A stretch of DNA of 64,000 nt from Azadirachta indica (Eukaryota > Streptophyta > Magnoliopsida > Sapindales > Meliaceae). The stretch lies in NCBI GenBank assembly GCA_022749755.1, contig CM040449.1, forward strand, positions 13,736,363-13,800,362, read 5' to 3'. Positions 1 through 64,000 of this stretch are shown here, piece by piece. The notes beneath the pieces were generated by a model, which was not told the origin of the DNA, ran no database searches, and saw nothing but the letters and a program-made list of their open reading frames with translations. Numbering within the stretch: the first letter of the stretch is position 1; the number at the start of each line of letters is the position of its first letter. The translations under genes were made by a program, and so were the position numbers.

Positions 1-284
1 CTATATAAAGAGTTTGGGTTTTAAGTGAAACCATTGTGAACCCTCCAATCTTTCTTGAGAATTTTTTCATATGTACTATTTGCGTGAAGGTATGTTGAAA
101 CACTTTATTGCACATATGTTTGATAAACTTATAATACTTAAAACATATGATGATTAGGATCATCGACAACTTTTCAAATATATTTCTTTTATTATTCTTT
201 TATCATTTAAGATTGCTGCATATATAAAATATGTGTCTTTAAGAGTGCTTACACTATAAATATATCTTTATACAGTAGTTTAAC

Positions 285-1128
285 ATGGCTTTTAAGAATA
301 TTGTGGCTGAGTTGAATAAGGGAGAGAAGCTTAATGGTGACAATTATGATACATGGCAGCGTAAGATTCAATTTGTCTTAGATGATCAAGAATCTCTTAG
401 AGCTTTGAACAATGTGTTGGTTCAACTACCTAAGGGAAGCACTGCTCAAAATAAGAGAGACATGGAAGCATGTAATGCTTGGAAAACAAAAATATAGCGA
501 TGCTTGTATAACGTTGCTAAATAGTATGCGTGATGATCTCCTGTGCGAGTATGAGCAATACCAGAGGGCCCAAAAGATGTGGCTTGCCCTTAAAATGAGG
601 TTTGGTGGTACTTCCATAACCAAACTGAGGAAGCTCACCATTAGATTTGATTTATATCGCAAGCACCCTAACATTTCTGTGAGCCAACATTTAAGGGATA
701 TGTAAAATATGATACGAACGTTGAAGTTTGCTGGACATACTTTAACTGATGAGCAATAGGTTCAGGTAGTCATTAGGTCTCTTCCAGATAACTAGGAAAA
801 TGTGAAGGTAAACATGACACACAATGATAACATCAGAACATTTAATGATATCCAATGCATCCTTGAGTTAAAAAATGAGTGCCTTGAGGTAGCTAAGGCT
901 TTTAATCAACTTTATGTGTTCGATTCCACCTCGTGGACTGCTACAGGCAATAAACGCAAGAAAGGTGCAAAGTTTTACACAAAGGGATAAAATTCTAATC
1001 AGTTAAAGTCTGATCAAGGAAAGAAGAAAAAAGGGCAAGCGAGTAGGAAAAACAAAGGACAAGAATAAAATGGCTTGCTACAATTGTGGCAAGATGGGTC
1101 ATTTTGCTTGTGAATGCCTGAGTCAAAA
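285..1128 (+). pseudogene. copia gag (UBN2-type) with CCHC zinc knuckle, broken
   Basis: Reading starts at ATG 285 (MAFKNIVAELNKGEKLNGDNY), continues with a shift near 490 into the frame of 500-705, then past stops at about 703 and 757 into 802-990. The K-L-N/DG-x-NY-x-x-W opening and the helical body are typical of copia Gag of the UBN2 class. After a stop at 988 a zinc knuckle of the form C-x2-C-x4-H-x4-C (CYNCGKMGHFACEC) lies at about 1075-1118. It would package element RNA if intact. The frame is interrupted at least four times. Confidence 0.8.
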
Positions 1129-1194
1129 AAGGTATAACCAACTCCAACATTTATAATTATAGTTATGTTACTAGCTCTCTATTTCTAGCTAAAT

Positions 1195-2410
1195 CTCGTC
1201 ATTTGTGGACTGTAGACTCAGGAGCCATAGACCATGTAACTCAAGATCAAGGAGGTTATGTAGAGCATTGTCGAATAAGTTTTGGGAGAAAATGGATATA
1301 TGTGGGAAACAACACTAGGGTTGAAACAATAGGCATAGGCACTTGCAAATTGCTTTTGTGTGGTGGCTAGCTTTACTCTTGCATGATGCTTTATACGCTC
1401 CAGAAATTCAGTGAAATTTAATCTCAGTTTTTGTTCTTCTTAGATTAGGCTACCATTTACAATTTTATAATAATGTAATAAGACTTATTTTAAATTCCAT
1501 TCTTATTGGCACTGGTTATTTGTTTGATGGTTTTATAATATAAGATGCTGATTTTTTTGGTAATAATGATTATGATAGTTGTTTTTTAATCATTACATTT
1601 TCTAATGTTTTGAATGTGGATGTTCATATAGGGCATACTAGATTAGGAAATATTGGGATAGATAGAATGAATAGATTAGCTAAAAAAGGCCTTAATAAGG
1701 TCACTCACTAATATTTAGTTACCCACATGTGAGAGTTGTCTAGTAGGAAAAGCAACTAGAAAACCATTTGGCAAGGGAACTAGAGCCAAAGTTCCATTAC
1801 AATTAGTTCATTCTAACTTCTATGGACCAATGAATGTAAAAGCTAGACACATAGCATATTATTTTATTACATTCATTGATGACTATATACATTTTAATTT
1901 TGTCTATTTGATCTCACATAAATCAAAAGCATTAGATTGCCTTAGAATGTACGTTAACTTGGCTGAAAACTAATTAGATAGGAAGATCAAAACCTTAAGG
2001 ACTAATCGAGGACATGAGTATCTATTTGAATAGTTTAAAGAACTATGTAATGAGGAAGGTATTGATAAACAATTAATTATTCATAGAACTCCACAATAAA
2101 ATAGTGTAGTGGAAAGAAGGAATAAGACTTTATTAGAAATGGTTAGGTCTATGATAGCACAAGTAAATCTTCCAATATCTTATTGGAGAGATGTGTTACT
2201 TACTGCCACGTGTATACTTAACTATGCTCCTTCCAAATCAGTTAGTGTTACTCCTTACGAGTTATAGACAAGTAGAAAACTGATCTAACACACTTGTGAC
2301 CTTAAGGGTCTACAGCTTATGTTCACAATCCATCACATAAACACGAGAAATTAGGTGCAACGGGTAGAAAATGCATCTTCATTAGATATCCTGAACATTT
2401 AAAAGGACAT
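1195..2410 (+). pseudogene. copia protease and integrase remnant
   Basis: A protease active-site stretch (LWTVDSGAIDHVT) is at about 1203-1241. A GAG-pre-integrase segment follows from about 1625 (HIGHTRLGNIGIDRM) with its Cys pair near 1728-1740, then the integrase core: FIDDYIHFNFVY around 1870-1905 and the post-core LNYAPSKSVSVTPYE region near 2215-2260. Many codons are stops, mostly TAG or TAA replacing CAG or CAA, as expected of old decay. A tail resembling the copia sequence after the integrase core runs to about 2410. Confidence 0.75.
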
Positions 2411-2420
2411 CAATTCAATT

Positions 2421-3001
2421 ATTGTTCCATCAATTAATGAAGATATATCCCTATTCCCTTTATTGTGTAAGTTCTTAGAGGTAAAAATTATAACCTTGTG
2501 AAATGTCCTTAGTCACTATTTCCTATGTCATGAAGTAGCAGATCAATGTTTAGCTACTTTAGCATGTTATCTATGGTTATGAAATAATATTCAATCTATG
2601 AAACATGTTTAAGAAAGTGGTTGGTCTAAAACGAAATGACATGAATGAGATGGGAAGATTTATTTTGTTTACATTAAAAACTTATGTTTTCACTGGTCGA
2701 CCAATTATATAATCTTTTTAGATTGATAAAATTGTGATTATATAAAGTTTTAAAGTAAATCAAGCATAGCTTTCGAGGGAACAAGTATGCTCTGATTAAT
2801 GTAACAAACATAAATCTAGGACATAAATGAACAATTTGTAAATATATTCTTTGCAAAGTTGTTTGCAATAAATATGTATAAAAGCTCTTTTTGTTTTATT
2901 TGTTCATAGGTCATACGATGCATCTACCTATATGAATTCCATGATATATTATGTATTTTGTAAGTTTTTATTCACTCTTTACTCTGTATAAGAAAGTCAT
3001 G
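2421..3001. other. AT-rich stretch, no gene seen
   Basis: No coding similarity is recognisable in either strand. It may be eroded copia sequence, because it lies between the copia integrase and a possible LTR, but nothing in it proves this. Confidence 0.4.
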
Positions 3002-3523
3002 TATGAGTGGGATATATTGGACTTGAGATAGGCCCAATCGGACACCCATGATAGGTTGACCAATTAGCCTAATTATAATAGGATATTATTTATTTATGTA
3101 ATAAATATTATTGTATTTATCTAAATAATTAAATTAATTATCTAAGATAATTAATTAATTATTTTAGATAAATAGGGAGTTAAAGATATGTCTAATCTTA
3201 AGTGATAAAACATTTATCTTTAAATAAAAGATAAAGTCTTAACTTAGATTAAGATTAAAATTGTGTAATTCTAATCCTAATCAAACGAAGTTTTCAACAC
3301 TATGAATAAGATGCTTATTCGTCCCATTCAATAGTTGTTGAGAATTTTAAAATTTAGATACATAGAGAGTAAAAAGTGAGTAAAATCATAATGGGTTCTT
3401 ACATTATAAAATGAGTGGACTTTTCCGTATGTGATTTTTCACCACCCTAAACTGTAGAACAACCTGATCAAATATCTAAAGTGAAAGGTACACTTCTGTG
3501 TTCTATTTTATTTTTCCAACAAA
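3002..3523 (+). repeat. possible copia LTR remnant
   Basis: The stretch opens with TGTATGAGTGGGATATATTG and closes with ...TTTTTCCAACA, the TG...CA form of an LTR, and its text (a 5' part mentioning GGCCCAATCGGA, a T-rich end after an AT-rich promoter-like core) looks like copia LTRs. It contains a palindrome around 3130-3165. No matching second LTR is in the window, and it does not match the leader at 1-280, so the assignment is weak. Confidence 0.3.
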
Positions 3524-3629
3524 AAATATGCTCATGAGGTGCTTAACTAATAATAATATATATAACATATGCAATTAATAAGAAATAAAATTAATGTTCG
3601 AGTTTATGTATATATATATATGTATATTT

Positions 3630-4075
3630 GAAGTACCTAAAATTTCCCTATGTAATAAGTAGTGCCAAAGGTTTTTTTAAGATATGTAAGGGACCTCCAC
3701 ATAGTATCAAATGCAACACTCAAGTTGCCACCAGCTCGGACTCTTTCCAGAAGGACTAAACAGTGCAATAATTGCACCCAAATCATGTCCAACAACAAAT
3801 AACTTCTTATGTTCAGGGGCCACGATGTCGAGAAGATCAATAAGGTCCTTGATGATAATGGAATAAATGTAGAAGCTCTCCTTGTCCTCTTCCTCCTCAT
3901 CATACAACACCATTGTGTTGTCGAAGCGACATAAATCGAGAGCCACTACCTAAAAGCCGTTCAAAGCAAAATAATTGATCTAATGATGCCAGGAGTACCA
4001 AACCTCTAGAAATCCATAAAGGAAAAGAATATTTATCATTTACTTCCACTATTTTTACTGGCATTCCCTCTGTTG
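3630..4075 (-). pseudogene. soluble epoxide hydrolase-like (alpha/beta hydrolase) relic
   Basis: Read on the minus strand from about 4075 to 3630, pieces in different frames follow the N-terminal part of plant soluble epoxide hydrolases in the right order: a KIVEVND start, an oxyanion-hole segment close to HGFPE (YGFLEVWYSWHH, then a stop), VVALDLCRFDNT, then the nucleophile elbow VGHDLGA carrying the Asp nucleophile, then NLSVAF and FGTTYYIGKF. The family has HDWGA where this has HDLGA. Intact members hydrolyse epoxides to diols in the cytosol. At least two stops and two frame changes, and loss of everything after the first third, make it a dead fragment. The cap domain and the catalytic His region are absent. 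Confidence 0.75.
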
Positions 4076-4624
4076 TTTTTCTTTTCTTTCCTTTATTTTC
4101 TTTTTGGTTTTCGATCGTCTGCTTGAAGTCTTCCTTGTTGGACGCCAATTTATAACACATGAAAACAATGGAAGAATCCTACTTACTATCAATAAAATAT
4201 CATAAAGATTATAGAACATGAATTTCATCATAAATACATATATATTTAAAAATTCCAAATTTTCTATCCTGATATTAATTAGTACTTCTTCTTATTGAAT
4301 TTGATGCACGTAAAAAAAATTATTATATCATTGTTGAGTTGAAAAAGGATATACAAGATCTTCATATCTTTATTTCATATATATATATTATGAGAACATA
4401 CAATTTTTCACTCTCATCAAGGCCGACGGATCCAAGAATCAAGGATGACAAGATTTTATTTAATTTTTTAATTTTGAACAAGAATTAATGCAATTAAAAG
4501 TATACAAAATTTGTCTATTCAACTAATATATTAATGATATATTTGTTTTCATTTTTAAGAGTGTGATTATATATATCATTTGTTTTCTTTTAATCTTTTT
4601 AAAACTTAATAATATAATAGATGT
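4076..4624. other. AT-rich spacer, no gene seen
   Basis: Short AT-rich DNA between the epoxide-hydrolase relic and the first Tat-like LTR. No coding similarity, no repeat beyond short AT runs. Confidence 0.4.
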
Positions 4625-5362
4625 TGTTTAGGAACGAATATCCTGAGGTCAATAAACCCTAGTGCCAGGGAATACCAGTTGTTTCAGTTGACTTGAAGAA
4701 GCTAAGTCATGATATGGTTCACCTCAGGGCAACCTATGCAATATCCCAAGGTGAATTCTGTCAACACCGAATTGTTGGACAAGCTTAACTTCGGATATTG
4801 GGTTGGGGCAAAAGTAGAATTTTCACCTCGAACATTCGTGGAGGAAGAACATGAGGATAACCACCTAGGATCCCACTATCTTTGAAGGCGGCTTTGTGGC
4901 AATCCATTATCTGGATGACATGGACAATCTCTCCTGAAAACTCTTGCCATAGTTGACCAACACTCGAATATCTCGAATAAGCTTTTGACAACTTTTCCCA
5001 CCCTGGGCAATTTTCAAAAAAGGTCTCAGCCACAACGGAATGCCGAGAATCTCACAAATCCAAAATCCTACTTTCCATGAAAATCTTACCAGTTCGATTC
5101 CTAATCCAAATTTTACGTGAGTGGATTCAATCTAAATGCATAAAAAGGTGAGAAATCATGAAGGCATGTAAGGAAAATCTTCTTATTCTTACCCAACTTC
5201 ATCAAATTCCTGCTTCAATAATTTCCTTATAAAAAAACATCTTTAACTTAAGTATCAGAAGGCTTTTGCTAGAAAATCAACTTTTCTCTGATTATGTTTC
5301 CCTTTCGCAAGTTTATCCACGGCACAACAGAGGGTTCGTTGTTAGATATCAGATTGTTAACA
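4625..5362 (+). repeat. E1 5' LTR
   Basis: Runs from TGTTTAGGAACG to ...GATTGTTAACA. It is about 90 bases shorter than the 3' LTR, having lost a block equivalent to the AGTTCATAGTTGGCAG region near 11768 and part of the last 30 bases. Confidence 0.85.
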
Positions 5363-5382
5363 ACTGGCGCCATTTATGAAGA
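5363..5382 (+). promoter_or_regulatory. E1 primer binding site
   Basis: ACTGGCGCCATTTATGAAG directly follows the LTR. TGGCGCC is a common start of plant gypsy primer sites, complementary to the 3' end of a tRNA. The priming tRNA was not identified. Confidence 0.55.
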
Positions 5383-5441
5383 ACTGTACAAAAAGCCATT
5401 TATGTTTAAGTTTCTCTTAATACTTATAGATCAGACAAAAA

Positions 5442-6800
5442 AATGACTACAGGAAATCCATCTAAGCAGTAACCATCGGAAAGAATTAACCTCAAAGAAG
5501 AGTCAGAAGATCCACATTCTCACATGGATGAGTATAAGGAAAAGTTTCTATTTCGCGAAGAGTTTGACTCTAAGGCGAATTATGATTTACAGCAACCTGG
5601 CCAAGGTTTTACACGCCTTGAAATGAGAGAGATGAACGAATTGCAAAAGGAATTGGAAGATAGCCAAAGATGACATGTGGAGAAAGACAAAAAAGTGGAA
5701 TTGCTGAAGAGTAAAATGAGCCACCTTGAAAAAGAATTTAGTGAGCTCAAAAGGATGGTTCACGGGAAACGAATGATTACTCACACTCCAATATGATGTT
5801 TTAGCTAAAGTATAGAGATAATGATCTCCTAGAAAAAGGTGACGAAGCTCAAAGTGATTCGCCTCCGTAAAGACAAATATCGCGAGAAAGGTCAAGCACA
5901 TGTAGATTGCTAGAAAGAAAACCTATGCAGAGGAAGAGATATAACATAAGCTCAGAAAAGGAAAGCCAAGGTCGTAGAGCACCAAACTGTAAAGGAATTG
6001 TCACGCATGGACCTAAGTATACCGGTTGTAATATTGGATAGGCCAATGCATAGACCAACGTGCACCCGACGCGATCAAGAAAATTCAAAATGTGCCCTTG
6101 AGCAGAGTTTGAATTCATTTGACATACGGTCCTATTTAAACTAGAAGTATCAAAAGGATAAGAATTTGTCTATAAAGGCAGAAATCTAGGCAGAAGCAAC
6201 AGACCAGGATCAAAAGGAGATTAAAAGTAAAAACATTGTAGAGGAAGTAATAAGCAAGCAATACATGGAAGAATATATCAAAAAAGCCATGGAAGAGCTT
6301 GAGGCTAGAAGAAAGTAGGAACAATAATAGCAAAATAGTTTGACAAGCTTAAGCTTGATCTTAGGTTCTCCTTTTACAAGAGAAATCATGGATCTAACCT
6401 TACCTTGGAAATTTAAAATGTTATAAATCACACCCTACACAGGAAAGTCTAACCCTACACTTCATGTAGAATTGTTTTAGGAAATAATGTTGATTTAGGG
6501 GTTGATTGAGATTCAAATATATAGGCCTTTTCCCTTAACTTTGGAGGGATAGGCGAGGAAATGGTATCGAAATTTGAAGCCTAGTATAATAGAGAACTTC
6601 GATCAATTATGTGACGCTGTTGTGAATGAATTCCAAGGTGCAACCATAACCATGAAAAAACTAAGCTCACTGTAACTATTGAAGTAAGGGTATGATAAGA
6701 GCCTTAGGTGTTTCATGAAGAGATACCATAACAAAGTGAGAAAGCTGAGGGCTTATAACCATCCTTTAGCACTTAAAGGTCTGAGAAGAGGGCTCAAAGT
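5442..6800 (+). pseudogene. E1 gag, broken
   Basis: From ATG 5442 a single frame can be followed with in-frame stops: a charged coiled-coil N-terminal part (EMRELQKELED-like, about 5610-5760), a lysine-rich middle (6180-6320), then the retrotransposon gag core from about 6430. The core shows SPFTREI, PFPLTLEG, ARKWYRNL and FQGATI in the order seen in Tat-lineage Gag (family model Retrotrans_gag). It would form the particle shell. Several TAG/TAA codons make it non-functional. No zinc knuckle is seen before the integrase sequence begins. Confidence 0.75.
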
Positions 6801-6904
6801 TTATTGGGAGCTCCTTGTCTTGAGATAGATCTCGTGGAATTTGACTTGGAGATAGGCGGGACGTGAAGGATACCTTAAAGATGGTTTTAGGTCCAGGATA
6901 CTGC

Positions 6905-7560
6905 ATACTAACTTCTATAACAATGGGAAGCAGTTTGACAACGAAAGATTTAGAAGATTTTATTTCTACCTAAACATTAACTTTATATTCTTATCTCCTG
7001 CTCGCCCGAAAGCGAATGGACAAGTTGAAGTTGTTAATAAAATCATCAAGAAAGCCTTAAAGAAAAGGCTAGATGGTCATCAAGGACCATAGGTAAATGA
7101 ATTGCCATAAGTGTTATAAGCTTACAGAAGCACTTGCCAATCCCCAACTAGCGAAACACCTTATTCGTTAGTTTTTTACTTCAAAGTAATAATCCTCGTT
7201 GAAATTGGGGCTCCCACATTTTGGGTCAGGCACTTTGAAGAAAAGGATAATGATGAACTTATGTGTAACAATCTAGATTTGCTCAAGGAAAAAAGAGATC
7301 AAGTATTGGTAAAATTAGTCGCATATCAACGGAAGGTGGCCAAATACAATAATAAGAATGTTTGTCCCAGGATGTTTCAAGTAGAAGATCTCGTATTAAG
7401 ATGAGTCATATTGAATATAAGAAATCTTAAAGAAAGGGCGATGAGGGCGAACTAGTAAAGATCGTACCAGGTCGTTAGAATCATCAATCAAGGATGTACA
7501 AGCTTTAATATCCTAATGGAAGAAAGGTAAATAGTCCTAGAATGCTGAGATACTCAAAGT
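6905..7560 (+). pseudogene. E1 integrase, C-terminal two thirds
   Basis: Begins abruptly inside the catalytic core at a stretch equivalent to the second catalytic Asp; here the reading is YNNGKQFDNERF where the family has D in the D-N-G motif, so that residue appears lost. The third acidic residue is present in RPKANGQVEVVNKII (about 6999-7043). AYRST, TSETPYSLV and the basic C-terminal part (LLKEKRDQVLVKLVAYQRKV, KYNN, FQVEDLVL) follow to about 7400, with decayed sequence to 7560. Everything between gag and this point is deleted. Confidence 0.75.
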
Positions 7561-7821
7561 GAACTATCTTTAAACCGAAGGGACATCTTTGTAACAGATT
7601 TATTATTGATTAATTCAATAAAACTTGAATTTTTTTCTTTTATACATGCATATACACACACACTTGAGAAATGCTTGAATTAACTGTGGAATGTAAGTGC
7701 TTAGATAAGGAAAGGCACATGTATGTCCATAAAAAATGTGAGCAACAGAAAGAAAGGCCATCCCCTTAGCCAACTCTGAACGCATGACAAGATCAAATAA
7801 TACCGATCAAGATTTTATATT

Positions 7822-8260
7822 GGGTGAAAAATACGCCCCCTCTTTGTCAAAAGAAGAATGATGCTTGAGAACCCATCTCTATATATTCTTAACCTGAGCC
7901 CATTATTATTTTATATCGAGCAAAAAATATGCCCCTGCTAAGTCAAAAGAAGAATAGTACTTAAGAATCTATCTCCGCTAATTCTCGACCTCAGCCCATT
8001 ATTATTCCATATCAAGCAAAAAATGCTCTCCTGCTAAGTCAAAAGAAGAATAGTGCTTAAGAATCCATCTTTGCCTATTCTCGACCTAGGCCTATTATTA
8101 CTTCATATCAAGTGAGAAATACGCCCTTGCTCTGTCAAAAAGAGAATGTTGCTTGAAACCCCTTCTCAACATATTCATGACTTAAGCCTATAATTATTTC
8201 ACACGGTTGAAAAATGCACCCTTGCTCGGAGGAAAAGAGAAAAGTACCTGAGAATCCATG
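7822..8260 (+). repeat. 96-bp tandem repeat, about 4.5 units
   Basis: Unit starts near 7822, 7919, 8015, 8111 and 8207. Each unit carries a GTGAAAAATACGCCCC-like start, TGTCAAAAGAAGAAT in the middle and CCTGAGCCCATTATTATT near its end. Units differ by 10-25 per cent by eye. It lies between integrase and the antisense ORF of E1, in the 3' untranslated zone. Confidence 0.85.
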
Positions 8261-8609
8261 TGTTCACGATGAGCGAAAAGTATATTCTTAAGAAGTAAGT
8301 AATGTTAAATAACTTCTTTTATGTTATTTTCTTATACGCTTGAGTACTGTTTATGCTATATTTTGATAAGATTTTTTGAGTGATTATTCTGGTTTGAGTT
8401 ATTATCAATATAAATTCAGATCAGATTTAGATATTTGTATGCAATGATTTGTCTAACTAAGCATGCAGTAGTTTACAAAATTTTGAAGCAAAAGATTTAG
8501 CTGACCCATTTAAACAAGCACCTCACTTGGGTTCAAGTTCTTACAAAACCAAATGCACCACTTGAGGAGCTCAAGTTTATATCAAACAAAATCACCTTAC
8601 TTGGAGGTT

Positions 8610-10365
8610 TCGGTTCATATAACAAGAAAAAGAAAAAAAGAACAAATTCTTGATAGCTGGCTATTCTTTTGGGATGAGCTCAGGTCATAGATTGTCCCAA
8701 AGGTCTTTGTGTTCTCTATCACTCCCTCAGGTAAGATATCATCAGCCTGGCTTTTTTCGGAAGCAAGCACCTTAGAATCTTCAAGGTTGGAATCTACCTC
8801 ATCCACATTTGCATTATCTCTATCGTTAAAACCCCCCCCATTTGTTCTTGAGGATGGGTGTTGAATGTTGGAGGTTCGCGGCCAAGTGCCTTATAAATTA
8901 AGCTAAAATCGTAGTTGGGATCAAGATCTTTTGGTGCAGGTAGGTCAAATCGACCCCCTAATTGATCTTGATGTCTTTTTTAGAGTTCAGCTATGCCTCA
9001 ACATTTTTAGCATCCTCCTCGACTTTCTTGGCTAGTTTTTTAGTGACTTTAACCTGCTATTCCAATAGCTTAATTTTATACTCAAGCTCTAAATGATTCA
9101 CAAACAATTCAGATATCTTGACCTTGAGATTCTTTAGTTACTTGACTTGACTTTTCCTCTCTTCTACAAGTTTGGCTTCAGTTACCCGCCAATTCAGTAT
9201 ACACTTGCTAAAGTCTCCAACTAAAAAATCTCTCTCCTTCCTTAGCAACACAATTGTCTAGTATTGAATTTCTGTAAGAGTGGACACGGCTCTATTTGCA
9301 AGGGTCTAAATAACAAATAGGCTTAAAAGAATGCTTCACCCATTGACATTCAGTTGATAAAGAGCAATTTTAAAATGATAGAAGAGGCGAGAAAGTACTC
9401 TTGGATAGGTAACCTGAGGCTAAGATGAAATAGCTCATCATGAAAAGCTATTTCGTCATCCCCCAACCAGCTCAGAAAGTCTGTAGGTTTGGAATCCTAA
9501 GGCAAATGTCGCTAGGAATTTCTTAAAGCTTTCAGTAAGCTGTCAAGTAGAAAGATTTACAGTAGAGATAAACTAGTTAGCTTTATAGATATTGGTTTTT
9601 TAATTCTGGTCAAGAGTTAGGTTCTCATCATCAAAACTCCCTACATCACTAGCATCAGATTCTCTCCCTTTACCTCTCTTGTCTCTACCATCACCTTCTG
9701 AATCGTCTTTGCCTACGTCACTTTTTTCACTCTCACTATCTTTATTCTCTTAATGCTCATTACTATTTTTATCGCCCTTGCTATCACTGTCTCCTTTTTC
9801 ACCATCCTCTTCCTCTTCATTGTTGTCTTCCTCATCCTTATTGCCAATCTCTTTAGTATCTAAGTTTTCACTCTCACTATTCATTATTTTGGTTTTCTGC
9901 CTCAGACGTTCTTATATTTTCTTCAAAGGGAGTAACTTGAGAAGAGGCGATTTTTAAAGCAGAATTTAGATAAGTGGGGTCAGGCATAACCTAGGAAATC
10001 CTATCAAACGGGCCAAGAAAGCCTAGGAGAGCCTCTTAATTCTGTTTTTTAAGTCTGTTGGAATCCATTCCTTTTTTGCACAAAAGAGGAGAATCGTCAG
10101 ATATCACTATTGGCTTGGGATTTTTAGGCTGAGGATAAACTGTGGCAAGAAGAGTTACAACTATAAGAACTAATGCGCCAAGGATACTTGGGAACCTAAA
10201 TCTAGTTTCAAAGGGAATATGGAACCAATTGTCATAATCTATTCTATTTGAGCTAGAGGAACTAGAAGAAGGACTCTCTAGATTAAAGTTTGATAAGTTA
10301 ATCCGAGAACTTCCAGCCCTATCAAATCTTACCATTAGATTTAAGTCAACGTAAAGAAAGCTCAT
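8610..10365 (-). pseudogene. E1 antisense ORF (Tat-type aORF), broken
   Basis: On the minus strand an ATG at 10365 opens a 109-codon frame with a Ser run and a hydrophobic span (ILGALVLIVVTLLATVY), followed after breaks by a strongly acidic, Glu/Asp/Ser-rich segment at about 9720-9895 (for example KDEEDNNEEEEDGEKG), a coiled-coil region at about 8990-9240 with EEDAKNVEA, and DPNYDFSLIYKALGR near 8900. A last frame runs 8806-8615. An antisense ORF between pol and the 3' LTR is known from Tat/Ogre elements, but its role is unknown. The coiled-coil part matches the plus-strand ORF at 13537-13833 in inverted element E2, which supports a shared origin. At least five stops interrupt it. Confidence 0.7.
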
Positions 10366-11380
10366 GTTAGTATAACAAAGCTTAGAAAAGTGTTAGGTGG
10401 GATTCAAGATAATTTTGATTTAGACAGAATTATGTCTAAGGAAAATTGACTAAGTCTTTTGTTCATATCATGTTTTTAAGGTTTTTCCCAAACCCTTGTT
10501 ACGTTTCTTGTCAAAATACTTTAGTCCTCTGGTGGTAATCACATGGGTAATATAGTATTCTTAAATGCCTAAATAACATACCAACATACAAGAAAACTTA
10601 TTCAAAAGTCTCAAAACATATAACATTAAACACTTCCACACACTAGAAGATACAAAAATAAGTTTGCAATTACACTAAATATATGTAATGGTGCCACATA
10701 TAACGAAATTGCAAGACGTGTATGAATTACTGCGATTCTCAACCCATTATACATTTAGAAAAAGAAAGATAACCCACTCACATCATATATGCATTTGAAG
10801 GAGGAGATGAGTGTAGAAAGCTTACGGGGTTAAATTTTAATTTGACAAAGATAAAAAGTTGTCCCGCTTGGTAAAACTAGGAATTGTCCTGGTAAATGAC
10901 ACTGGTAAAAGTTGATATATCTGTTAAGAAGTTTGAGTGAGCAAAGAATTTTACGAGATTTCAACTTGGTAAATATTTACAAAAGCGAAAGATGAAAGAC
11001 AAAATTGCAAATTTATACTAGTATAGGATGAAGAAATCTTAGTCGTTGTAGATAAAGCACTTGGATTAAGAGACATCAGTTGTTTTAATGGTGCAAGCGG
11101 CAATTTTGAAATAAGACATGCTAGATCAAACGCAAAAGCACACATGGCAATAGAAGAAAAGAGGTCAGAAGGTGCCATAATGAGTCGCATTGTTCCTAAT
11201 CACAGCACAAGGTGCAATGTGACAGTTATAGCTTTGGGTAGGCATGACCATAAATAAGGTTGTCCTTTAAAAGATCCTTGAAGGGAAGCAAAACTTGTTG
11301 GGAAAGTCTTTTTACAAGTTAGACAAAAAACATTATAGTTTCTAGTGAAAACTTTTTTCACTAAAAACTAGGGGGCTTGA
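10366..11380. other. E1 3' untranslated zone and purine tract
   Basis: No further ORF is convincing; a 79-codon minus-strand frame at 10951-11190 has no recognisable feature. The purine tract AGGGGGCT just before 11381 is the likely start site for plus-strand synthesis. Confidence 0.5.
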
Positions 11381-12205
11381 TGTTTGAGAAATAATATCTT
11401 GAGATCAATGAAGCTCAGTGCTAGGGAGTATCAGGGTTATTTCAGTCAACCTAAAGAAGCTAAGTAATGATATGGCTCACCTCGGGGTAACCTATGCAAG
11501 ATCCCAAAGTGAATTCTATCAACACCAAATGGTTGGACTAGCTTAAATCTAGATATCAGGTTAGGGCAAGAGCAAGATTTTCACCTTGAACATTTGTGGA
11601 AGTAACCACCAATAAGAAACTTGAAGGAAGAACACGAGGATAACCGCCCAAGACCCTACTTCCTTTGAAGTTCACTTTGTGAAATCCATTATATGGATGA
11701 TGTAGACAACCTCTCCTAAATGCTCTCACCATAGTTGACTAACACCCAAATTTTTCAGAGGAAGATTTAGTTCATAGTTGGCAGAAGTTGTGAGCTCGAG
11801 AGGAAAAGACACAGTCCCACCTCAGGCAATTTTTCAAAAAAGACTCAATCGTATTGGAATGTCGAGAATGTCATGGAATGGTCGTCCAAAATCCCACTTT
11901 CCATGAAAATCTCACCAGTTCAGTTTCTAATCCAAATTTTACATGAGTAGATTCAAGCTAAATGTATAAAAAGGTGAGAAATCATGAAGACAAGTATAGA
12001 AAATCTTCTTATTCTTACGCAAACTTTATCAAATTCTTGTCTCAATAATTTCCTTCTAAAAAAAATTATCTCTGACTTAAGCATCAAAGGATTTTTGCCG
12101 GAAAACCGACTTTTCTCTAATTGGGTTTCATTTTGCAAAAATTTATTCATTGCGCAATAGAGGGTTTGTTGTTGGATATCGGATTGTCAAAATTCGATAT
12201 CAACA
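11381..12205 (+). repeat. E1 3' LTR
   Basis: TGTTTGAGAAAT...GATATCAACA, 825 bases, alignable with 4625-5362 over its whole length apart from indels. The divergence between the two, including a block indel, implies an old insertion. Confidence 0.85.
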
Positions 12206-13536
12206 AATACATTAATTTATGTAAATCATAAGAATGAATTTGCAAGAGAAATTACATAAATTATAATATTTCTAGTACTCTTACCATGATATGATAATAT
12301 TACTATGGCATTAGTTTTTGTTAATCCGTCTTAGTAAATTTTTGTGTAAGAAGTTTTATATGTCTTGATATTCATGCAATTATCACGAAATCTTTTATTT
12401 AAAATTAGAATGTTATATTATTAATAAATAGGAAAAAAAAAAGAGCTAAAAGGCAAACACAAAAGCTCGTTGAAATCAAAAGCAATAAATGTAATTAACA
12501 CTACATGTGGGAAGCATTATTTATCAATATTACCTCTTCATTTTAAGTCTCTAACACTTGCACTGCAGCAGAATAATAGTTTTACGGGAGTGAGTGCTTG
12601 AGCTTCCATAGTTAATAACTTGTATGAATGACAATTAGAAAATAATTAATTACAGTTTTAATTAATATATTAAAGGCTGAAATTAAATTATAACCTTGTC
12701 ATTACTATTTCCTTGATGTGAAAAAGATCCACAATAAAAAGATCTTGTCCAAGTTAGTCAACTAATCCATTTCATAAAATACAAGTTGTTAAAAATATGA
12801 AAATAATATTATTACAACGAGATTAAAATATAATGAGGGAGGCAAGTGTTTTGTTAAAAATAAATAAGTAAATAAATAAATAATGCAAGAAATTAATAAA
12901 AAATCAGTATGTATCGTTAATTTGAACATGCATACAAATAATGAGTGTTTAAGTCAAACAAAAAAATCTAACAGAAAAAACATTTATCGACAAATTGGAT
13001 AAAACATTTATCGACAAATTGGATAAAACATTTATCGACAAATTGGATCAAACATAGAAGCTTAATGTTTATAACTGTAGCCTAAATAAAGGCCTCAAAC
13101 TGAGTATAATCGGAACAAAATCCAAACATAAAAACTCCTAAATCGCACTCAGCATTAATAGTTTTCCAAAGAGACAAGTCCTCTTTTCCTTCCATAAGCG
13201 ATATCCCAATAGCTATAATGACATCAATTTTTTCAAGAGTTTTGCTTTAAGAGCTTTGTTTGGCTGAGAGAATCAATTTTTTTCTTGGTTTATGACATGC
13301 ATTGGTCAATATTCTATATACTTCTTACAATCAATGTCAAACTTAAGTTAAATTGTTGCAGGTTGAAGTTAGGATGGTAAAGCAACAATATATTGCAAGG
13401 GTCACTAGGCTATTTCCCGAGGATGAGGTAATTCCTTGTTTACTTAGGTAATCCATATAATTCACATCAAATATATTAAATTCAATTCAAAACCCTAGAG
13501 AATTAAAATCAAACAACTCCCTATAGTTGCTGCAAG
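12206..13536. other. spacer between E1 and E2
   Basis: Mostly AT-rich DNA with no gene I can name. It contains a 24-bp tandem repeat at 12980-13050 (listed separately). A stretch at about 13362-13422 is flanked by an acceptor-like TTGTTGCAG and a donor-like GAG|GTAATT and is open in one frame, but I recognise no protein in it. Confidence 0.4.
12980..13050 (+). repeat. 24-bp minisatellite, three units
   Basis: Three adjacent units beginning at 12980, 13004 and 13028 each read ACATTTATCGACAAATTGG followed by ATAAA or ATCAA. The units are almost identical, so the expansion is recent. Confidence 0.95.
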
Positions 13537-14065
13537 ATGGCAACCAAACAACTCTCTAAATTTGGCTACCGTCTTGCAGCATACAAAGCTACAGGCATGC
13601 AGGCTTTTTTGCTTGACTTAGTAAATCAGCTAAAGTTGAAGAACAAGGTGAAAAGGTTGGAACAACAGGCTACGAAAGCAGAGGAGGACATTAAAAGTGT
13701 TGAGGCAAAGCTAAGCTCTGTGAAAGAGGCTAGGGTCAATGAAGGGTTAGACTTGACTTACACGAACCTAATGACTAGAGATTCGGACTACAACTTTAGC
13801 TTTTCTATAAATCACTTGAATGCGGTCCTTTAGTAATTTAGCTCCTACTCTGGGAAAAAATAATGAAGTGGGAGGTAAAGAAGGAGGTCTAGGTGACGCT
13901 GAAAATATTGTTTCTACTGATCTTTTTGTGTCGGGAAATAATAGTGTTTCACTCAAGGTGCAAGTTCCTAGTGACCCTGTTTCAGAAAATGTTCTAGTTG
14001 ATGACATCCTAGCAAAAGTAGTACTTGTAAGAAATTTATTAGTTGAAGAACTTGAACCCAAATAG
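13537..14065 (+). pseudogene. E2 antisense ORF, coiled-coil part
   Basis: An open frame from ATG 13537 to 13833 encodes 98 residues with a coiled coil (KVKRLEQQATKAEEDIKSV, about residues 34-60) and ends DSDYNFSFSINHLNAV. After a stop a second frame at 13820-14065 adds 81 residues with no recognisable fold. The order and wording match the minus-strand ORF of E1 (EEDAKNVEA, then DPNYDFSLIYKAL), so this is the same Tat-type antisense product, here on the plus strand because E2 is inverted. Function unknown. It could be mistaken for a small host gene. Confidence 0.6.
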
Positions 14066-14164
14066 GTGAAAATAATGGAGTTGAGTAGGGAATTCCCAAA
14101 AGAAATTTACGAGTACTTTTGCTCCCGAACCCTGTAAATTTAACTTCAAATTCAAGATATGAAA

Positions 14165-14700
14165 GGCATATATTTTGGCCAACATGAATAATAATAACTT
14201 AGGTAGGTAATTTCTTAGAAAATTTCAAAGTACTTTTCATTCCTAGACCCCAAGCAACCTTAGAGTTGACAAGGACATATTTTTCACCCAACATGAAATA
14301 ATAACAAACTTAGGTAGGCAATTTGCCGAGAAAAAATTCCCAAGTACTTTTCATGCCTAAACCCAAATCAACATTAGAGCTGACAAGGGTGTGTTTTTCA
14401 CCGAACATGAAAGATAATGGGCTTAAGTTGTGAACTTCCTAGAAACATTTCTAAGTACTTTTCATTTCCAACGAGGAACATAAATATTTCTTAAAGGTGC
14501 ATTTTTTGACCAACATAAGAAAATAATTGGCTCAGGTTGGGATTTTTCTGGGAAATGCTCTTGAGTACTTTCTTTTCTAATAAAGCAGATGGTGCATTTT
14601 TCACCCAACACAAGAAAATAATGGGCTCAAGTTGAGAATTTCTTAGGAAACAATTCCTAGTAATTTTCTTTTCCAATTGAGCAAAGGGCTTATTTTTCAT
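14165..14700 (-). repeat. E2 tandem repeat, first block (about 5 units of 91-114 bp)
   Basis: The word TTTTTCACC-AACATGA recurs near 14169, 14278, 14392, 14501, 14592 and 14691, each followed by AATAATGGGCT-like and AAGTACTTTTC-like words. Read on the minus strand the units match the E1 repeat (GGTGAAAAAT, CCCATTATT). The array is interrupted at 14700. Confidence 0.8.
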
Positions 14701-16275
14701 CTTGATATATGAGTATTTTACTCACAAATCAATAGCCTTTGTACTAGAATATTTGCTTAATTCCTCAAAAGGTGTTATTATTTGATGAATTTTTGTATCT
14801 ATGTGTAAGAAGGTGAGAAAATATGTTGACCAAGGCAAATTAGGCATGAAAAGAAACTTTAGGACCAAAATACAAAAGAACGAAACTAAAATGCAAGAAT
14901 CGCAAAAGCAGAAAAACCCAAGCATGGTGCCTTTGCCTCAACCACTGCCCCACTTGCTTGAGTGAGGCAGTGAGAATGACACAATTGCACTAAGCTTGGT
15001 GCGCTATTGCCATGACCTTAAAAACAAAGGCGAGGCCATGCCAAGCTAGGTGTGTGGCCATGCGATGAACCTTAACTCCGTTGCACGCCTGTGTTGTGAC
15101 TTACGTTCCCGCTCTTAACCCTATGCTCCAATGCCCCTAATTGATTGCAAAGATGTCCTTAGACAAACTTGGATGGCCAAATTTGGCTCATTTTAGGTTT
15201 TCTTGATTCGAGGTTTCTAGCCACCATTATCCAATTTTAGAAAGAACGATTTAGAGAGAGTGTGGGTAATTTTGAGAGAGTTCCAGAGTAGGAAAGAAGA
15301 CGAATCATCAAGGAATTGAAGACATTTTAGGGAAAGACTCGAAGATTGGTGGAAAATCTTCTTCTTCTCTATTTTTTCTCTCTATCCTTACATTTTAACT
15401 TGCATTTCTTGGTTTATGATTGTTATTTGTTAGTTTTTATATATTTGAAAACCATGGATTTCTTGATAAGTTGTATGATGGATTATTGGATGTTAGGCTA
15501 AAATCTTTGTTCTAGGGACTTGATGTAGCTTATCTTGATTATGTTTGACTAATTGGCATGTTTTTAATGTGAAATGATTTTATTTACTTTCGTTTACTTG
15601 CATTAATTATTTTTAAATTGATTGACAAAATTGATGATTAAAGATGGATAAATTAATAATTGAAAAAGTCTAATATGTTTGTCCGATTAGGTAAACATAG
15701 TCGGGGTTATGGAGATTTTGGGAGGAAATTGGTACCTAAATAATCTAATAATCACTTATGATAAAAATAAAAACTATGAGGTAATTGAATTCTAAATGAT
15801 TAATACGAGATGTACTTAGGAAACATTTAATTAACCACGTCATATAAAGATATTGATATGAGTAATTTTATGTAGTAATTCATCTGACACTCAAGAGAGC
15901 TAGTGAATTCACCATTGATACTACAATTACTAAATAAAATTAGATAACATTATTAACAGCCAATTCAGGAAAATATAGGAAGAGATAAGTGAAATAAAGG
16001 CCCTAGATATTTGATCTTCGCATATTTCATTTTCTAATTGACACTCCTTAAATTTATTTCTAATTTTTCTTTAGTTAATTAGTGATTACAAAGTTTATTT
16101 TAGTTTTATTATTTTTTAGATTTGAACATGTTTGAATTGCTTATATCAAAATTGAGTTGTCAATGTTGTACTACTCAATGTTTAATTTAATTTTAATCCT
16201 TGGGACAATATTCGTATTTACCACTTTATCACTTGATACAACCTGTATCCTTGTTGTTCACTAAGTCGCAATCAC
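14701..16275 (+). mobile_element. LTR-like insertion (solo LTR or similar) inside the E2 repeat array
   Basis: The repeat unit is cut after ATTTTTCA at 14699 and resumes with CCCGACATGAGAAA at about 16277. Between them lie about 1.57 kb of different sequence without ORFs. Its right end, with GGGACAATATTCGT and ACTTGATACAACCTGTATCC, has the wording of gypsy LTR 3' ends, very like the end of the Athila-like LTR in this window (ACTTGAAACAACCTATATT near 42713). No internal coding part is present, so a solo LTR is the simplest reading. Exact ends and a target-site duplication could not be fixed. Confidence 0.55.
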
Positions 16276-16500
16276 ACCCGACATGAGAAAACAAGAATCT
16301 GAGGTTAGGAATTTCTTGAGAAGTACTCTCGAGTACTTTCTTTTTTAACAATCAAGTAGAGGGCACATTTTTCACCCGACGTGAGAAAATAATGGGTTTA
16401 GATTAGGGAATTTCCTAGAAAAACTTCTAATTACTTCTTTTTCCCAGTGAGTAAAATAAACATTTGTCAAAGGTACATTTTTCACCTAACATAAGCCTTA
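16276..16500 (-). repeat. E2 tandem repeat, second block
   Basis: The interrupted array continues: CACCCGACATGAG near 16275, ATTTTTCACCCGACGTGAG near 16368, ATTTTTCACCTAACATAAG near 16471. Spacing is 93-103 bases. Confidence 0.8.
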
Positions 16501-16579
16501 GCCAAATGTCATATCACCTGGGCACATCAACATTAACCAAGGATGGCCTTTTCTTTGCTATATACATGCTTATGCGTAT

Positions 16580-17025
16580 GTGTGTCATTCTATATTCGAA
16601 CACACATTTCACAAAAATGTATCTTTTTTTGCCCGATGCAATGATGTTGTCTTCCTAGACTTCTAGTCTTAATATAACACTAATTTGAGTAGATAGATAG
16701 GTGTATGTCCACTCTTTTATATTCAAACACATATATCACAAATGTAACTCGACTACTTGATCTAATTTTTAATCATTCTCTTAGGCTTCAATCAGGAATG
16801 CAACAGAGATTTGACCTCTGGCTTTATTTTCCCCGAGCTCAGTGCAACCAAGTTTGGCTTTTTCTTGTGCTAGATTTAGACACAGATATGTTCATATATA
16901 CATCCTTCTATATTCAAAACATATACCACAAATGTAACCTGACCACTTGGTTGGATTTAAATCATCTTCCCAAGCTTCAAGTAGGAGTGCAATGTTGATT
17001 TGACCTCTGGCCTTTTCATCATTTG
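16580..17025. repeat. second direct-repeat cluster in E2 (three copies, 127- and 191-bp spacing)
   Basis: The phrase TATATTC-AA(C)ACATAT--CACAAATGTA recurs at about 16589, 16716 and 16907. The last two copies also share GCAATG/GCAACAG...GATTTGACCTCTGGC. Open frames over this block (16464-16658, 16705-16998) are by-products of the repeat. Confidence 0.7.
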
Positions 17026-18371
17026 GGCCATTGCAAACAATGCCTCCCTTACCTTTGATTAAATCAAGTTTATGTACTTGATCAGGAAAAAACCCAACAC
17101 CTGCCCTTGTTTTTTCTATCTTCGAGCCGATCTAGAATTGTTAAACCAGTAACTAAGAACCCCACATGTAACAATGGGTAGAAATGAAAATGGTTTATAG
17201 TGAAAGGAAACTAGGATAAAAAATTGTAGCCCTGGAGGTTCAAAGGAGAAATTCTTAACACTTTTTGCTAACAAAGCAACTAAGTTTTCACCTTGTACAT
17301 TTCTCTTTTGATTTTTATTGGTAAGACTTTAACTCAATCAACTGTTGTGTTTTGACAAATTCTTGCAAAAAAAGACCAAATTTGCATGAGTCGCTTGAAG
17401 ATGGGATCAAGGTGGGAATTGCTTAAGCTAATAGTCAACAGAATTTACTTTTATTGACAATCTAATAGGATCATGTCTGATTAGAACTCTCCTGACTCGA
17501 GCACAACTAAGGGCTACCAAACGTAAGGCGAGAACAGGCAAAAGTAAGCATCTCTTCTCTTTTCCCTATTCTTAACTTGCTTGGTGACTTTTGATTTTTG
17601 TTTTTGTATTTTGTGTAGAAAAAATGGCACAACTAAAGCTTATTATCAATGTTGTTGATAGGCTAAAAGATTTGGCAATCAAGCTAGGCTAGAAAACTCA
17701 AGGTAATCTAACTTAGGTTCGAAAAATCAAAAGACCTCAAAAACTATAACTCTATTTCCTCCAAAGAGCAAAGTGACCAAAAAGAAAAGGTGCCAACCAC
17801 TTCCTCAAAAGGACCCTGCCTCTACCAAAAAGGCCAACCCAAAGCCTTTTCTTAAGCAACAAAAAAAGAAAACCTAGATGACGAAGGCTTTGGCAAGGAA
17901 AACCAAAGGGAAATGCCCCTTTGATGAGATTGAGAAGGAAGGAGTCTCCTCCAAGGAGGCTCTTTTTGTCAAGTAGAAGAAAGACGTGGCTTCTTCAATA
18001 ATTGTTGAGCAGGAAAAGCTAGTTCCTAATGAACTTGCCCGACGCCAATAAGTAGTACTTCTAGCATCTTCTTCCTTCGCTCAACAACACGATGACAATA
18101 ATTTCTTCAACCCAATTGCTAAACATGAATGAGAAGTCCATCGAGGAGGTATTAACCATGATTCACCAAGCGATAAGCAAGTTAAGATTCTTAGCTCATC
18201 TCGAAATTTTTCCTTCTTCTATTTTTTATAGCGATTTCTTTCCATTGGATATTGCTTAGAAGGATGACTCTTGTCTGCTGCCATTTCTGTCTTATGAATG
18301 AATGGTGAGACAAACTAGAACTTGGATGGCTTCTTGTTCAATTTCTCATAAAAGCTACTACTTATTAATGC
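17026..18371. other. E2 body next to its 5' LTR, poorly preserved
   Basis: The part at about 18200-18371 aligns with the E1 leader on the minus strand. On the plus strand at 17624-18060 there is a lysine-rich reading (many AAA/AAG codons, KKTKKANPKPFLK-like) starting after an acceptor-like TGTGTAG, but it has stops in every frame. No gag or pol domain is recognisable. Confidence 0.4.
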
Positions 18372-19182
18372 TGAATTTTGTGACAATCTAATATCAAATA
18401 ATGATTGCTCTATTGTGTTGTAAATACACCTGTAAAAAGAAAACATAATCAGAGGAAAGTTGATTTTCCAACAAAAACCCTCTAATGCTTAAGTTAGAGA
18501 ATTTTTTTTTTAAAATAAAAAATAGCAAGACAAGAAATTGGTAGAGTTTTGGTAAGAGTTTTAGTCTAACGGCTTGTGTACTTGTCTCCTTTAGATTTTA
18601 TTTCTTATATGTGAAGATAAGATCAACTTCCATGATACCTAGGTAATGGATAACCATAGAGAGAGTTTTAAGGGACATGGGATCATGAGTAATTATTTCG
18701 ACATGATTATCTCCATGTTTTTCTCGCCCATTTCCTCACTCGTAGTTATTTTGATAATTGCTTGAGGTGAGACTTCATTCTTTGACCCAAGCTTATGATT
18801 TATAATTGAAGATTTTTGGATAGTTGTCAACCATGGAGAGAGTTTGCAAGAATATCTTTCACGATACTTGGGTAATGGATAACCATGAAAAGAGTTTTAA
18901 GGGGAATAGGGTCCTTGGTGGTTATTTCCACGATCTTTCTACTATTGTCTCACTAGTGGTTATTTTAATTACCCAAGGTGAGACCTTTCTCTTAACTTGA
19001 GCCCGATATTTGAATTAGTCCAGTCTGACCATCTAATGTCAATGGGAGTTCACCTCGAGGTCTGATATAGGTTACGCCGAGGTGAACCATAGTAATGTCT
19101 AATCTCTTTAACTCAGCAAAATTCGACCTAAGTACTCTTTAGCGTCTATCTTTACTGACCTCAAGATATTTCTTCCCAAACA
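18372..19182 (-). repeat. E2 5' LTR (inverted)
   Basis: On the minus strand it begins TGTTTGGGAAGAAATATCTT at 19182, contains GGTTCACCTCGGCGTAACCT and GGAAAACATAATC-like blocks shared with the E1 LTRs, and ends ...GATTGTCACAAAATTCA. Length 811, close to the 825 of the E1 3' LTR. Confidence 0.8.
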
Positions 19183-19689
19183 CGTACATTTGATAATGTA
19201 TGCATTTTGAAAGAAATTTAATAAAACAATAAAAATCATAAAGAATATTAATTTTTAATTAATCATGAAAAGAAAGAATTAATTAATAAAAATTATCACC
19301 CAAAATAAAAAATAAAATATCAGAATTAATGTGTACTACATTTTTGGTAAATAAAATGAAAAGAAAAATAAAAGCATATATGATAGTTTTCAAACACCAA
19401 AAAAAACTTGTTCAACATTAAGAACAATACATATCTGGCACTATCTACACACCAAGATAAAACACTATAGAGACCCATTCTTATACCTCGTATTCAATTT
19501 TACTAAACATCAAAAAAAAAATATTATATAGAGCCATTCTCATGCTTTGTATAAACCCAAGAGAAAAAGGAATGATAGCATAGTGAAAAGGTAATGATGC
19601 TAGGAGTAGGGTTAGGAAACTTCGAGTTTGGTTCGATTTTTCAAAAAATTGAACCGAACGAAATAGAGTTATGGTCTAAGAAACGACCT

Positions 19690-19757
19690 GAATAGAACTG
19701 AACTACAAAACTGAATAGAATCGAACTACAAAACTGAATAGAATCGAACTAAAACAA
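19690..19757 (+). repeat. 23-bp minisatellite, three units
   Basis: Units start at 19690, 19713 and 19736 with GAATAGAAYYGAACTACAAA. The surrounding GGTTCGATTTTT...GAACCGAACGAA wording is a common plant repeat context. Confidence 0.9.
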
Positions 19758-22239
19758 ATAAAAACTTTTTATAAATTATAAAAGAGTGAAAATTTATAAA
19801 ATTTATAATAAAATCCCTACTTTTTGTGTATGTCTATACTATTTTGTGAAATTTTTATTTATTTATAAGTTTTATAAACTTTAGGGGTTTATATGAACTA
19901 TTTGATTCAGTTTGATTTGATTCAGTATTATTTGCCCAAGCCTATCAGAGAGTAATGATCACAAGACCAAGAGAACAAAAATAACAACCTTACTATTAAA
20001 CCAACTTCACTTATCAAAATGTTTAAATAAAATATAGTTAATAAAGTATGAATATTCAATAAATTTATTAAATATATTTTTTTGAGTTATTATTGATACA
20101 AATAATCGTACAATCTAACCATAATTTTATCTTTAACAACTATTTAAATATAATTTTATTAAAATTATTTTTTTATAATTGTTTGAAGGAACAATAATTA
20201 TATTTTGATATCATAACTTTTTGAATTTTAATAAATATTTATTTTTCATAAATTAATTGTCAAGAAAAGATAATTAACAACAATCATCAATTTTATTAAG
20301 ACAATTAGACAATTTATATAAAATATTGTTCGTAATAAAAATTTTGTTAGAACAAAATATCAAATTTAATTAATACATTTATTGGAATTTCTCTATTAAC
20401 CTATATAATTTATATATTGATATGATTATAATGGTTCATTAATTATTAAAATATTAATTAGTATATTTTAATTGCGATTATTAATAAAAAACATTTATAC
20501 AAATTACTAAGTATAATTGACATCATATTATATATTTTCATTCTATTTGTCAATATGAATATTTAGAACTTTTGGTTAAGTTATGATCTAAATGTAATTA
20601 GTTATTGTTTTTATTTAATTTTTGAGACATAATATTAAATTATATATTTTTATTTATGGTTAATAAATAATAATTTATGATTATTAAATTAATAATTGTT
20701 ATTAATTATCTTATTTCATCAAATATTTTGTGAAAAAATAAATATTTATTTTTGATGATATGTGAAATGGTGATTTAATGTATGAAAAATTAATTTATTA
20801 TTATTGAAAAAATACAATAAATTTGATTTATATTATGAGATTTGATGAAAAATTCAAAAATAATAATATATTTTAATAATAAATTAATATTGTAATTATA
20901 GAAACCAGTTTTAATTAAATACTTTAAATATGTATTCAAATTAATAAATTTAATATTTTTCTAAAATTATATTAAGTTTAATAGAGATCACTGTAAATTA
21001 AATTATTATATAGATTTTTAAATTCTTAATTTAAAAATGATATAAATTACCTGCACCACTCTATTTTCTTCTCTCACAATCACCTATTGCAAGTAACAAT
21101 ATTTTTTATAAATATTAATTATTTGGATGATTGTTAATGTTATGTATAAGAATGGATATTTTTATGATTTTATTAACTTTTAGTATTAAATTTGTGATAT
21201 TTAGGATTTTTGATAACTATATCTTCATTTTAAAGAATTTTATATTATATAAAGTAATGTTATAATTTAGAATAATTTAGATTATAAAATTATTTTATAT
21301 CAACATAATAATTTAAAATTATTTTTAAATAATTGTTAAAGATAAAATTATTATTAGATTATTATCAATGATAATAATAGTCAAAATTATTAAATTTAAA
21401 ATGTCTTAAATTATAAATTTGTTTATCTATATGTTAATTTTAAATAATATTTTTAATAATATAAACTTGTACTTATAGTTAAGTATTATTTCTTTATATG
21501 AAATATGAGTAGCGCAATGACAATGTAATTGCATATTTATCTTCTAAGTCGTATTCAAATCATGTGAAGGTAAGTTTTTTATTTATTTGACTATGTTAAA
21601 CTTTGGTCAACGGCTCATGAGCTGACCCAAACACGAGCCTACTCAGGTCGTGCTTCATGGTTTGTGTTAGGATCCATGATTTTAAAGTTGACTCAAGCCA
21701 CTTTAACACAACTACCATACGTCCTTAGCTCAATCTGACACGTAAGCTTACTTGAGCTTCTCTGTCGTGGTTCCACCCAATCTAGCTCGTTTGCCACCGC
21801 CACTTTCATTCCACTTTCATTCTCCCCTTCCAATTCTTAAGGTGATCACTGTCACAAACTTTCAGTTGTTTCTTGCATTCCATTGGTTGTAAAAATATAC
21901 AAAATAATCAAATCTTAAAACTTTATTATCTACACGTAAGTGTTCATAATCATACCACTAGGTGGAGATCAATCGTTAACAACATTAAGCTCATGAAATT
22001 GGTAAAAGCTTGAAAATTGAAATGTCAAAATATATATGCGTGCATTTATTACATATCATCGTGTATATTTATCTGAATATTACTTGTAAATAATTATATA
22101 TAAATAAAAATATTTACTAGTTAAAAGAAAAAAAATTTTAAACAAATGTTATCTCAAATATTAATAGTTAGAGAAAGAGGAGGTAACATAAATGACATAT
22201 CACATTAAAGTGGATCAAAATATCTATTAAATAGAGACC

Positions 22240-22460
22240 AAATTACTATAGTTAAAAAGTATATTGTGAAAAATATTAAAATATGAACTAAATATTATAA
22301 TTAAATAAAATATATTTTATTGTTATTACATAAAAGTTTTAGAATGCAAATGATAATAAACTAACTATAAACTATTAGAAATAAAAGTTAAGGGCGTTAT
22401 CCATCTATTTACTCAAATGTTAAGGGGTATTCGTCTATTAGATCAAACGTAAAGATATAT
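22240..22460 (+). repeat. dispersed repeat, copy 1
   Basis: Matches 25550-25765 in the same orientation: shared AGTATATTGTGAAAAATATT, AATTAAATAAAATATAT, AATGATAATAAA and CTATTAG-TCAAACGT blocks in order. No ORF. Probably a short non-autonomous element. Confidence 0.8.
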
Positions 22461-23195
22461 CTATCATTATCCTTGTTTTCATTAATTGTGTTTAAATAAA
22501 TTAAAAAATAACAGAGTTTTTTTGTTTTATTTATGAAGTAAAAAAGATAAAAGAGCTAAAAGATAAATAAAGCATGATTAATAAATGAGTCACACAAAAA
22601 GACCTATCTATTATATATATTATTTTTTCTCACAGCCTATTTGATTTTTTGACTTAAATCTTAATAATTTTATTCAAATCTTTAAGAACTGTTTATTTTT
22701 TATCTTATGTCTAGAAAATTATTAAAAATGTCAAAAAAATAATTATATTAAAAATTTTAACTTAAATTTAAATAACCAAATATTTGAATGAATTAAATAT
22801 TTTATTTGTCAATAATACTCTTAATTTATTATTTAACATTTATACATGTCAACAACTTAATATATTAATTTTAGATTTTTTGTTTTTATAAAAACACATA
22901 ACTTAATATTTATATTCCAAATGTTTAAGGTAAAAAAAAAAATGTCAATCAGATTTAAATTTTATTTAAATTCATATTTCAGATAAAAAACAAACACTAT
23001 TTCAATATAAATTTGACGATTGCTACTATACCTTTTTTGGAAAAGAGGTAATAGAACAATGAATTGCATAAGGACTAAATTATAAAAATTATAAAAATTA
23101 TAAAAATTATGTCAAAGTTTATTGTTTTAAAAATACTTAGAAATGAAAATGCATCCAAAAAAATGTAACATGTTTAACGAAAAGAAAGAAAAAAA

Positions 23196-24511
23196 GGAGA
23201 AAATTTTCAAGATAATCCTAATTTATATTCAATTAACGTAAATAGTCACTTAAATTTTTTTTACCAACTTAGTCTAATATACATTTTTCAAAAAATTTTA
23301 CCCTAACTAACAATGTCTAATTTTTTTTTAATATTTTTTTCACCTTTTCCTTTCTACTAACTTTTTCTTTTTACAAAAGCTTTAATTTTTTCAAAATCTC
23401 TCCTTTCTAGAAATGGTAATGGACCAAAGTGGATATGTGTTTTTTTTTAAAAATTTTTTAACTTCTAATAAAGTGGATATGTGTTTTTTTTTTTTAATTT
23501 TTTAACTTGAAATAAAGTGAATATGTAATTTATGATATAAATGAGAATGTTTAGAATGTATTTTGGGATGAATTTTTTTATGAAATTATTGAATGCATGT
23601 TTTTAGATTATTTTGGAAAAAAAAATGCATGGATTTGGGATGAAATGGGTATGTTTCGGGTTTAAATTTTGTTAGGTGCAGAGAATATGGATATATTTGG
23701 TGGAAACTTAGCTAGAATCTGGAAAAAATTGTTGGAATAAGACTAGATTTGGAAAAATATTGAAAGGGAAAAGAAGAGAGTGATTTTTGAGTAAAACATG
23801 ATTTTTGAGGAAAGCACGATTTTTAGATAAGGTATCATTTCAAGTAAGATATAATTTTCAGGTCAGACATAGTTTTCGAGTAAGACATGGTTTTTAGGTA
23901 AGGCAAAAAAAATAACTTTATACAAAAATCACTCCCTTCCTTTCTCTTTTTTACTACGATGATTTTTCAGGTAAGGCATGATCTCATCTTACTCCAATGA
24001 TTTTTTTCAAATTCTGATCAAATTTCTACTAAATATATCTATATTATCTATGCCCAACAAAAATTAAACCTTAAATATACACAAGTCATCCCAAATCTAT
24101 GTATTTTTTCTAAAATAATCCAAAAATAGGCATTCAATAATTTTATTAAAAATTCATCTTAAAGTACATTTTAAACGTTCTCATATATGTTATAAACATT
24201 ATAAATCATATATTCATTTTGTGCTAAAAAATACAAAAAAAAATTACATATCTACTTCAATCCACACCCATTCCTATAGAAAAAAAAAAAAAAAAGATTT
24301 TGGGAGAGAGAAATTAGAAGCTTTGTAAGAAAGGAAAGATAGTAAAAAGGAAAAAGTAAAAAATATATATTAAAATGCAAAAAAATTGAAGATGATTGGT
24401 GAAGACAAAATTGTTCAAAAAATGTATGGTAGGGTAGATTGTTAAAAATTTTTTTGAAGTGACTATGTACATCAATTATATCCAAATAAGTGCTATTGTA
24501 GAAAATTTTCC
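23196..24511. mobile_element. foldback element with arms over 500 bp
   Basis: The left arm (about 23196-23775) is the reverse complement of the right arm (about 23990-24511). Ends read GGAGAAAATTTTC on the left and, reversed, GGAAAATTTTC on the right. Inner parts match too: GATGAATTTTTTTATGAAAT against GATGAATTTTTAATAAAATT reversed, and GATTTGGGATGA in both. The centre holds an imperfect 18-bp repeat (about 23791-23905). No transposase is encoded; the minus-strand frame at 24252-24527 lies in the right arm and is not a gene. Mutator-like long-TIR or foldback class is likely. Confidence 0.75.
23791..23905 (+). repeat. 18-bp imperfect repeats in the foldback loop
   Basis: About six copies of GTAAGACATGATTTTCAG-like units in a row. 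A further copy in reverse context lies near 23945-23985. Confidence 0.75.
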
Positions 24512-26689
24512 TTAAATTTTTAATCACCCAGGATGAGGAGGTGCCTTGGTTTTGGGAGTGGAGCTAAAGAAAATATAAAAAAGTTACTTGAGTTAGCGAG
24601 TTAGAAAAAAATTTTCATTTCATTTTATTTTATTTTAATTTTGGAATAAATTAGGGCACAAATCGGGATTAGGGTTTTTATTAGGGTTTTGACTCTTTCC
24701 TAACTATTTTTAACCCACCAGACATTTCTTACTTTCTCCGATTAATGTCACTTAAATTTTAAAATATGGGTGTAAATCGGAATATTATGGTTAAAAAAAG
24801 TTATATATTAATGAATATTCCCCAAAATTAGATATTTTTTACAAGAAGGCCAGATATCTCTAAAGATTATAATGATTTCTATTAAAGAAATATTTTCTAA
24901 TAAATATTATATTATAAAATAGTTAAACAATTATTTTGTCCTATATTTGTTAAATTAATATAACTAAAGTGTATATTTAATTACATCTTAAATTACTATT
25001 TTCCTTTAATTGTGTAGCAATATTTTCATCCCAAACTTAATTAAAATAATAAATTTACATATGTAATTTTAATATTTTAGTTTCTGTGATCTATTAAAGT
25101 ATTATGTTTCTAAAAATAAGTTAATACTTATTAGGACAAAAGGCAGCAACTAAATTGTTAATATTAAGCAAAGTACAGTTTGAGTTGTTATTTTCCCAAA
25201 GTTGAGGAAAGGAAATATCATTATCCCTTTCATGAAAAGGACTGTAATAATTGTCATATTTTTACATGCTTACAAAATGAAGAATACCTGTTGATTAAGA
25301 TAAGTAAAGAAATATAATATATATATATATATATATTTTAATTAAATTTTTTAATAATTAAATATCAAATTATTACTATAAAAGTGAAAGAAGAAAGTTA
25401 GAAATATTTTAACATACAAGTGTGATTTAACTTATTGTTTGAATATTTTCAATAATTGTATTTTTTAATTTTTTATTAAAATAATAAATTAAAAGATTTT
25501 ATTTAGTATTTGGTATATTGTAATAGTATTAAAATAAAAAGTAAATTGTTATAGTTAAAAGAAGTATATTGTGAAAAATATTAAAATAAAAACTAAATTA
25601 TTATAATTAAATAAAATATATATTATGTTATTACATATAAAAGTTTAGAGATATAAATGATAATAAATTAAGTGGTCAACTAATAGAAATAAAAGTCAAG
25701 AAAATATTTGTTTTTTTCTAAACATCAAGGAATATCTTTCTATTAGGTCAAACGTCAGGGTAGAGTCTTAACTTGAATTAAAAATTAAGACTGATATAAT
25801 CTTTCTAAATTTTAATTTGATCCTAAATTTTAAATTGAAGTTAAATAAATTAGATTCATCTTTAATTGTGTTAAATGAATTAATTATGTTTAATCTAGTT
25901 AAATGAGTTAAATGAGTTAAATGAGTTAAATCGTACATGTTATTATATTAATACAACTAATTTATCAAAAATTTATAATCATATCGTTTTATCCATTTAA
26001 TAAAGAAATTGTATTTATATTTGAAAATTTTAATGCAATTAATAAATTATTGAACTTGTATTATATAAATTTATTATAATTGTGTGTGACATTATTCGAA
26101 TACTACATGATAACAAAAATTGTTACTCTTGCAAGTTAGGGACTAAGTTGGTGAAATAAATAAATTTATATCTTAATTTGTTATTTTAAATAAAGACTAA
26201 AATGTTATTACACGTTTTTTTTTTTTCCCTTTTCGGTTTCCAGATTGTTTGTTACTGTAGCTACATTGGGCTTAGGTTTTAAGCCTCCAAGTGCTGCAAC
26301 GGGCCCAGTTTATTTAACCCATTCTGGTCTATGCTTGTTGATTTCTTCTCTAATTTGAACGAACATGGCATTGACTACGTGAATTTTCTCCTCTCCTTAT
26401 TTAGATTTAACCCTAAAATTGATTATGATTATGGTTGTGATTAGCTATTAATAGAAATTTATGAAAAATAATGATTGGATTGCATTTCAATAAAATTAAG
26501 TGCGATTGAGAAAAGGAAAAATGAAAAATCAAACTAATCAATTTTATTTGGTTATTCAATTATTAAAAAATTTGTCAAATTATTTTGTTTGATTTTCGGT
26601 TTTCATTATAAAATCTACAAATAAAACTAGAAAAAATCAAATTTTTTAGAATTTGTAATAAAATGATACGACTTTTTTTTATTAGTAGT
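24512..26689. other. AT-rich intergenic DNA, no gene seen
   Basis: No protein similarity in either strand. It contains a (TA)n run at about 25316-25338, the second copy of the dispersed repeat (25550-25765) and a 9-bp repeat AAATGAGTT at 25901-25927. Confidence 0.5.
25550..25765 (+). repeat. dispersed repeat, copy 2
   Basis: Direct-orientation partner of 22240-22460; see that entry for shared blocks. Confidence 0.8.
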
Positions 26690-28615
26690 TCTTTAAAAAT
26701 TTAAACATTTATTAAATTTAAATTTTAAAATATTAAAAGTACCTAAAAATATAATTAAAAAATAGAAATAAAAAAACCATATTAAATCGATTTAGAGCCC
26801 GTTTGAGATTGCTGTTGAAAGAGGTAAAAATAATTTTAAACTACCAAAAATTACTTTGGGTGTTTGAGAAAATATTTTTAAAATCACTTTCAGTAAAATC
26901 ATACCATCCTACAGCAGATTTTGAGAAGCAGAAAAAGAGTTGCTTTTTAAATTTTGATTTTGAAAAGTAATTTTATTTTTAAGTATAATACTAAATATAT
27001 CCATTTAAAATTACAAAAACCTAAAATTAACTTTACAAATTATTTTTAAATTTCAACTTTAATTGAGAAATAAAATTGTTAAATAAAAATTTTTTCTTTT
27101 CATTTTTTTATTTTTATTTTTACTTATGATATATATATTTATCTGTAAATTATTTTAAGCAAGTATATATTATATTATATTATATCATATCATATCATAT
27201 TATATTATATTAAACACTTAAAATAATTTTTATTTATTACTATATACTATTTATATTTTTAGTTATTTGCATTACTATAATATTTTTAATAATAAATTTA
27301 CTAAACACATAAAACTAATTTTCTAATTCACAACACTTTTAAAAATAAAATTTATCAAATACAAAACTGATTCTCTTTAAAGTTGATTGTTTCTATATTA
27401 TGGTATAAACAAATTTTTTAAAATCTACAATAATTCCAAACTGGCCCTTAATTGGGAATAATATATTGTTCTTTTTAGTCTAAATTTTTTAAAAATAAAA
27501 AATTTCAAGTTAGTTTGGTTTCCATTATAATGGGTATCAACCTCCATCAAAACCATGCCAGTATCGTAAATAAAATTCAAGTTAGATGTAATAATTTTGG
27601 TTGACATAAAAAAAAAAGAAAATATTGGTATGTATTTACTTATTAGTTATATTAAGATATTTTTAAAAAGTTTTTAAACAAAAATTAATAACCAAACATC
27701 TTTTAAATATTTGAATAATTTTATTCCAACTTGATTTGAGAAAAATAAACAAACCTTAATAAAATATTATATTATTTTAATTAAATATATTATTTTTCTT
27801 ATGATGAATGTCTTATAAACTATTATACAGTATAATATTGGACAATAAAATAAATACAATATCGAAATGCAGTTTTAACTTTTAACAAACTCAAATCTTT
27901 CTTTCTTTTTTTTTTTATTTAATAGTGCAATTGCAATAAAATTACTAATATTGTAGATCAATAATCTTGAGTGTTCAAAATTGTAATAAATTAAATTTAC
28001 ATAAATTATGATAAATAAAGTATTTTCAAGGAAATTTTATAATTTTATGAAATTATTTCATATAGAGTATAAAGAAGAATTTTAGTTATATAAAGTGGCC
28101 ATTCACATCATACTTTTTATGTTATGTTTTTAAAGTTACATAGAAATATAAAATTGTAACATATACTAAAAGAATCACTGTCACTATGCTAGGAAAATAA
28201 TCCAAAATTATTTACAATTATTTAAAGTTTGGAATATATTCTTTTTAAAAACCACCATGCATTTATATATACATATATCAAGCTAATATAATGAATAATA
28301 AAATACTCACTAATAAATATAATAAAATTATATCTCATGATAAAAGTAGTAATAAAATTATGATTATTGATACATAGTACACATTAATTTAACATACAAT
28401 TAAATAAGCAAAGATCTTATACTACTTCTAAATGTTGTCAAACATTCCATACTCTCTATAATAACGAAATTTGTCATCGAACGTTCCATACTCCCTATAA
28501 TAATGAAATCCGTTGTTAAAGACATTTAGATCTATACATAAATAAAATTTTTAGAATACTTAAGACTATCCACTTAATTATCATAAACTTAAACCTTCAA
28601 GTACACCAGCCAAAT
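26690..28615. repeat. segmental duplication, copy 1 (with MITE)
   Basis: Apart from the 653-bp insertion at 26795-27447 this stretch aligns collinearly with 36045-37305. Shared markers include TCCATCAAAACCATGCCA, CTTATGATGRATGTCTTATA, CACTATGCTAGGAAAATAAT and CATAAACTTAAACCTTC. No gene is recognisable in either copy. It ends about 815 bases before the DC1 start codon. Confidence 0.9.
26795..27447. mobile_element. PIF/Harbinger-like MITE, 653 bp
   Basis: Ends are GAGCCCGTTTGAGATTG on the left and, reversed, GGGCCAGTTTGGAATTATTG on the right. TTA flanks both sides (26792-26794 and 27448-27450). The paralogous site at 36141-36160 has a single TTA and no insert, so the 3-bp duplication is seen directly. 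TTA target duplication and GGGCC-GTTTGG termini fit PIF/Harbinger (Tourist-like) MITEs. No ORF inside. A (ATATT)n-like run lies at 27168-27211. Confidence 0.85.
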
Positions 28616-29430
28616 ATGTATATATTATTCAGAAATTAGTAAATTTTTAATTAATCGATTATGGTATTATTAATTCTTTAATTTATAAATTACAGCTGGC
28701 ACGTGTCAACTTCATATCTACTGCATTTTTGTAATTGTATTGATTGTCTCACGATCCATCTTATAATTTTTCCTTCTTCTACCGCTTGTATTTTAAAAGT
28801 CATATTAATTTGCTAATTAATATATAATTCCATTGCCGGCCAGAGCCTTCCTTCCACCTAATAAAAAATCTGACCAACTCTAATTCATTCAATATGATCA
28901 TCAATAACATTTTATAATTCCACAAGTCTTTGAAAAATAATAAAATGGGTAGAACTTACTATGGATATCTAACGACTTTATACCTTCATAAAACGTATGA
29001 TCTAAATTTGGCTTGTTATTATATTAATATAAAACAACAAATTACTTAAATGATAATTGAACTTTATCATTCACTAGATGAATTACGTACACATCATCAC
29101 ACGACACGTTATTTGGGAAAGATTTTCTCGTGTTTCATAAAAGGAAATATAATAAATTGGCAAGTTCAAGACAAATACAGGTTTGAGTAGAGTTTTTTTT
29201 GGAGCAACTAAGCAAAGTCGTTTTTGATTATTCAAAAACGCTAGTGTCAATATTGGCGGCAGAACATGTTAATTTCTGAGTAGGTAATATGTGTTATTTT
29301 CTGATAAAATATTGGATGCTTCTGATCTGATCCCAGTGCAATTGTATGTGCAGGAGGAGGGACGATGACGAGGCACTGGACAAAGATAAACACAAAGCGA
29401 GAATGATCAAGGCCAAACCGACAGCGAGAG
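28616..29430 (+). promoter_or_regulatory. upstream region of the DC1 gene
   Basis: AT-rich upstream DNA. A G-box/ABRE core CACGTG with the extension CACGTGTC is at 28700-28707, a class of element bound by bZIP and bHLH factors. An acceptor-like TGTATGTGCAG at 29343-29353 could end a leader intron. No clear TATA box was chosen. Function is inference only. Confidence 0.35.
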
Positions 29431-30799
29431 ATGGGGAATAGTTACTCTGAAGATCAACCAGAAAACAATAGTTATTGTGAAGATCGACCAGAAAACAGAG
29501 TCACATGGGATGAGTTTAATAGCTATGGCTCATCCGGTGACTTGTTGACAGAAATCCTACACCCTTTTCATCGCCATTGTTTGAGACTCCAGAATCTTCC
29601 TTCTGGCGTTTTTCATCGTCCCAGATGTAATGTCTGTCTCTTCTATATCCAGGAAAGGTCAAGGTTCTATGAATGTAATTATTGTCGTTTTCAATTGCAT
29701 CTCCAATGCGCATCTATGAAGCCAACAGTGAAGTATGAGGGTCATAATCATCTTCTTGTTCTAGTAGAGAACATGTATTGGCGAGGTTATTGCCACGAAT
29801 GCGCTTCCGAAATTAGGGGTACTTTCTTTGTCCGATGTGTCCCCTGTCGCCTTAATTTTCACATCCAATGTAGCACTTTCTCGTCACCACCAACCATGAA
29901 TGTGCCTGAACATCACCCACATCCTCTCATACTTAACAATGAAACAGAGCTTGTCGAAGCTGATTCTGAAGCTCATTCTGATCATCTACTTCATTGTGAC
30001 GCCTGCAAAAAGGAGATAAAGCCTAGACATCACTTCTACTCTTGTACTGATTGCGATTACTCCGCTCATTTGAGGTGTATTATTACAGAGATACAACTGG
30101 ACAAGAGAAAGAGGCTGAAGCATTTTAGCCACGATCACACCTTGTATCTCCATGATCAGGAAGAGGAAAATGGTCAAACTTTTTGCCAGGCATGCCAGAA
30201 AGATCATATGGATGGATGGCGCAGTATATGGTTGCGATCCGTGCCAATTTTATCTTCACAAATCATGCACTGAGTTACCCCAAGAGATGCATCATCCTTT
30301 CCACCAACATGCTCTCTTTCTTGTGAAACCTTCTGGAGGAAATGAATTTACACGCCAATTCCACGCTTGTGGTAGGGATTGTTATGGCTTGACCTACATA
30401 TGTCGTGAATTTTGCGACTTTTGTTTGGATTTAGGCTGCGCAGCACTACGGCCTTCAATAAAAGTTGAAGGTCATAAGCATCTTCTTACTTTCATCGACA
30501 AGTTATATGACATCCAGAAATGCACAGCCGACACCGAAATGTCCTCCCCAGGACCGTCCTGTTTGCGCTGCGTGAGATGCAACTTCGACTTTGAAATGGT
30601 GTCTCTACTACCAAAATCTATTACACATAGAAGTCACGCACATACCCTCAGCCTCAAGGATGGTGTTTGTGCTTTTGTTGAACTTGATCCTAACGAGTAT
30701 CGTTGTGATGTTTGCAACACAAAAATAGATATTCGGGAACGTGTTTATTGCTGTGCAGAATGTCGCTTTGTATTAGATTTTCAATGCGTGATTTCTGAG
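29431..30799 (+). CDS. DC1 gene exon 1 (modules 1-7)
   Basis: About 456 codons. Module openings include HPFHRHCLRL, GHNHLLVLVE, HHPHPLILN, SHDHTLYLHD, HPFHQHALFLV, GHKHLLTFIDKLYDI and SHAHTLSLKDG. The frame set by ATG 29431 is left at 30210-30217, where GGATGGAT stands in place of a single GGAT; downstream the frame opened at 30152 carries the rest (GCDPCQFYLHKSC onward). The donor is GAG|GTGTGT at 30799/30800. In the fifth module the spacing of Cys residues (CREFCDFC) is unusual. Confidence 0.8.
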
Positions 30800-31003
30800 G
30801 TGTGTCCTTTTTATTTGATTTTGAGAAGATCTATAAAACAAATAATCCTTAAATACGTCAGAAAATATATTTCAATATGCGATTGTTTTATTGAGTTTCG
30901 TTTTCAAACATTTTACTTTGATTAAACTACGATACAATATATAAAGCATCATCTTGATTTGGGTTAATTAATGGTCTATCCTGATCTCAAAAATGCTTCA
31001 TAG

Positions 31004-31052
31004 GTACTACTTTCTGTAACGGCAAAGACAATTTCCGAGGCTGGTGTTGAAG
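31004..31052 (+). CDS. DC1 gene exon 2 (linker)
   Basis: A 49-base exon between an acceptor TTCATAG and a donor AAG|GTAATA. It reads VLLSVTAKTISEAGVE plus one base, and joins exon 3 in phase. It has no Cys or His and is a linker. Confidence 0.65.
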
Positions 31053-31274
31053 GTAATATTGATTAATTAGCATTTCATAATAGTAATCAACAAAAAATCA
31101 AAAGTGGCCAAGCACCTTGCTTGAAGTAGATTCATTAATTTTTTCGATATTTTTTGTATGTCTCCTAGCATATTAAGGTTAATCGTTGACTATATAACAT
31201 TACTCTCACTGTTATATCACTTGCCAGGTTAATTACTCACGATCTTTAACAAAAAGTTTAAATACATATTTCAG

Positions 31275-33084
31275 GGACACACCCAGTTGAAGGAGAAAAG
31301 ACTGAAAACTATTTCCTTCACGACCATCCATTAACATTATGTGAGATTAATGATAGCGAAATTGTCTGTCATGGTTGTGGAAGCCCTTTCTCGGATGAGT
31401 GCTACACTTGTAGCAACTGCGGGTTTTATCCTGGCCCATGCATTGCTTGCAATGAAGAACCTTCAGGTAGTTTCTATATTTGTAAATTATGTTGGCCCAA
31501 ATCTCCTCTCTTCCACCAATCATGTGTCGAATTGCCCCAAGAGATTGAAATTTCTTATCACCCACATGACTCTCTCCACCTTGCAGAAGGATTTGAGGAT
31601 GACTTGCAATGTGTGATTTTTGTTATCGAAAGGGTGGATTCTCCGGCCGCTGTAAGTTCTGCTGTAACACGTGCAACTTCCAAATTCATTTTGCATGTGC
31701 TGCAAAGCTCATCAAATACCATGAAGGTAGAGAACAAGTAAACCATTGTAGTCACTCCCATAACTTAACCCACCTAGAGTTACGTATTGTGGATTGTAGG
31801 ATGTGCAAAAAAAAGATCCCCAGGTTATGCTTGTGCTCCATGTGAGTTTTATATGCACAACTCGTGTTTTGATTTGCCCCAAGAAATCCAACACCCATTT
31901 CATCAACTCCATTGCCTGACACTCCAAACCTTTTACATGACAAAATGTTGTGATGCCTGCGGCCACAAAATTAAGAGCTCCATGTGCTATACATGCAATA
32001 ACTGTAATTTTGACTTGCATCTTGAATGTGCATCTCTGAAGCCAATCATAAAGTACGAAGGTCATGAGCATCTTCTTATTCTAGTAGAGAATATGTCCAA
32101 CCAAGGTGAATGTGAAGCGTGTGGTGTAGAAATTCGGGTACTTTCTATGCCCGTTGTGTAGGATGTAACATCAATTTTCACATCCAATGTGGCCCAGTGT
32201 CATTACCACCAACGGTTATGGATAAACATCACAAACATCCTCTCTCCCTCAGTACTAAAACAGTACTCGTGGATGATAATTCTGATTGTGATCCACGGCT
32301 TTGTGACGCCTGCAGCAAAGAAAGAAATCCAGAGCATCCCTTTTATTATTGTACTGAATGTGACTACTCTGCTCATGCAAGTTGTGTAGTCACTGAGGTA
32401 CAATTAATTCAGAGAGAGAAATTGAGACATTGTAGCCATCGACATTTCATGTTTCTTCGGGAAGACAAGATCAAGAATGATGATGTTATTTGCTATGCCT
32501 GTGATAAACTTATAGAGGGAGCGGTATATAGTTGTGATCCCTGCAAACTTTATATGCATAAATCATGCGGTGCACTGCCAAAAGAGATTAAACATCCCTT
32601 TCACGAACATCCTCTTACTCTCCCAGAACCTTATTCTAGAAAAGAACGGGAATGCAGTGCTTGTTACAAAGATTGTTTTGGCTTCACTTACCGTTGCAAT
32701 GATTGTGACTTCGACTTGGATCTTGACTGCGCTTCACTACTACCTTCAATAGAATATAGTGGCCATAAGCACGTTCTTACTTTCTTCGAGAAGCTATATG
32801 ACATACCAAAATGCATAGCTTGCAGTTTTACCTCTTCTTACGTCTCCTATTTACGTTGTGTGACCTGCAACTTCAACATTCATCTCTGGTGTTCGCCATT
32901 GCCAGAAACTATTAGACACAACAGCCACCAGGATCATCCCCTCAGCCTATTGGATAGTTTTGTTGATGATAACTACGATAACCAAATTTGTGATGTTTGT
33001 GAACAACGAAGAGACGCTCAAGAATGTGTTTATTATTGTGCAGAATGCGACTTTATATCAGAATTTAACTGCGCAACTTTTGAG
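31275..33084 (+). CDS. DC1 gene exon 3 (modules 8-18), three frameshifts
   Basis: Starts after TTTCAG at 31274. About 11 modules, from DHPLTLCEIND to QICDVCEQRRDAQ. The frame changes three times: near 31598-31612 before CDFCYRKGGFSG, near 31809-31821 in an A-run followed by CCCC before YACAPCEFYMHNSC, and at 32136-32139 where one G is missing in comparison with the same codon of exon 1 (GAAATTAGGGGTACT). From 32119 to 33084 the frame is open. The last seven modules repeat the seven of exon 1 in the same order. Donor GAG|GTATGC. Confidence 0.75.
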
Positions 33085-33451
33085 GTATGCCGACTAAAAT
33101 TTAGAAAGATAAAATCAATTATGAGATGATGTGTAGTACTAGTTCTATTTTGTCCAGTTTTCAAACAGAATATAATTCTAGTATTAGTTACTAAAATCAT
33201 TATTTTTGATTTAGTGGCCCCTAAGCAATAGCTTGGATGGTTTGGAGCATCGCTTGATGCTCCTAAACCATCCTGAATTCTATTAACAATAGAGGATAAA
33301 AGTTTGTTGCTTCGTGAGTGAGGTTTCTCGCTCTCATCCTAAACCCTTTTTCAAAAAAAATAGTTAATTTAATGATCGAATACATATCTTGAAATACTTC
33401 AGAACTGCATGAATTTATAATCTTTCTAACTAATTTGGTTTTGGTTGATAG

Positions 33452-34327
33452 GTAATCAATTGTCTGCAGGGAGAGAGTGGATTTGTCGTATTGAGAACTA
33501 TCCAAAGAGAGAATAGGGATAGGGTGGTCAGAAAAGGCTTAACCTTAAATAAATTATTTGTGTCTTCAACTGAAATCGATACAGACAGACTTGAGGATCT
33601 GGTGCAGAAATTTGAGGAGTACTTTTTAAGGAAAATGAAGGAGGGTAGCACTGAAGATAATGTCACCATTTCAGAAAATGTTCCTTACCTAGATGAAGCC
33701 TTGATACGTTTTGCAGCAGAGCATATGAAAACAGACATGACAAGTTTCGCATATAATATGGAAGATGTCTTAGATGGGGAGGATGAAGTTCTCGATATTG
33801 GGGGTTATATAATCTCAAAGAAGTTGGCCCCAGTTCTTGAAAAGTTGCTTGGCAAATTTGGTGATATCACTTGCAATTGCACTTAGACTGAAAGGGAAAA
33901 GACGTTTCTACTTAACAAGGTCTGTACGGTTGTGCACAGCATGTGCAACACTAAAATTATGGACATCTACGGTGGCTTAATTTTATCGTGGTGGATGGAA
34001 CTGAAATGGGCGCAGCTTGCGGGGGTTAAAATTGATTTTATCTTTAGCCATTTGCAGAAAGTAGTGAATATTCATTATGAACCTCAGATTGAAATTGATC
34101 GGAAGAGCCCTCTTTACAGGACCCTTGAGGAGATAGATAAGGCAGAACAAGAGATCAATCAGCTTTCTCAAGAGATCGATACAAAAAGAGAACAAATTGA
34201 GAAACTAAGGAATAGAAAAGAGCGTATAATATCTTCTCATGGTTCTGAAACATCCAGATTAGAGGCTGCCCGTATTAGTGAAGTTTGGGAACACAAGATG
34301 AAAAAGGTGGGCTCTGGATTGCTATAA
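33452..34327 (+). CDS. DC1 gene exon 4 (C-terminal unit, internal stop)
   Basis: Two in-frame acceptors exist: AG at 33450-33451 and CAG at 33467-33469, differing by six codons. The exon encodes a non-zinc C-terminal unit: SVSTEID-like N part (SSTEIDTDRLEDLVQ), an aromatic patch (LSWWMELKWAQLAG) and a heptad coiled coil (EEIDKAEQEINQLSQEIDTK, about 34117-34215). A TAG at 33884-33886 interrupts one continuous frame. I recognise it only as the kind of tail seen on some plant DC1 proteins. Confidence 0.7.
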
Positions 34328-35238
34328 GATCTGGAAATTACCAACAATATTTCATGCAGATTTTGTATTAATCATTGCACTTGGGAATAATATCTGCTTA
34401 AACCTAATTTGTTTTAGTATTATTCTTCAACTACTTTTAATGTTTGTATAATTTCACTATTCTATGAATAATTTGTTGGAGTTAGTGATTGTGCTAGATT
34501 AAGACTGAGATTTCCTTTTTCTATATTCTATAAGGATATTAACATTTATCCCATAAAGTGCGGAGAAAATTAAATAATTTCAATAATTTAATCACGTGGA
34601 TAAATATCTTTCATATTTCATAAACATACAAATAAAAATTTATTAAAACAAACTTTATAAAGCTTCATTTACATATTATCACTTCTAAAAATTTACTATC
34701 AGCATATTCAAATTAAAACTAGTTATTTTAATTAATTAATATATCTAAAACTTTAAAAATTATCATAATTCATAAATATTTAAAAAAAATTATTTAATTC
34801 ATGAGAATACATGAAAAATTTACTTGCAAAATTTGAAATCCTTCGAAATTTAAAATTCTGACTTTTAATTTTGAATTTGAAATATAACTTTTTTTTTCAG
34901 ATATTTAATTAAATTATGAAAAAATGAACAATTTTGTTACCATTATTACTATTGTTAAAAAGCAACATTTTAATTGCGATTACTTTTATATACTTGTGGG
35001 TCCATTTGCAAACTTTATTTTATTCTTTAATATTTTATTTTTCTTTTACTTCTTTTTTTAATAAGTTTCTCTCTCTCTCTCTCCTCACTTTCTTCTTCGC
35101 CTTCATTCTCTCTCCACCACCACCATTGAGCATAATTTCCAATACATTTTACCTTAAATAACATAAAAAATATCTTCATTAATTAGAATAAATATAAATG
35201 TAAAATGTATGTATTAGAACTTAATTACTCTAAGATCC

Positions 35239-35292
<54 letters not shown>

Positions 35293-36044
35293 CTTAGAAT
35301 AATTAAGTTCAACAAACAAAATTATTCGCACCGAATAATATTTTGAAAATATTTTATGTTTGCTGGATATAAGAAGATAAACATTATATTATAAAAACAT
35401 AAATATTTATGGAATTTAATATATAAATATTTTTATGTTATCTAAAATTTTCATATCATGTTTTAATTTTTTTAAAGTTTTTATTCGAATCACAAACAAT
35501 GTAACACTAAAATTTTCTTCCCCTGCATAATCAAAGAAGATAAGGAATTAAAAAAAAAAACACTAAATAAAAACATAAAAAATAAATAGGAGCTTTTTCT
35601 ATTTGCTTTCATCGTGTTGCGTAAAAGAAAGTTTATTTTTTTAATAAATTAGCTAACAAAAAAAATTAATAAAAATAATTAAAAAAAGGGAACTTATCCA
35701 TTTACCTTTCTTTCACCACCAAAATCTTTTTTTGGAAATGACGGAATTAATCAAACAAAATGCAGAGGCAAAAAATAATTATTGGATCAACTCAATATCG
35801 AAGACTCTCTCCCTTCCGGATCCTCTATTCAAGAGCCCCACGGTAAGCTCCGCTTGTGCATATTATATACGTATTCGTTTGATTCGTAATGTTCTTTTCT
35901 TTTTTCCTTTCACTGAATTAGGGGTATTCTCACATACCTCCCCTAAATTTTATAAAAATCACATATAAATAAAAAGTTTGAAAACATTTACGGATACCTC
36001 CCTTACTATGGTGACCCTGTTTCGTTGACCGTTAAACAATAGCT
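34328..36044. other. AT-rich intergenic DNA with a microsatellite hairpin
   Basis: No gene seen. The plus frame at 34934-35161 is a pyrimidine-rich low-complexity stretch with a (TC)n run. A hairpin with a (TA)n(GA)n loop is listed separately. The frame at 35732-35968 has no recognisable feature. Confidence 0.5.
35217..35310. repeat. 94-bp inverted repeat with (TA)n(GA)n loop
   Basis: Arms 35217-35238 and 35289-35310 are reverse complements over 22 bases with one mismatch (GAACTTAATTACTCTAAGAT against its reversed partner). The 50-base loop is a pure TA run followed by a pure GA run. Confidence 0.95.
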
Positions 36045-37305
36045 CATTAAAAATTTAAACATTTATTATATTCAAGTTTTAAAATATTAAAAACACCTAA
36101 AAATATAATTAAAAAATAAAAATGAAAAAATCGAATTAAATCGATTTAATTGGGAACAATATATTATTATTTTTTTAATTCTAAATTTTTTAAAAATAAA
36201 AAATTTCAAGTTAGTTTGCTTCTCAATCTAATGGAAATCAAACTCCATCAAAACCATGCCAATATCGTAAGTAAAATACGAGTTCGATGTAATAATTTTG
36301 GTTGACTGGGAAAAAAGGAAAATATTGGAATGCATTTACTTGTTAGTTAAATTAAGATATTTTTAATAAGTTTTCATACAAAAATTAAAACCAAACATCA
36401 ACATATAAATAATTTTATTCTGATTTGAGATGAAAAAATAAACAGACGCTAAGAAAAAATTTTATTATTTTAATTAAATATATTATTTTTCTTATGATGG
36501 ATGTCTTATAAGCTATTATACAGTACAATATTGGACAATAAAATAAACACAATATTGAAATGTAGTGTTAACTTTTAACAAACTCAATATCTTTCTTCTT
36601 TTCTATTTAATAGTGCAATTGCAATAAAATTACTAATGTTATAGATCAATAATCTTGAATGTTCACAGTTGTAATAAATTAAATTTACATAAATTTATGA
36701 TAAATAACGTATGTTCAAAGAAATTTTATAGTTTTATGAAATTATTGAATATAAAGTATAAATAAGAATTTTAGTTATATAAAGTGGGCATTTACATAAT
36801 ACTGTATATTTTATGTTTTTAAAGTTACATAGAAATATAATAATTGTAACATATACTAAAAGAATCATTGTCACTATGCTAGGAAAATAATCCAAAATTA
36901 TTTATAATTATTTAAAGTTTAGAAGATATTCTTTTTAGAAAAAACCTGCATATACATAGAATTATGACATAAGAGAAATATATATCAAGCTAATATAGTG
37001 AATAATAAAATACTCACTAATTGATATAATACAATTATATCTCCTTATAAAATTAGTAATAAAATTATGATTATTGATACATAGTACACATTAATTTAAG
37101 ATACAATAAAATAAGCAAAGATCTTATGCTACTTCTAAAAGTTGTTCAAATGTTCCAAACTCTCTCTGTAATAACAAAATCTATTATTATGGACACTTAG
37201 ATCTATACACAAATAAAATTTTTAGAATTAATTCATGCTTAAAACTACCCACTTAAATTATTTAAGTATCATAAACTTAAACCTTCTCGTACACCGGCTA
37301 TTACT
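36045..37305. repeat. segmental duplication, copy 2 (empty MITE site)
   Basis: Collinear with 26690-28615 without the MITE; the pre-insertion sequence TCGATTTAATTGGGAA is at 36141-36156. It stops at CATAAACTTAAACCTTCTCG, where copy 1 also stops matching. Confidence 0.9.
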
Positions 37306-39214
37306 AGTACTCACCAAACTAAAATGCACCCCCATTCAATTCAAGAGTGGAAACAAACTGAAATTCTGATTTAGGCAATTAGTTACACAATGCTATCCAG
37401 ACATATTCCCCTCATTTTTATTTTTGTAAACAAATAGAACCCATATTTCAAAATAAGAGCAAAATAGAAAGTTATGATAAATAATCACAAAGAGCAAGAG
37501 AAATGTCCAATCAAACTTTGAATGAATTATGTCCCCATAGTAATTAACTAGTATACTGACAGAGCAAAGAGTGTATAATTGCATGGCATAATAGAAGAAC
37601 ATTTAGACAAAGATAACACAATGTTCAGAATCATCAAAAGAAAGCACAAGCAAAATCATAAATAATAAAAATTAAAGAACAATTTGTAAGTCTACAGGTT
37701 ATGCAGTTGGGACCAATTAATATTATAGAAACAATGTGAAAAACTGGGGTAACAGCTAAGGTTAGAAATAATGGGGATGAGTATATAGAGTGAGCTCCCA
37801 TCAAGCAAACATAATGAGGGATAAAACAAAAAGTAACTGATCTCCTGAAACATTTTTAAGCTTTATTCCTCATCAGGTCATTCTTTTGATCTTTATTTCA
37901 ATTTACATGGTTGATTATGCAAGCACAATACAAGGAGAAGCTAATTGTGAGCAAAATAATGATAATTTGGAAAGCATAAAATGAAAAAGAAAATAATGGT
38001 ATATTAGGAGCGAAAATTAATTTTCCTATCAAGGGTGCACTCAGTAAAGCAAAAACAGAAGTGCTTTCTATTTACTTAAGAGAGCATTTGATGGTGCCAA
38101 AAGCACCCTCAATTGTATTAAACACCACGAATTCCACAAATAGGAGCAAAATGGCCACTTGGTCGTTCTCTTGCTAACAGCGTATGAAGGTAAGAAATAA
38201 ACACTGAACTTTCTCAAATCTGGGTCAGTATACGGTTTTAATAGTTCATTAATTAACAAGATAATAGGTAATAATTAATGATAAAAATTACAAAATTATT
38301 AATTAACGTACAAAATTATTGCCGCTCCCTTTGAAAAATAAACAAGACAATAGGTTCCAAAGAAAACCCACACCACCATTTAATAATTAACTACAACATT
38401 TAATTCAATGGATTACTTAACTAGAGAGAGACAAAATTCTATAAACAAACAAATTAACATGTTACTATATTATTTTTTAATCCAACAGGCTTTTGTAATT
38501 TTCAGAGAGACAAAATTCACAGAAATTTCTTAAAAAAGCCCGCACCATCATTTTGATTGCTAGACATACAAGTATCAATTAACTACAATATTTTATTTTA
38601 ACAAATAAACCAATAAAATAGAATGAAAAATTAATCTCACTTTAATTGATGTTAAAAATTCTTTAACTAAAAAGACGAGTATAAGATTTGACCATAGTAA
38701 TTGTAAGAGAAAAGCTTACTATTTACTGAAATTAACTTACAGAGAAGTTTGAGACTGACTAAAAATCAAAAGAAAATAAAAAAAAACCATCAAATTTATT
38801 GAAGTTGACTAAAAGTCAACAGAAACCCGTCAAAACTTGTATAACTGGTAAATTAAAAAATATTTTCAAAATTAACTTAATATTTTAAAATAAGAATGAT
38901 TATGGACTATTTATTTTATCCAATGGTCTTTCACGTTATCAATACTGAAAATTTTTCTCAATACGATAAAACGACTCTTTTGTATAAATATGAATAAATT
39001 TTATTTTCTTTTTTTATACTCTATTTTTTTATATTTAAAGTAGTAATATTATTTTAAAAGATAATAAAAGAGACCAAAAATTTTGTTTATTTAGAATCAT
39101 TAATTAATTTTCCCGCAGATAAAGAACCAACAATTTGGAAATCAATTACGGAATAGATGGGAACAAAAAAACACAAAAATTTTCGTGTATATATATATAT
39201 ATATATATATATAT
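37306..39214. other. intergenic DNA, no gene seen
   Basis: No protein similarity found. The minus frames at 37393-37602 and 38068-38259 show no domain. A (TA)n run at about 39188-39214 directly precedes the TIR element. Confidence 0.5.
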
Positions 39215-39404
39215 GGAAAATTGATGGATACCCCCCAGACTATGGTTAAACAATAGATATTCTTCTAATGTTTCAAAAACAATAGATACCCTCCTGACGT
39301 TTCTATAAATGACATATACTCCCTGACATTAGTTTGTTGTTAACTTTGAAAGGTCAGTTTACTAAAATAACTCATAATTAAAAGATCTAACCCTAATTTG
39401 ACTT

Positions 39405-39747
39405 GCATTATCCACTCATCTGCCTACCCACCCATCCAAACTCTCAAATAACTCTCCTTTTTTCTCTTTCTCTCTCTCTCTCTCTTCTAATTTTTTTGGT
39501 GGTTTTTTAGAAATGGTGGTGGATTTTTGAGAAATAGTTGTGAAGATGATGAAGTAAGGAATTATAAACAAATGATCAACTTCTATTTGTGATATTAAAC
39601 TTGAGAAATGATGGAATGGTGGAATTTGATGTGAGAAGTTGAAGAAAAGAAAGAGAAATTAAGAAGGAAGAAGAAGACAGAGTAGATAAAGATTTATGTT
39701 TTTATAGCAAAATGACCAAACTCGCATTACCCACTCACCTGCCTACC
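39405..39747 (+). repeat. tandem duplication (about 320 bp) inside the TIR element
   Basis: GCATTATCCACTCATCTGCC at 39405 recurs as GCATTACCCACTCACCTGCC at 39724, and the rest of the second copy continues on the far side of the gypsy insertion at 57379-57700 (CTTCTAATTTTTTTGGTGG in both). The insertion is therefore in the second copy, so the duplication is older. Confidence 0.8.
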
Positions 39748-40579
39748 TGATGCGAACCTCGCCGATAACATGACAAAACTCAACACCAAATATGGTAACA
39801 AATCCCAACATTTTCCTAAGATGTAAATTTATTAAGTCTTGACCTGATACCTATCTAAATAAGAATTAAGACTACGGTTGCTCAAACGCTACACCAAGAA
39901 TTCTTAAGAACTACTTAAAAATTTAAATGATAAGTTTGATTGTTTTTTAATGCCATGAGAAATTAAACTTGATAGGTTCAAGAATAAGAAATTGAAAGGA
40001 ATAATTCAACACTCAAATTGCTTGTTTTATTTCATAAATGAAGGCCTGTTTATAGGCAAATACAAAGAGAAAATGTCAAAAGTTAGGCCAACAACCTTAT
40101 CTAATAATTTAACAAACTAATATAAACTTTATGATTTTTGAAAATACAAATTTCAAACATAACAATGTAAGCAATGACATTATGCGTATATGACATAAGT
40201 AATGACGTTGTACATATTTTGATGTAAGCAATGATATCATACGTGTATGATATAAGTGATTACATCATTTAAAATTCTTAAAATTATACAAATAAACTAC
40301 AATTTTTGGACATTTCTATATTAATTTTCTTGGACTCCGATCGCTAGAATGATGTTCAACGAGCCTAATTCTTCACGTCGTGTATCTTGAATTGTATTTC
40401 AATATCATATCTTTTTAATTAGTCCATTTAAGGTAATTTGCAATTCCTTGACTCTAACTCTTGTGATCGGTCCACATGGCAAGCTTAGTGGATCATATAA
40501 ATACTACAATTAAGTGCCTCCAACCTTATGTATAAGTTTTTTCTCTGGTTTGCATGATTGTGCAACTTCGTTTATATCA
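39748..40579 (-). repeat. outer gypsy 3' LTR (left)
   Basis: Plus-strand text TGATGCGAACCTC...TTTATATCA; aligns with 56541-57373 throughout. On the minus strand a purine tract AAAAAAGAGAGAA (40580-40592) precedes it. Confidence 0.9.
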
Positions 40580-40599
40580 TTCTCTCTTTTTTGAAAAGG

Positions 40600-41341
40600 A
40601 TTTGTCCTCAAATTACTATTTACATCAAAAGGAGATAAGTAAAAAATATTAAGCTTACAGTAACTTCATACTCACCTGTTTGTTCAAGTTGTAGGCATTG
40701 TTAATGATGCGTTCCACTATTCAAAATGTGCCATCACCCCTTGGTAAAAGTTTAGAATGTCTTTGTTCGGGAAAACAATCCTTTATCATATACAACTAAA
40801 CCCAATCTCCTAGTTTAGAGACAACCTTCTTGCATCCCTTATTAACTTACTTGGCATATTGTTCCGTTCGCTGTTCCATGTGTTGCTTTACTTTATCATG
40901 AATCTGCTTAATGAAATCAGCCTTCTTCTTGCCATATAAATTAACGCACTCACTCATAGGTAAAGGAGTTAAATCCAAAGAAGTTAGTAAATTAAAATTA
41001 TAGACTATTTCAAAAAGTGAAAACTTAATTATAAAATGAACACAACGATTATAAGAAAATTCAACATGCGGCAAGCAATCTTCCTAAGTTTTCAAATTCT
41101 TTTGTATAATAGCACGCAACAAAGTAGACAAGGCCTTATTCACTACTTCGGTTTGACCATCTGTTTGTGGGTGACAAGTAGTAAAAAATAATAACCTAGT
41201 TCCCAACTTTCCCCACAATATCTTTTAAAACTAACTCAAAAACTTAGCGTCTCGATCTAAGATAATAATTTTGGGCATGCCATGTAATCTAACAACTTTC
41301 TTGAAAAATAAATTAGCTATATGTGATGCATCATCAGTTTT
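40600..41341 (-). pseudogene. outer gypsy integrase, catalytic core end and C-terminus
   Basis: On the minus strand from 41341: [22 protein letters not shown] (second catalytic Asp near 41245), the TPYHPQTDG-equivalent zone with stops, then VEFSYNRCVH, PFEIVYNFNL-like words, KVKQHMEQRTEQYAK (40847-41074) and a C-terminal beta-domain remnant (KLLPRGDGTF) to about 40600. No chromodomain is recognisable. The upstream part of the same integrase lies beyond the nested insertion, at 52188 and higher. Confidence 0.8.
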
Positions 41342-41346
41342 ATGAC

Positions 41347-42758
41347 TGATGAATGTTTAAAAGTGTAGGTTTATCAAGAGAAATATTATGATTCACACTT
41401 AATAATATTCTTCTATTCCCCAATAATGAAGCATATTCCTTTATATTGAATTGTAAAACCTGAATTAGACTAAATAGTTGGTTTTGCGCAGGTTTCGTAT
41501 AATGAGCGTATCTTTCAATCCAAATTATCAATTGATACAATTCTTGGGCTGTACAAACATAAACTCATCATTTCACAACTTTGTAAGCTAAAAGTTGGAC
41601 CAGTTCGAGCAATTAATGGGACGAAATTGGGCTTCAACAGAACTCAAGCGCATCTTTGAACCAGCCAACATGCTTCTGTATTTGGGCCGTATCTCCTTAA
41701 ATATGTAACAAAAAATTTTATGGTTAAGTGATCTAGAAAGCTGAGAACGGGATCTAAATAGTTTATGTTTTGTACTTTCTCAAATTTCAACTGGTCCATT
41801 ACCAAAAAGAGCTATCATTTTAGAAGGGCGGTGGAGAAATGTGACTTGAATATCTCTGCCTATTTTCAACACAACTCACGGTCTAAAATAGAAATAAGAG
41901 CGAGATATAGACCATTAGAAAGATGAGTCATCCACCTACAACTTTGAAGAAGGATGTTTTACGAAATTCGGTGGTTTTCATGCTCAAAGATATGTTGGAA
42001 GTTGGTAGAGCGTGATTAATTGGAAATTGACCAAATTATATTCACACATGTGGAATGTCTTTTGTTTTACCTATATAAAGGAAGACGTGGAAGTGAGAAA
42101 GGGATCAGTTTTGTTTCCATTTTTATTTTCTTGTTGTAATTTGAACTTCAATTAAATGATGTATTTCTAATTTCGTAATTAGAGCTAAGAGTGAACTTTT
42201 GATGATTTTATAGTTTTGTTTTTTGATCCTTTGTTTTATTCTTCATTGTTAATCTTTTTATTGATTGAGTACTATATTTTGCAAGTGATTTTAAATTGTT
42301 AGAAATCTTGATTCATTGTTAACAAATGGTACATTGAATGCTTGGATATTTTCTACATATCAAGAGTAAGGCAACTTATAATTTTTCATCATCAACTAAA
42401 AGGTAAGTCTTTTGATTTCTTTGTGCTTAAATGTTTTGTTTTCATCATCCAATTAAGATCACTTCTTTTGATTTTTAATTCTATTTTTCTTTAAAAAAAA
42501 AGGATCAAGAATAAATTCTATACAAATCATTAAAATGGATCCCTAATGCCCTAATATATAATAATATTGAATTTAAATGTGACAATAAGCAAATTCACTC
42601 CATTTCTTATAATATTGGAATATTTGGACTTGTAATATTTAGACTTTTGGACTTGTAGACTTAACATAACATATTCTCTATGGACCGACACTCGAACTTC
42701 CGAACTTTATTACTTGAAACAACCTATATTTGGGAGTTACAACCTTTAAGTTATAGCA
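41347..42758 (+). repeat. Athila-like element 5' LTR
   Basis: TGATGAATG...AAGTTATAGCA, 1412 bases. The last 820 or so match the 3' LTR at over 90 per cent by eye. The first 590 bases have no counterpart in the 3' LTR. Confidence 0.85.
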
Positions 42759-42764
42759 AGTTTT

Positions 42765-42783
42765 TGGCGCCGTTGCCGAGAAG
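42765..42783 (+). promoter_or_regulatory. primer binding site, tRNA-Asp type
   Basis: TGGCGCCGTTGCCGAGAAG follows the LTR after six bases. Its first 14 bases are complementary to the 3' end of plant tRNA-Asp(GTC), the usual primer of Athila-like elements. Confidence 0.85.
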
Positions 42784-43124
42784 TACGGTTTGTATAAAGT
42801 TTACTAGTTCTTATTTAATTTTCTTTTACTTACTTTAACCTCTAACTCTAACTCTAATTTTAACATTTTTTTTTATTTACTTGTTGTTATTTATTTTTAT
42901 TGGGAGGCTTAGCCGTCCATTTATATTTACATTATGGTTGGTTCTACATATACAACCTAATTTTTGTTGTTCATTTTGTTCATGGTAAGCTTTGCTACCT
43001 TTCTTAATTTTTTTTTCTATTACGTATTGTGTTGTTATTTTCATTTACAATAATTTTATTAAGAGGAAGGTTATACCACCTCTTTTCTTTTTTATTTGTT
43101 TTATTGTGCTAACATTTTATTTTA

Positions 43125-44968
43125 TTGTATTTTACTTTATTGTGTTTTATTATTATTATTATTTTCATGTTTGGATGGTATCATGATCCTCATTCTCATC
43201 GATTGGTGAAAGGTAATTTTGAAACCTCCTTTGGAAATTTGTTTGATTCATCTTCAAACTCACACACAACTAATACTATGCCTGAAAATGAAAGTATACA
43301 TGGAGAAAATGAAAATCATCATGTTCGAACTATGCGTGAATATTTGCAACCTCCTCGAAATTCATCTCCTTCATGCTTTATTTTTCCGCTTAATGCAAAT
43401 AACTTCAGATTTAAGCCCGGTATGATTCCTTTACTTCCTAATTTCCATGGCTTAGAGTTTGAGAGTCCTTATTTGCATTTGAAAGAATTTGAGGAAGTAT
43501 GTGCCACATTTATAGATCAAACATGTAGTGAAGAAATAATTAAGCTAAAATTGTTTCCTTTTTCTTTAAAAGATAAAGCAAAAACATGGCTTAATTCATT
43601 AAGATCTAAATCTATAGGCACATGACAAGAAATGCAAACCAAGTTTTTAAAGTAATTTTTTCCAATACATAAAACGAATGCTTTCAAGAGACAAATTCAA
43701 AATTTTTGTCAAAAAGGAAATGAAACCTATTTTCAATGTTTGGCAAGATTTAAAAACTTGTTGAATTCATGCCCACACCATGGTTTTGAAAAATGGCGTA
43801 CGATAAGTTTCTTTTATGAAGGGTTAACACTAAAAACAAAACAATTTGTTGAAACAATATGTAATGGTGAATTTTTAGACAAAGACCCAGAAGAAACTTT
43901 AGAGTATTTAGATCATTTAGTTGAGAACTCTCAATCCTGGCAAACCACTAATTCCTCTGAAAATTCAATTAGATCTAATATGACTAGTTCTAGTGGGGGT
44001 AAATATAATTTGAGTCAAAAAGATGATTTAAGTGCTAGAATTACAAATTTAACGAGAAAGTTGAAGCCATGGAATTAAGGAAAGTTAAAGAGGTCAAATC
44101 TGTGCATAATGATGAAATTTGTGAAATTTGTGAAATTTGTGAAGTCATGGGACATTCCACTCAAGATTGTCCAAATATTCCTATTTTCAAAGAAGTGTTG
44201 CATGACCAAGCAAATTCTATGAATTCCTTCAAAAAGCCTTTTTCCTCTAATTCTCCATATTCTGAAACATACAATCCTGAATGGAGAAATCACCCAAATT
44301 TTAGTTGGAAAAATGATAATCATACCCATCTACCACCTCAAAGACCTTCAAATTTTCCACCATACCATTCACCACATTTGAAAACTTTTGAGGAAACGTT
44401 GCAAACATTCATGCAAAGAAAAACAAGCATAAACAATCAAACATCACAAGCCATTAATGATATCAAGAATACACTTTCAACATTGACCTCAGCTTTGCGT
44501 AGTCAAGAGAAAGGTAAATTTCCTGCTCAACCACAACCAAATCCAGCGGGTCAATTTCATGTAAGTGATTCTAACTCAAATGGCACACAACACGAGAATG
44601 CCAACTCCATCACTACTCTCCAAAGTGGTAAGGTCATTGATAAAACCATTTCTTTGAAAGAGATTGAACCTAAAGAATCATCAAAATTAGTGAGTGAGGA
44701 AAGTAATGTTGAACCTAAGATGTGTGATGTTAAAAAATGCCCTATCCCTGCTCCTTTTCCTCAAATATTGCAACCAATTCAAAAGTTGAACCAAAATTCT
44801 GAAATTTTTGAACTTTTTAAGCAAGTCAAAATTAACATTCCTTTGTTAGATGCAATTAAGCAAGTTCCTTCTTATGCCAAATTTTTGAAAGATTTATGCA
44901 CTGTTAAAAGGAAGCTTAATGTTCAAAAGAAAGCATTTTTAACTGAGAATGTTAGTTCGATTATTTAA
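43125..44968 (+). pseudogene. Athila-like gag with Cys-rich knuckle
   Basis: The frame 43125-43625 continues past TGA at 43623 and TAA near 43653 to 44078, then shifts to the frame of 44069. Recognisable words are the gag opening MREYLQPPRNSSPSCF, MIPLLPNFHGLEFE and the capsid segment LKEFEEVCATF. Further on lie a zinc-knuckle-like segment (CEVMGHSTQDCP, about 44143-44178, after a short EIC repeat) and a long Pro/Asn/Ser-rich tail. The true start is uncertain: the first ATGs precede an AT-rich low-complexity reading, so MPENES at about 43279 is a reasonable alternative. It would form the capsid. Confidence 0.8.
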
Positions 44969-45967
44969 CATAACACTCCACCAAAATATAAAGATCCTGG
45001 TTCTCCTACCATTTCTTGTGTAATTGGAAACTTTAGGATAAACCATGCTTTACTTGATCTTGGTGCAAGTGTTAATTTGTTGCCATATTCAGTGTATGAG
45101 CAATTAGATTTAGGTGAGCTTAAACCTACTTCTACAACACTTCAACTTGCTGATCGTTCTGTGAAAATACCACGAGTAATACTTGAAGATATGTTAGTCC
45201 AAGTAGATAAATTTTACTTTCCTGTAGATTTTATTGTCTTAGACACACAACCTATTTCTAGCTCAAGCACCCAAATTTCTGTCATATTAGAACGTCCATT
45301 TCTTGCTACATCTAATGCAATAATCAATTGTAGAAATGGAGTTCTAAAATTATCCTTTGGAAACATGACATTGGAAATGAATGTATTTAATATTTGCAAG
45401 CAACCTAGTGAAAATGATGACATGCATGAAGTTAGTTATATTGAGGAACTCGTTCATGACTACTTTAATGTTTCATCTTTTTCTGACCCCTTGAATGCTT
45501 GTTTAAATAGTTGCAATGATTTCAATTTTGATAAAAATTTTGAAGTGTCTCATATTTATTCTCTTTTAAAATCTTCTCACGTTTTGCAAGTTAATGGATG
45601 GAGATCAAAATTTGAAGACTTACCTCAACGTGCTGATAAACCGATGCCATCAAGTGTTCAACCACCAAAACTTAAATCGAAACCATTACCATCTGACCTC
45701 AAGTATGCTTTCTTGGGTGCTAATGAAACTTTTCCGATGATAATTTCTTCTAAACTCAGTGCTCTTCAAGAATGTAAGTTGCTCGAAATTCTAAGATTGC
45801 ATAAACATGCTTTAGGATGGATAATAGCTGATATAAAAGGAATTAATCCTTTGATTTGCACACATAAGATATATTTGGAAGATAATGCCAAATCATCTAG
45901 ACAAATGCAACGTAGGCTAAATCCTAATATGAAAGAGGTAGTGAGAAATGAAATTCTCAACTTTTAG
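44969..45967 (+). pseudogene. Athila-like protease and linker to reverse transcriptase
   Basis: Continuous with the gag frame of 44069 except for a TAA at 44966. The aspartic-protease motif is LLDLGASVNLLP (about 45050-45085); D-L-G-A is the usual variant in Athila-like elements. The flap/second-lobe zone includes VDFIVLD and ILERPFLAT (45225-45310). The frame ends at TAG 45965, where a one-base shift leads into reverse transcriptase. Confidence 0.8.
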
Positions 45968-47410
45968 ATGTGGGGATCATTTATCCTATTTCTGATAGCA
46001 CATGGGTAAGTTCTACACAAGTTGTACCTAAGAAATCTGGAGTTACTGTAGTCAAAAATGAAAATAATGAATTAATTCCAAGTAGAACAATTATTTGCTG
46101 GAGAATGTGCATTGACTATAGGAAACTCAATTCAATGACTAGAAAAGACCATTTCCCGTTACCATTCATGGATCAAATGTTAGAAAAGGTAGCTGAACAT
46201 GCATTTTATTGTTTCCTAGATGGGTATTCTAGGTATAACCAAATTGAAATTGCACCTGAAGACCAAGAAAAGATCACTTTCACTTGCCCATTTGGAACTT
46301 TTGCATATAGAAGGATGCCATTTGGATTGTGTAATGCACCAACTACATTTCAAAGATGTATGCTTAGTATTTTTAGTGATATAGTTGAACGATTTCTTAA
46401 AATTTTCATGGATGATTTTTCTGTTTTTGGTGATTCATTTGAGGATTGCTTATCTAACTTGGAAAAAGTTTTGATTAGGTGTGAAGAAAAGAATCTTGTG
46501 CTTAATTGTGAAAAATGTTATTTCATGGTCACAAATGGTATTGTGCTTGGTCACATTGTCTCATCAAAAAGAATTGAAGTAGATAAATCTAAAATTGAAT
46601 TAATTGCCAATTTACTTGTTCCTAAGTCTGTTAAAGATGTTAGATCATTTTTAGGACATGCTGGTTTTTATAAGAGATTTATCAAAGATTTTAATGTTAT
46701 ATCAAGACCATTGTGCAATCTCTTATTAAAAGATGCTCTCTTTGAGTGGACTCAGTCATGTCAAGAAGTTTTTGTCAAACTTAAAACCTTGCTAACATCT
46801 GCTCCTATCATGCAGCCTCCAAATTGGACTTTGCCTTTTGAAATCATGTGCAATGCTAGCGATTATACTATTGGAGCTGTTTTAGGACAACGAAAGGACA
46901 AGAAACCCTATGTGATTTACTATGCTAGTAAAACCTTAAATAGTGCTCAAATGAATTATTCTACCACTGAAAAGGAATTACTTGCAGTAGTATTTGCATT
47001 GGATAAATTTGGATCTTATCTTGTTGGCTCACCCATTGTGATTTTTAGTGATCATGCAGCATTAAAATATCTTCTCTCATCCTAAACCTAGATTGATTAG
47101 GTGGATTCTACTATTTCAAGAATTTGATCTCACAATTCAAGACAAAAAATGAGTACAAAATGTGGTTGCTGATCACTTGTCAAGACTTATGTTTGAAGAA
47201 TCGATTGAGACAACACTAATTAATGACAATTTTCCTGATGAGCAACTTTTCAATGTTTCTATTTTACCTTGGTTTGCTGATATTGTCAATTTTCTTGTTA
47301 CAGATCAAATGCCAAATCATTGGAATGCTCAAAATAAAAAGAAATTTTTAAGGGAGGTACGTAATTTTTTTTGGGATGATCCATATCTTTTCAAATATTG
47401 CCCTAACTAA
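45968..47410 (+). pseudogene. Athila-like reverse transcriptase and RNase H
   Basis: An open frame of about 370 codons to 47085 covers the whole polymerase. Motifs in order are QVVPKKSG, MCIDYRKLN, FPLPFMDQMLE, FLDGYSRYNQI, the family Y/F-x-DD box as FMDDFSVFG (46405-46431), KCYFMV, LGHIVS and SFLGHAGFYKRFI. RNase H follows with CNASDYTIGAVLGQ, TEKELLAVVFA and SDHAALKYL. Near 47075 the frame shifts; RNase H ends in LTIQDK and NVVADHLSRL (47160-47190). It is nearly intact and only lightly damaged. Confidence 0.9.
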
Positions 47411-48564
47411 ATTATAAGGAGATGTGTACCTAACAATAAAATTCAAAATATCATTTCTTTTTGTCATTCCAAAGCATGTGGTGGTCATTTTTCTTCAAAA
47501 AAAACTGCTGCGAAAATATTGTAATGTGGATTTTATTGGCTCACCTTCTTTAAAGACACAAATACATTTTGTAAAACATGTGACCGTTATCAAAAATTAG
47601 GTAGAATAACTCGTAGAAACATGATGCCATTAAATCCTATTTTAGTCATTGAAATATTTGATTGTTGGGGTATTAATTTTATGGGTCCTTTTCCATTTTC
47701 TTTTGGGTATCAATACATTTTAGTTGGAGTTGACTACGTTTCAAAATGGGTAAAGGCAATTTCTTGCAAAAATAATGATCATAAAATTGTTTTGAAATTT
47801 TTAAAAGAAAACATTTTTTCCAGATTTGGAGTACCTCGAGCCATAATAAGTGATGGAGGTTTACATTTTTGTAATAAGCCTTTTGAGAATTTAATGAAAA
47901 ACCATGGAATTACACATAAAGTGTCAACCCCTTATCACCCACAAACAAGTGGACAAGTTGAACTTGCCAATAGAGAAATAAAACATATTTTGGAAAAAAC
48001 GATAAACCCGAATCGTAAGGATTGGTCTTTAAGACTAACCGATGCACTTTGGCTTATCGAACTGCTTTTAAATCATCACTTGGCATGTCTCCTTATAGAC
48101 TTGTTTTTGGAAAGGCTTGTCACCTACCAGTGGAATTAGAACATAAAGCTTTTTGGGCCATTAAAATGCTTAATTTTGACTTAGATAAAGCAAGATCATT
48201 GAGAAAACTCCAAATAGATGAACTCGAAGAAATTAGGAATGAAGCATACGAGAATTCTAGAATTTACAAAGAGAAAATGAAGGTGTTTCATGATAAACAT
48301 ATCATTAGAAAATCATTTGAACCTTCACAAAAAGTTCTTTTGTATGATTCAAGACTGCATCTATTTCCTGGCAAATTTCGCTTAAAATGGACAGGTCCTT
48401 TCATTGTTAAGAAGGTTTACCCACATGGCGCTGTTGAAATTGGGAACCCCAAAAATGGTAATGTTTTTAAAGTTAATGGATACCGTTTAAAGCCATTCTT
48501 TGAGAATTTTCTAAGCGAATTAGAGTTTATCACTTTGAATGAACCTATTTACAACACTAGATGA
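47411..48564 (+). pseudogene. Athila-like integrase
   Basis: The HHCC zinc domain lies at about 47455-47600 (CHSKACGGHF, then CKTCDRY) with one TAA between. The catalytic core opens in 47621-48139: D in VDYVSKWV (about 47729), D in ISDGGLHF (about 47850), E in SGQVELANRE (about 47962). A one-base shift near 48050 leads to 48022-48564, with [20 protein letters not shown] and the C-terminal beta domain ([26 protein letters not shown]). All three catalytic acids are present. Confidence 0.88.
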
Positions 48565-48623
48565 TTTTTTTTGTATATACATTACTTGTTTTCTCGTGTT
48601 ATTAATTTTATTGATTCCATTGT

Positions 48624-49319
48624 TTGTTTTTAGTTACTTTCCCAGTCAAGTGGCGGATAACGGTACTCCGTGACTCTTCAAGTCGGTTCTTTCAGTTGCT
48701 CAAAATTATTGATACTATGTTTTTTCTCTCACTTCTTTTTCTGTTCTTTTCTTTCATTATGGATGTCATTCTTTCTATATTGCAAACATATTTTCCTTCT
48801 TTTCCTAAGGATGTTCTACGAAAAATGTACCAAATTAGGTGTGCAAGATTAAGAATGCTTATGCAAAAAGGTATTCCTGAAGATGTGCGATAGATAATTG
48901 AAGCAAAAGTACGTTTAGTAGGTGAGTTTTCTGATTCATTTGTTTCACGCATGCCTAATTTAGGTAAGAGCTCTTTTGCAAAGAAACGAAGAGCGAAAAG
49001 GTTACAAGTGTGTCACAATTGTGCACGTTCAATCTGTAACAAGCGATGTCGTTCTCTAAACATGGTGTCTACTAATAAAGAAGATAAAATTAAATTCATC
49101 AAGGATGGACTGAGTAAGGAGTCTTTAGATAATATCTTATTGACTCTTGAGACGCATCCTAGTGGATATGTGCAACGTGAAATTCTCAATTTGTATACAT
49201 TATTTCAAAAAGAACGTGATCGTTATAGTCTTGGGAATCTGACTTTAAAAGACCCTGTTTGCCAATTTGTAAGAAAATTGGATGGGAAGTCCAATTCTAG
49301 ACCCATAAAGGGCGTTTAA
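48624..49319 (+). CDS. extra ORF of unknown function, Cys-rich motif, one internal stop
   Basis: A single frame of 231 codons, sense to the element and just after integrase, interrupted once by TAG at 48894. An ATG at 48718 opens a strongly hydrophobic segment (MFFLSLLFLFFSFIM), a possible signal peptide or membrane anchor. It is followed by a basic helix (KMYQIRCARLRMLMQ), a basic patch (FAKKRRAKRLQ) and a C-x2-C-x4-C-x3-C motif (CHNCARSICNKRC, about 49012-49050). The tail is helical and charged. I recognise no family. The position is that of the env-like or accessory ORF in Athila elements, but no similarity to those is seen. It is preceded by a T-rich tract ending in AG at 48632-48633, which could act as a splice acceptor. 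Confidence 0.6.
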
Positions 49320-49611
49320 GCCGTTACTGGACGTAAAATCAGAGGAAGATGTGATCCACAATCACAACTATCTATAAATATTTACTTTTAGCCGTCATTG
49401 TTGAAATTTTTATGTTTTAGATTCCTATATTAGCTGTTATCTTTGATATTTTTACATTTTTAAATTTTAACTTTTATGACAACAGCTGGCTTACCTCTAT
49501 TGGTTTCATTAATGCATTCTCTTTAAGTCGTATAAATGCAGGACCTTACTTCTTTATTTTCATACAAAATTTGAATCACTGACGAGGGTAAAAGACTGCA
49601 AAAAAAAAAAA
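49320..49611 (+). other. spacer between the two extra ORFs
   Basis: AT-rich, no ORF. It ends in a run of A immediately before the LOG start codon at 49612. Confidence 0.5.
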
Positions 49612-50270
49612 ATGGAAGGAACTTCTATTTATCAATTTAAAACTATTTGTGTTTTTTGTAGATCAAGCCTTGGGAAAGGTGAAGAGTTTGTAAAAGCAGT
49701 GGACAACCTACGTCGAATTTTAGCTAAGCGAAAACTTAACCTAGTGTATGGAGGAGGTAGCCTTGGGTTAATGGGGTGTGTGTCAACTGCCGCACATACG
49801 CACATATAGGAGGAAGTGAAGTCATAGGTATCATACCAAAGGCTTTATCTGCAGGTAACATAACTGGCAAAATAGTTAAAGAAGAACTAATGGTCTCAAC
49901 AATGCATGAAAGAATTGCTAAAATGCTTAATTCTGCAGATACTTTTATTGTCTTACCAGGTGGTTTTGGGACCTTAGAAGAAATTTTTCAAATTGCATCT
50001 TGGGCACAACTCACCGTTCATCAAAAACCCATAGGATTGTTAAATATTAATGGTTTTTTTAACAAGTTGTTGTCTTTTCTTGATCATGTTGTAAAACAGA
50101 ATTTTATTTCACAGATGGCTCGCAAACTCCTCATTTCTGCTCTGACTGCTAATGACTTAATCAATCAGTTGCAGAACTTTGTCCATGAACCAGATCCAAC
50201 AATGGCACGATTATAATGGTCAAGTGAAAGCAGTAAAAAGCGAAAGCTGGATTTGTCGCTTCATTTGTAA
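49612..50270 (+). pseudogene. LOG-like: LOG-like cytokinin riboside 5'-monophosphate phosphoribohydrolase carried by a retrotransposon, frameshifted
   Basis: ATG 49612 opens TICVFCRSSLGKG (the family's C-V-F-C-G/R-S-S start) and YGGGSLGLMG (49747-49776), the first nucleotide-binding loop. The frame ends at TAG 49807. The second part is open in the +2 frame to 50216: IGIIPKAL, MHER (49902-49913, with the conserved Arg) and PGGFGTLEE (49956-49982), the signature holding the catalytic Glu; then IASWAQL, KPIGLLN and FIS. Total length of about 200 residues fits the family, whose members release active cytokinin bases from their nucleotides in the cytosol. The two halves are out of frame by a TA dinucleotide in ATATA at 49804-49808. 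A TAA at 50214 is followed by 17 more in-frame codons (WSSESSKKRKLDLSLHL). There are no introns, unlike host LOG genes. Confidence 0.88.
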
Positions 50271-51322
50271 CTTTTCTTATCTCTTTTTTACCACTCATTG
50301 CATTTTGTTATTTTTTTTCTTTAGTTATTTTTGCTTAAGTTTATTTCAGATTTTACTTGTGTTTTAATAACTACTATTTCAGGTAATATTCTCTATACTG
50401 TATCTTTTTACATTTAAACATTGGGGACAATGTTGCAATCTGGTTGGGGGGAGTATAGTCGACATAAGTAACCATTTTTTTTTATATAAAACTAAAAAGA
50501 AAAATTAGATTCATAATTTGTAAGGATGGTAGAGTAAGGAGTAATCTTACTCCTGAGATACATTTTAGTAGATATGCATTATCATTTGTTTTGATTTTTG
50601 GATTTCATAACAAAGAATTTATCATTCACTTTCTTTTGAATTGATCAAATATACGAACTCTCACATCATCATCACATAATAAATTCTACTCAGATACTCA
50701 ATCAGTAAAATATTTATAAACCATCTTTCACACACACACTTTGATACATGATTGTGGATGACATATTGAAATTTTACAATATTTGATCTCTTTAATTTTG
50801 TCAAAGGTAGCAACTAAGGGTTCAAAAAAAAATCTCCAAAAAAAAAAAATAAAAAAAATAGTTAAAAACAAAATAAATAAGTAAAAATTCTAATCAAAAC
50901 TTTTACTTAGTAACCGGACTTCTTATCTAATCAGCAGTGAATGTTCGCGTAAAACGGTAAAGTTTTGATATAAATAAGTTCATAGCCTTAACTCGAGTAA
51001 TTAAGCCCGTAGGAGTGTTTTAATACCTAATACCCTAAAGCCAACTAGTCTGGGAGTTATTGGCCCAAAGCTCGCTACATAGGTTAGGTTATGCACAAAG
51101 AAAAAAAAAATGGAGATAGAAATAATCTTTGCCCAAAGAAGTTTACCTTGACAAAATTTAGAACCGATGTTGTTTGATTCTAATTAAGTCCCATAATATG
51201 TATTAGTTACAAAAGCACAAAAAGAAGGTTTATTAATAATTTGACTGATAAGTATTTGACACGTATATAGTAAATTTTTAAGCGAGAGTTTGTTTATTTT
51301 GAGAAGATAAAAAGGAAAAGAA
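50271..51322 (+). other. Athila-like element 3' untranslated region
   Basis: No ORF. It includes ACATTGGGGACAATGTTGC and TTGGGGGGAGT (50421-50453), wording common in the 3' region of such gypsy elements, and GCCCGTAGGAGTGTTTTAAT (51006-51025). A purine tract GAGAAGATAAAAAGGAAAAG at 51301-51320 directly precedes the 3' LTR and is the likely plus-strand primer. Confidence 0.65.
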
Positions 51323-52182
51323 TGATTTTTACTTTGAATGTAAATTCTATAAATCAACCTACAACTTTGAAGAAGGATGTTTTACAAAATTCGGTGGTTT
51401 TCATGGTCAAAGATATGTTGGAAGTTGGTAAAGCGTAATTAATTGAAAATTGACCAAATTATGTTCACACATGTAGAATGTCTTTTGTTTTACTTATATA
51501 AAGGAAGACGTGGAAGTGAGAAAGGGATCAGTTTTGTTTCCATTTTTATTTTCTTGTTGTAATTTGAACTTTAATTAAATGATGTATTTCTAATTTCGTA
51601 ATTAGGGTTAAGGGTGAACTTTTGATGATTTTATAGTTTTATTCTTTGATCCTTTGTTTTGTTCTTCATTGTTAATCTTTTTATTGATTGAGTACTATAT
51701 TTTGCAAGTGATTTTGAATTGTTAGAAATCTTGATTCATTGTTAACAAATGGTACATTGAATGTTTGGATATTTTCTACATATCAAGAGTAAGGCAACTT
51801 ATAGTTTTTCACCATCAACTAAAAAGTAAGTCTTTTGATTTCTTTGTGCTTAAATATTTTGTTTTCATCATCCAATTAAGATCACTTCTTTTGATTCTTA
51901 ATTCTATTTTTCTTTAAAAAAAAAAGGATCAAGAATAAGTTCTATACAAATCATTAAAATGGATCCCTAATACCCTAATATATAATAATATTGAATTTAA
52001 ATTTGACAATAAGCAAATTCACTCTATTTCTTATAATATTGGAATATTTGGACTTGTAATATTTAGACTTTTAGACTTGTGGACTTAATATAACATATTC
52101 TCTGTGGACCGACACTCGAACTTCCGAACTTTATTACTTGAGACAACCTATACTTGAGAGTTACAACCTTTAAGTTGTAGCA
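51323..52182 (+). repeat. Athila-like element 3' LTR, internally deleted
   Basis: TGATTTTTACTTTG...TTGTAGCA, 860 bases. From 51353 it matches 41937-42758 of the 5' LTR. About 550 bases near the 5' side of the LTR are missing. Confidence 0.85.
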
Positions 52183-52187
52183 ATGAC

Positions 52188-53640
52188 ATGCAATGAAGTA
52201 CGCCATCTTAGAAAATCTATCAACAACCACAAAAACTGAGTCTCTCCCCCTTTTTGTCCTAAGGTAATCCCAAAATAAAATTCATAAAAATATCGATTCA
52301 ATATGCACTAGGAATAGTAAGTAGTATATATAATCCATGTGGTTGCTCCCTAAACTTAGCTTGCCTATAATTAATGCATCTTGCACAAACCCTTTTTATG
52401 TCACATTTCATGTACGGCCAAAAGAAATGTTCATGCAATATGTCTAAAGTTTTAGTTATGCCAAAGCGATCCATCAAACCACCACCATATGCTTCTCGAA
52501 CAAGTAACTCACACAAAAATGAATATGGATCACACAATTTATTTTTTCGAAATAGAAAACTATCATGCCAATAGAACTTCCCACATGCTCTTTTAGTACA
52601 ATTTTTAAACAAGTCATAAAAGTCAGAATTCGCTGCATGCAACTCTTTAATATACTCAAATCCAAACAATTTAGCATAAAGGGTTCAAAGTATAGCGTAC
52701 TTGCGTGACAGTGCATCAGCAACTATATTTCTTTGCCTTGTTTATATTTAATTATATAAAGAAATGTCTCAATGAACTCCACACATTTGGCATGATGTTT
52801 ACTTAATTTGTGCAGCGCCTTTAAATGTTTCAAAGATTCATGATCCGTATAAATCTCAAACTCTTTGGGCCAAAGGTAATGTTGCTAAGTCTCTAGAGTT
52901 CAAACCAATACATACAATTCTTTGTCGTAAGTGGGATAATTTAGAGCTGCCTCACTTAGTTTCTAACTAAAGTACGTAATTGGTCTTCCTTCTTGCATCA
53001 ATACACCTTCGATTTCTATACTTGAAGCATCACACTCAGTCTCAAATATTTTAGCAAAGTTAGGTAAAATAAGTAAATGTGCATTAGTCAATTTTTCTTT
53101 GATGAGTTTGAATACCTTTTCTTGCTCCTTTCCCCACTTAAATGGAATGTTCTTCTAGATGACTTCGGTTAAGAGTGCAGCTATACTACTAAAATCTCGA
53201 ACAAAGCGCCAATAAAAACTGGCTAATCCATGAAAGCTTTTTACTTGATTTGTCAAAATAGGCGTTGGTCATTCTTGAATTGCCTTCACCTTCTCTTCAT
53301 CGACCTCAATCCCTTTAACACTTACAACAAAATCAAGAAACATAATCTTATCCGTACAAAATGTACATTTTTTAAAATTAGTAAATAGCCTTTCTTTTCT
53401 TAAAACCTCTAAAACAAATCTTAAATATTCAACATAAACATCCAAGTTTTTGCTATAAATCAAGATATCATCAAAGTAGACTATTACAAATTTGCCAATG
53501 AAAGTACGCAAAATATAATTTATAAGTCTCATAAAATTACTAGATGCATTAGTTAGTCCAAAAGGCATAATGAACCATACAAATCATATTTTGTTTTAAA
53601 TGTAGTTTTACATTCATCGCCTTCTTTCATCCTAATTTGA
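52188..53640 (-). pseudogene. outer gypsy reverse transcriptase, RNase H and integrase start
   Basis: On the minus strand from about 53640: the polymerase word [17 protein letters not shown], then VYFDDILIYSKN with the catalytic Asp pair (about 53450-53490), KCTFCTDKIMFLDFVVS and so on to 53269. RNase H wording continues with stops to about 52750 (for example [15 protein letters not shown] text). The integrase zinc domain is open at 52669-52298 (LHEHFFWPYMK, CARCINYRQAKF). The catalytic core start ([12 protein letters not shown]) lies at about 52195-52240, right at the insertion point of the nested element. Confidence 0.85.
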
Positions 53641-54007
53641 TGATATCCACTCTTAAGATCAATTTTAGAAAACACATAAGATCCATGCAATTCATCAAAC
53701 ATATCATCTAATCGAGGAATGGGATGTCAATACTTTACCGTAATATTGTTGACAACTCAGCAATCAACACACATCCTCTATATCTCATCTTTCTTAGGCA
53801 CTAGTAGTACCGGAATAGCACAAGGACTCATGCTTTCTCTAACATACTCTTTCTCCATCAACTTGTCGTTGAAGTTCCTCCGTCTCCTTGAGGTTACTTT
53901 TATATGATGATCAGTTTGGAATTGTTGTACCGGGTATAAAATCAATTTGAGGTTCAAATCCTCAAATTAGAGGTAAATCAGGAGGCACCTCTTTAGGAAA
54001 GACATTC

Positions 54008-54487
54008 TCAAATTCCTGTAAAAAGAAATATAATATTGTTCGGCAACAATTCAGCAAGATAGTTAATATATAAAAAAGCCTTATTGTACATAAGTACTAT
54101 AAGGAGTTGTTGTGAAAGTAAAGGTATCTTGATCTTACTTTTTTTTGCAATGAAATTGTATTTTTCCTCTCTTTCACATACCAATGCTGAAACTCTCTCA
54201 TTTTTCCTCTCACTCTCTTTCACATTTTTGCCTTTCTCTTTTTCTTTTCTTTTTTCACTCAATTTTTGCATTTTTAATTGGTTTTCAAGAACTTGTTTTG
54301 AAGCCAATAGTACAAATGATATAGGTTGCTTTTTACTGGTAAAAGAGTATTTATTTGTAAAATCGTCATGTGTGACTCGTCGATCATACTGCCATGGTCT
54401 ACCCAATAGGATGTGACATGCGTGCATAGGTATAACATTGTAAAGTACCTTATCCTCATACTTGTCAATGAAAAACGCCACCAACAC
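54008..54487 (-). pseudogene. outer gypsy protease C-terminal part and linker
   Basis: Open frame of 159 codons: HACHILLGRPWQYDRRVTHD is the usual end of a gypsy protease domain, followed by a highly charged Lys/Glu linker (KEKEKGKNVKESERK). The protease active-site Asp should lie above 54487; that part is decayed. Confidence 0.75.
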
Positions 54488-55940
54488 TTGTTTTGTTACC
54501 CTAATTTCTTTGCAATTTTTTAGTCATTGAAGCCGGTACAATCGTGGATATTTCATGGTAGGTAATGACAATTTCTCCACTAATTCAGTGCTTGCCACGC
54601 TGGTGCAACTTCCACCATCAATTATAATAATGCAAACTTTGTTGTTGACGAAGCACCGAGTATGAAATAAGTTCTCCCACTGATTATTTTCTTCTTTTTT
54701 AACTTGTGCACTAAGAGCTCATCTTGCTACTAATGATTCTCCTTCCACAACATATTGCCCTTGGTATGCGTCTTCAAGTGTTGGCATGTCTTCTATTTCA
54801 TCTTTTTCTTCTTCTTCCGACTCAATTTCCCCTTAAGCATTGATCACTATCACCCTTTTAGTTGGGCATGAGCTAGTTATAAAACCTCTACCTTAACATT
54901 TAAAACACTTAATGTCATAATTTTTAGAAGCGGTGGATTCAGTGTTACCTTGTTTTTGCGACGGAACTTGTTTGACATCCTTAGAGGGTTCAGATTTAGA
55001 CTTTGTTAATAAAAATTTCTCTTATTTAGGGGCTAATCTCTATGAGTTTATAGCAACCGTGCTTACTTATCTTTTAGACATATTTCTTCTCTTCAATTGT
55101 TGCTCAACTTTATTGGCTTAGTGTACCATATCTGTCAACTCTACATAATGTTGTATCTCCACCACGTCCACAATCTCACGATTTAAACCATGTAAGAACC
55201 TAGGCATGGTAGCTTCTCTATCTTTCTCTACATTTGCTCAAATCATAGTAACCTCTATCTCTTTATAATATTCATCTACACTTTTGGATCCTTAATTTAG
55301 AAGTTGCAATTTGTTGTACAACTCTCAATAGTAGTAACTTGGAATGAAATGTCTTCTTATTATTGCCTTCATCTCGTCCCACGTCTCAATAGGATGTTCT
55401 TGATTTCTTCTCCTATCCTTCAACAGTTGATCCCACCAAATAATAGCATAATCAATAAATTCAATTGTTACAAGTTTTACCTTTTTTGATCTCGGAGTAG
55501 TTATGACAATCGAAAATCATCTCTATTCTCTTCTTTCACTCTAAATAAACTTCAGGATCGTTTCTACCCTAGAATGTTGGAATTTTTACCTTAATGCTGC
55601 CTAAATTATTATTCAACTTAGTTCTACCTAACCTAGTTTCTCTGTTCCTATAACCACGCAAATTCTTGCCTTAGTTCATTGGTGATTCATCTGACTCCTC
55701 ATCATTCTCAACATTACCACATTGTACCCTTGGTTGCACTTGCCTAAGTGGTTATCTAATGGAAGAGCTTTAAGGTTGCCCTCTTGATGCCACTTCTTCC
55801 AACCTATCCATCCTCTCATGAATTGGTTCTAACTCAGCCCTCATCATCTGTCTCATCTCCCCCAACAACGCTTGCAATTGTAGGTTCGAGGTGGTTAGTT
55901 ATTATACCTTCGAGGTTGAGTTTTCTTCTTGATTGCATGA
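54488..55940 (-). pseudogene. outer gypsy gag remnant
   Basis: Starts on the minus strand at ATG about 55939 (MSCNQEENSTSKV, then stops) with an EPIHERMDRLEEV helix. The gag core is present but broken at 55150-55650. A zinc-knuckle remnant (C-x2-C...C-P) lies around 54850-54910. Frame breaks are frequent. Confidence 0.65.
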
Positions 55941-56524
55941 CATATTTAAAATTTGTAAAACAAAGTTAGAAACCTCACAAGCACTCCCTCACGTGTTTCA
56001 CTCAAGAAAGTTTCACTCACTCGTGTTTGAACACTCAATGTTCTCACCAAACTTGTTGCATCCTCTTTACACTTTTAATTAGATTCAAGAATAATCAAAG
56101 TGACAATCCAAAAATGAGTAGCAACTAAAACAAACCACAAGATTCAATAAGCAATCATTAAGAAAATGATACAAGCAATTAGAATGACAATATTGGTTTA
56201 AAAGTAAGGAATACTAGGCCATTATTATACGAAATCTGATTATAATGGACAATAATTCTTCTTTTTTTTATTTGTTTTTTTTTCGTTTCTTTCTATTTGT
56301 TTTTCTTTTTTCATTTCTCTTTTCTTTTCTTTTGCTTTCTTTCCTTATAGTAACTATAAATATAAATATAAACTCAAAATAAATTAAACGAAGTAAAATA
56401 CAAAATTCAAATTTGGACTAATTAAGGAGGAATTTGGCCACAATATTTTTTTTTTATAATTTTAATTGAAGAAGTAAAAGAACAATAAAGATATAAAAGG
56501 ATAATTTAAACTTGCCTTTGAACC

Positions 56525-56540
56525 TAGCTCTAATACCAAA
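56525..56540 (-). promoter_or_regulatory. outer gypsy primer binding site, tRNA-iMet type
   Basis: The minus strand reads TTTGGTATTAGAGCTA directly after the LTR. TGGTATCAGAGC is the standard plant site; one base differs. Confidence 0.85.
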
Positions 56541-57373
56541 TGATACGAACCTCACAAAATAATATAACAAAACCCAACACTAAATGTAGTAACAAACCCC
56601 AAAATTTCCTTAAGATGTAAGTTTATTAAGTTTTAACCTACTACCTATCTAGATAAGAATCAAGACTATGATTGCCCAAACGCCACACCAAGAATTCCTA
56701 AGAACTACTTAAGAATTTGGGTGATAAGTTTGATTATTTTTTAACGGCACAGGAAATTAAACTTGATAGGTTCAAGAATAAGAAATTGTAAGGATTAAGT
56801 CAACGCTTAAATTACCTGCTTCATTTAAAAAATGACGGTCTTTTTATAGGCAAATATAAAGAAAAAATGTTAAAGGTTAGGCCAACAACCCTACCTAATA
56901 ATATGACAAACTAATACAAACTTCATAACTTTTGAAAATACAAATTTCAAACATAACAATGTAAGCAATGACGTCATACGTATATAACATAAGCAATGAT
57001 ATCGTACGTATTTTGATAAAAACAATAACATCATACATATATGATGTAAGTGATTATATCATTTAAGATTCTTAAAATTATACAAATGGACTACAATTTT
57101 TGGACATTTTCATATTAATTTTCTTGAACTCTGATCGCTTCAATGATGTTCACCGAGCCTAATTCTTCACGACATGTATCTTGAATTGCATTTGAATCCC
57201 ACATATTTTTAATTAGTCCATTTAAGATAATTTGCAATTCCTTGGCTTTAACTCTTTTGATTGGTTCACTTGACAAACTTAGAGGATCATATGAATACTG
57301 CAATTAAGTGCCTCCAACCTTATACATTAGTTTCTCCTCTTGTTTGCGTTGTTGTGCAACTTCGCTTATATCA
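56541..57373 (-). repeat. outer gypsy 5' LTR (right)
   Basis: Plus-strand text TGATACGAACCTC...CTTATATCA; the partner of 39748-40579. Confidence 0.9.
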
Positions 57374-57845
57374 CTACTCACCTACCTACCCACCAAAAAA
57401 CTCTCCCTCTTTCTCTTTCTCTCTGTCTCTTTCTTCTAATTTTTTTGGTGGTTTTTTAGAAATGATGGTAGGTTTTTAAGAAATAGTTGTGAAGATAATG
57501 AAGTTAGGAATTATAAACAAATGCTCAACTTGTATTTATGATATTAAACTTATGAAATGGAGGACAAATGGTGGAATTTGATGTGAGAAGTTGAAAAAAA
57601 GAAAGAGAAATTTAAGGTGAAAGAGAAAGGGAGAAGAAAAAAGAAGAGAGAAGATGAAGATTTATATTTTTATAGCAAAATGACCAAATTGTCCTTCAAA
57701 AACTAACAGCAAAGTTAACAACAAACTAACGTCAAGAGGGTATTTTTTATTTATCAAAACGTCATGGGGGCATCTATTGTTTCTGAAACATCAAGGGGTA
57801 TCCTGTCGTTTAGCCATAGTCTAGAGGGGTATCCATCAATTTCCC

Positions 57846-59042
57846 TATATATATTTATATATCTTCTTTTGATAAACATTTCATGCAAAAGTGACAGAAT
57901 TGTTGACCCATCAAATTCCCCATAAAAACCCAAAAAGGAAAACATTATCTAATTTTTTCTACTTTGCTATTAAGATTAGAGTCTTGGTATATACATATCA
58001 TAATTTTCTACATTAACTCCTTAGTTTATAATAGAACTACAAAGGGTTCCTTCTTCATGCTCCACCATAGTGTCCCTTATTTCCATCCTTCTTTATCATC
58101 TTTGATGGTACCTTGATCTAATTCTTTACAGTATTGTCAAGTAGACCTTGTGGAGTACCAAAAAGTGTAGTAAATATCATATTGTTTAATTATCAACTAA
58201 CATTTTATTGATGCTAACACGATAATTACCATAAATAAGAATACTAGTGTATTAGACTGTTTAATTGGACCTTGGGTGTGACATTAATGTCCTAAGTTTC
58301 TAGTTTATAGTCCAATATCCATCAGTTGTACTCTAATGACTAAGTTCAGTTCTACATAACTCGAGTACAGCAAAATCCTTTTTATTAGAGGTTCTTCAAC
58401 AAATTTTGTTAGCAGAACCCTCGCAATAAATTAAATTACTGCCATCTTATCATTCGTAGAGACTAATCAACAATATATGTTTGCGCCAAGGAAACCTGTA
58501 TATTCCTCTTGGTCTCTATTGAGCAAAGACCCAAGTAAATTAGCAATGCATTTCCTCTGTTGCTTCTTCTGCAGTTTGGGATCTGCAAGTTTAAAACCCA
58601 ATTTGACACCTGCATTACAGCTTCCTCGACAAAGGGTTTTGCATTTCCCTATTAAACTGATTCTTCAACATCCATTTGGCAGAACTCTTCAGAGATTGGA
58701 TCTTCTATCAAAGCTTTACCCTGAAAAGATAAGCAAATATAATAGAAAATGTCGCATAGGTACTCAGTTTAATAGGCATTCCTATAGGCATTTTGAAGAA
58801 TTTAGAGTATAAGACTAAGAAAAGGGGCCAATTAACAACAAAGCAGCAGATTGTAATATTTCTAATCTAATCAAAATCTCTTAGACTTCAAGCAAATCAA
58901 AAACAAAATAATATATAGCAACAAACAATATTTAAGATTTAGTAGTAATTGCTATATAAAAACAAACGACATTAGGAACCCAAAGGAGAAATCAGAAATT
59001 ATAGAATACTTTAATACATTATAGATGATAAAATGAACTTAC
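57846..59042. other. spacer with possible unrecognised exon
   Basis: No gene that I can name. A plus frame at 58477-58812 (111 codons) has no recognisable domain. On the minus strand the same stretch has an acceptor-like TTTTCAG near 58730 followed by a mixed-frame reading, which might be a lost 3' exon of the monooxygenase relic, but the match is not convincing. Confidence 0.35.
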
Positions 59043-60495
59043 TCTTTTTCCTAGTGACAGTGACAGGCACTTGTCAAACTGACCATGCTTCCCAGGCAGG
59101 AATGTTTAACTGACTGCTTTATTAATTATTTGATGCACTACAGAAGCAAAAAATGACAACATGTCATTAGCAAGCATTCACACAAAAGCACCTAGTTCTC
59201 TGAATGCTTAGATGAATGATAAGCAAAAGCAGTGACCAACAAAGAAGATAAGTATTAATTTGAAGCAATAACTGTGCTAGTTAACCTGAGTTTGCAATAA
59301 TTAGATCAAGACCAAGAGCAGAAGAAACTTCCATAGCTGCTTTGAAGTTCTGAATGCTAAGCGTAGTATTGAAAATGGTAATCTAAGAACAATATATCAT
59401 AGAGACAGGCATCATCTATATCAGAATAGAAAGATAAAATGGAAGGTATGAGAGGTAAAACCAATACCGCTTAAGTTCTATTTCATAAGTATTGAAGATG
59501 GTTCTGTACCCTGTACTACAGAAGCTAATTCCCAAGAAAGATTATGAGCATCCTGAGTGCTAGTATTTGTTGCTGCATATAAACTTTTTCTTATAATTCA
59601 TTTTTTATAATAATTAAGAACAATTTTTTCACTATCCATTACTAGAATACATTGAGCAAGGTTTGAAACCTTTACTTCGATTTGCATGAAGGAGGCTTTC
59701 TATGCTAAACAGCAAATGCTATATCAGAACAGTGATTCTGGATAGCCACAACAAATAGATTCTTTGATATATTCACTTCTTAATCATCAAATATTTAAAA
59801 AGAATGCAACAATTCAATGGCTAGTTAAAGCATCGAATTAGTGGAACATTTATTGTCTACACAAATAGTGGGAATTAACCAAAACCAGTAGCAGAAGGAA
59901 TCAGATGAGCAGCATTGCCAGCAAGGATAATTCGATTATCACAGTCTAGAAACTTCTTAACAACTTTAGCATGCGTCACCCATGGTTTTATGTCAATCAC
60001 ATCTACATCTGAAATCTCTCGACCAAACAATTTGAATGTTAACTTCTTTCAAATAAATTATGAAATAACAGTGGCGCAAATATACTAATTCAAATAATGA
60101 ATCTTTCAACTACACCTTACGATTGGTGCACATGTTCACCACGAAAAGGGCATTAACGTCACTAAAAGATTCTTAACTCCCTATCTAACTCTAAAATATC
60201 GTTGTCTTCCATACTTAACCACACAAAGGGAACTATGAAGGAGTGGAATACAAATATCCCATCTAAAAACCTTATCAACATACAAGAAAATTACCTCGGG
60301 ACTGAAATCTTCAAGGTTTTACTGATGCAAATAAAAAGGAATCTGCAAGATGATGTGCAAGAATTTATGGCCAGCATGTGATTCATATTAAAGCAATACT
60401 GATTCAAAACAAGATAATCCAAATAATTTCAAAGCTGGAAATACCTGCAATTGAAATTCTCCTTGCTTGAGATCATGAACTACTAAGGCTAATAA
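59043..60495 (-). pseudogene. FAD-dependent monooxygenase relic (plant aromatic-hydroxylase-like), six exons seen
   Basis: Minus-strand exons, each with GT...AG borders: about 60495-60445 (HDLKQGEFQLQ), 60342-60295 (IPFY...NLEDFSPE with an in-frame TAA), about 60045-59880 (IDIKPWV, then RIILAGNAAHLIPSATGFG), 59572-59468 (TQDAHNLSWELAS), 59382-59286 (FNTTLSIQNFKAAMEV) and 59137-59043 (VHQIINKAV then a stop). The order is that of plant FAD-binding monooxygenases related to 2,4-dichlorophenol hydroxylase. The family's FAD-contacting GDAAH box is GNAAH here. Stops, frameshifts in the fourth and fifth exons and absence of the N-terminal GxGxxG exon show it is dead. Confidence 0.8.
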
Positions 60496-61570
60496 CTTTA
60501 GCAACAATGGTAATTAATTTTTACTACAAGAAGTGCGCAACAGAAACTAGGCTGACATTTTTTTGAAGATCTGGCGAAAAATAATAACAGGAACAATCAG
60601 TAATACAACATGCTTTAGAATATTATAATTTAATGCCAATAATAAACAAATTAAACAATAAGAAAATAAGCAAAAGCAACTCACCTCATCATCTTCTTTA
60701 ATTTTAAAATGCATCACTCTATGAGAGACAAACTTACACAGTGCCTCTAGAACTAGTTTGTACCAAGAAGCCTGCACCAGTTTGATTTTTGAAAAATTCA
60801 AAAATTCAGATAAATTAATATGATTTTTTTTAAGCATACTCAAAAAAAATATCAATAAATTAGCTAACTCATAAATACCACTTGAGAGATTATCCAAAGC
60901 AGTTATTGCTTGAAGTGTGTGAAATGTAAAGGAACTTTTGATTCACCCTTAGACAATACTTTATACAGGCATAGACAATTGCATCCATTAACATCAATTA
61001 CATAACCATTTCACATTCTAAATTTACACGCGGCATATATACCCAGGAAATTTAGAATATTTAATTTGAAAATATGGGGAACTACTCTTTGACAATATTG
61101 TTATTGATTTCAAAAACAACTTCTACTATCCTGAAACTAAGAAAAGCTAAATTTCACAACAAATAATCACAATCAACCCCAAGCAAGAAAAGGTCAAGTT
61201 CGGGGAACTTTGCCATCCCACTTATTAGGAACTATTATATTATATGTGAAGATCTAATATCCTAATTTATGATTGTACAAAAAATACAAGGGTTATACTT
61301 TATTTTTACCCAAATTTCAAAATTAATTGTCACACTTTTTAAATTATGTTTACTGTTGATATCAAAAGGGTAGTAAATAATCGATTTATTCAGCCACAAA
61401 TCTATCGCAAGTAATAATTTATTTGCAAGGGTTTGAAAATCAACCGCAAAAATTAGTCCTAAAAAACTATAATTTTTGTAGTGGCGGGTAACTTTTTTCT
61501 GTTCATGTTGGTCTTTCACCCCCATTCCCTAGTATAAAAGTTTTTCGTATTAATAATATTATAGAATACA
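60496..61570. other. AT-rich spacer, possible stray exon
   Basis: A minus-strand stretch at about 60687-60772 (ASWYKLVLEALCKFVSHRVM) lies between GTGCAG and GAG|GTGAGT and could be an exon of unknown origin. Nothing else is recognisable; the minus frame at 61262-61525 shows no domain. Confidence 0.35.
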
Positions 61571-62290
61571 AGGATTCTTAGTTTCTCCATCTTCTTCAAA
61601 CAAATGGCACACTTTGTCATCGATCCTTTCTTGACACATCCCAACAAAATAGTCGTGCTGAACAAAAATATAGACATATCCTTGAAACTATCCACACTCT
61701 CCTTATCTCAGCTTATTGTCCAAAACGCTTTTGAGAGGAAGTGGCTCTTACAGTCATTTATATCATCAATCGTATTCATTCCCTACTTACTGGTAATCAA
61801 TCTCTTTATGAGTAATTGTATGGGACTTCTCCCAACTATAATCTTCTTAAAGTTTTTTGGTGTACCTACTTTGCTCTTCTTCAGCCTCGTGAGTATATAA
61901 AATTAAAATCTAGGGCCTGTTTATGTTGCTTTCTCAAGTATAGGATGAACATAAAGGTTATAGGTGTTAGGATCTTGTGTCTAATAAACTTTGTATATCT
62001 CGCCATGTAGTCTTTTGAAAACATAAAATGTTCTTCTCCCTCTCCAAGTTTCATTCCGAGTCTCACCTCACTCCTTTTATTACTAATGATTCGATAGACT
62101 TATTTCATGATACCACTTATACAAGTATTTCAAATGAACTCTTAACAGATCTGTCCAATGCACCATCGCTTTTTGAGTCGCCGACTTTACCTTTTGGATC
62201 CATATCTAACACCTCAACACTAACTCCACCCATTAATATTTGTCCTCCTTCTCATCAATCAAATCGGGTAAAAGAACTTTTTATTAAGCT
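61571..62290 (+). pseudogene. copia integrase end and linker
   Basis: Pieces in changing frames: the integrase-core exit (SLLTG-x-QSLYE-like), then YGTSPNYNLLKVFW (about 61816-61860), the C-terminal zone ending near 62015, and the Ser/Thr/Pro-rich linker that precedes reverse transcriptase (TPPINICPPSHQSNRVKE, about 62227-62280). Confidence 0.8.
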
Positions 62291-62339
62291 TTGAGATTAT
62301 CATTGCTTCTCTACTACTCTTTCTTTGTATAAGCCTTAA

Positions 62340-63680
62340 TTCTATTCTGAGGCCAGTTCTAACCATATTTGATAAAGCAATGGTAGAAGAACTACATGCA
62401 CTTGAAAACTCTCATACTTAAGACTTGGTTGATCTCCCATCGCATAAATCAACAATTGGTTGTAAATAGATTTACAAATTAAAACCGAAGTTAATGCTCC
62501 ACTGAACGCTACGAAGCCTGACTTGTTGCCAAAGGGTTCAAATTAGGAATATGGCATTGACTATAAGCAAACATTTGCACATGTTGCTCATATGACCTCT
62601 GCCCAAAGCATATTAGCAATGGCAGCCATACACCGATGAACATTGTTTCATATGAATGTTAAAAATGTTTTTCTTAATGGTGATCTCACTAAAGATGTTT
62701 ACATTAAGCCTCCTCCAAGATATTCACACCCGTCACACAAAGTCTACAAGCTTCGTCATATTTTGTACGATTTCAAACAAGCTCCTCGATCTTGGTTTGC
62801 CAAGTTTAGCACTACCATTCAGTAACTCGGCTTTCATTCTAAATCATATGATATAGCTCTCTTTATTTGATACACAGATCATGGCTGCATTCTTCTATTA
62901 CTTTATATGAATGATATGATCATTATCGATAATGATGTTGATGGGATATCTGCTCTAAAAATCGCACTTTAGCAACACTTTGAGGTGAAAGAACTTAGCC
63001 ATCTTAGTTACTTTCTTGGTTTAAGATACTTTCTAACTCTGATGAATACTATCTTTCTTAAGCCAAGTATACATTAAATCTCCTTGCTTGAGTTGGTATA
63101 ACTAGCAATAAAATTGCCTCTACTCCACTTGAGCCCAATGCCAAACTCACACTACTTGACGATGTTCCACTTAAAGATACCACTCTTTATAGACAACTAA
63201 TTGGTATTTTAATTTACCTTATGATTACTCAACCTAACATATCTTATGCTGCTTATATTGGGAGCCAATACATATCTGCCTCCTCACTCTCCTCATTATG
63301 GGTTGTTCTCCATATTCTTCGCTGTGTTAAAGGCACTTTGTTTCATAGGCTTCACTTTTTTACCCATTCATCTCTAGAGTTACGTGCCTTCTTAGTAATA
63401 TGGGTGTTTAGTACTCTAGTCCTACTTTTATTACCTGTGATAATAGTAGTGCTATTTAAATTGTTCAGAATGATGTGTTTCATGAACACACAAAACACAT
63501 TGAAATTTTCTATCATTTTATTCGTCAATATATCACTCAAGGCATTATTACTCTATATTCCATCTTCTTTTTTGATCAATCAGCAGATATATTCACAAAA
63601 TGCTATCCTCTTAGTCATTTTCTTGATTTGATATCCAAATTCAAATTAGGTTCTACTAAGCCACCTTAAGTTTGAAGGAG
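62340..63680 (+). pseudogene. copia reverse transcriptase and RNase H, with internal deletions
   Basis: Words in order: VEELHALENSHT (about 62380), a gap where KARLVAKG should be, MNVKNVFLNGDL and VYIKPPPRYSHPSHKV (62650-62745), FKQAPRSWFAKF, LYMNDMIIIDNDVDGI (about 62900; the family has V-D-D where this has M-N-D), LSHLSYFLGL, TLYRQLIGILIYL and ILRCVKGTLFH (63310-63345). After SSLELRAF (63370) the RNase H core with its acidic residues is mostly deleted. The text resumes at FHEHTKHIEIFYHFIRQYI (63475-63535) and DQSADIFTK. Confidence 0.82.
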
Positions 63681-63682
63681 GC

Positions 63683-63918
63683 TATTAATGAAATCAAGCA
63701 AATCAAATCAAGTATTATAATGTCTTGATTTGCAAGATTATTCCTTTCTTTCAATCTTGATTTCTCTTTTCTTTATTGTTATGATTTTACTTATTTGATT
63801 TCATTTATTGTACATATTTGTTTACTCTTTTATGATTATTGTAAGCCTATAAAAAGGCTATCCTTGTACACTTTTTTCTTAAGAAGTAAAGAGCATTTCT
63901 TTACAATTCAGTTGATGA
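63683..63918 (+). repeat. copia 3' LTR
   Basis: Begins TATTAATGAAATCAAG directly after the purine tract (canonical TG start changed to TA). It contains a TATA-like CCTATAAAAAGG at 63848-63859 and ends about TTTACAATTCA. The end is uncertain because there is no second LTR to align. Confidence 0.6.
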
Positions 63919-64000
63919 ATGCCAAATGAAAATTTTAAAATAATATTCAAAGATGAATTGCATTACTCTTCCAAAAATTGTCTTACAATATGTGCATTTT

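Follow-up and report, generated by a model that had tools for sequence, protein, structure and literature searches.

A LOG-type, putatively cytokinin-activating gene carried as an accessory gene by a Ty3-type LTR retrotransposon family in neem

The window considered here, 64,000 nucleotides of the neem genome (Azadirachta indica, assembly GCA_022749755.1, contig CM040449.1, positions 13,736,363 to 13,800,362 of the forward strand), contains a Ty3-type LTR retrotransposon at 41347–52182, the features of which are collected in Table 1. Its membership in the Ty3/gypsy group is evident from paired LTRs with a flanking 5-bp target duplication and from a pol region in the Ty3 order of protease, reverse transcriptase (RT), RNase H, and integrase, read from matches to PF13650, PF00078, PF17919/PF17917, and PF00665. 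The protease match (PF13650, E = 6.8e-4) lies under its curated cut-off, and the gag region at 43113–44968 gives no Pfam gag match. We take the element to belong to the Athila lineage, based on the wording of its gag and RT and on a primer binding site that is presumably of the tRNA-Asp type; the stretch in the interval between LOG and the LTR is likewise taken to be an Athila-like motif. Copies whose 3′ LTR is complete have a polypurine tract like GGTTGGGGGGTG directly 5′ of it. A preliminary description of this DNA had fixed the limits of the element by its matching LTRs and the ATGAC duplication, and both borders stand, but the 3′ LTR is truncated, without its initial 584 bases. The two LTRs of this copy are 95.7% identical over 831 bases.

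Table 1 Features of the LOG-bearing retrotransposon, in positions of the window
Feature	Position	Strand	Basis
Target site duplication ATGAC, 5′ side	41342–41346	+	Flank comparison
5′ LTR, 1412 bp, TGATGAAT...ATAGCA	41347–42758	+	92.9% identity to the whole 1398-bp LTR of another copy
Probable primer binding site TGGCGCCGTTGCCG	42765–42778	+	Similar motif after the 5′ LTR in other copies
gag region, several broken frames	43113–44968	+	ORFs
pol (protease, RT, RNase H, integrase), several broken frames	44969–48564	+	Pfam
Extra ORF 1, carlavirus-type nucleic-acid-binding-protein-like	48759–49319	+	PF05515, PF01623
Extra ORF 2, LOG-type cytokinin riboside monophosphate phosphoribohydrolase	49612–50270	+	Motifs, Pfam; broken here
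Stretch around TTGGGGACAATG...GGTTGGGGGGAG, LOG–LTR interval	50415–50456	+	Sequence
3′ LTR, first 584 bp missing	51353–52182	+	LTR comparison
Target site duplication ATGAC, 3′ side	52183–52187	+	Flank comparison

Elsewhere in the window, remains of another retroelement, with integrase zinc-binding and RT matches, adjoin the LOG-bearing element on the minus strand (52298–53583). Pieces with C1/DC1 domains on the plus strand (29407–33129) are probably ordinary plant genes or gene fragments, and a very AT-rich block occupies 20001–28000, with a G+C content of ~0.20 vs ~0.24–0.39 in the rest of the window.

The LOG reading of the preliminary description, recognised by the motifs YGGGSLGLMG, MHER, and PGGFGTLEE, is borne out in both content and position: all three motifs are present at 49612–50216, between integrase and the 3′ LTR. 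The reading is also intronless and in the sense of gag-pol, as described, but in this copy it is not one open frame. It is split over two frames (49513–49809 and 49761–50216), contains 8 bases absent from the reference copy, and is interrupted by a stop at codon 199 in the numbering of other copies, whose frame would extend to ~50270 in the window. The window copy of LOG is dead because of these extra bases and the early stop. Its 3′ part matches PF03641 with E = 2.2e-38.

Searches for further copies covered the plant assembly (280.8 Mb, 21 contigs). LOG DNA returned 208 first-look candidates, of which the best 40, the window among them, were scored, all at least 92% identical; these 40 places are filled by cargo copies, and a host LOG gene is not expected among them. 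Among the places listed or read, 78 distinct LOG places, window included, lie on 13 numbered contigs. Twenty of the 39 other scored copies, chosen by their LOG, were read with ~3 kb on each side and their 5′ regions. The order of extra ORF 1, spacer, LOG, and 3′ stretch is identical in all 20. Integrase stands in front of the extra ORFs in 17 (absent or cut in L009, L015, and L026), and the second half of the LTR is in place behind LOG in 17 as well (missing in L018, partial in L021, inverted in L027). Both LTR ends are readable in 15 of the 20 copies, with 12 perfect 5-bp duplications and three in which 4 of 5 bases agree. Because L010 and L011 share flanks, the 12 perfect duplications represent 11 distinct insertions, or 12 counting the window. 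The flanks common to L010/L011, L012/L018, and L019/L023 mark segmental duplications that carry the element.

A LOG-independent check started from the ten top-scoring places for the neighbouring ORF in a PF05515 scan of the genome; the window and one copy read before were among them, and the other eight were new. LOG is present in all eight, two of them incomplete (L054 and L055). Altogether, LOG accompanies the neighbouring ORF in all 26 places examined of 42, window included, and accompanies integrase in all 22 examined of 39 other integrase-picked places, so that no LOG-less copy occurs among the examined places of either kind. Even L059, fetched as an integrase place without a listed LOG, has both extra ORFs. 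Integrase DNA gives 325 first-look candidates vs about 207 for LOG, and LOG-less relatives may therefore exist.

The Ty3-type family thus carries LOG as a sense accessory gene in the slot between integrase and the 3′ LTR in every copy examined, and LOG was aboard before the examined copies spread. The anatomical part of the explanation, a LOG accessory gene behind a viral-type ORF in an element family, is practically certain. The preliminary description had called LOG cargo of the element, not a neighbour, from one copy, and had proposed co-occurrence in many insertions as a check; in this genome LOG indeed recurs in the same slot of every further copy read, with its order kept and with target duplications of its own at 11 other distinct insertions. 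A misassembly, or a lone chance insertion beside the element, has a negligible probability. Both were rejected on the recurring order, on the distinct perfect target duplications, and on the stretch at 49320–49611, where the preliminary description had considered a misjoin: this stretch has 206 first-look candidates, and the 40 scored are all at least 95% identical.

A separate observation concerns contig C7, where an older subfamily has 17 LOG places at ~6.68–6.93 Mb, all on one strand and with 10 of 16 gaps at ~12–13 kb. This spacing suggests a large tandem array that includes the element.

The LOG frame is open over 216 codons, free of gap, insertion, and stop, in nine of 21 copies (window included), or in seven of 18 once three segmental duplicates are removed; the remaining 12 of 21 contain stops, gaps, or insertions. 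An intact LOG protein is 51% identical over 193 residues, ungapped, to Arabidopsis At2g37210, which we take to be LOG3. One intact LOG passes the PF03641 cut-off (139.2 bits vs 27), and TIGR00730 matches all nine intact copies, the first with 181.7 bits vs a cut-off of 96.35. The NCBIfam equivalog NF058542, from a library made for prokaryote annotation and scored here without a known plant LOG as control, gives the first intact LOG 122.6 bits, below its cut-off of 300 bits; it also matches the other eight, with a best E of 1.4e-36. R98 and, in the PGGxGTxxE motif, G114, G117, T118, and E121 are invariant in all nine intact copies, R98 and E121 presumably being the catalytic residues, and changes occur at P113 in L016 and at G115 in L018. 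A structure model of LOG has a mean pLDDT of 34, too low to be of use.

The interval between integrase and LOG had been described without mention of a second conserved ORF, which begins at 48759. This extra ORF 1 comprises 182 codons in intact copies, and a motif-based scan finds it whole in 10 of the 20 further copies; both extra ORFs are complete in four of the 20 (L012, L016, L018, and L025, of which L012 and L018 share flanks). The window version has one TAG at 48891–48893 and an altered end, and its part at 48894–49319 matches PF05515 (E = 6.4e-7) and PF01623 (E = 1.3e-5). Of 15 intact rows, 13 were aligned, with the duplicates L018 and L049 left out and with L051 and L052 nearly identical to each other. 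All 13 match both PF05515 and PF01623 at E ≤ 0.01, and the best PF05515 match, to a viral nucleic-acid-binding family, reaches E = 5.9e-9 over profile positions 89–208. The scores of three copies are all above both gathering cut-offs, and none of six shuffled versions of the ORF matches either family. PF05515 is found at 42 places in the genome, all above the cut-off, and in none of 14 control genomes. A fold model of the ORF, likewise too poor to be of use (mean pLDDT 49), retrieves no viral structure at E ≤ 0.001, and its profile reaches a best E of 0.33 against solved structures. We infer that extra ORF 1 derives from a flexivirus-like RNA virus, although transfer in the reverse direction would also be possible. 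Literature searches, by title and the start of the abstract, returned no paper describing this viral-type ORF in retrotransposons.

The spacer between the two extra ORFs offers two candidate signals ahead of LOG, TATAAAT at 49373 (mean conservation 0.958; exact in 21 of 27 copies) and ACAACAG at 49479 (mean conservation 0.947). The conservation of these motifs is barely above the spacer mean of 0.941 across the 27 copies, and they were rejected as evidence of a LOG promoter or splice signal for this reason.

Ten near full-length LTR pairs are 91.9–98.8% identical, which, at a substitution rate of 1.3e-8 per site and year, places the insertions very roughly ~0.5 to 3 million years ago. More diverged LOG copies exist, 87–93% identical to one young LOG in the six measured, and LOG was therefore present earlier. 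L022, a young insertion with 98.8% identity between its LTRs, has its LOG interrupted by a stop, a point against the accessory-gene reading discussed below. In the spacer of 26 copies, C-to-T and G-to-A changes predominate in the mutation spectrum, as expected of methylated, silenced copies.

Comparison of dN/dS among cargo copies yields near-neutral values for LOG. The mean pairwise dN/dS of young copies is 0.94 for LOG (n = 18), 0.71 for the neighbouring ORF (n = 18), and 0.53 for the integrase end (n = 15), and a larger set gives 0.88 (n = 25), 0.72 (n = 26), and 0.65 (n = 22), respectively. Neutral simulation with the observed spectrum returns LOG medians of 0.87 and 0.83 at two divergences. 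The segmental duplicates L011, L018, and L023 were excluded from the 18-copy sets, and L009, L015, and L026 from the 15-copy integrase set; for the pair counts made with the larger set, the tree, and the simulation, L049 and L052 were left out in addition. The 'young' comparison set of ten copies that accompanied the simulation was the analyst's choice. The ratio of nonsynonymous to synonymous changes in LOG is similar for shared and single changes, at 38:13 vs 96:27, and 131:47, 73:23, and 24:12 by frequency class in 30 copies, with an expectation of 0.71:0.24; the badly fitting row L054 was excluded from these class counts and kept in the 25-copy LOG set. Nine older or more diverged copies have LOG dN/dS values of 0.44–0.98, not clearly below neutral, seven of the nine comparisons falling at 0.44–0.72. 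In one old copy among them, the value is 0.55 for LOG (P = 0.06 in the neutral simulation) and 0.49 for the neighbouring ORF. The copy tree is star-like, and most changes therefore arose after insertion; with divergence mostly on terminal branches, the dN/dS test is weak. The dN/dS values give no evidence for selection on LOG, nor evidence of its absence.

On the reading preferred here, LOG would be an accessory gene, possibly one that increases cytokinin locally. Its lack of introns and its ungapped match to a plant LOG suggest that it originated from a spliced plant LOG mRNA, which would have been copied into element RNA or cDNA by template switching. Upon transcription of the element, LOG protein would be translated from an RNA that is either spliced or separate, and would convert cytokinin riboside monophosphate to free cytokinin inside the expressing cell. 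The cytokinin could then keep cells dividing or meristematic, and dividing cells would provide the element with a larger number of replicating nuclei and improve its odds of entering the germ line. The functional part of this scheme, in which LOG protein is made and raises local cytokinin to the benefit of the element, is predicted from sequence and is put forward tentatively, as somewhat doubtful. The explanation as a whole, combining the accessory gene, host-mRNA capture, and a local cytokinin benefit, has a probability of about 0.42 in our estimation.

An almost equal rival to this accessory-gene reading is that an ancestral master element gained LOG by chance and was amplified, leaving LOG a neutral passenger without effect and free to drift. 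The neutral level of dN/dS in young copies points this way, as do the damaged frames in more than half of the copies and the position of LOG as the least constrained of the three coding stretches by point estimate. Against it, the selection test has low power on a star-like tree, the values of older copies tend to fall below neutral, a complete frame of 216 codons survives in several independent insertions, and elements of Citrus and poplar are likewise reported to have LOG-type domains (PMC9289625). The spectrum dominated by C-to-T and G-to-A changes would suit a different role, in which silenced copies would supply LOG-derived small RNAs that affect host LOG genes in trans, the protein being irrelevant; retention of the full-length frame in nine of 21 copies speaks against such regulatory cargo, which we regard as quite unlikely.

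The viral look of the neighbouring ORF raises the question of whether LOG itself might be of bacterial or viral rather than plant origin. Its best solved structures are two Arabidopsis proteins, at 219 and 192 bits vs 171 for the next, and a scan of prokaryote genomes, capable of detecting close relatives only, confirmed none of 35 pattern matches, making a non-plant source highly improbable. A more ambitious extension of the accessory-gene reading would treat the two extra ORFs as a host-manipulation pair, in which a virus-type protein that binds nucleic acids and might affect silencing or transcription, and an enzyme that activates cytokinin, would be kept together by the element and would jointly promote division of the cells in which it replicates. 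Such a pair would parallel gall-forming agents, which likewise promote host cell division; we consider it unlikely.

In this large family, a whole gene whose biochemical type can be recognised is retained next to a viral-type ORF, which makes the question of why plant retroelements keep extra ORFs directly testable. Neem and Citrus are members of one plant order, so that shared descent of their LOG-bearing elements is plausible; if the Citrus elements are of the same lineage, the LOG cargo has been retained since the two plant families parted.

The preliminary description knew of no LOG cargo in such elements, a claim that does not survive comparison with the literature. In a screen of 121 angiosperm genomes, the YgdH domain, which is found in LOG proteins, is reported in LTR-element consensus sequences of Citrus sinensis and C. 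clementina and, with a laxer filter, of Populus trichocarpa, a result described there as in line with Steinbauerova et al. 2011 (PMC9289625). These elements resemble the neem family in having a LOG-type domain inside plant Ty3/gypsy elements, but the accessible text gives the domain name alone, and the neem family adds position, companion ORF, intactness, and copy-by-copy evidence. In the available portions of two surveys of plant elements, YgdH is not mentioned in one (PMC6317226), and neither YgdH nor LONELY GUY in the other (PMC11963269). The cargo claim of the preliminary description is right and stronger than could be known from one copy, whereas its novelty claim is weaker; the present analysis adds the viral-type ORF next to LOG, evidence of fixation from individual copies, and LOG frames that are intact.

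According to the available part of a review of plant LTR elements, extra ORFs that transduction can explain are confined to one or a few element copies, whereas those retained across all or most copies are either env-like or, as for most antisense ones, of unknown origin (PMC7264820). Env-like ORFs share the slot and orientation of LOG and likewise occur in all or most copies, but LOG is not env-like. Bs1 of maize is an LTR element with transduced host gene sequence (PMC7264820). It contains pieces of several host genes, in contrast to the one complete gene carried by the large neem family. Bs1 is also said to be of low copy number. A further parallel comes from Ty3/gypsy elements of Phalaenopsis, in which an ORF for an AlkB-type RNA demethylase is described as fixed and active in vitro (PMC9289625). 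Like LOG, this is a cellular-type enzyme gene kept as an extra ORF, there through the radiation of a subfamily. The two differ in substrate, AlkB having shown its activity in vitro on RNA, whereas LOG is predicted to act on a hormone precursor.
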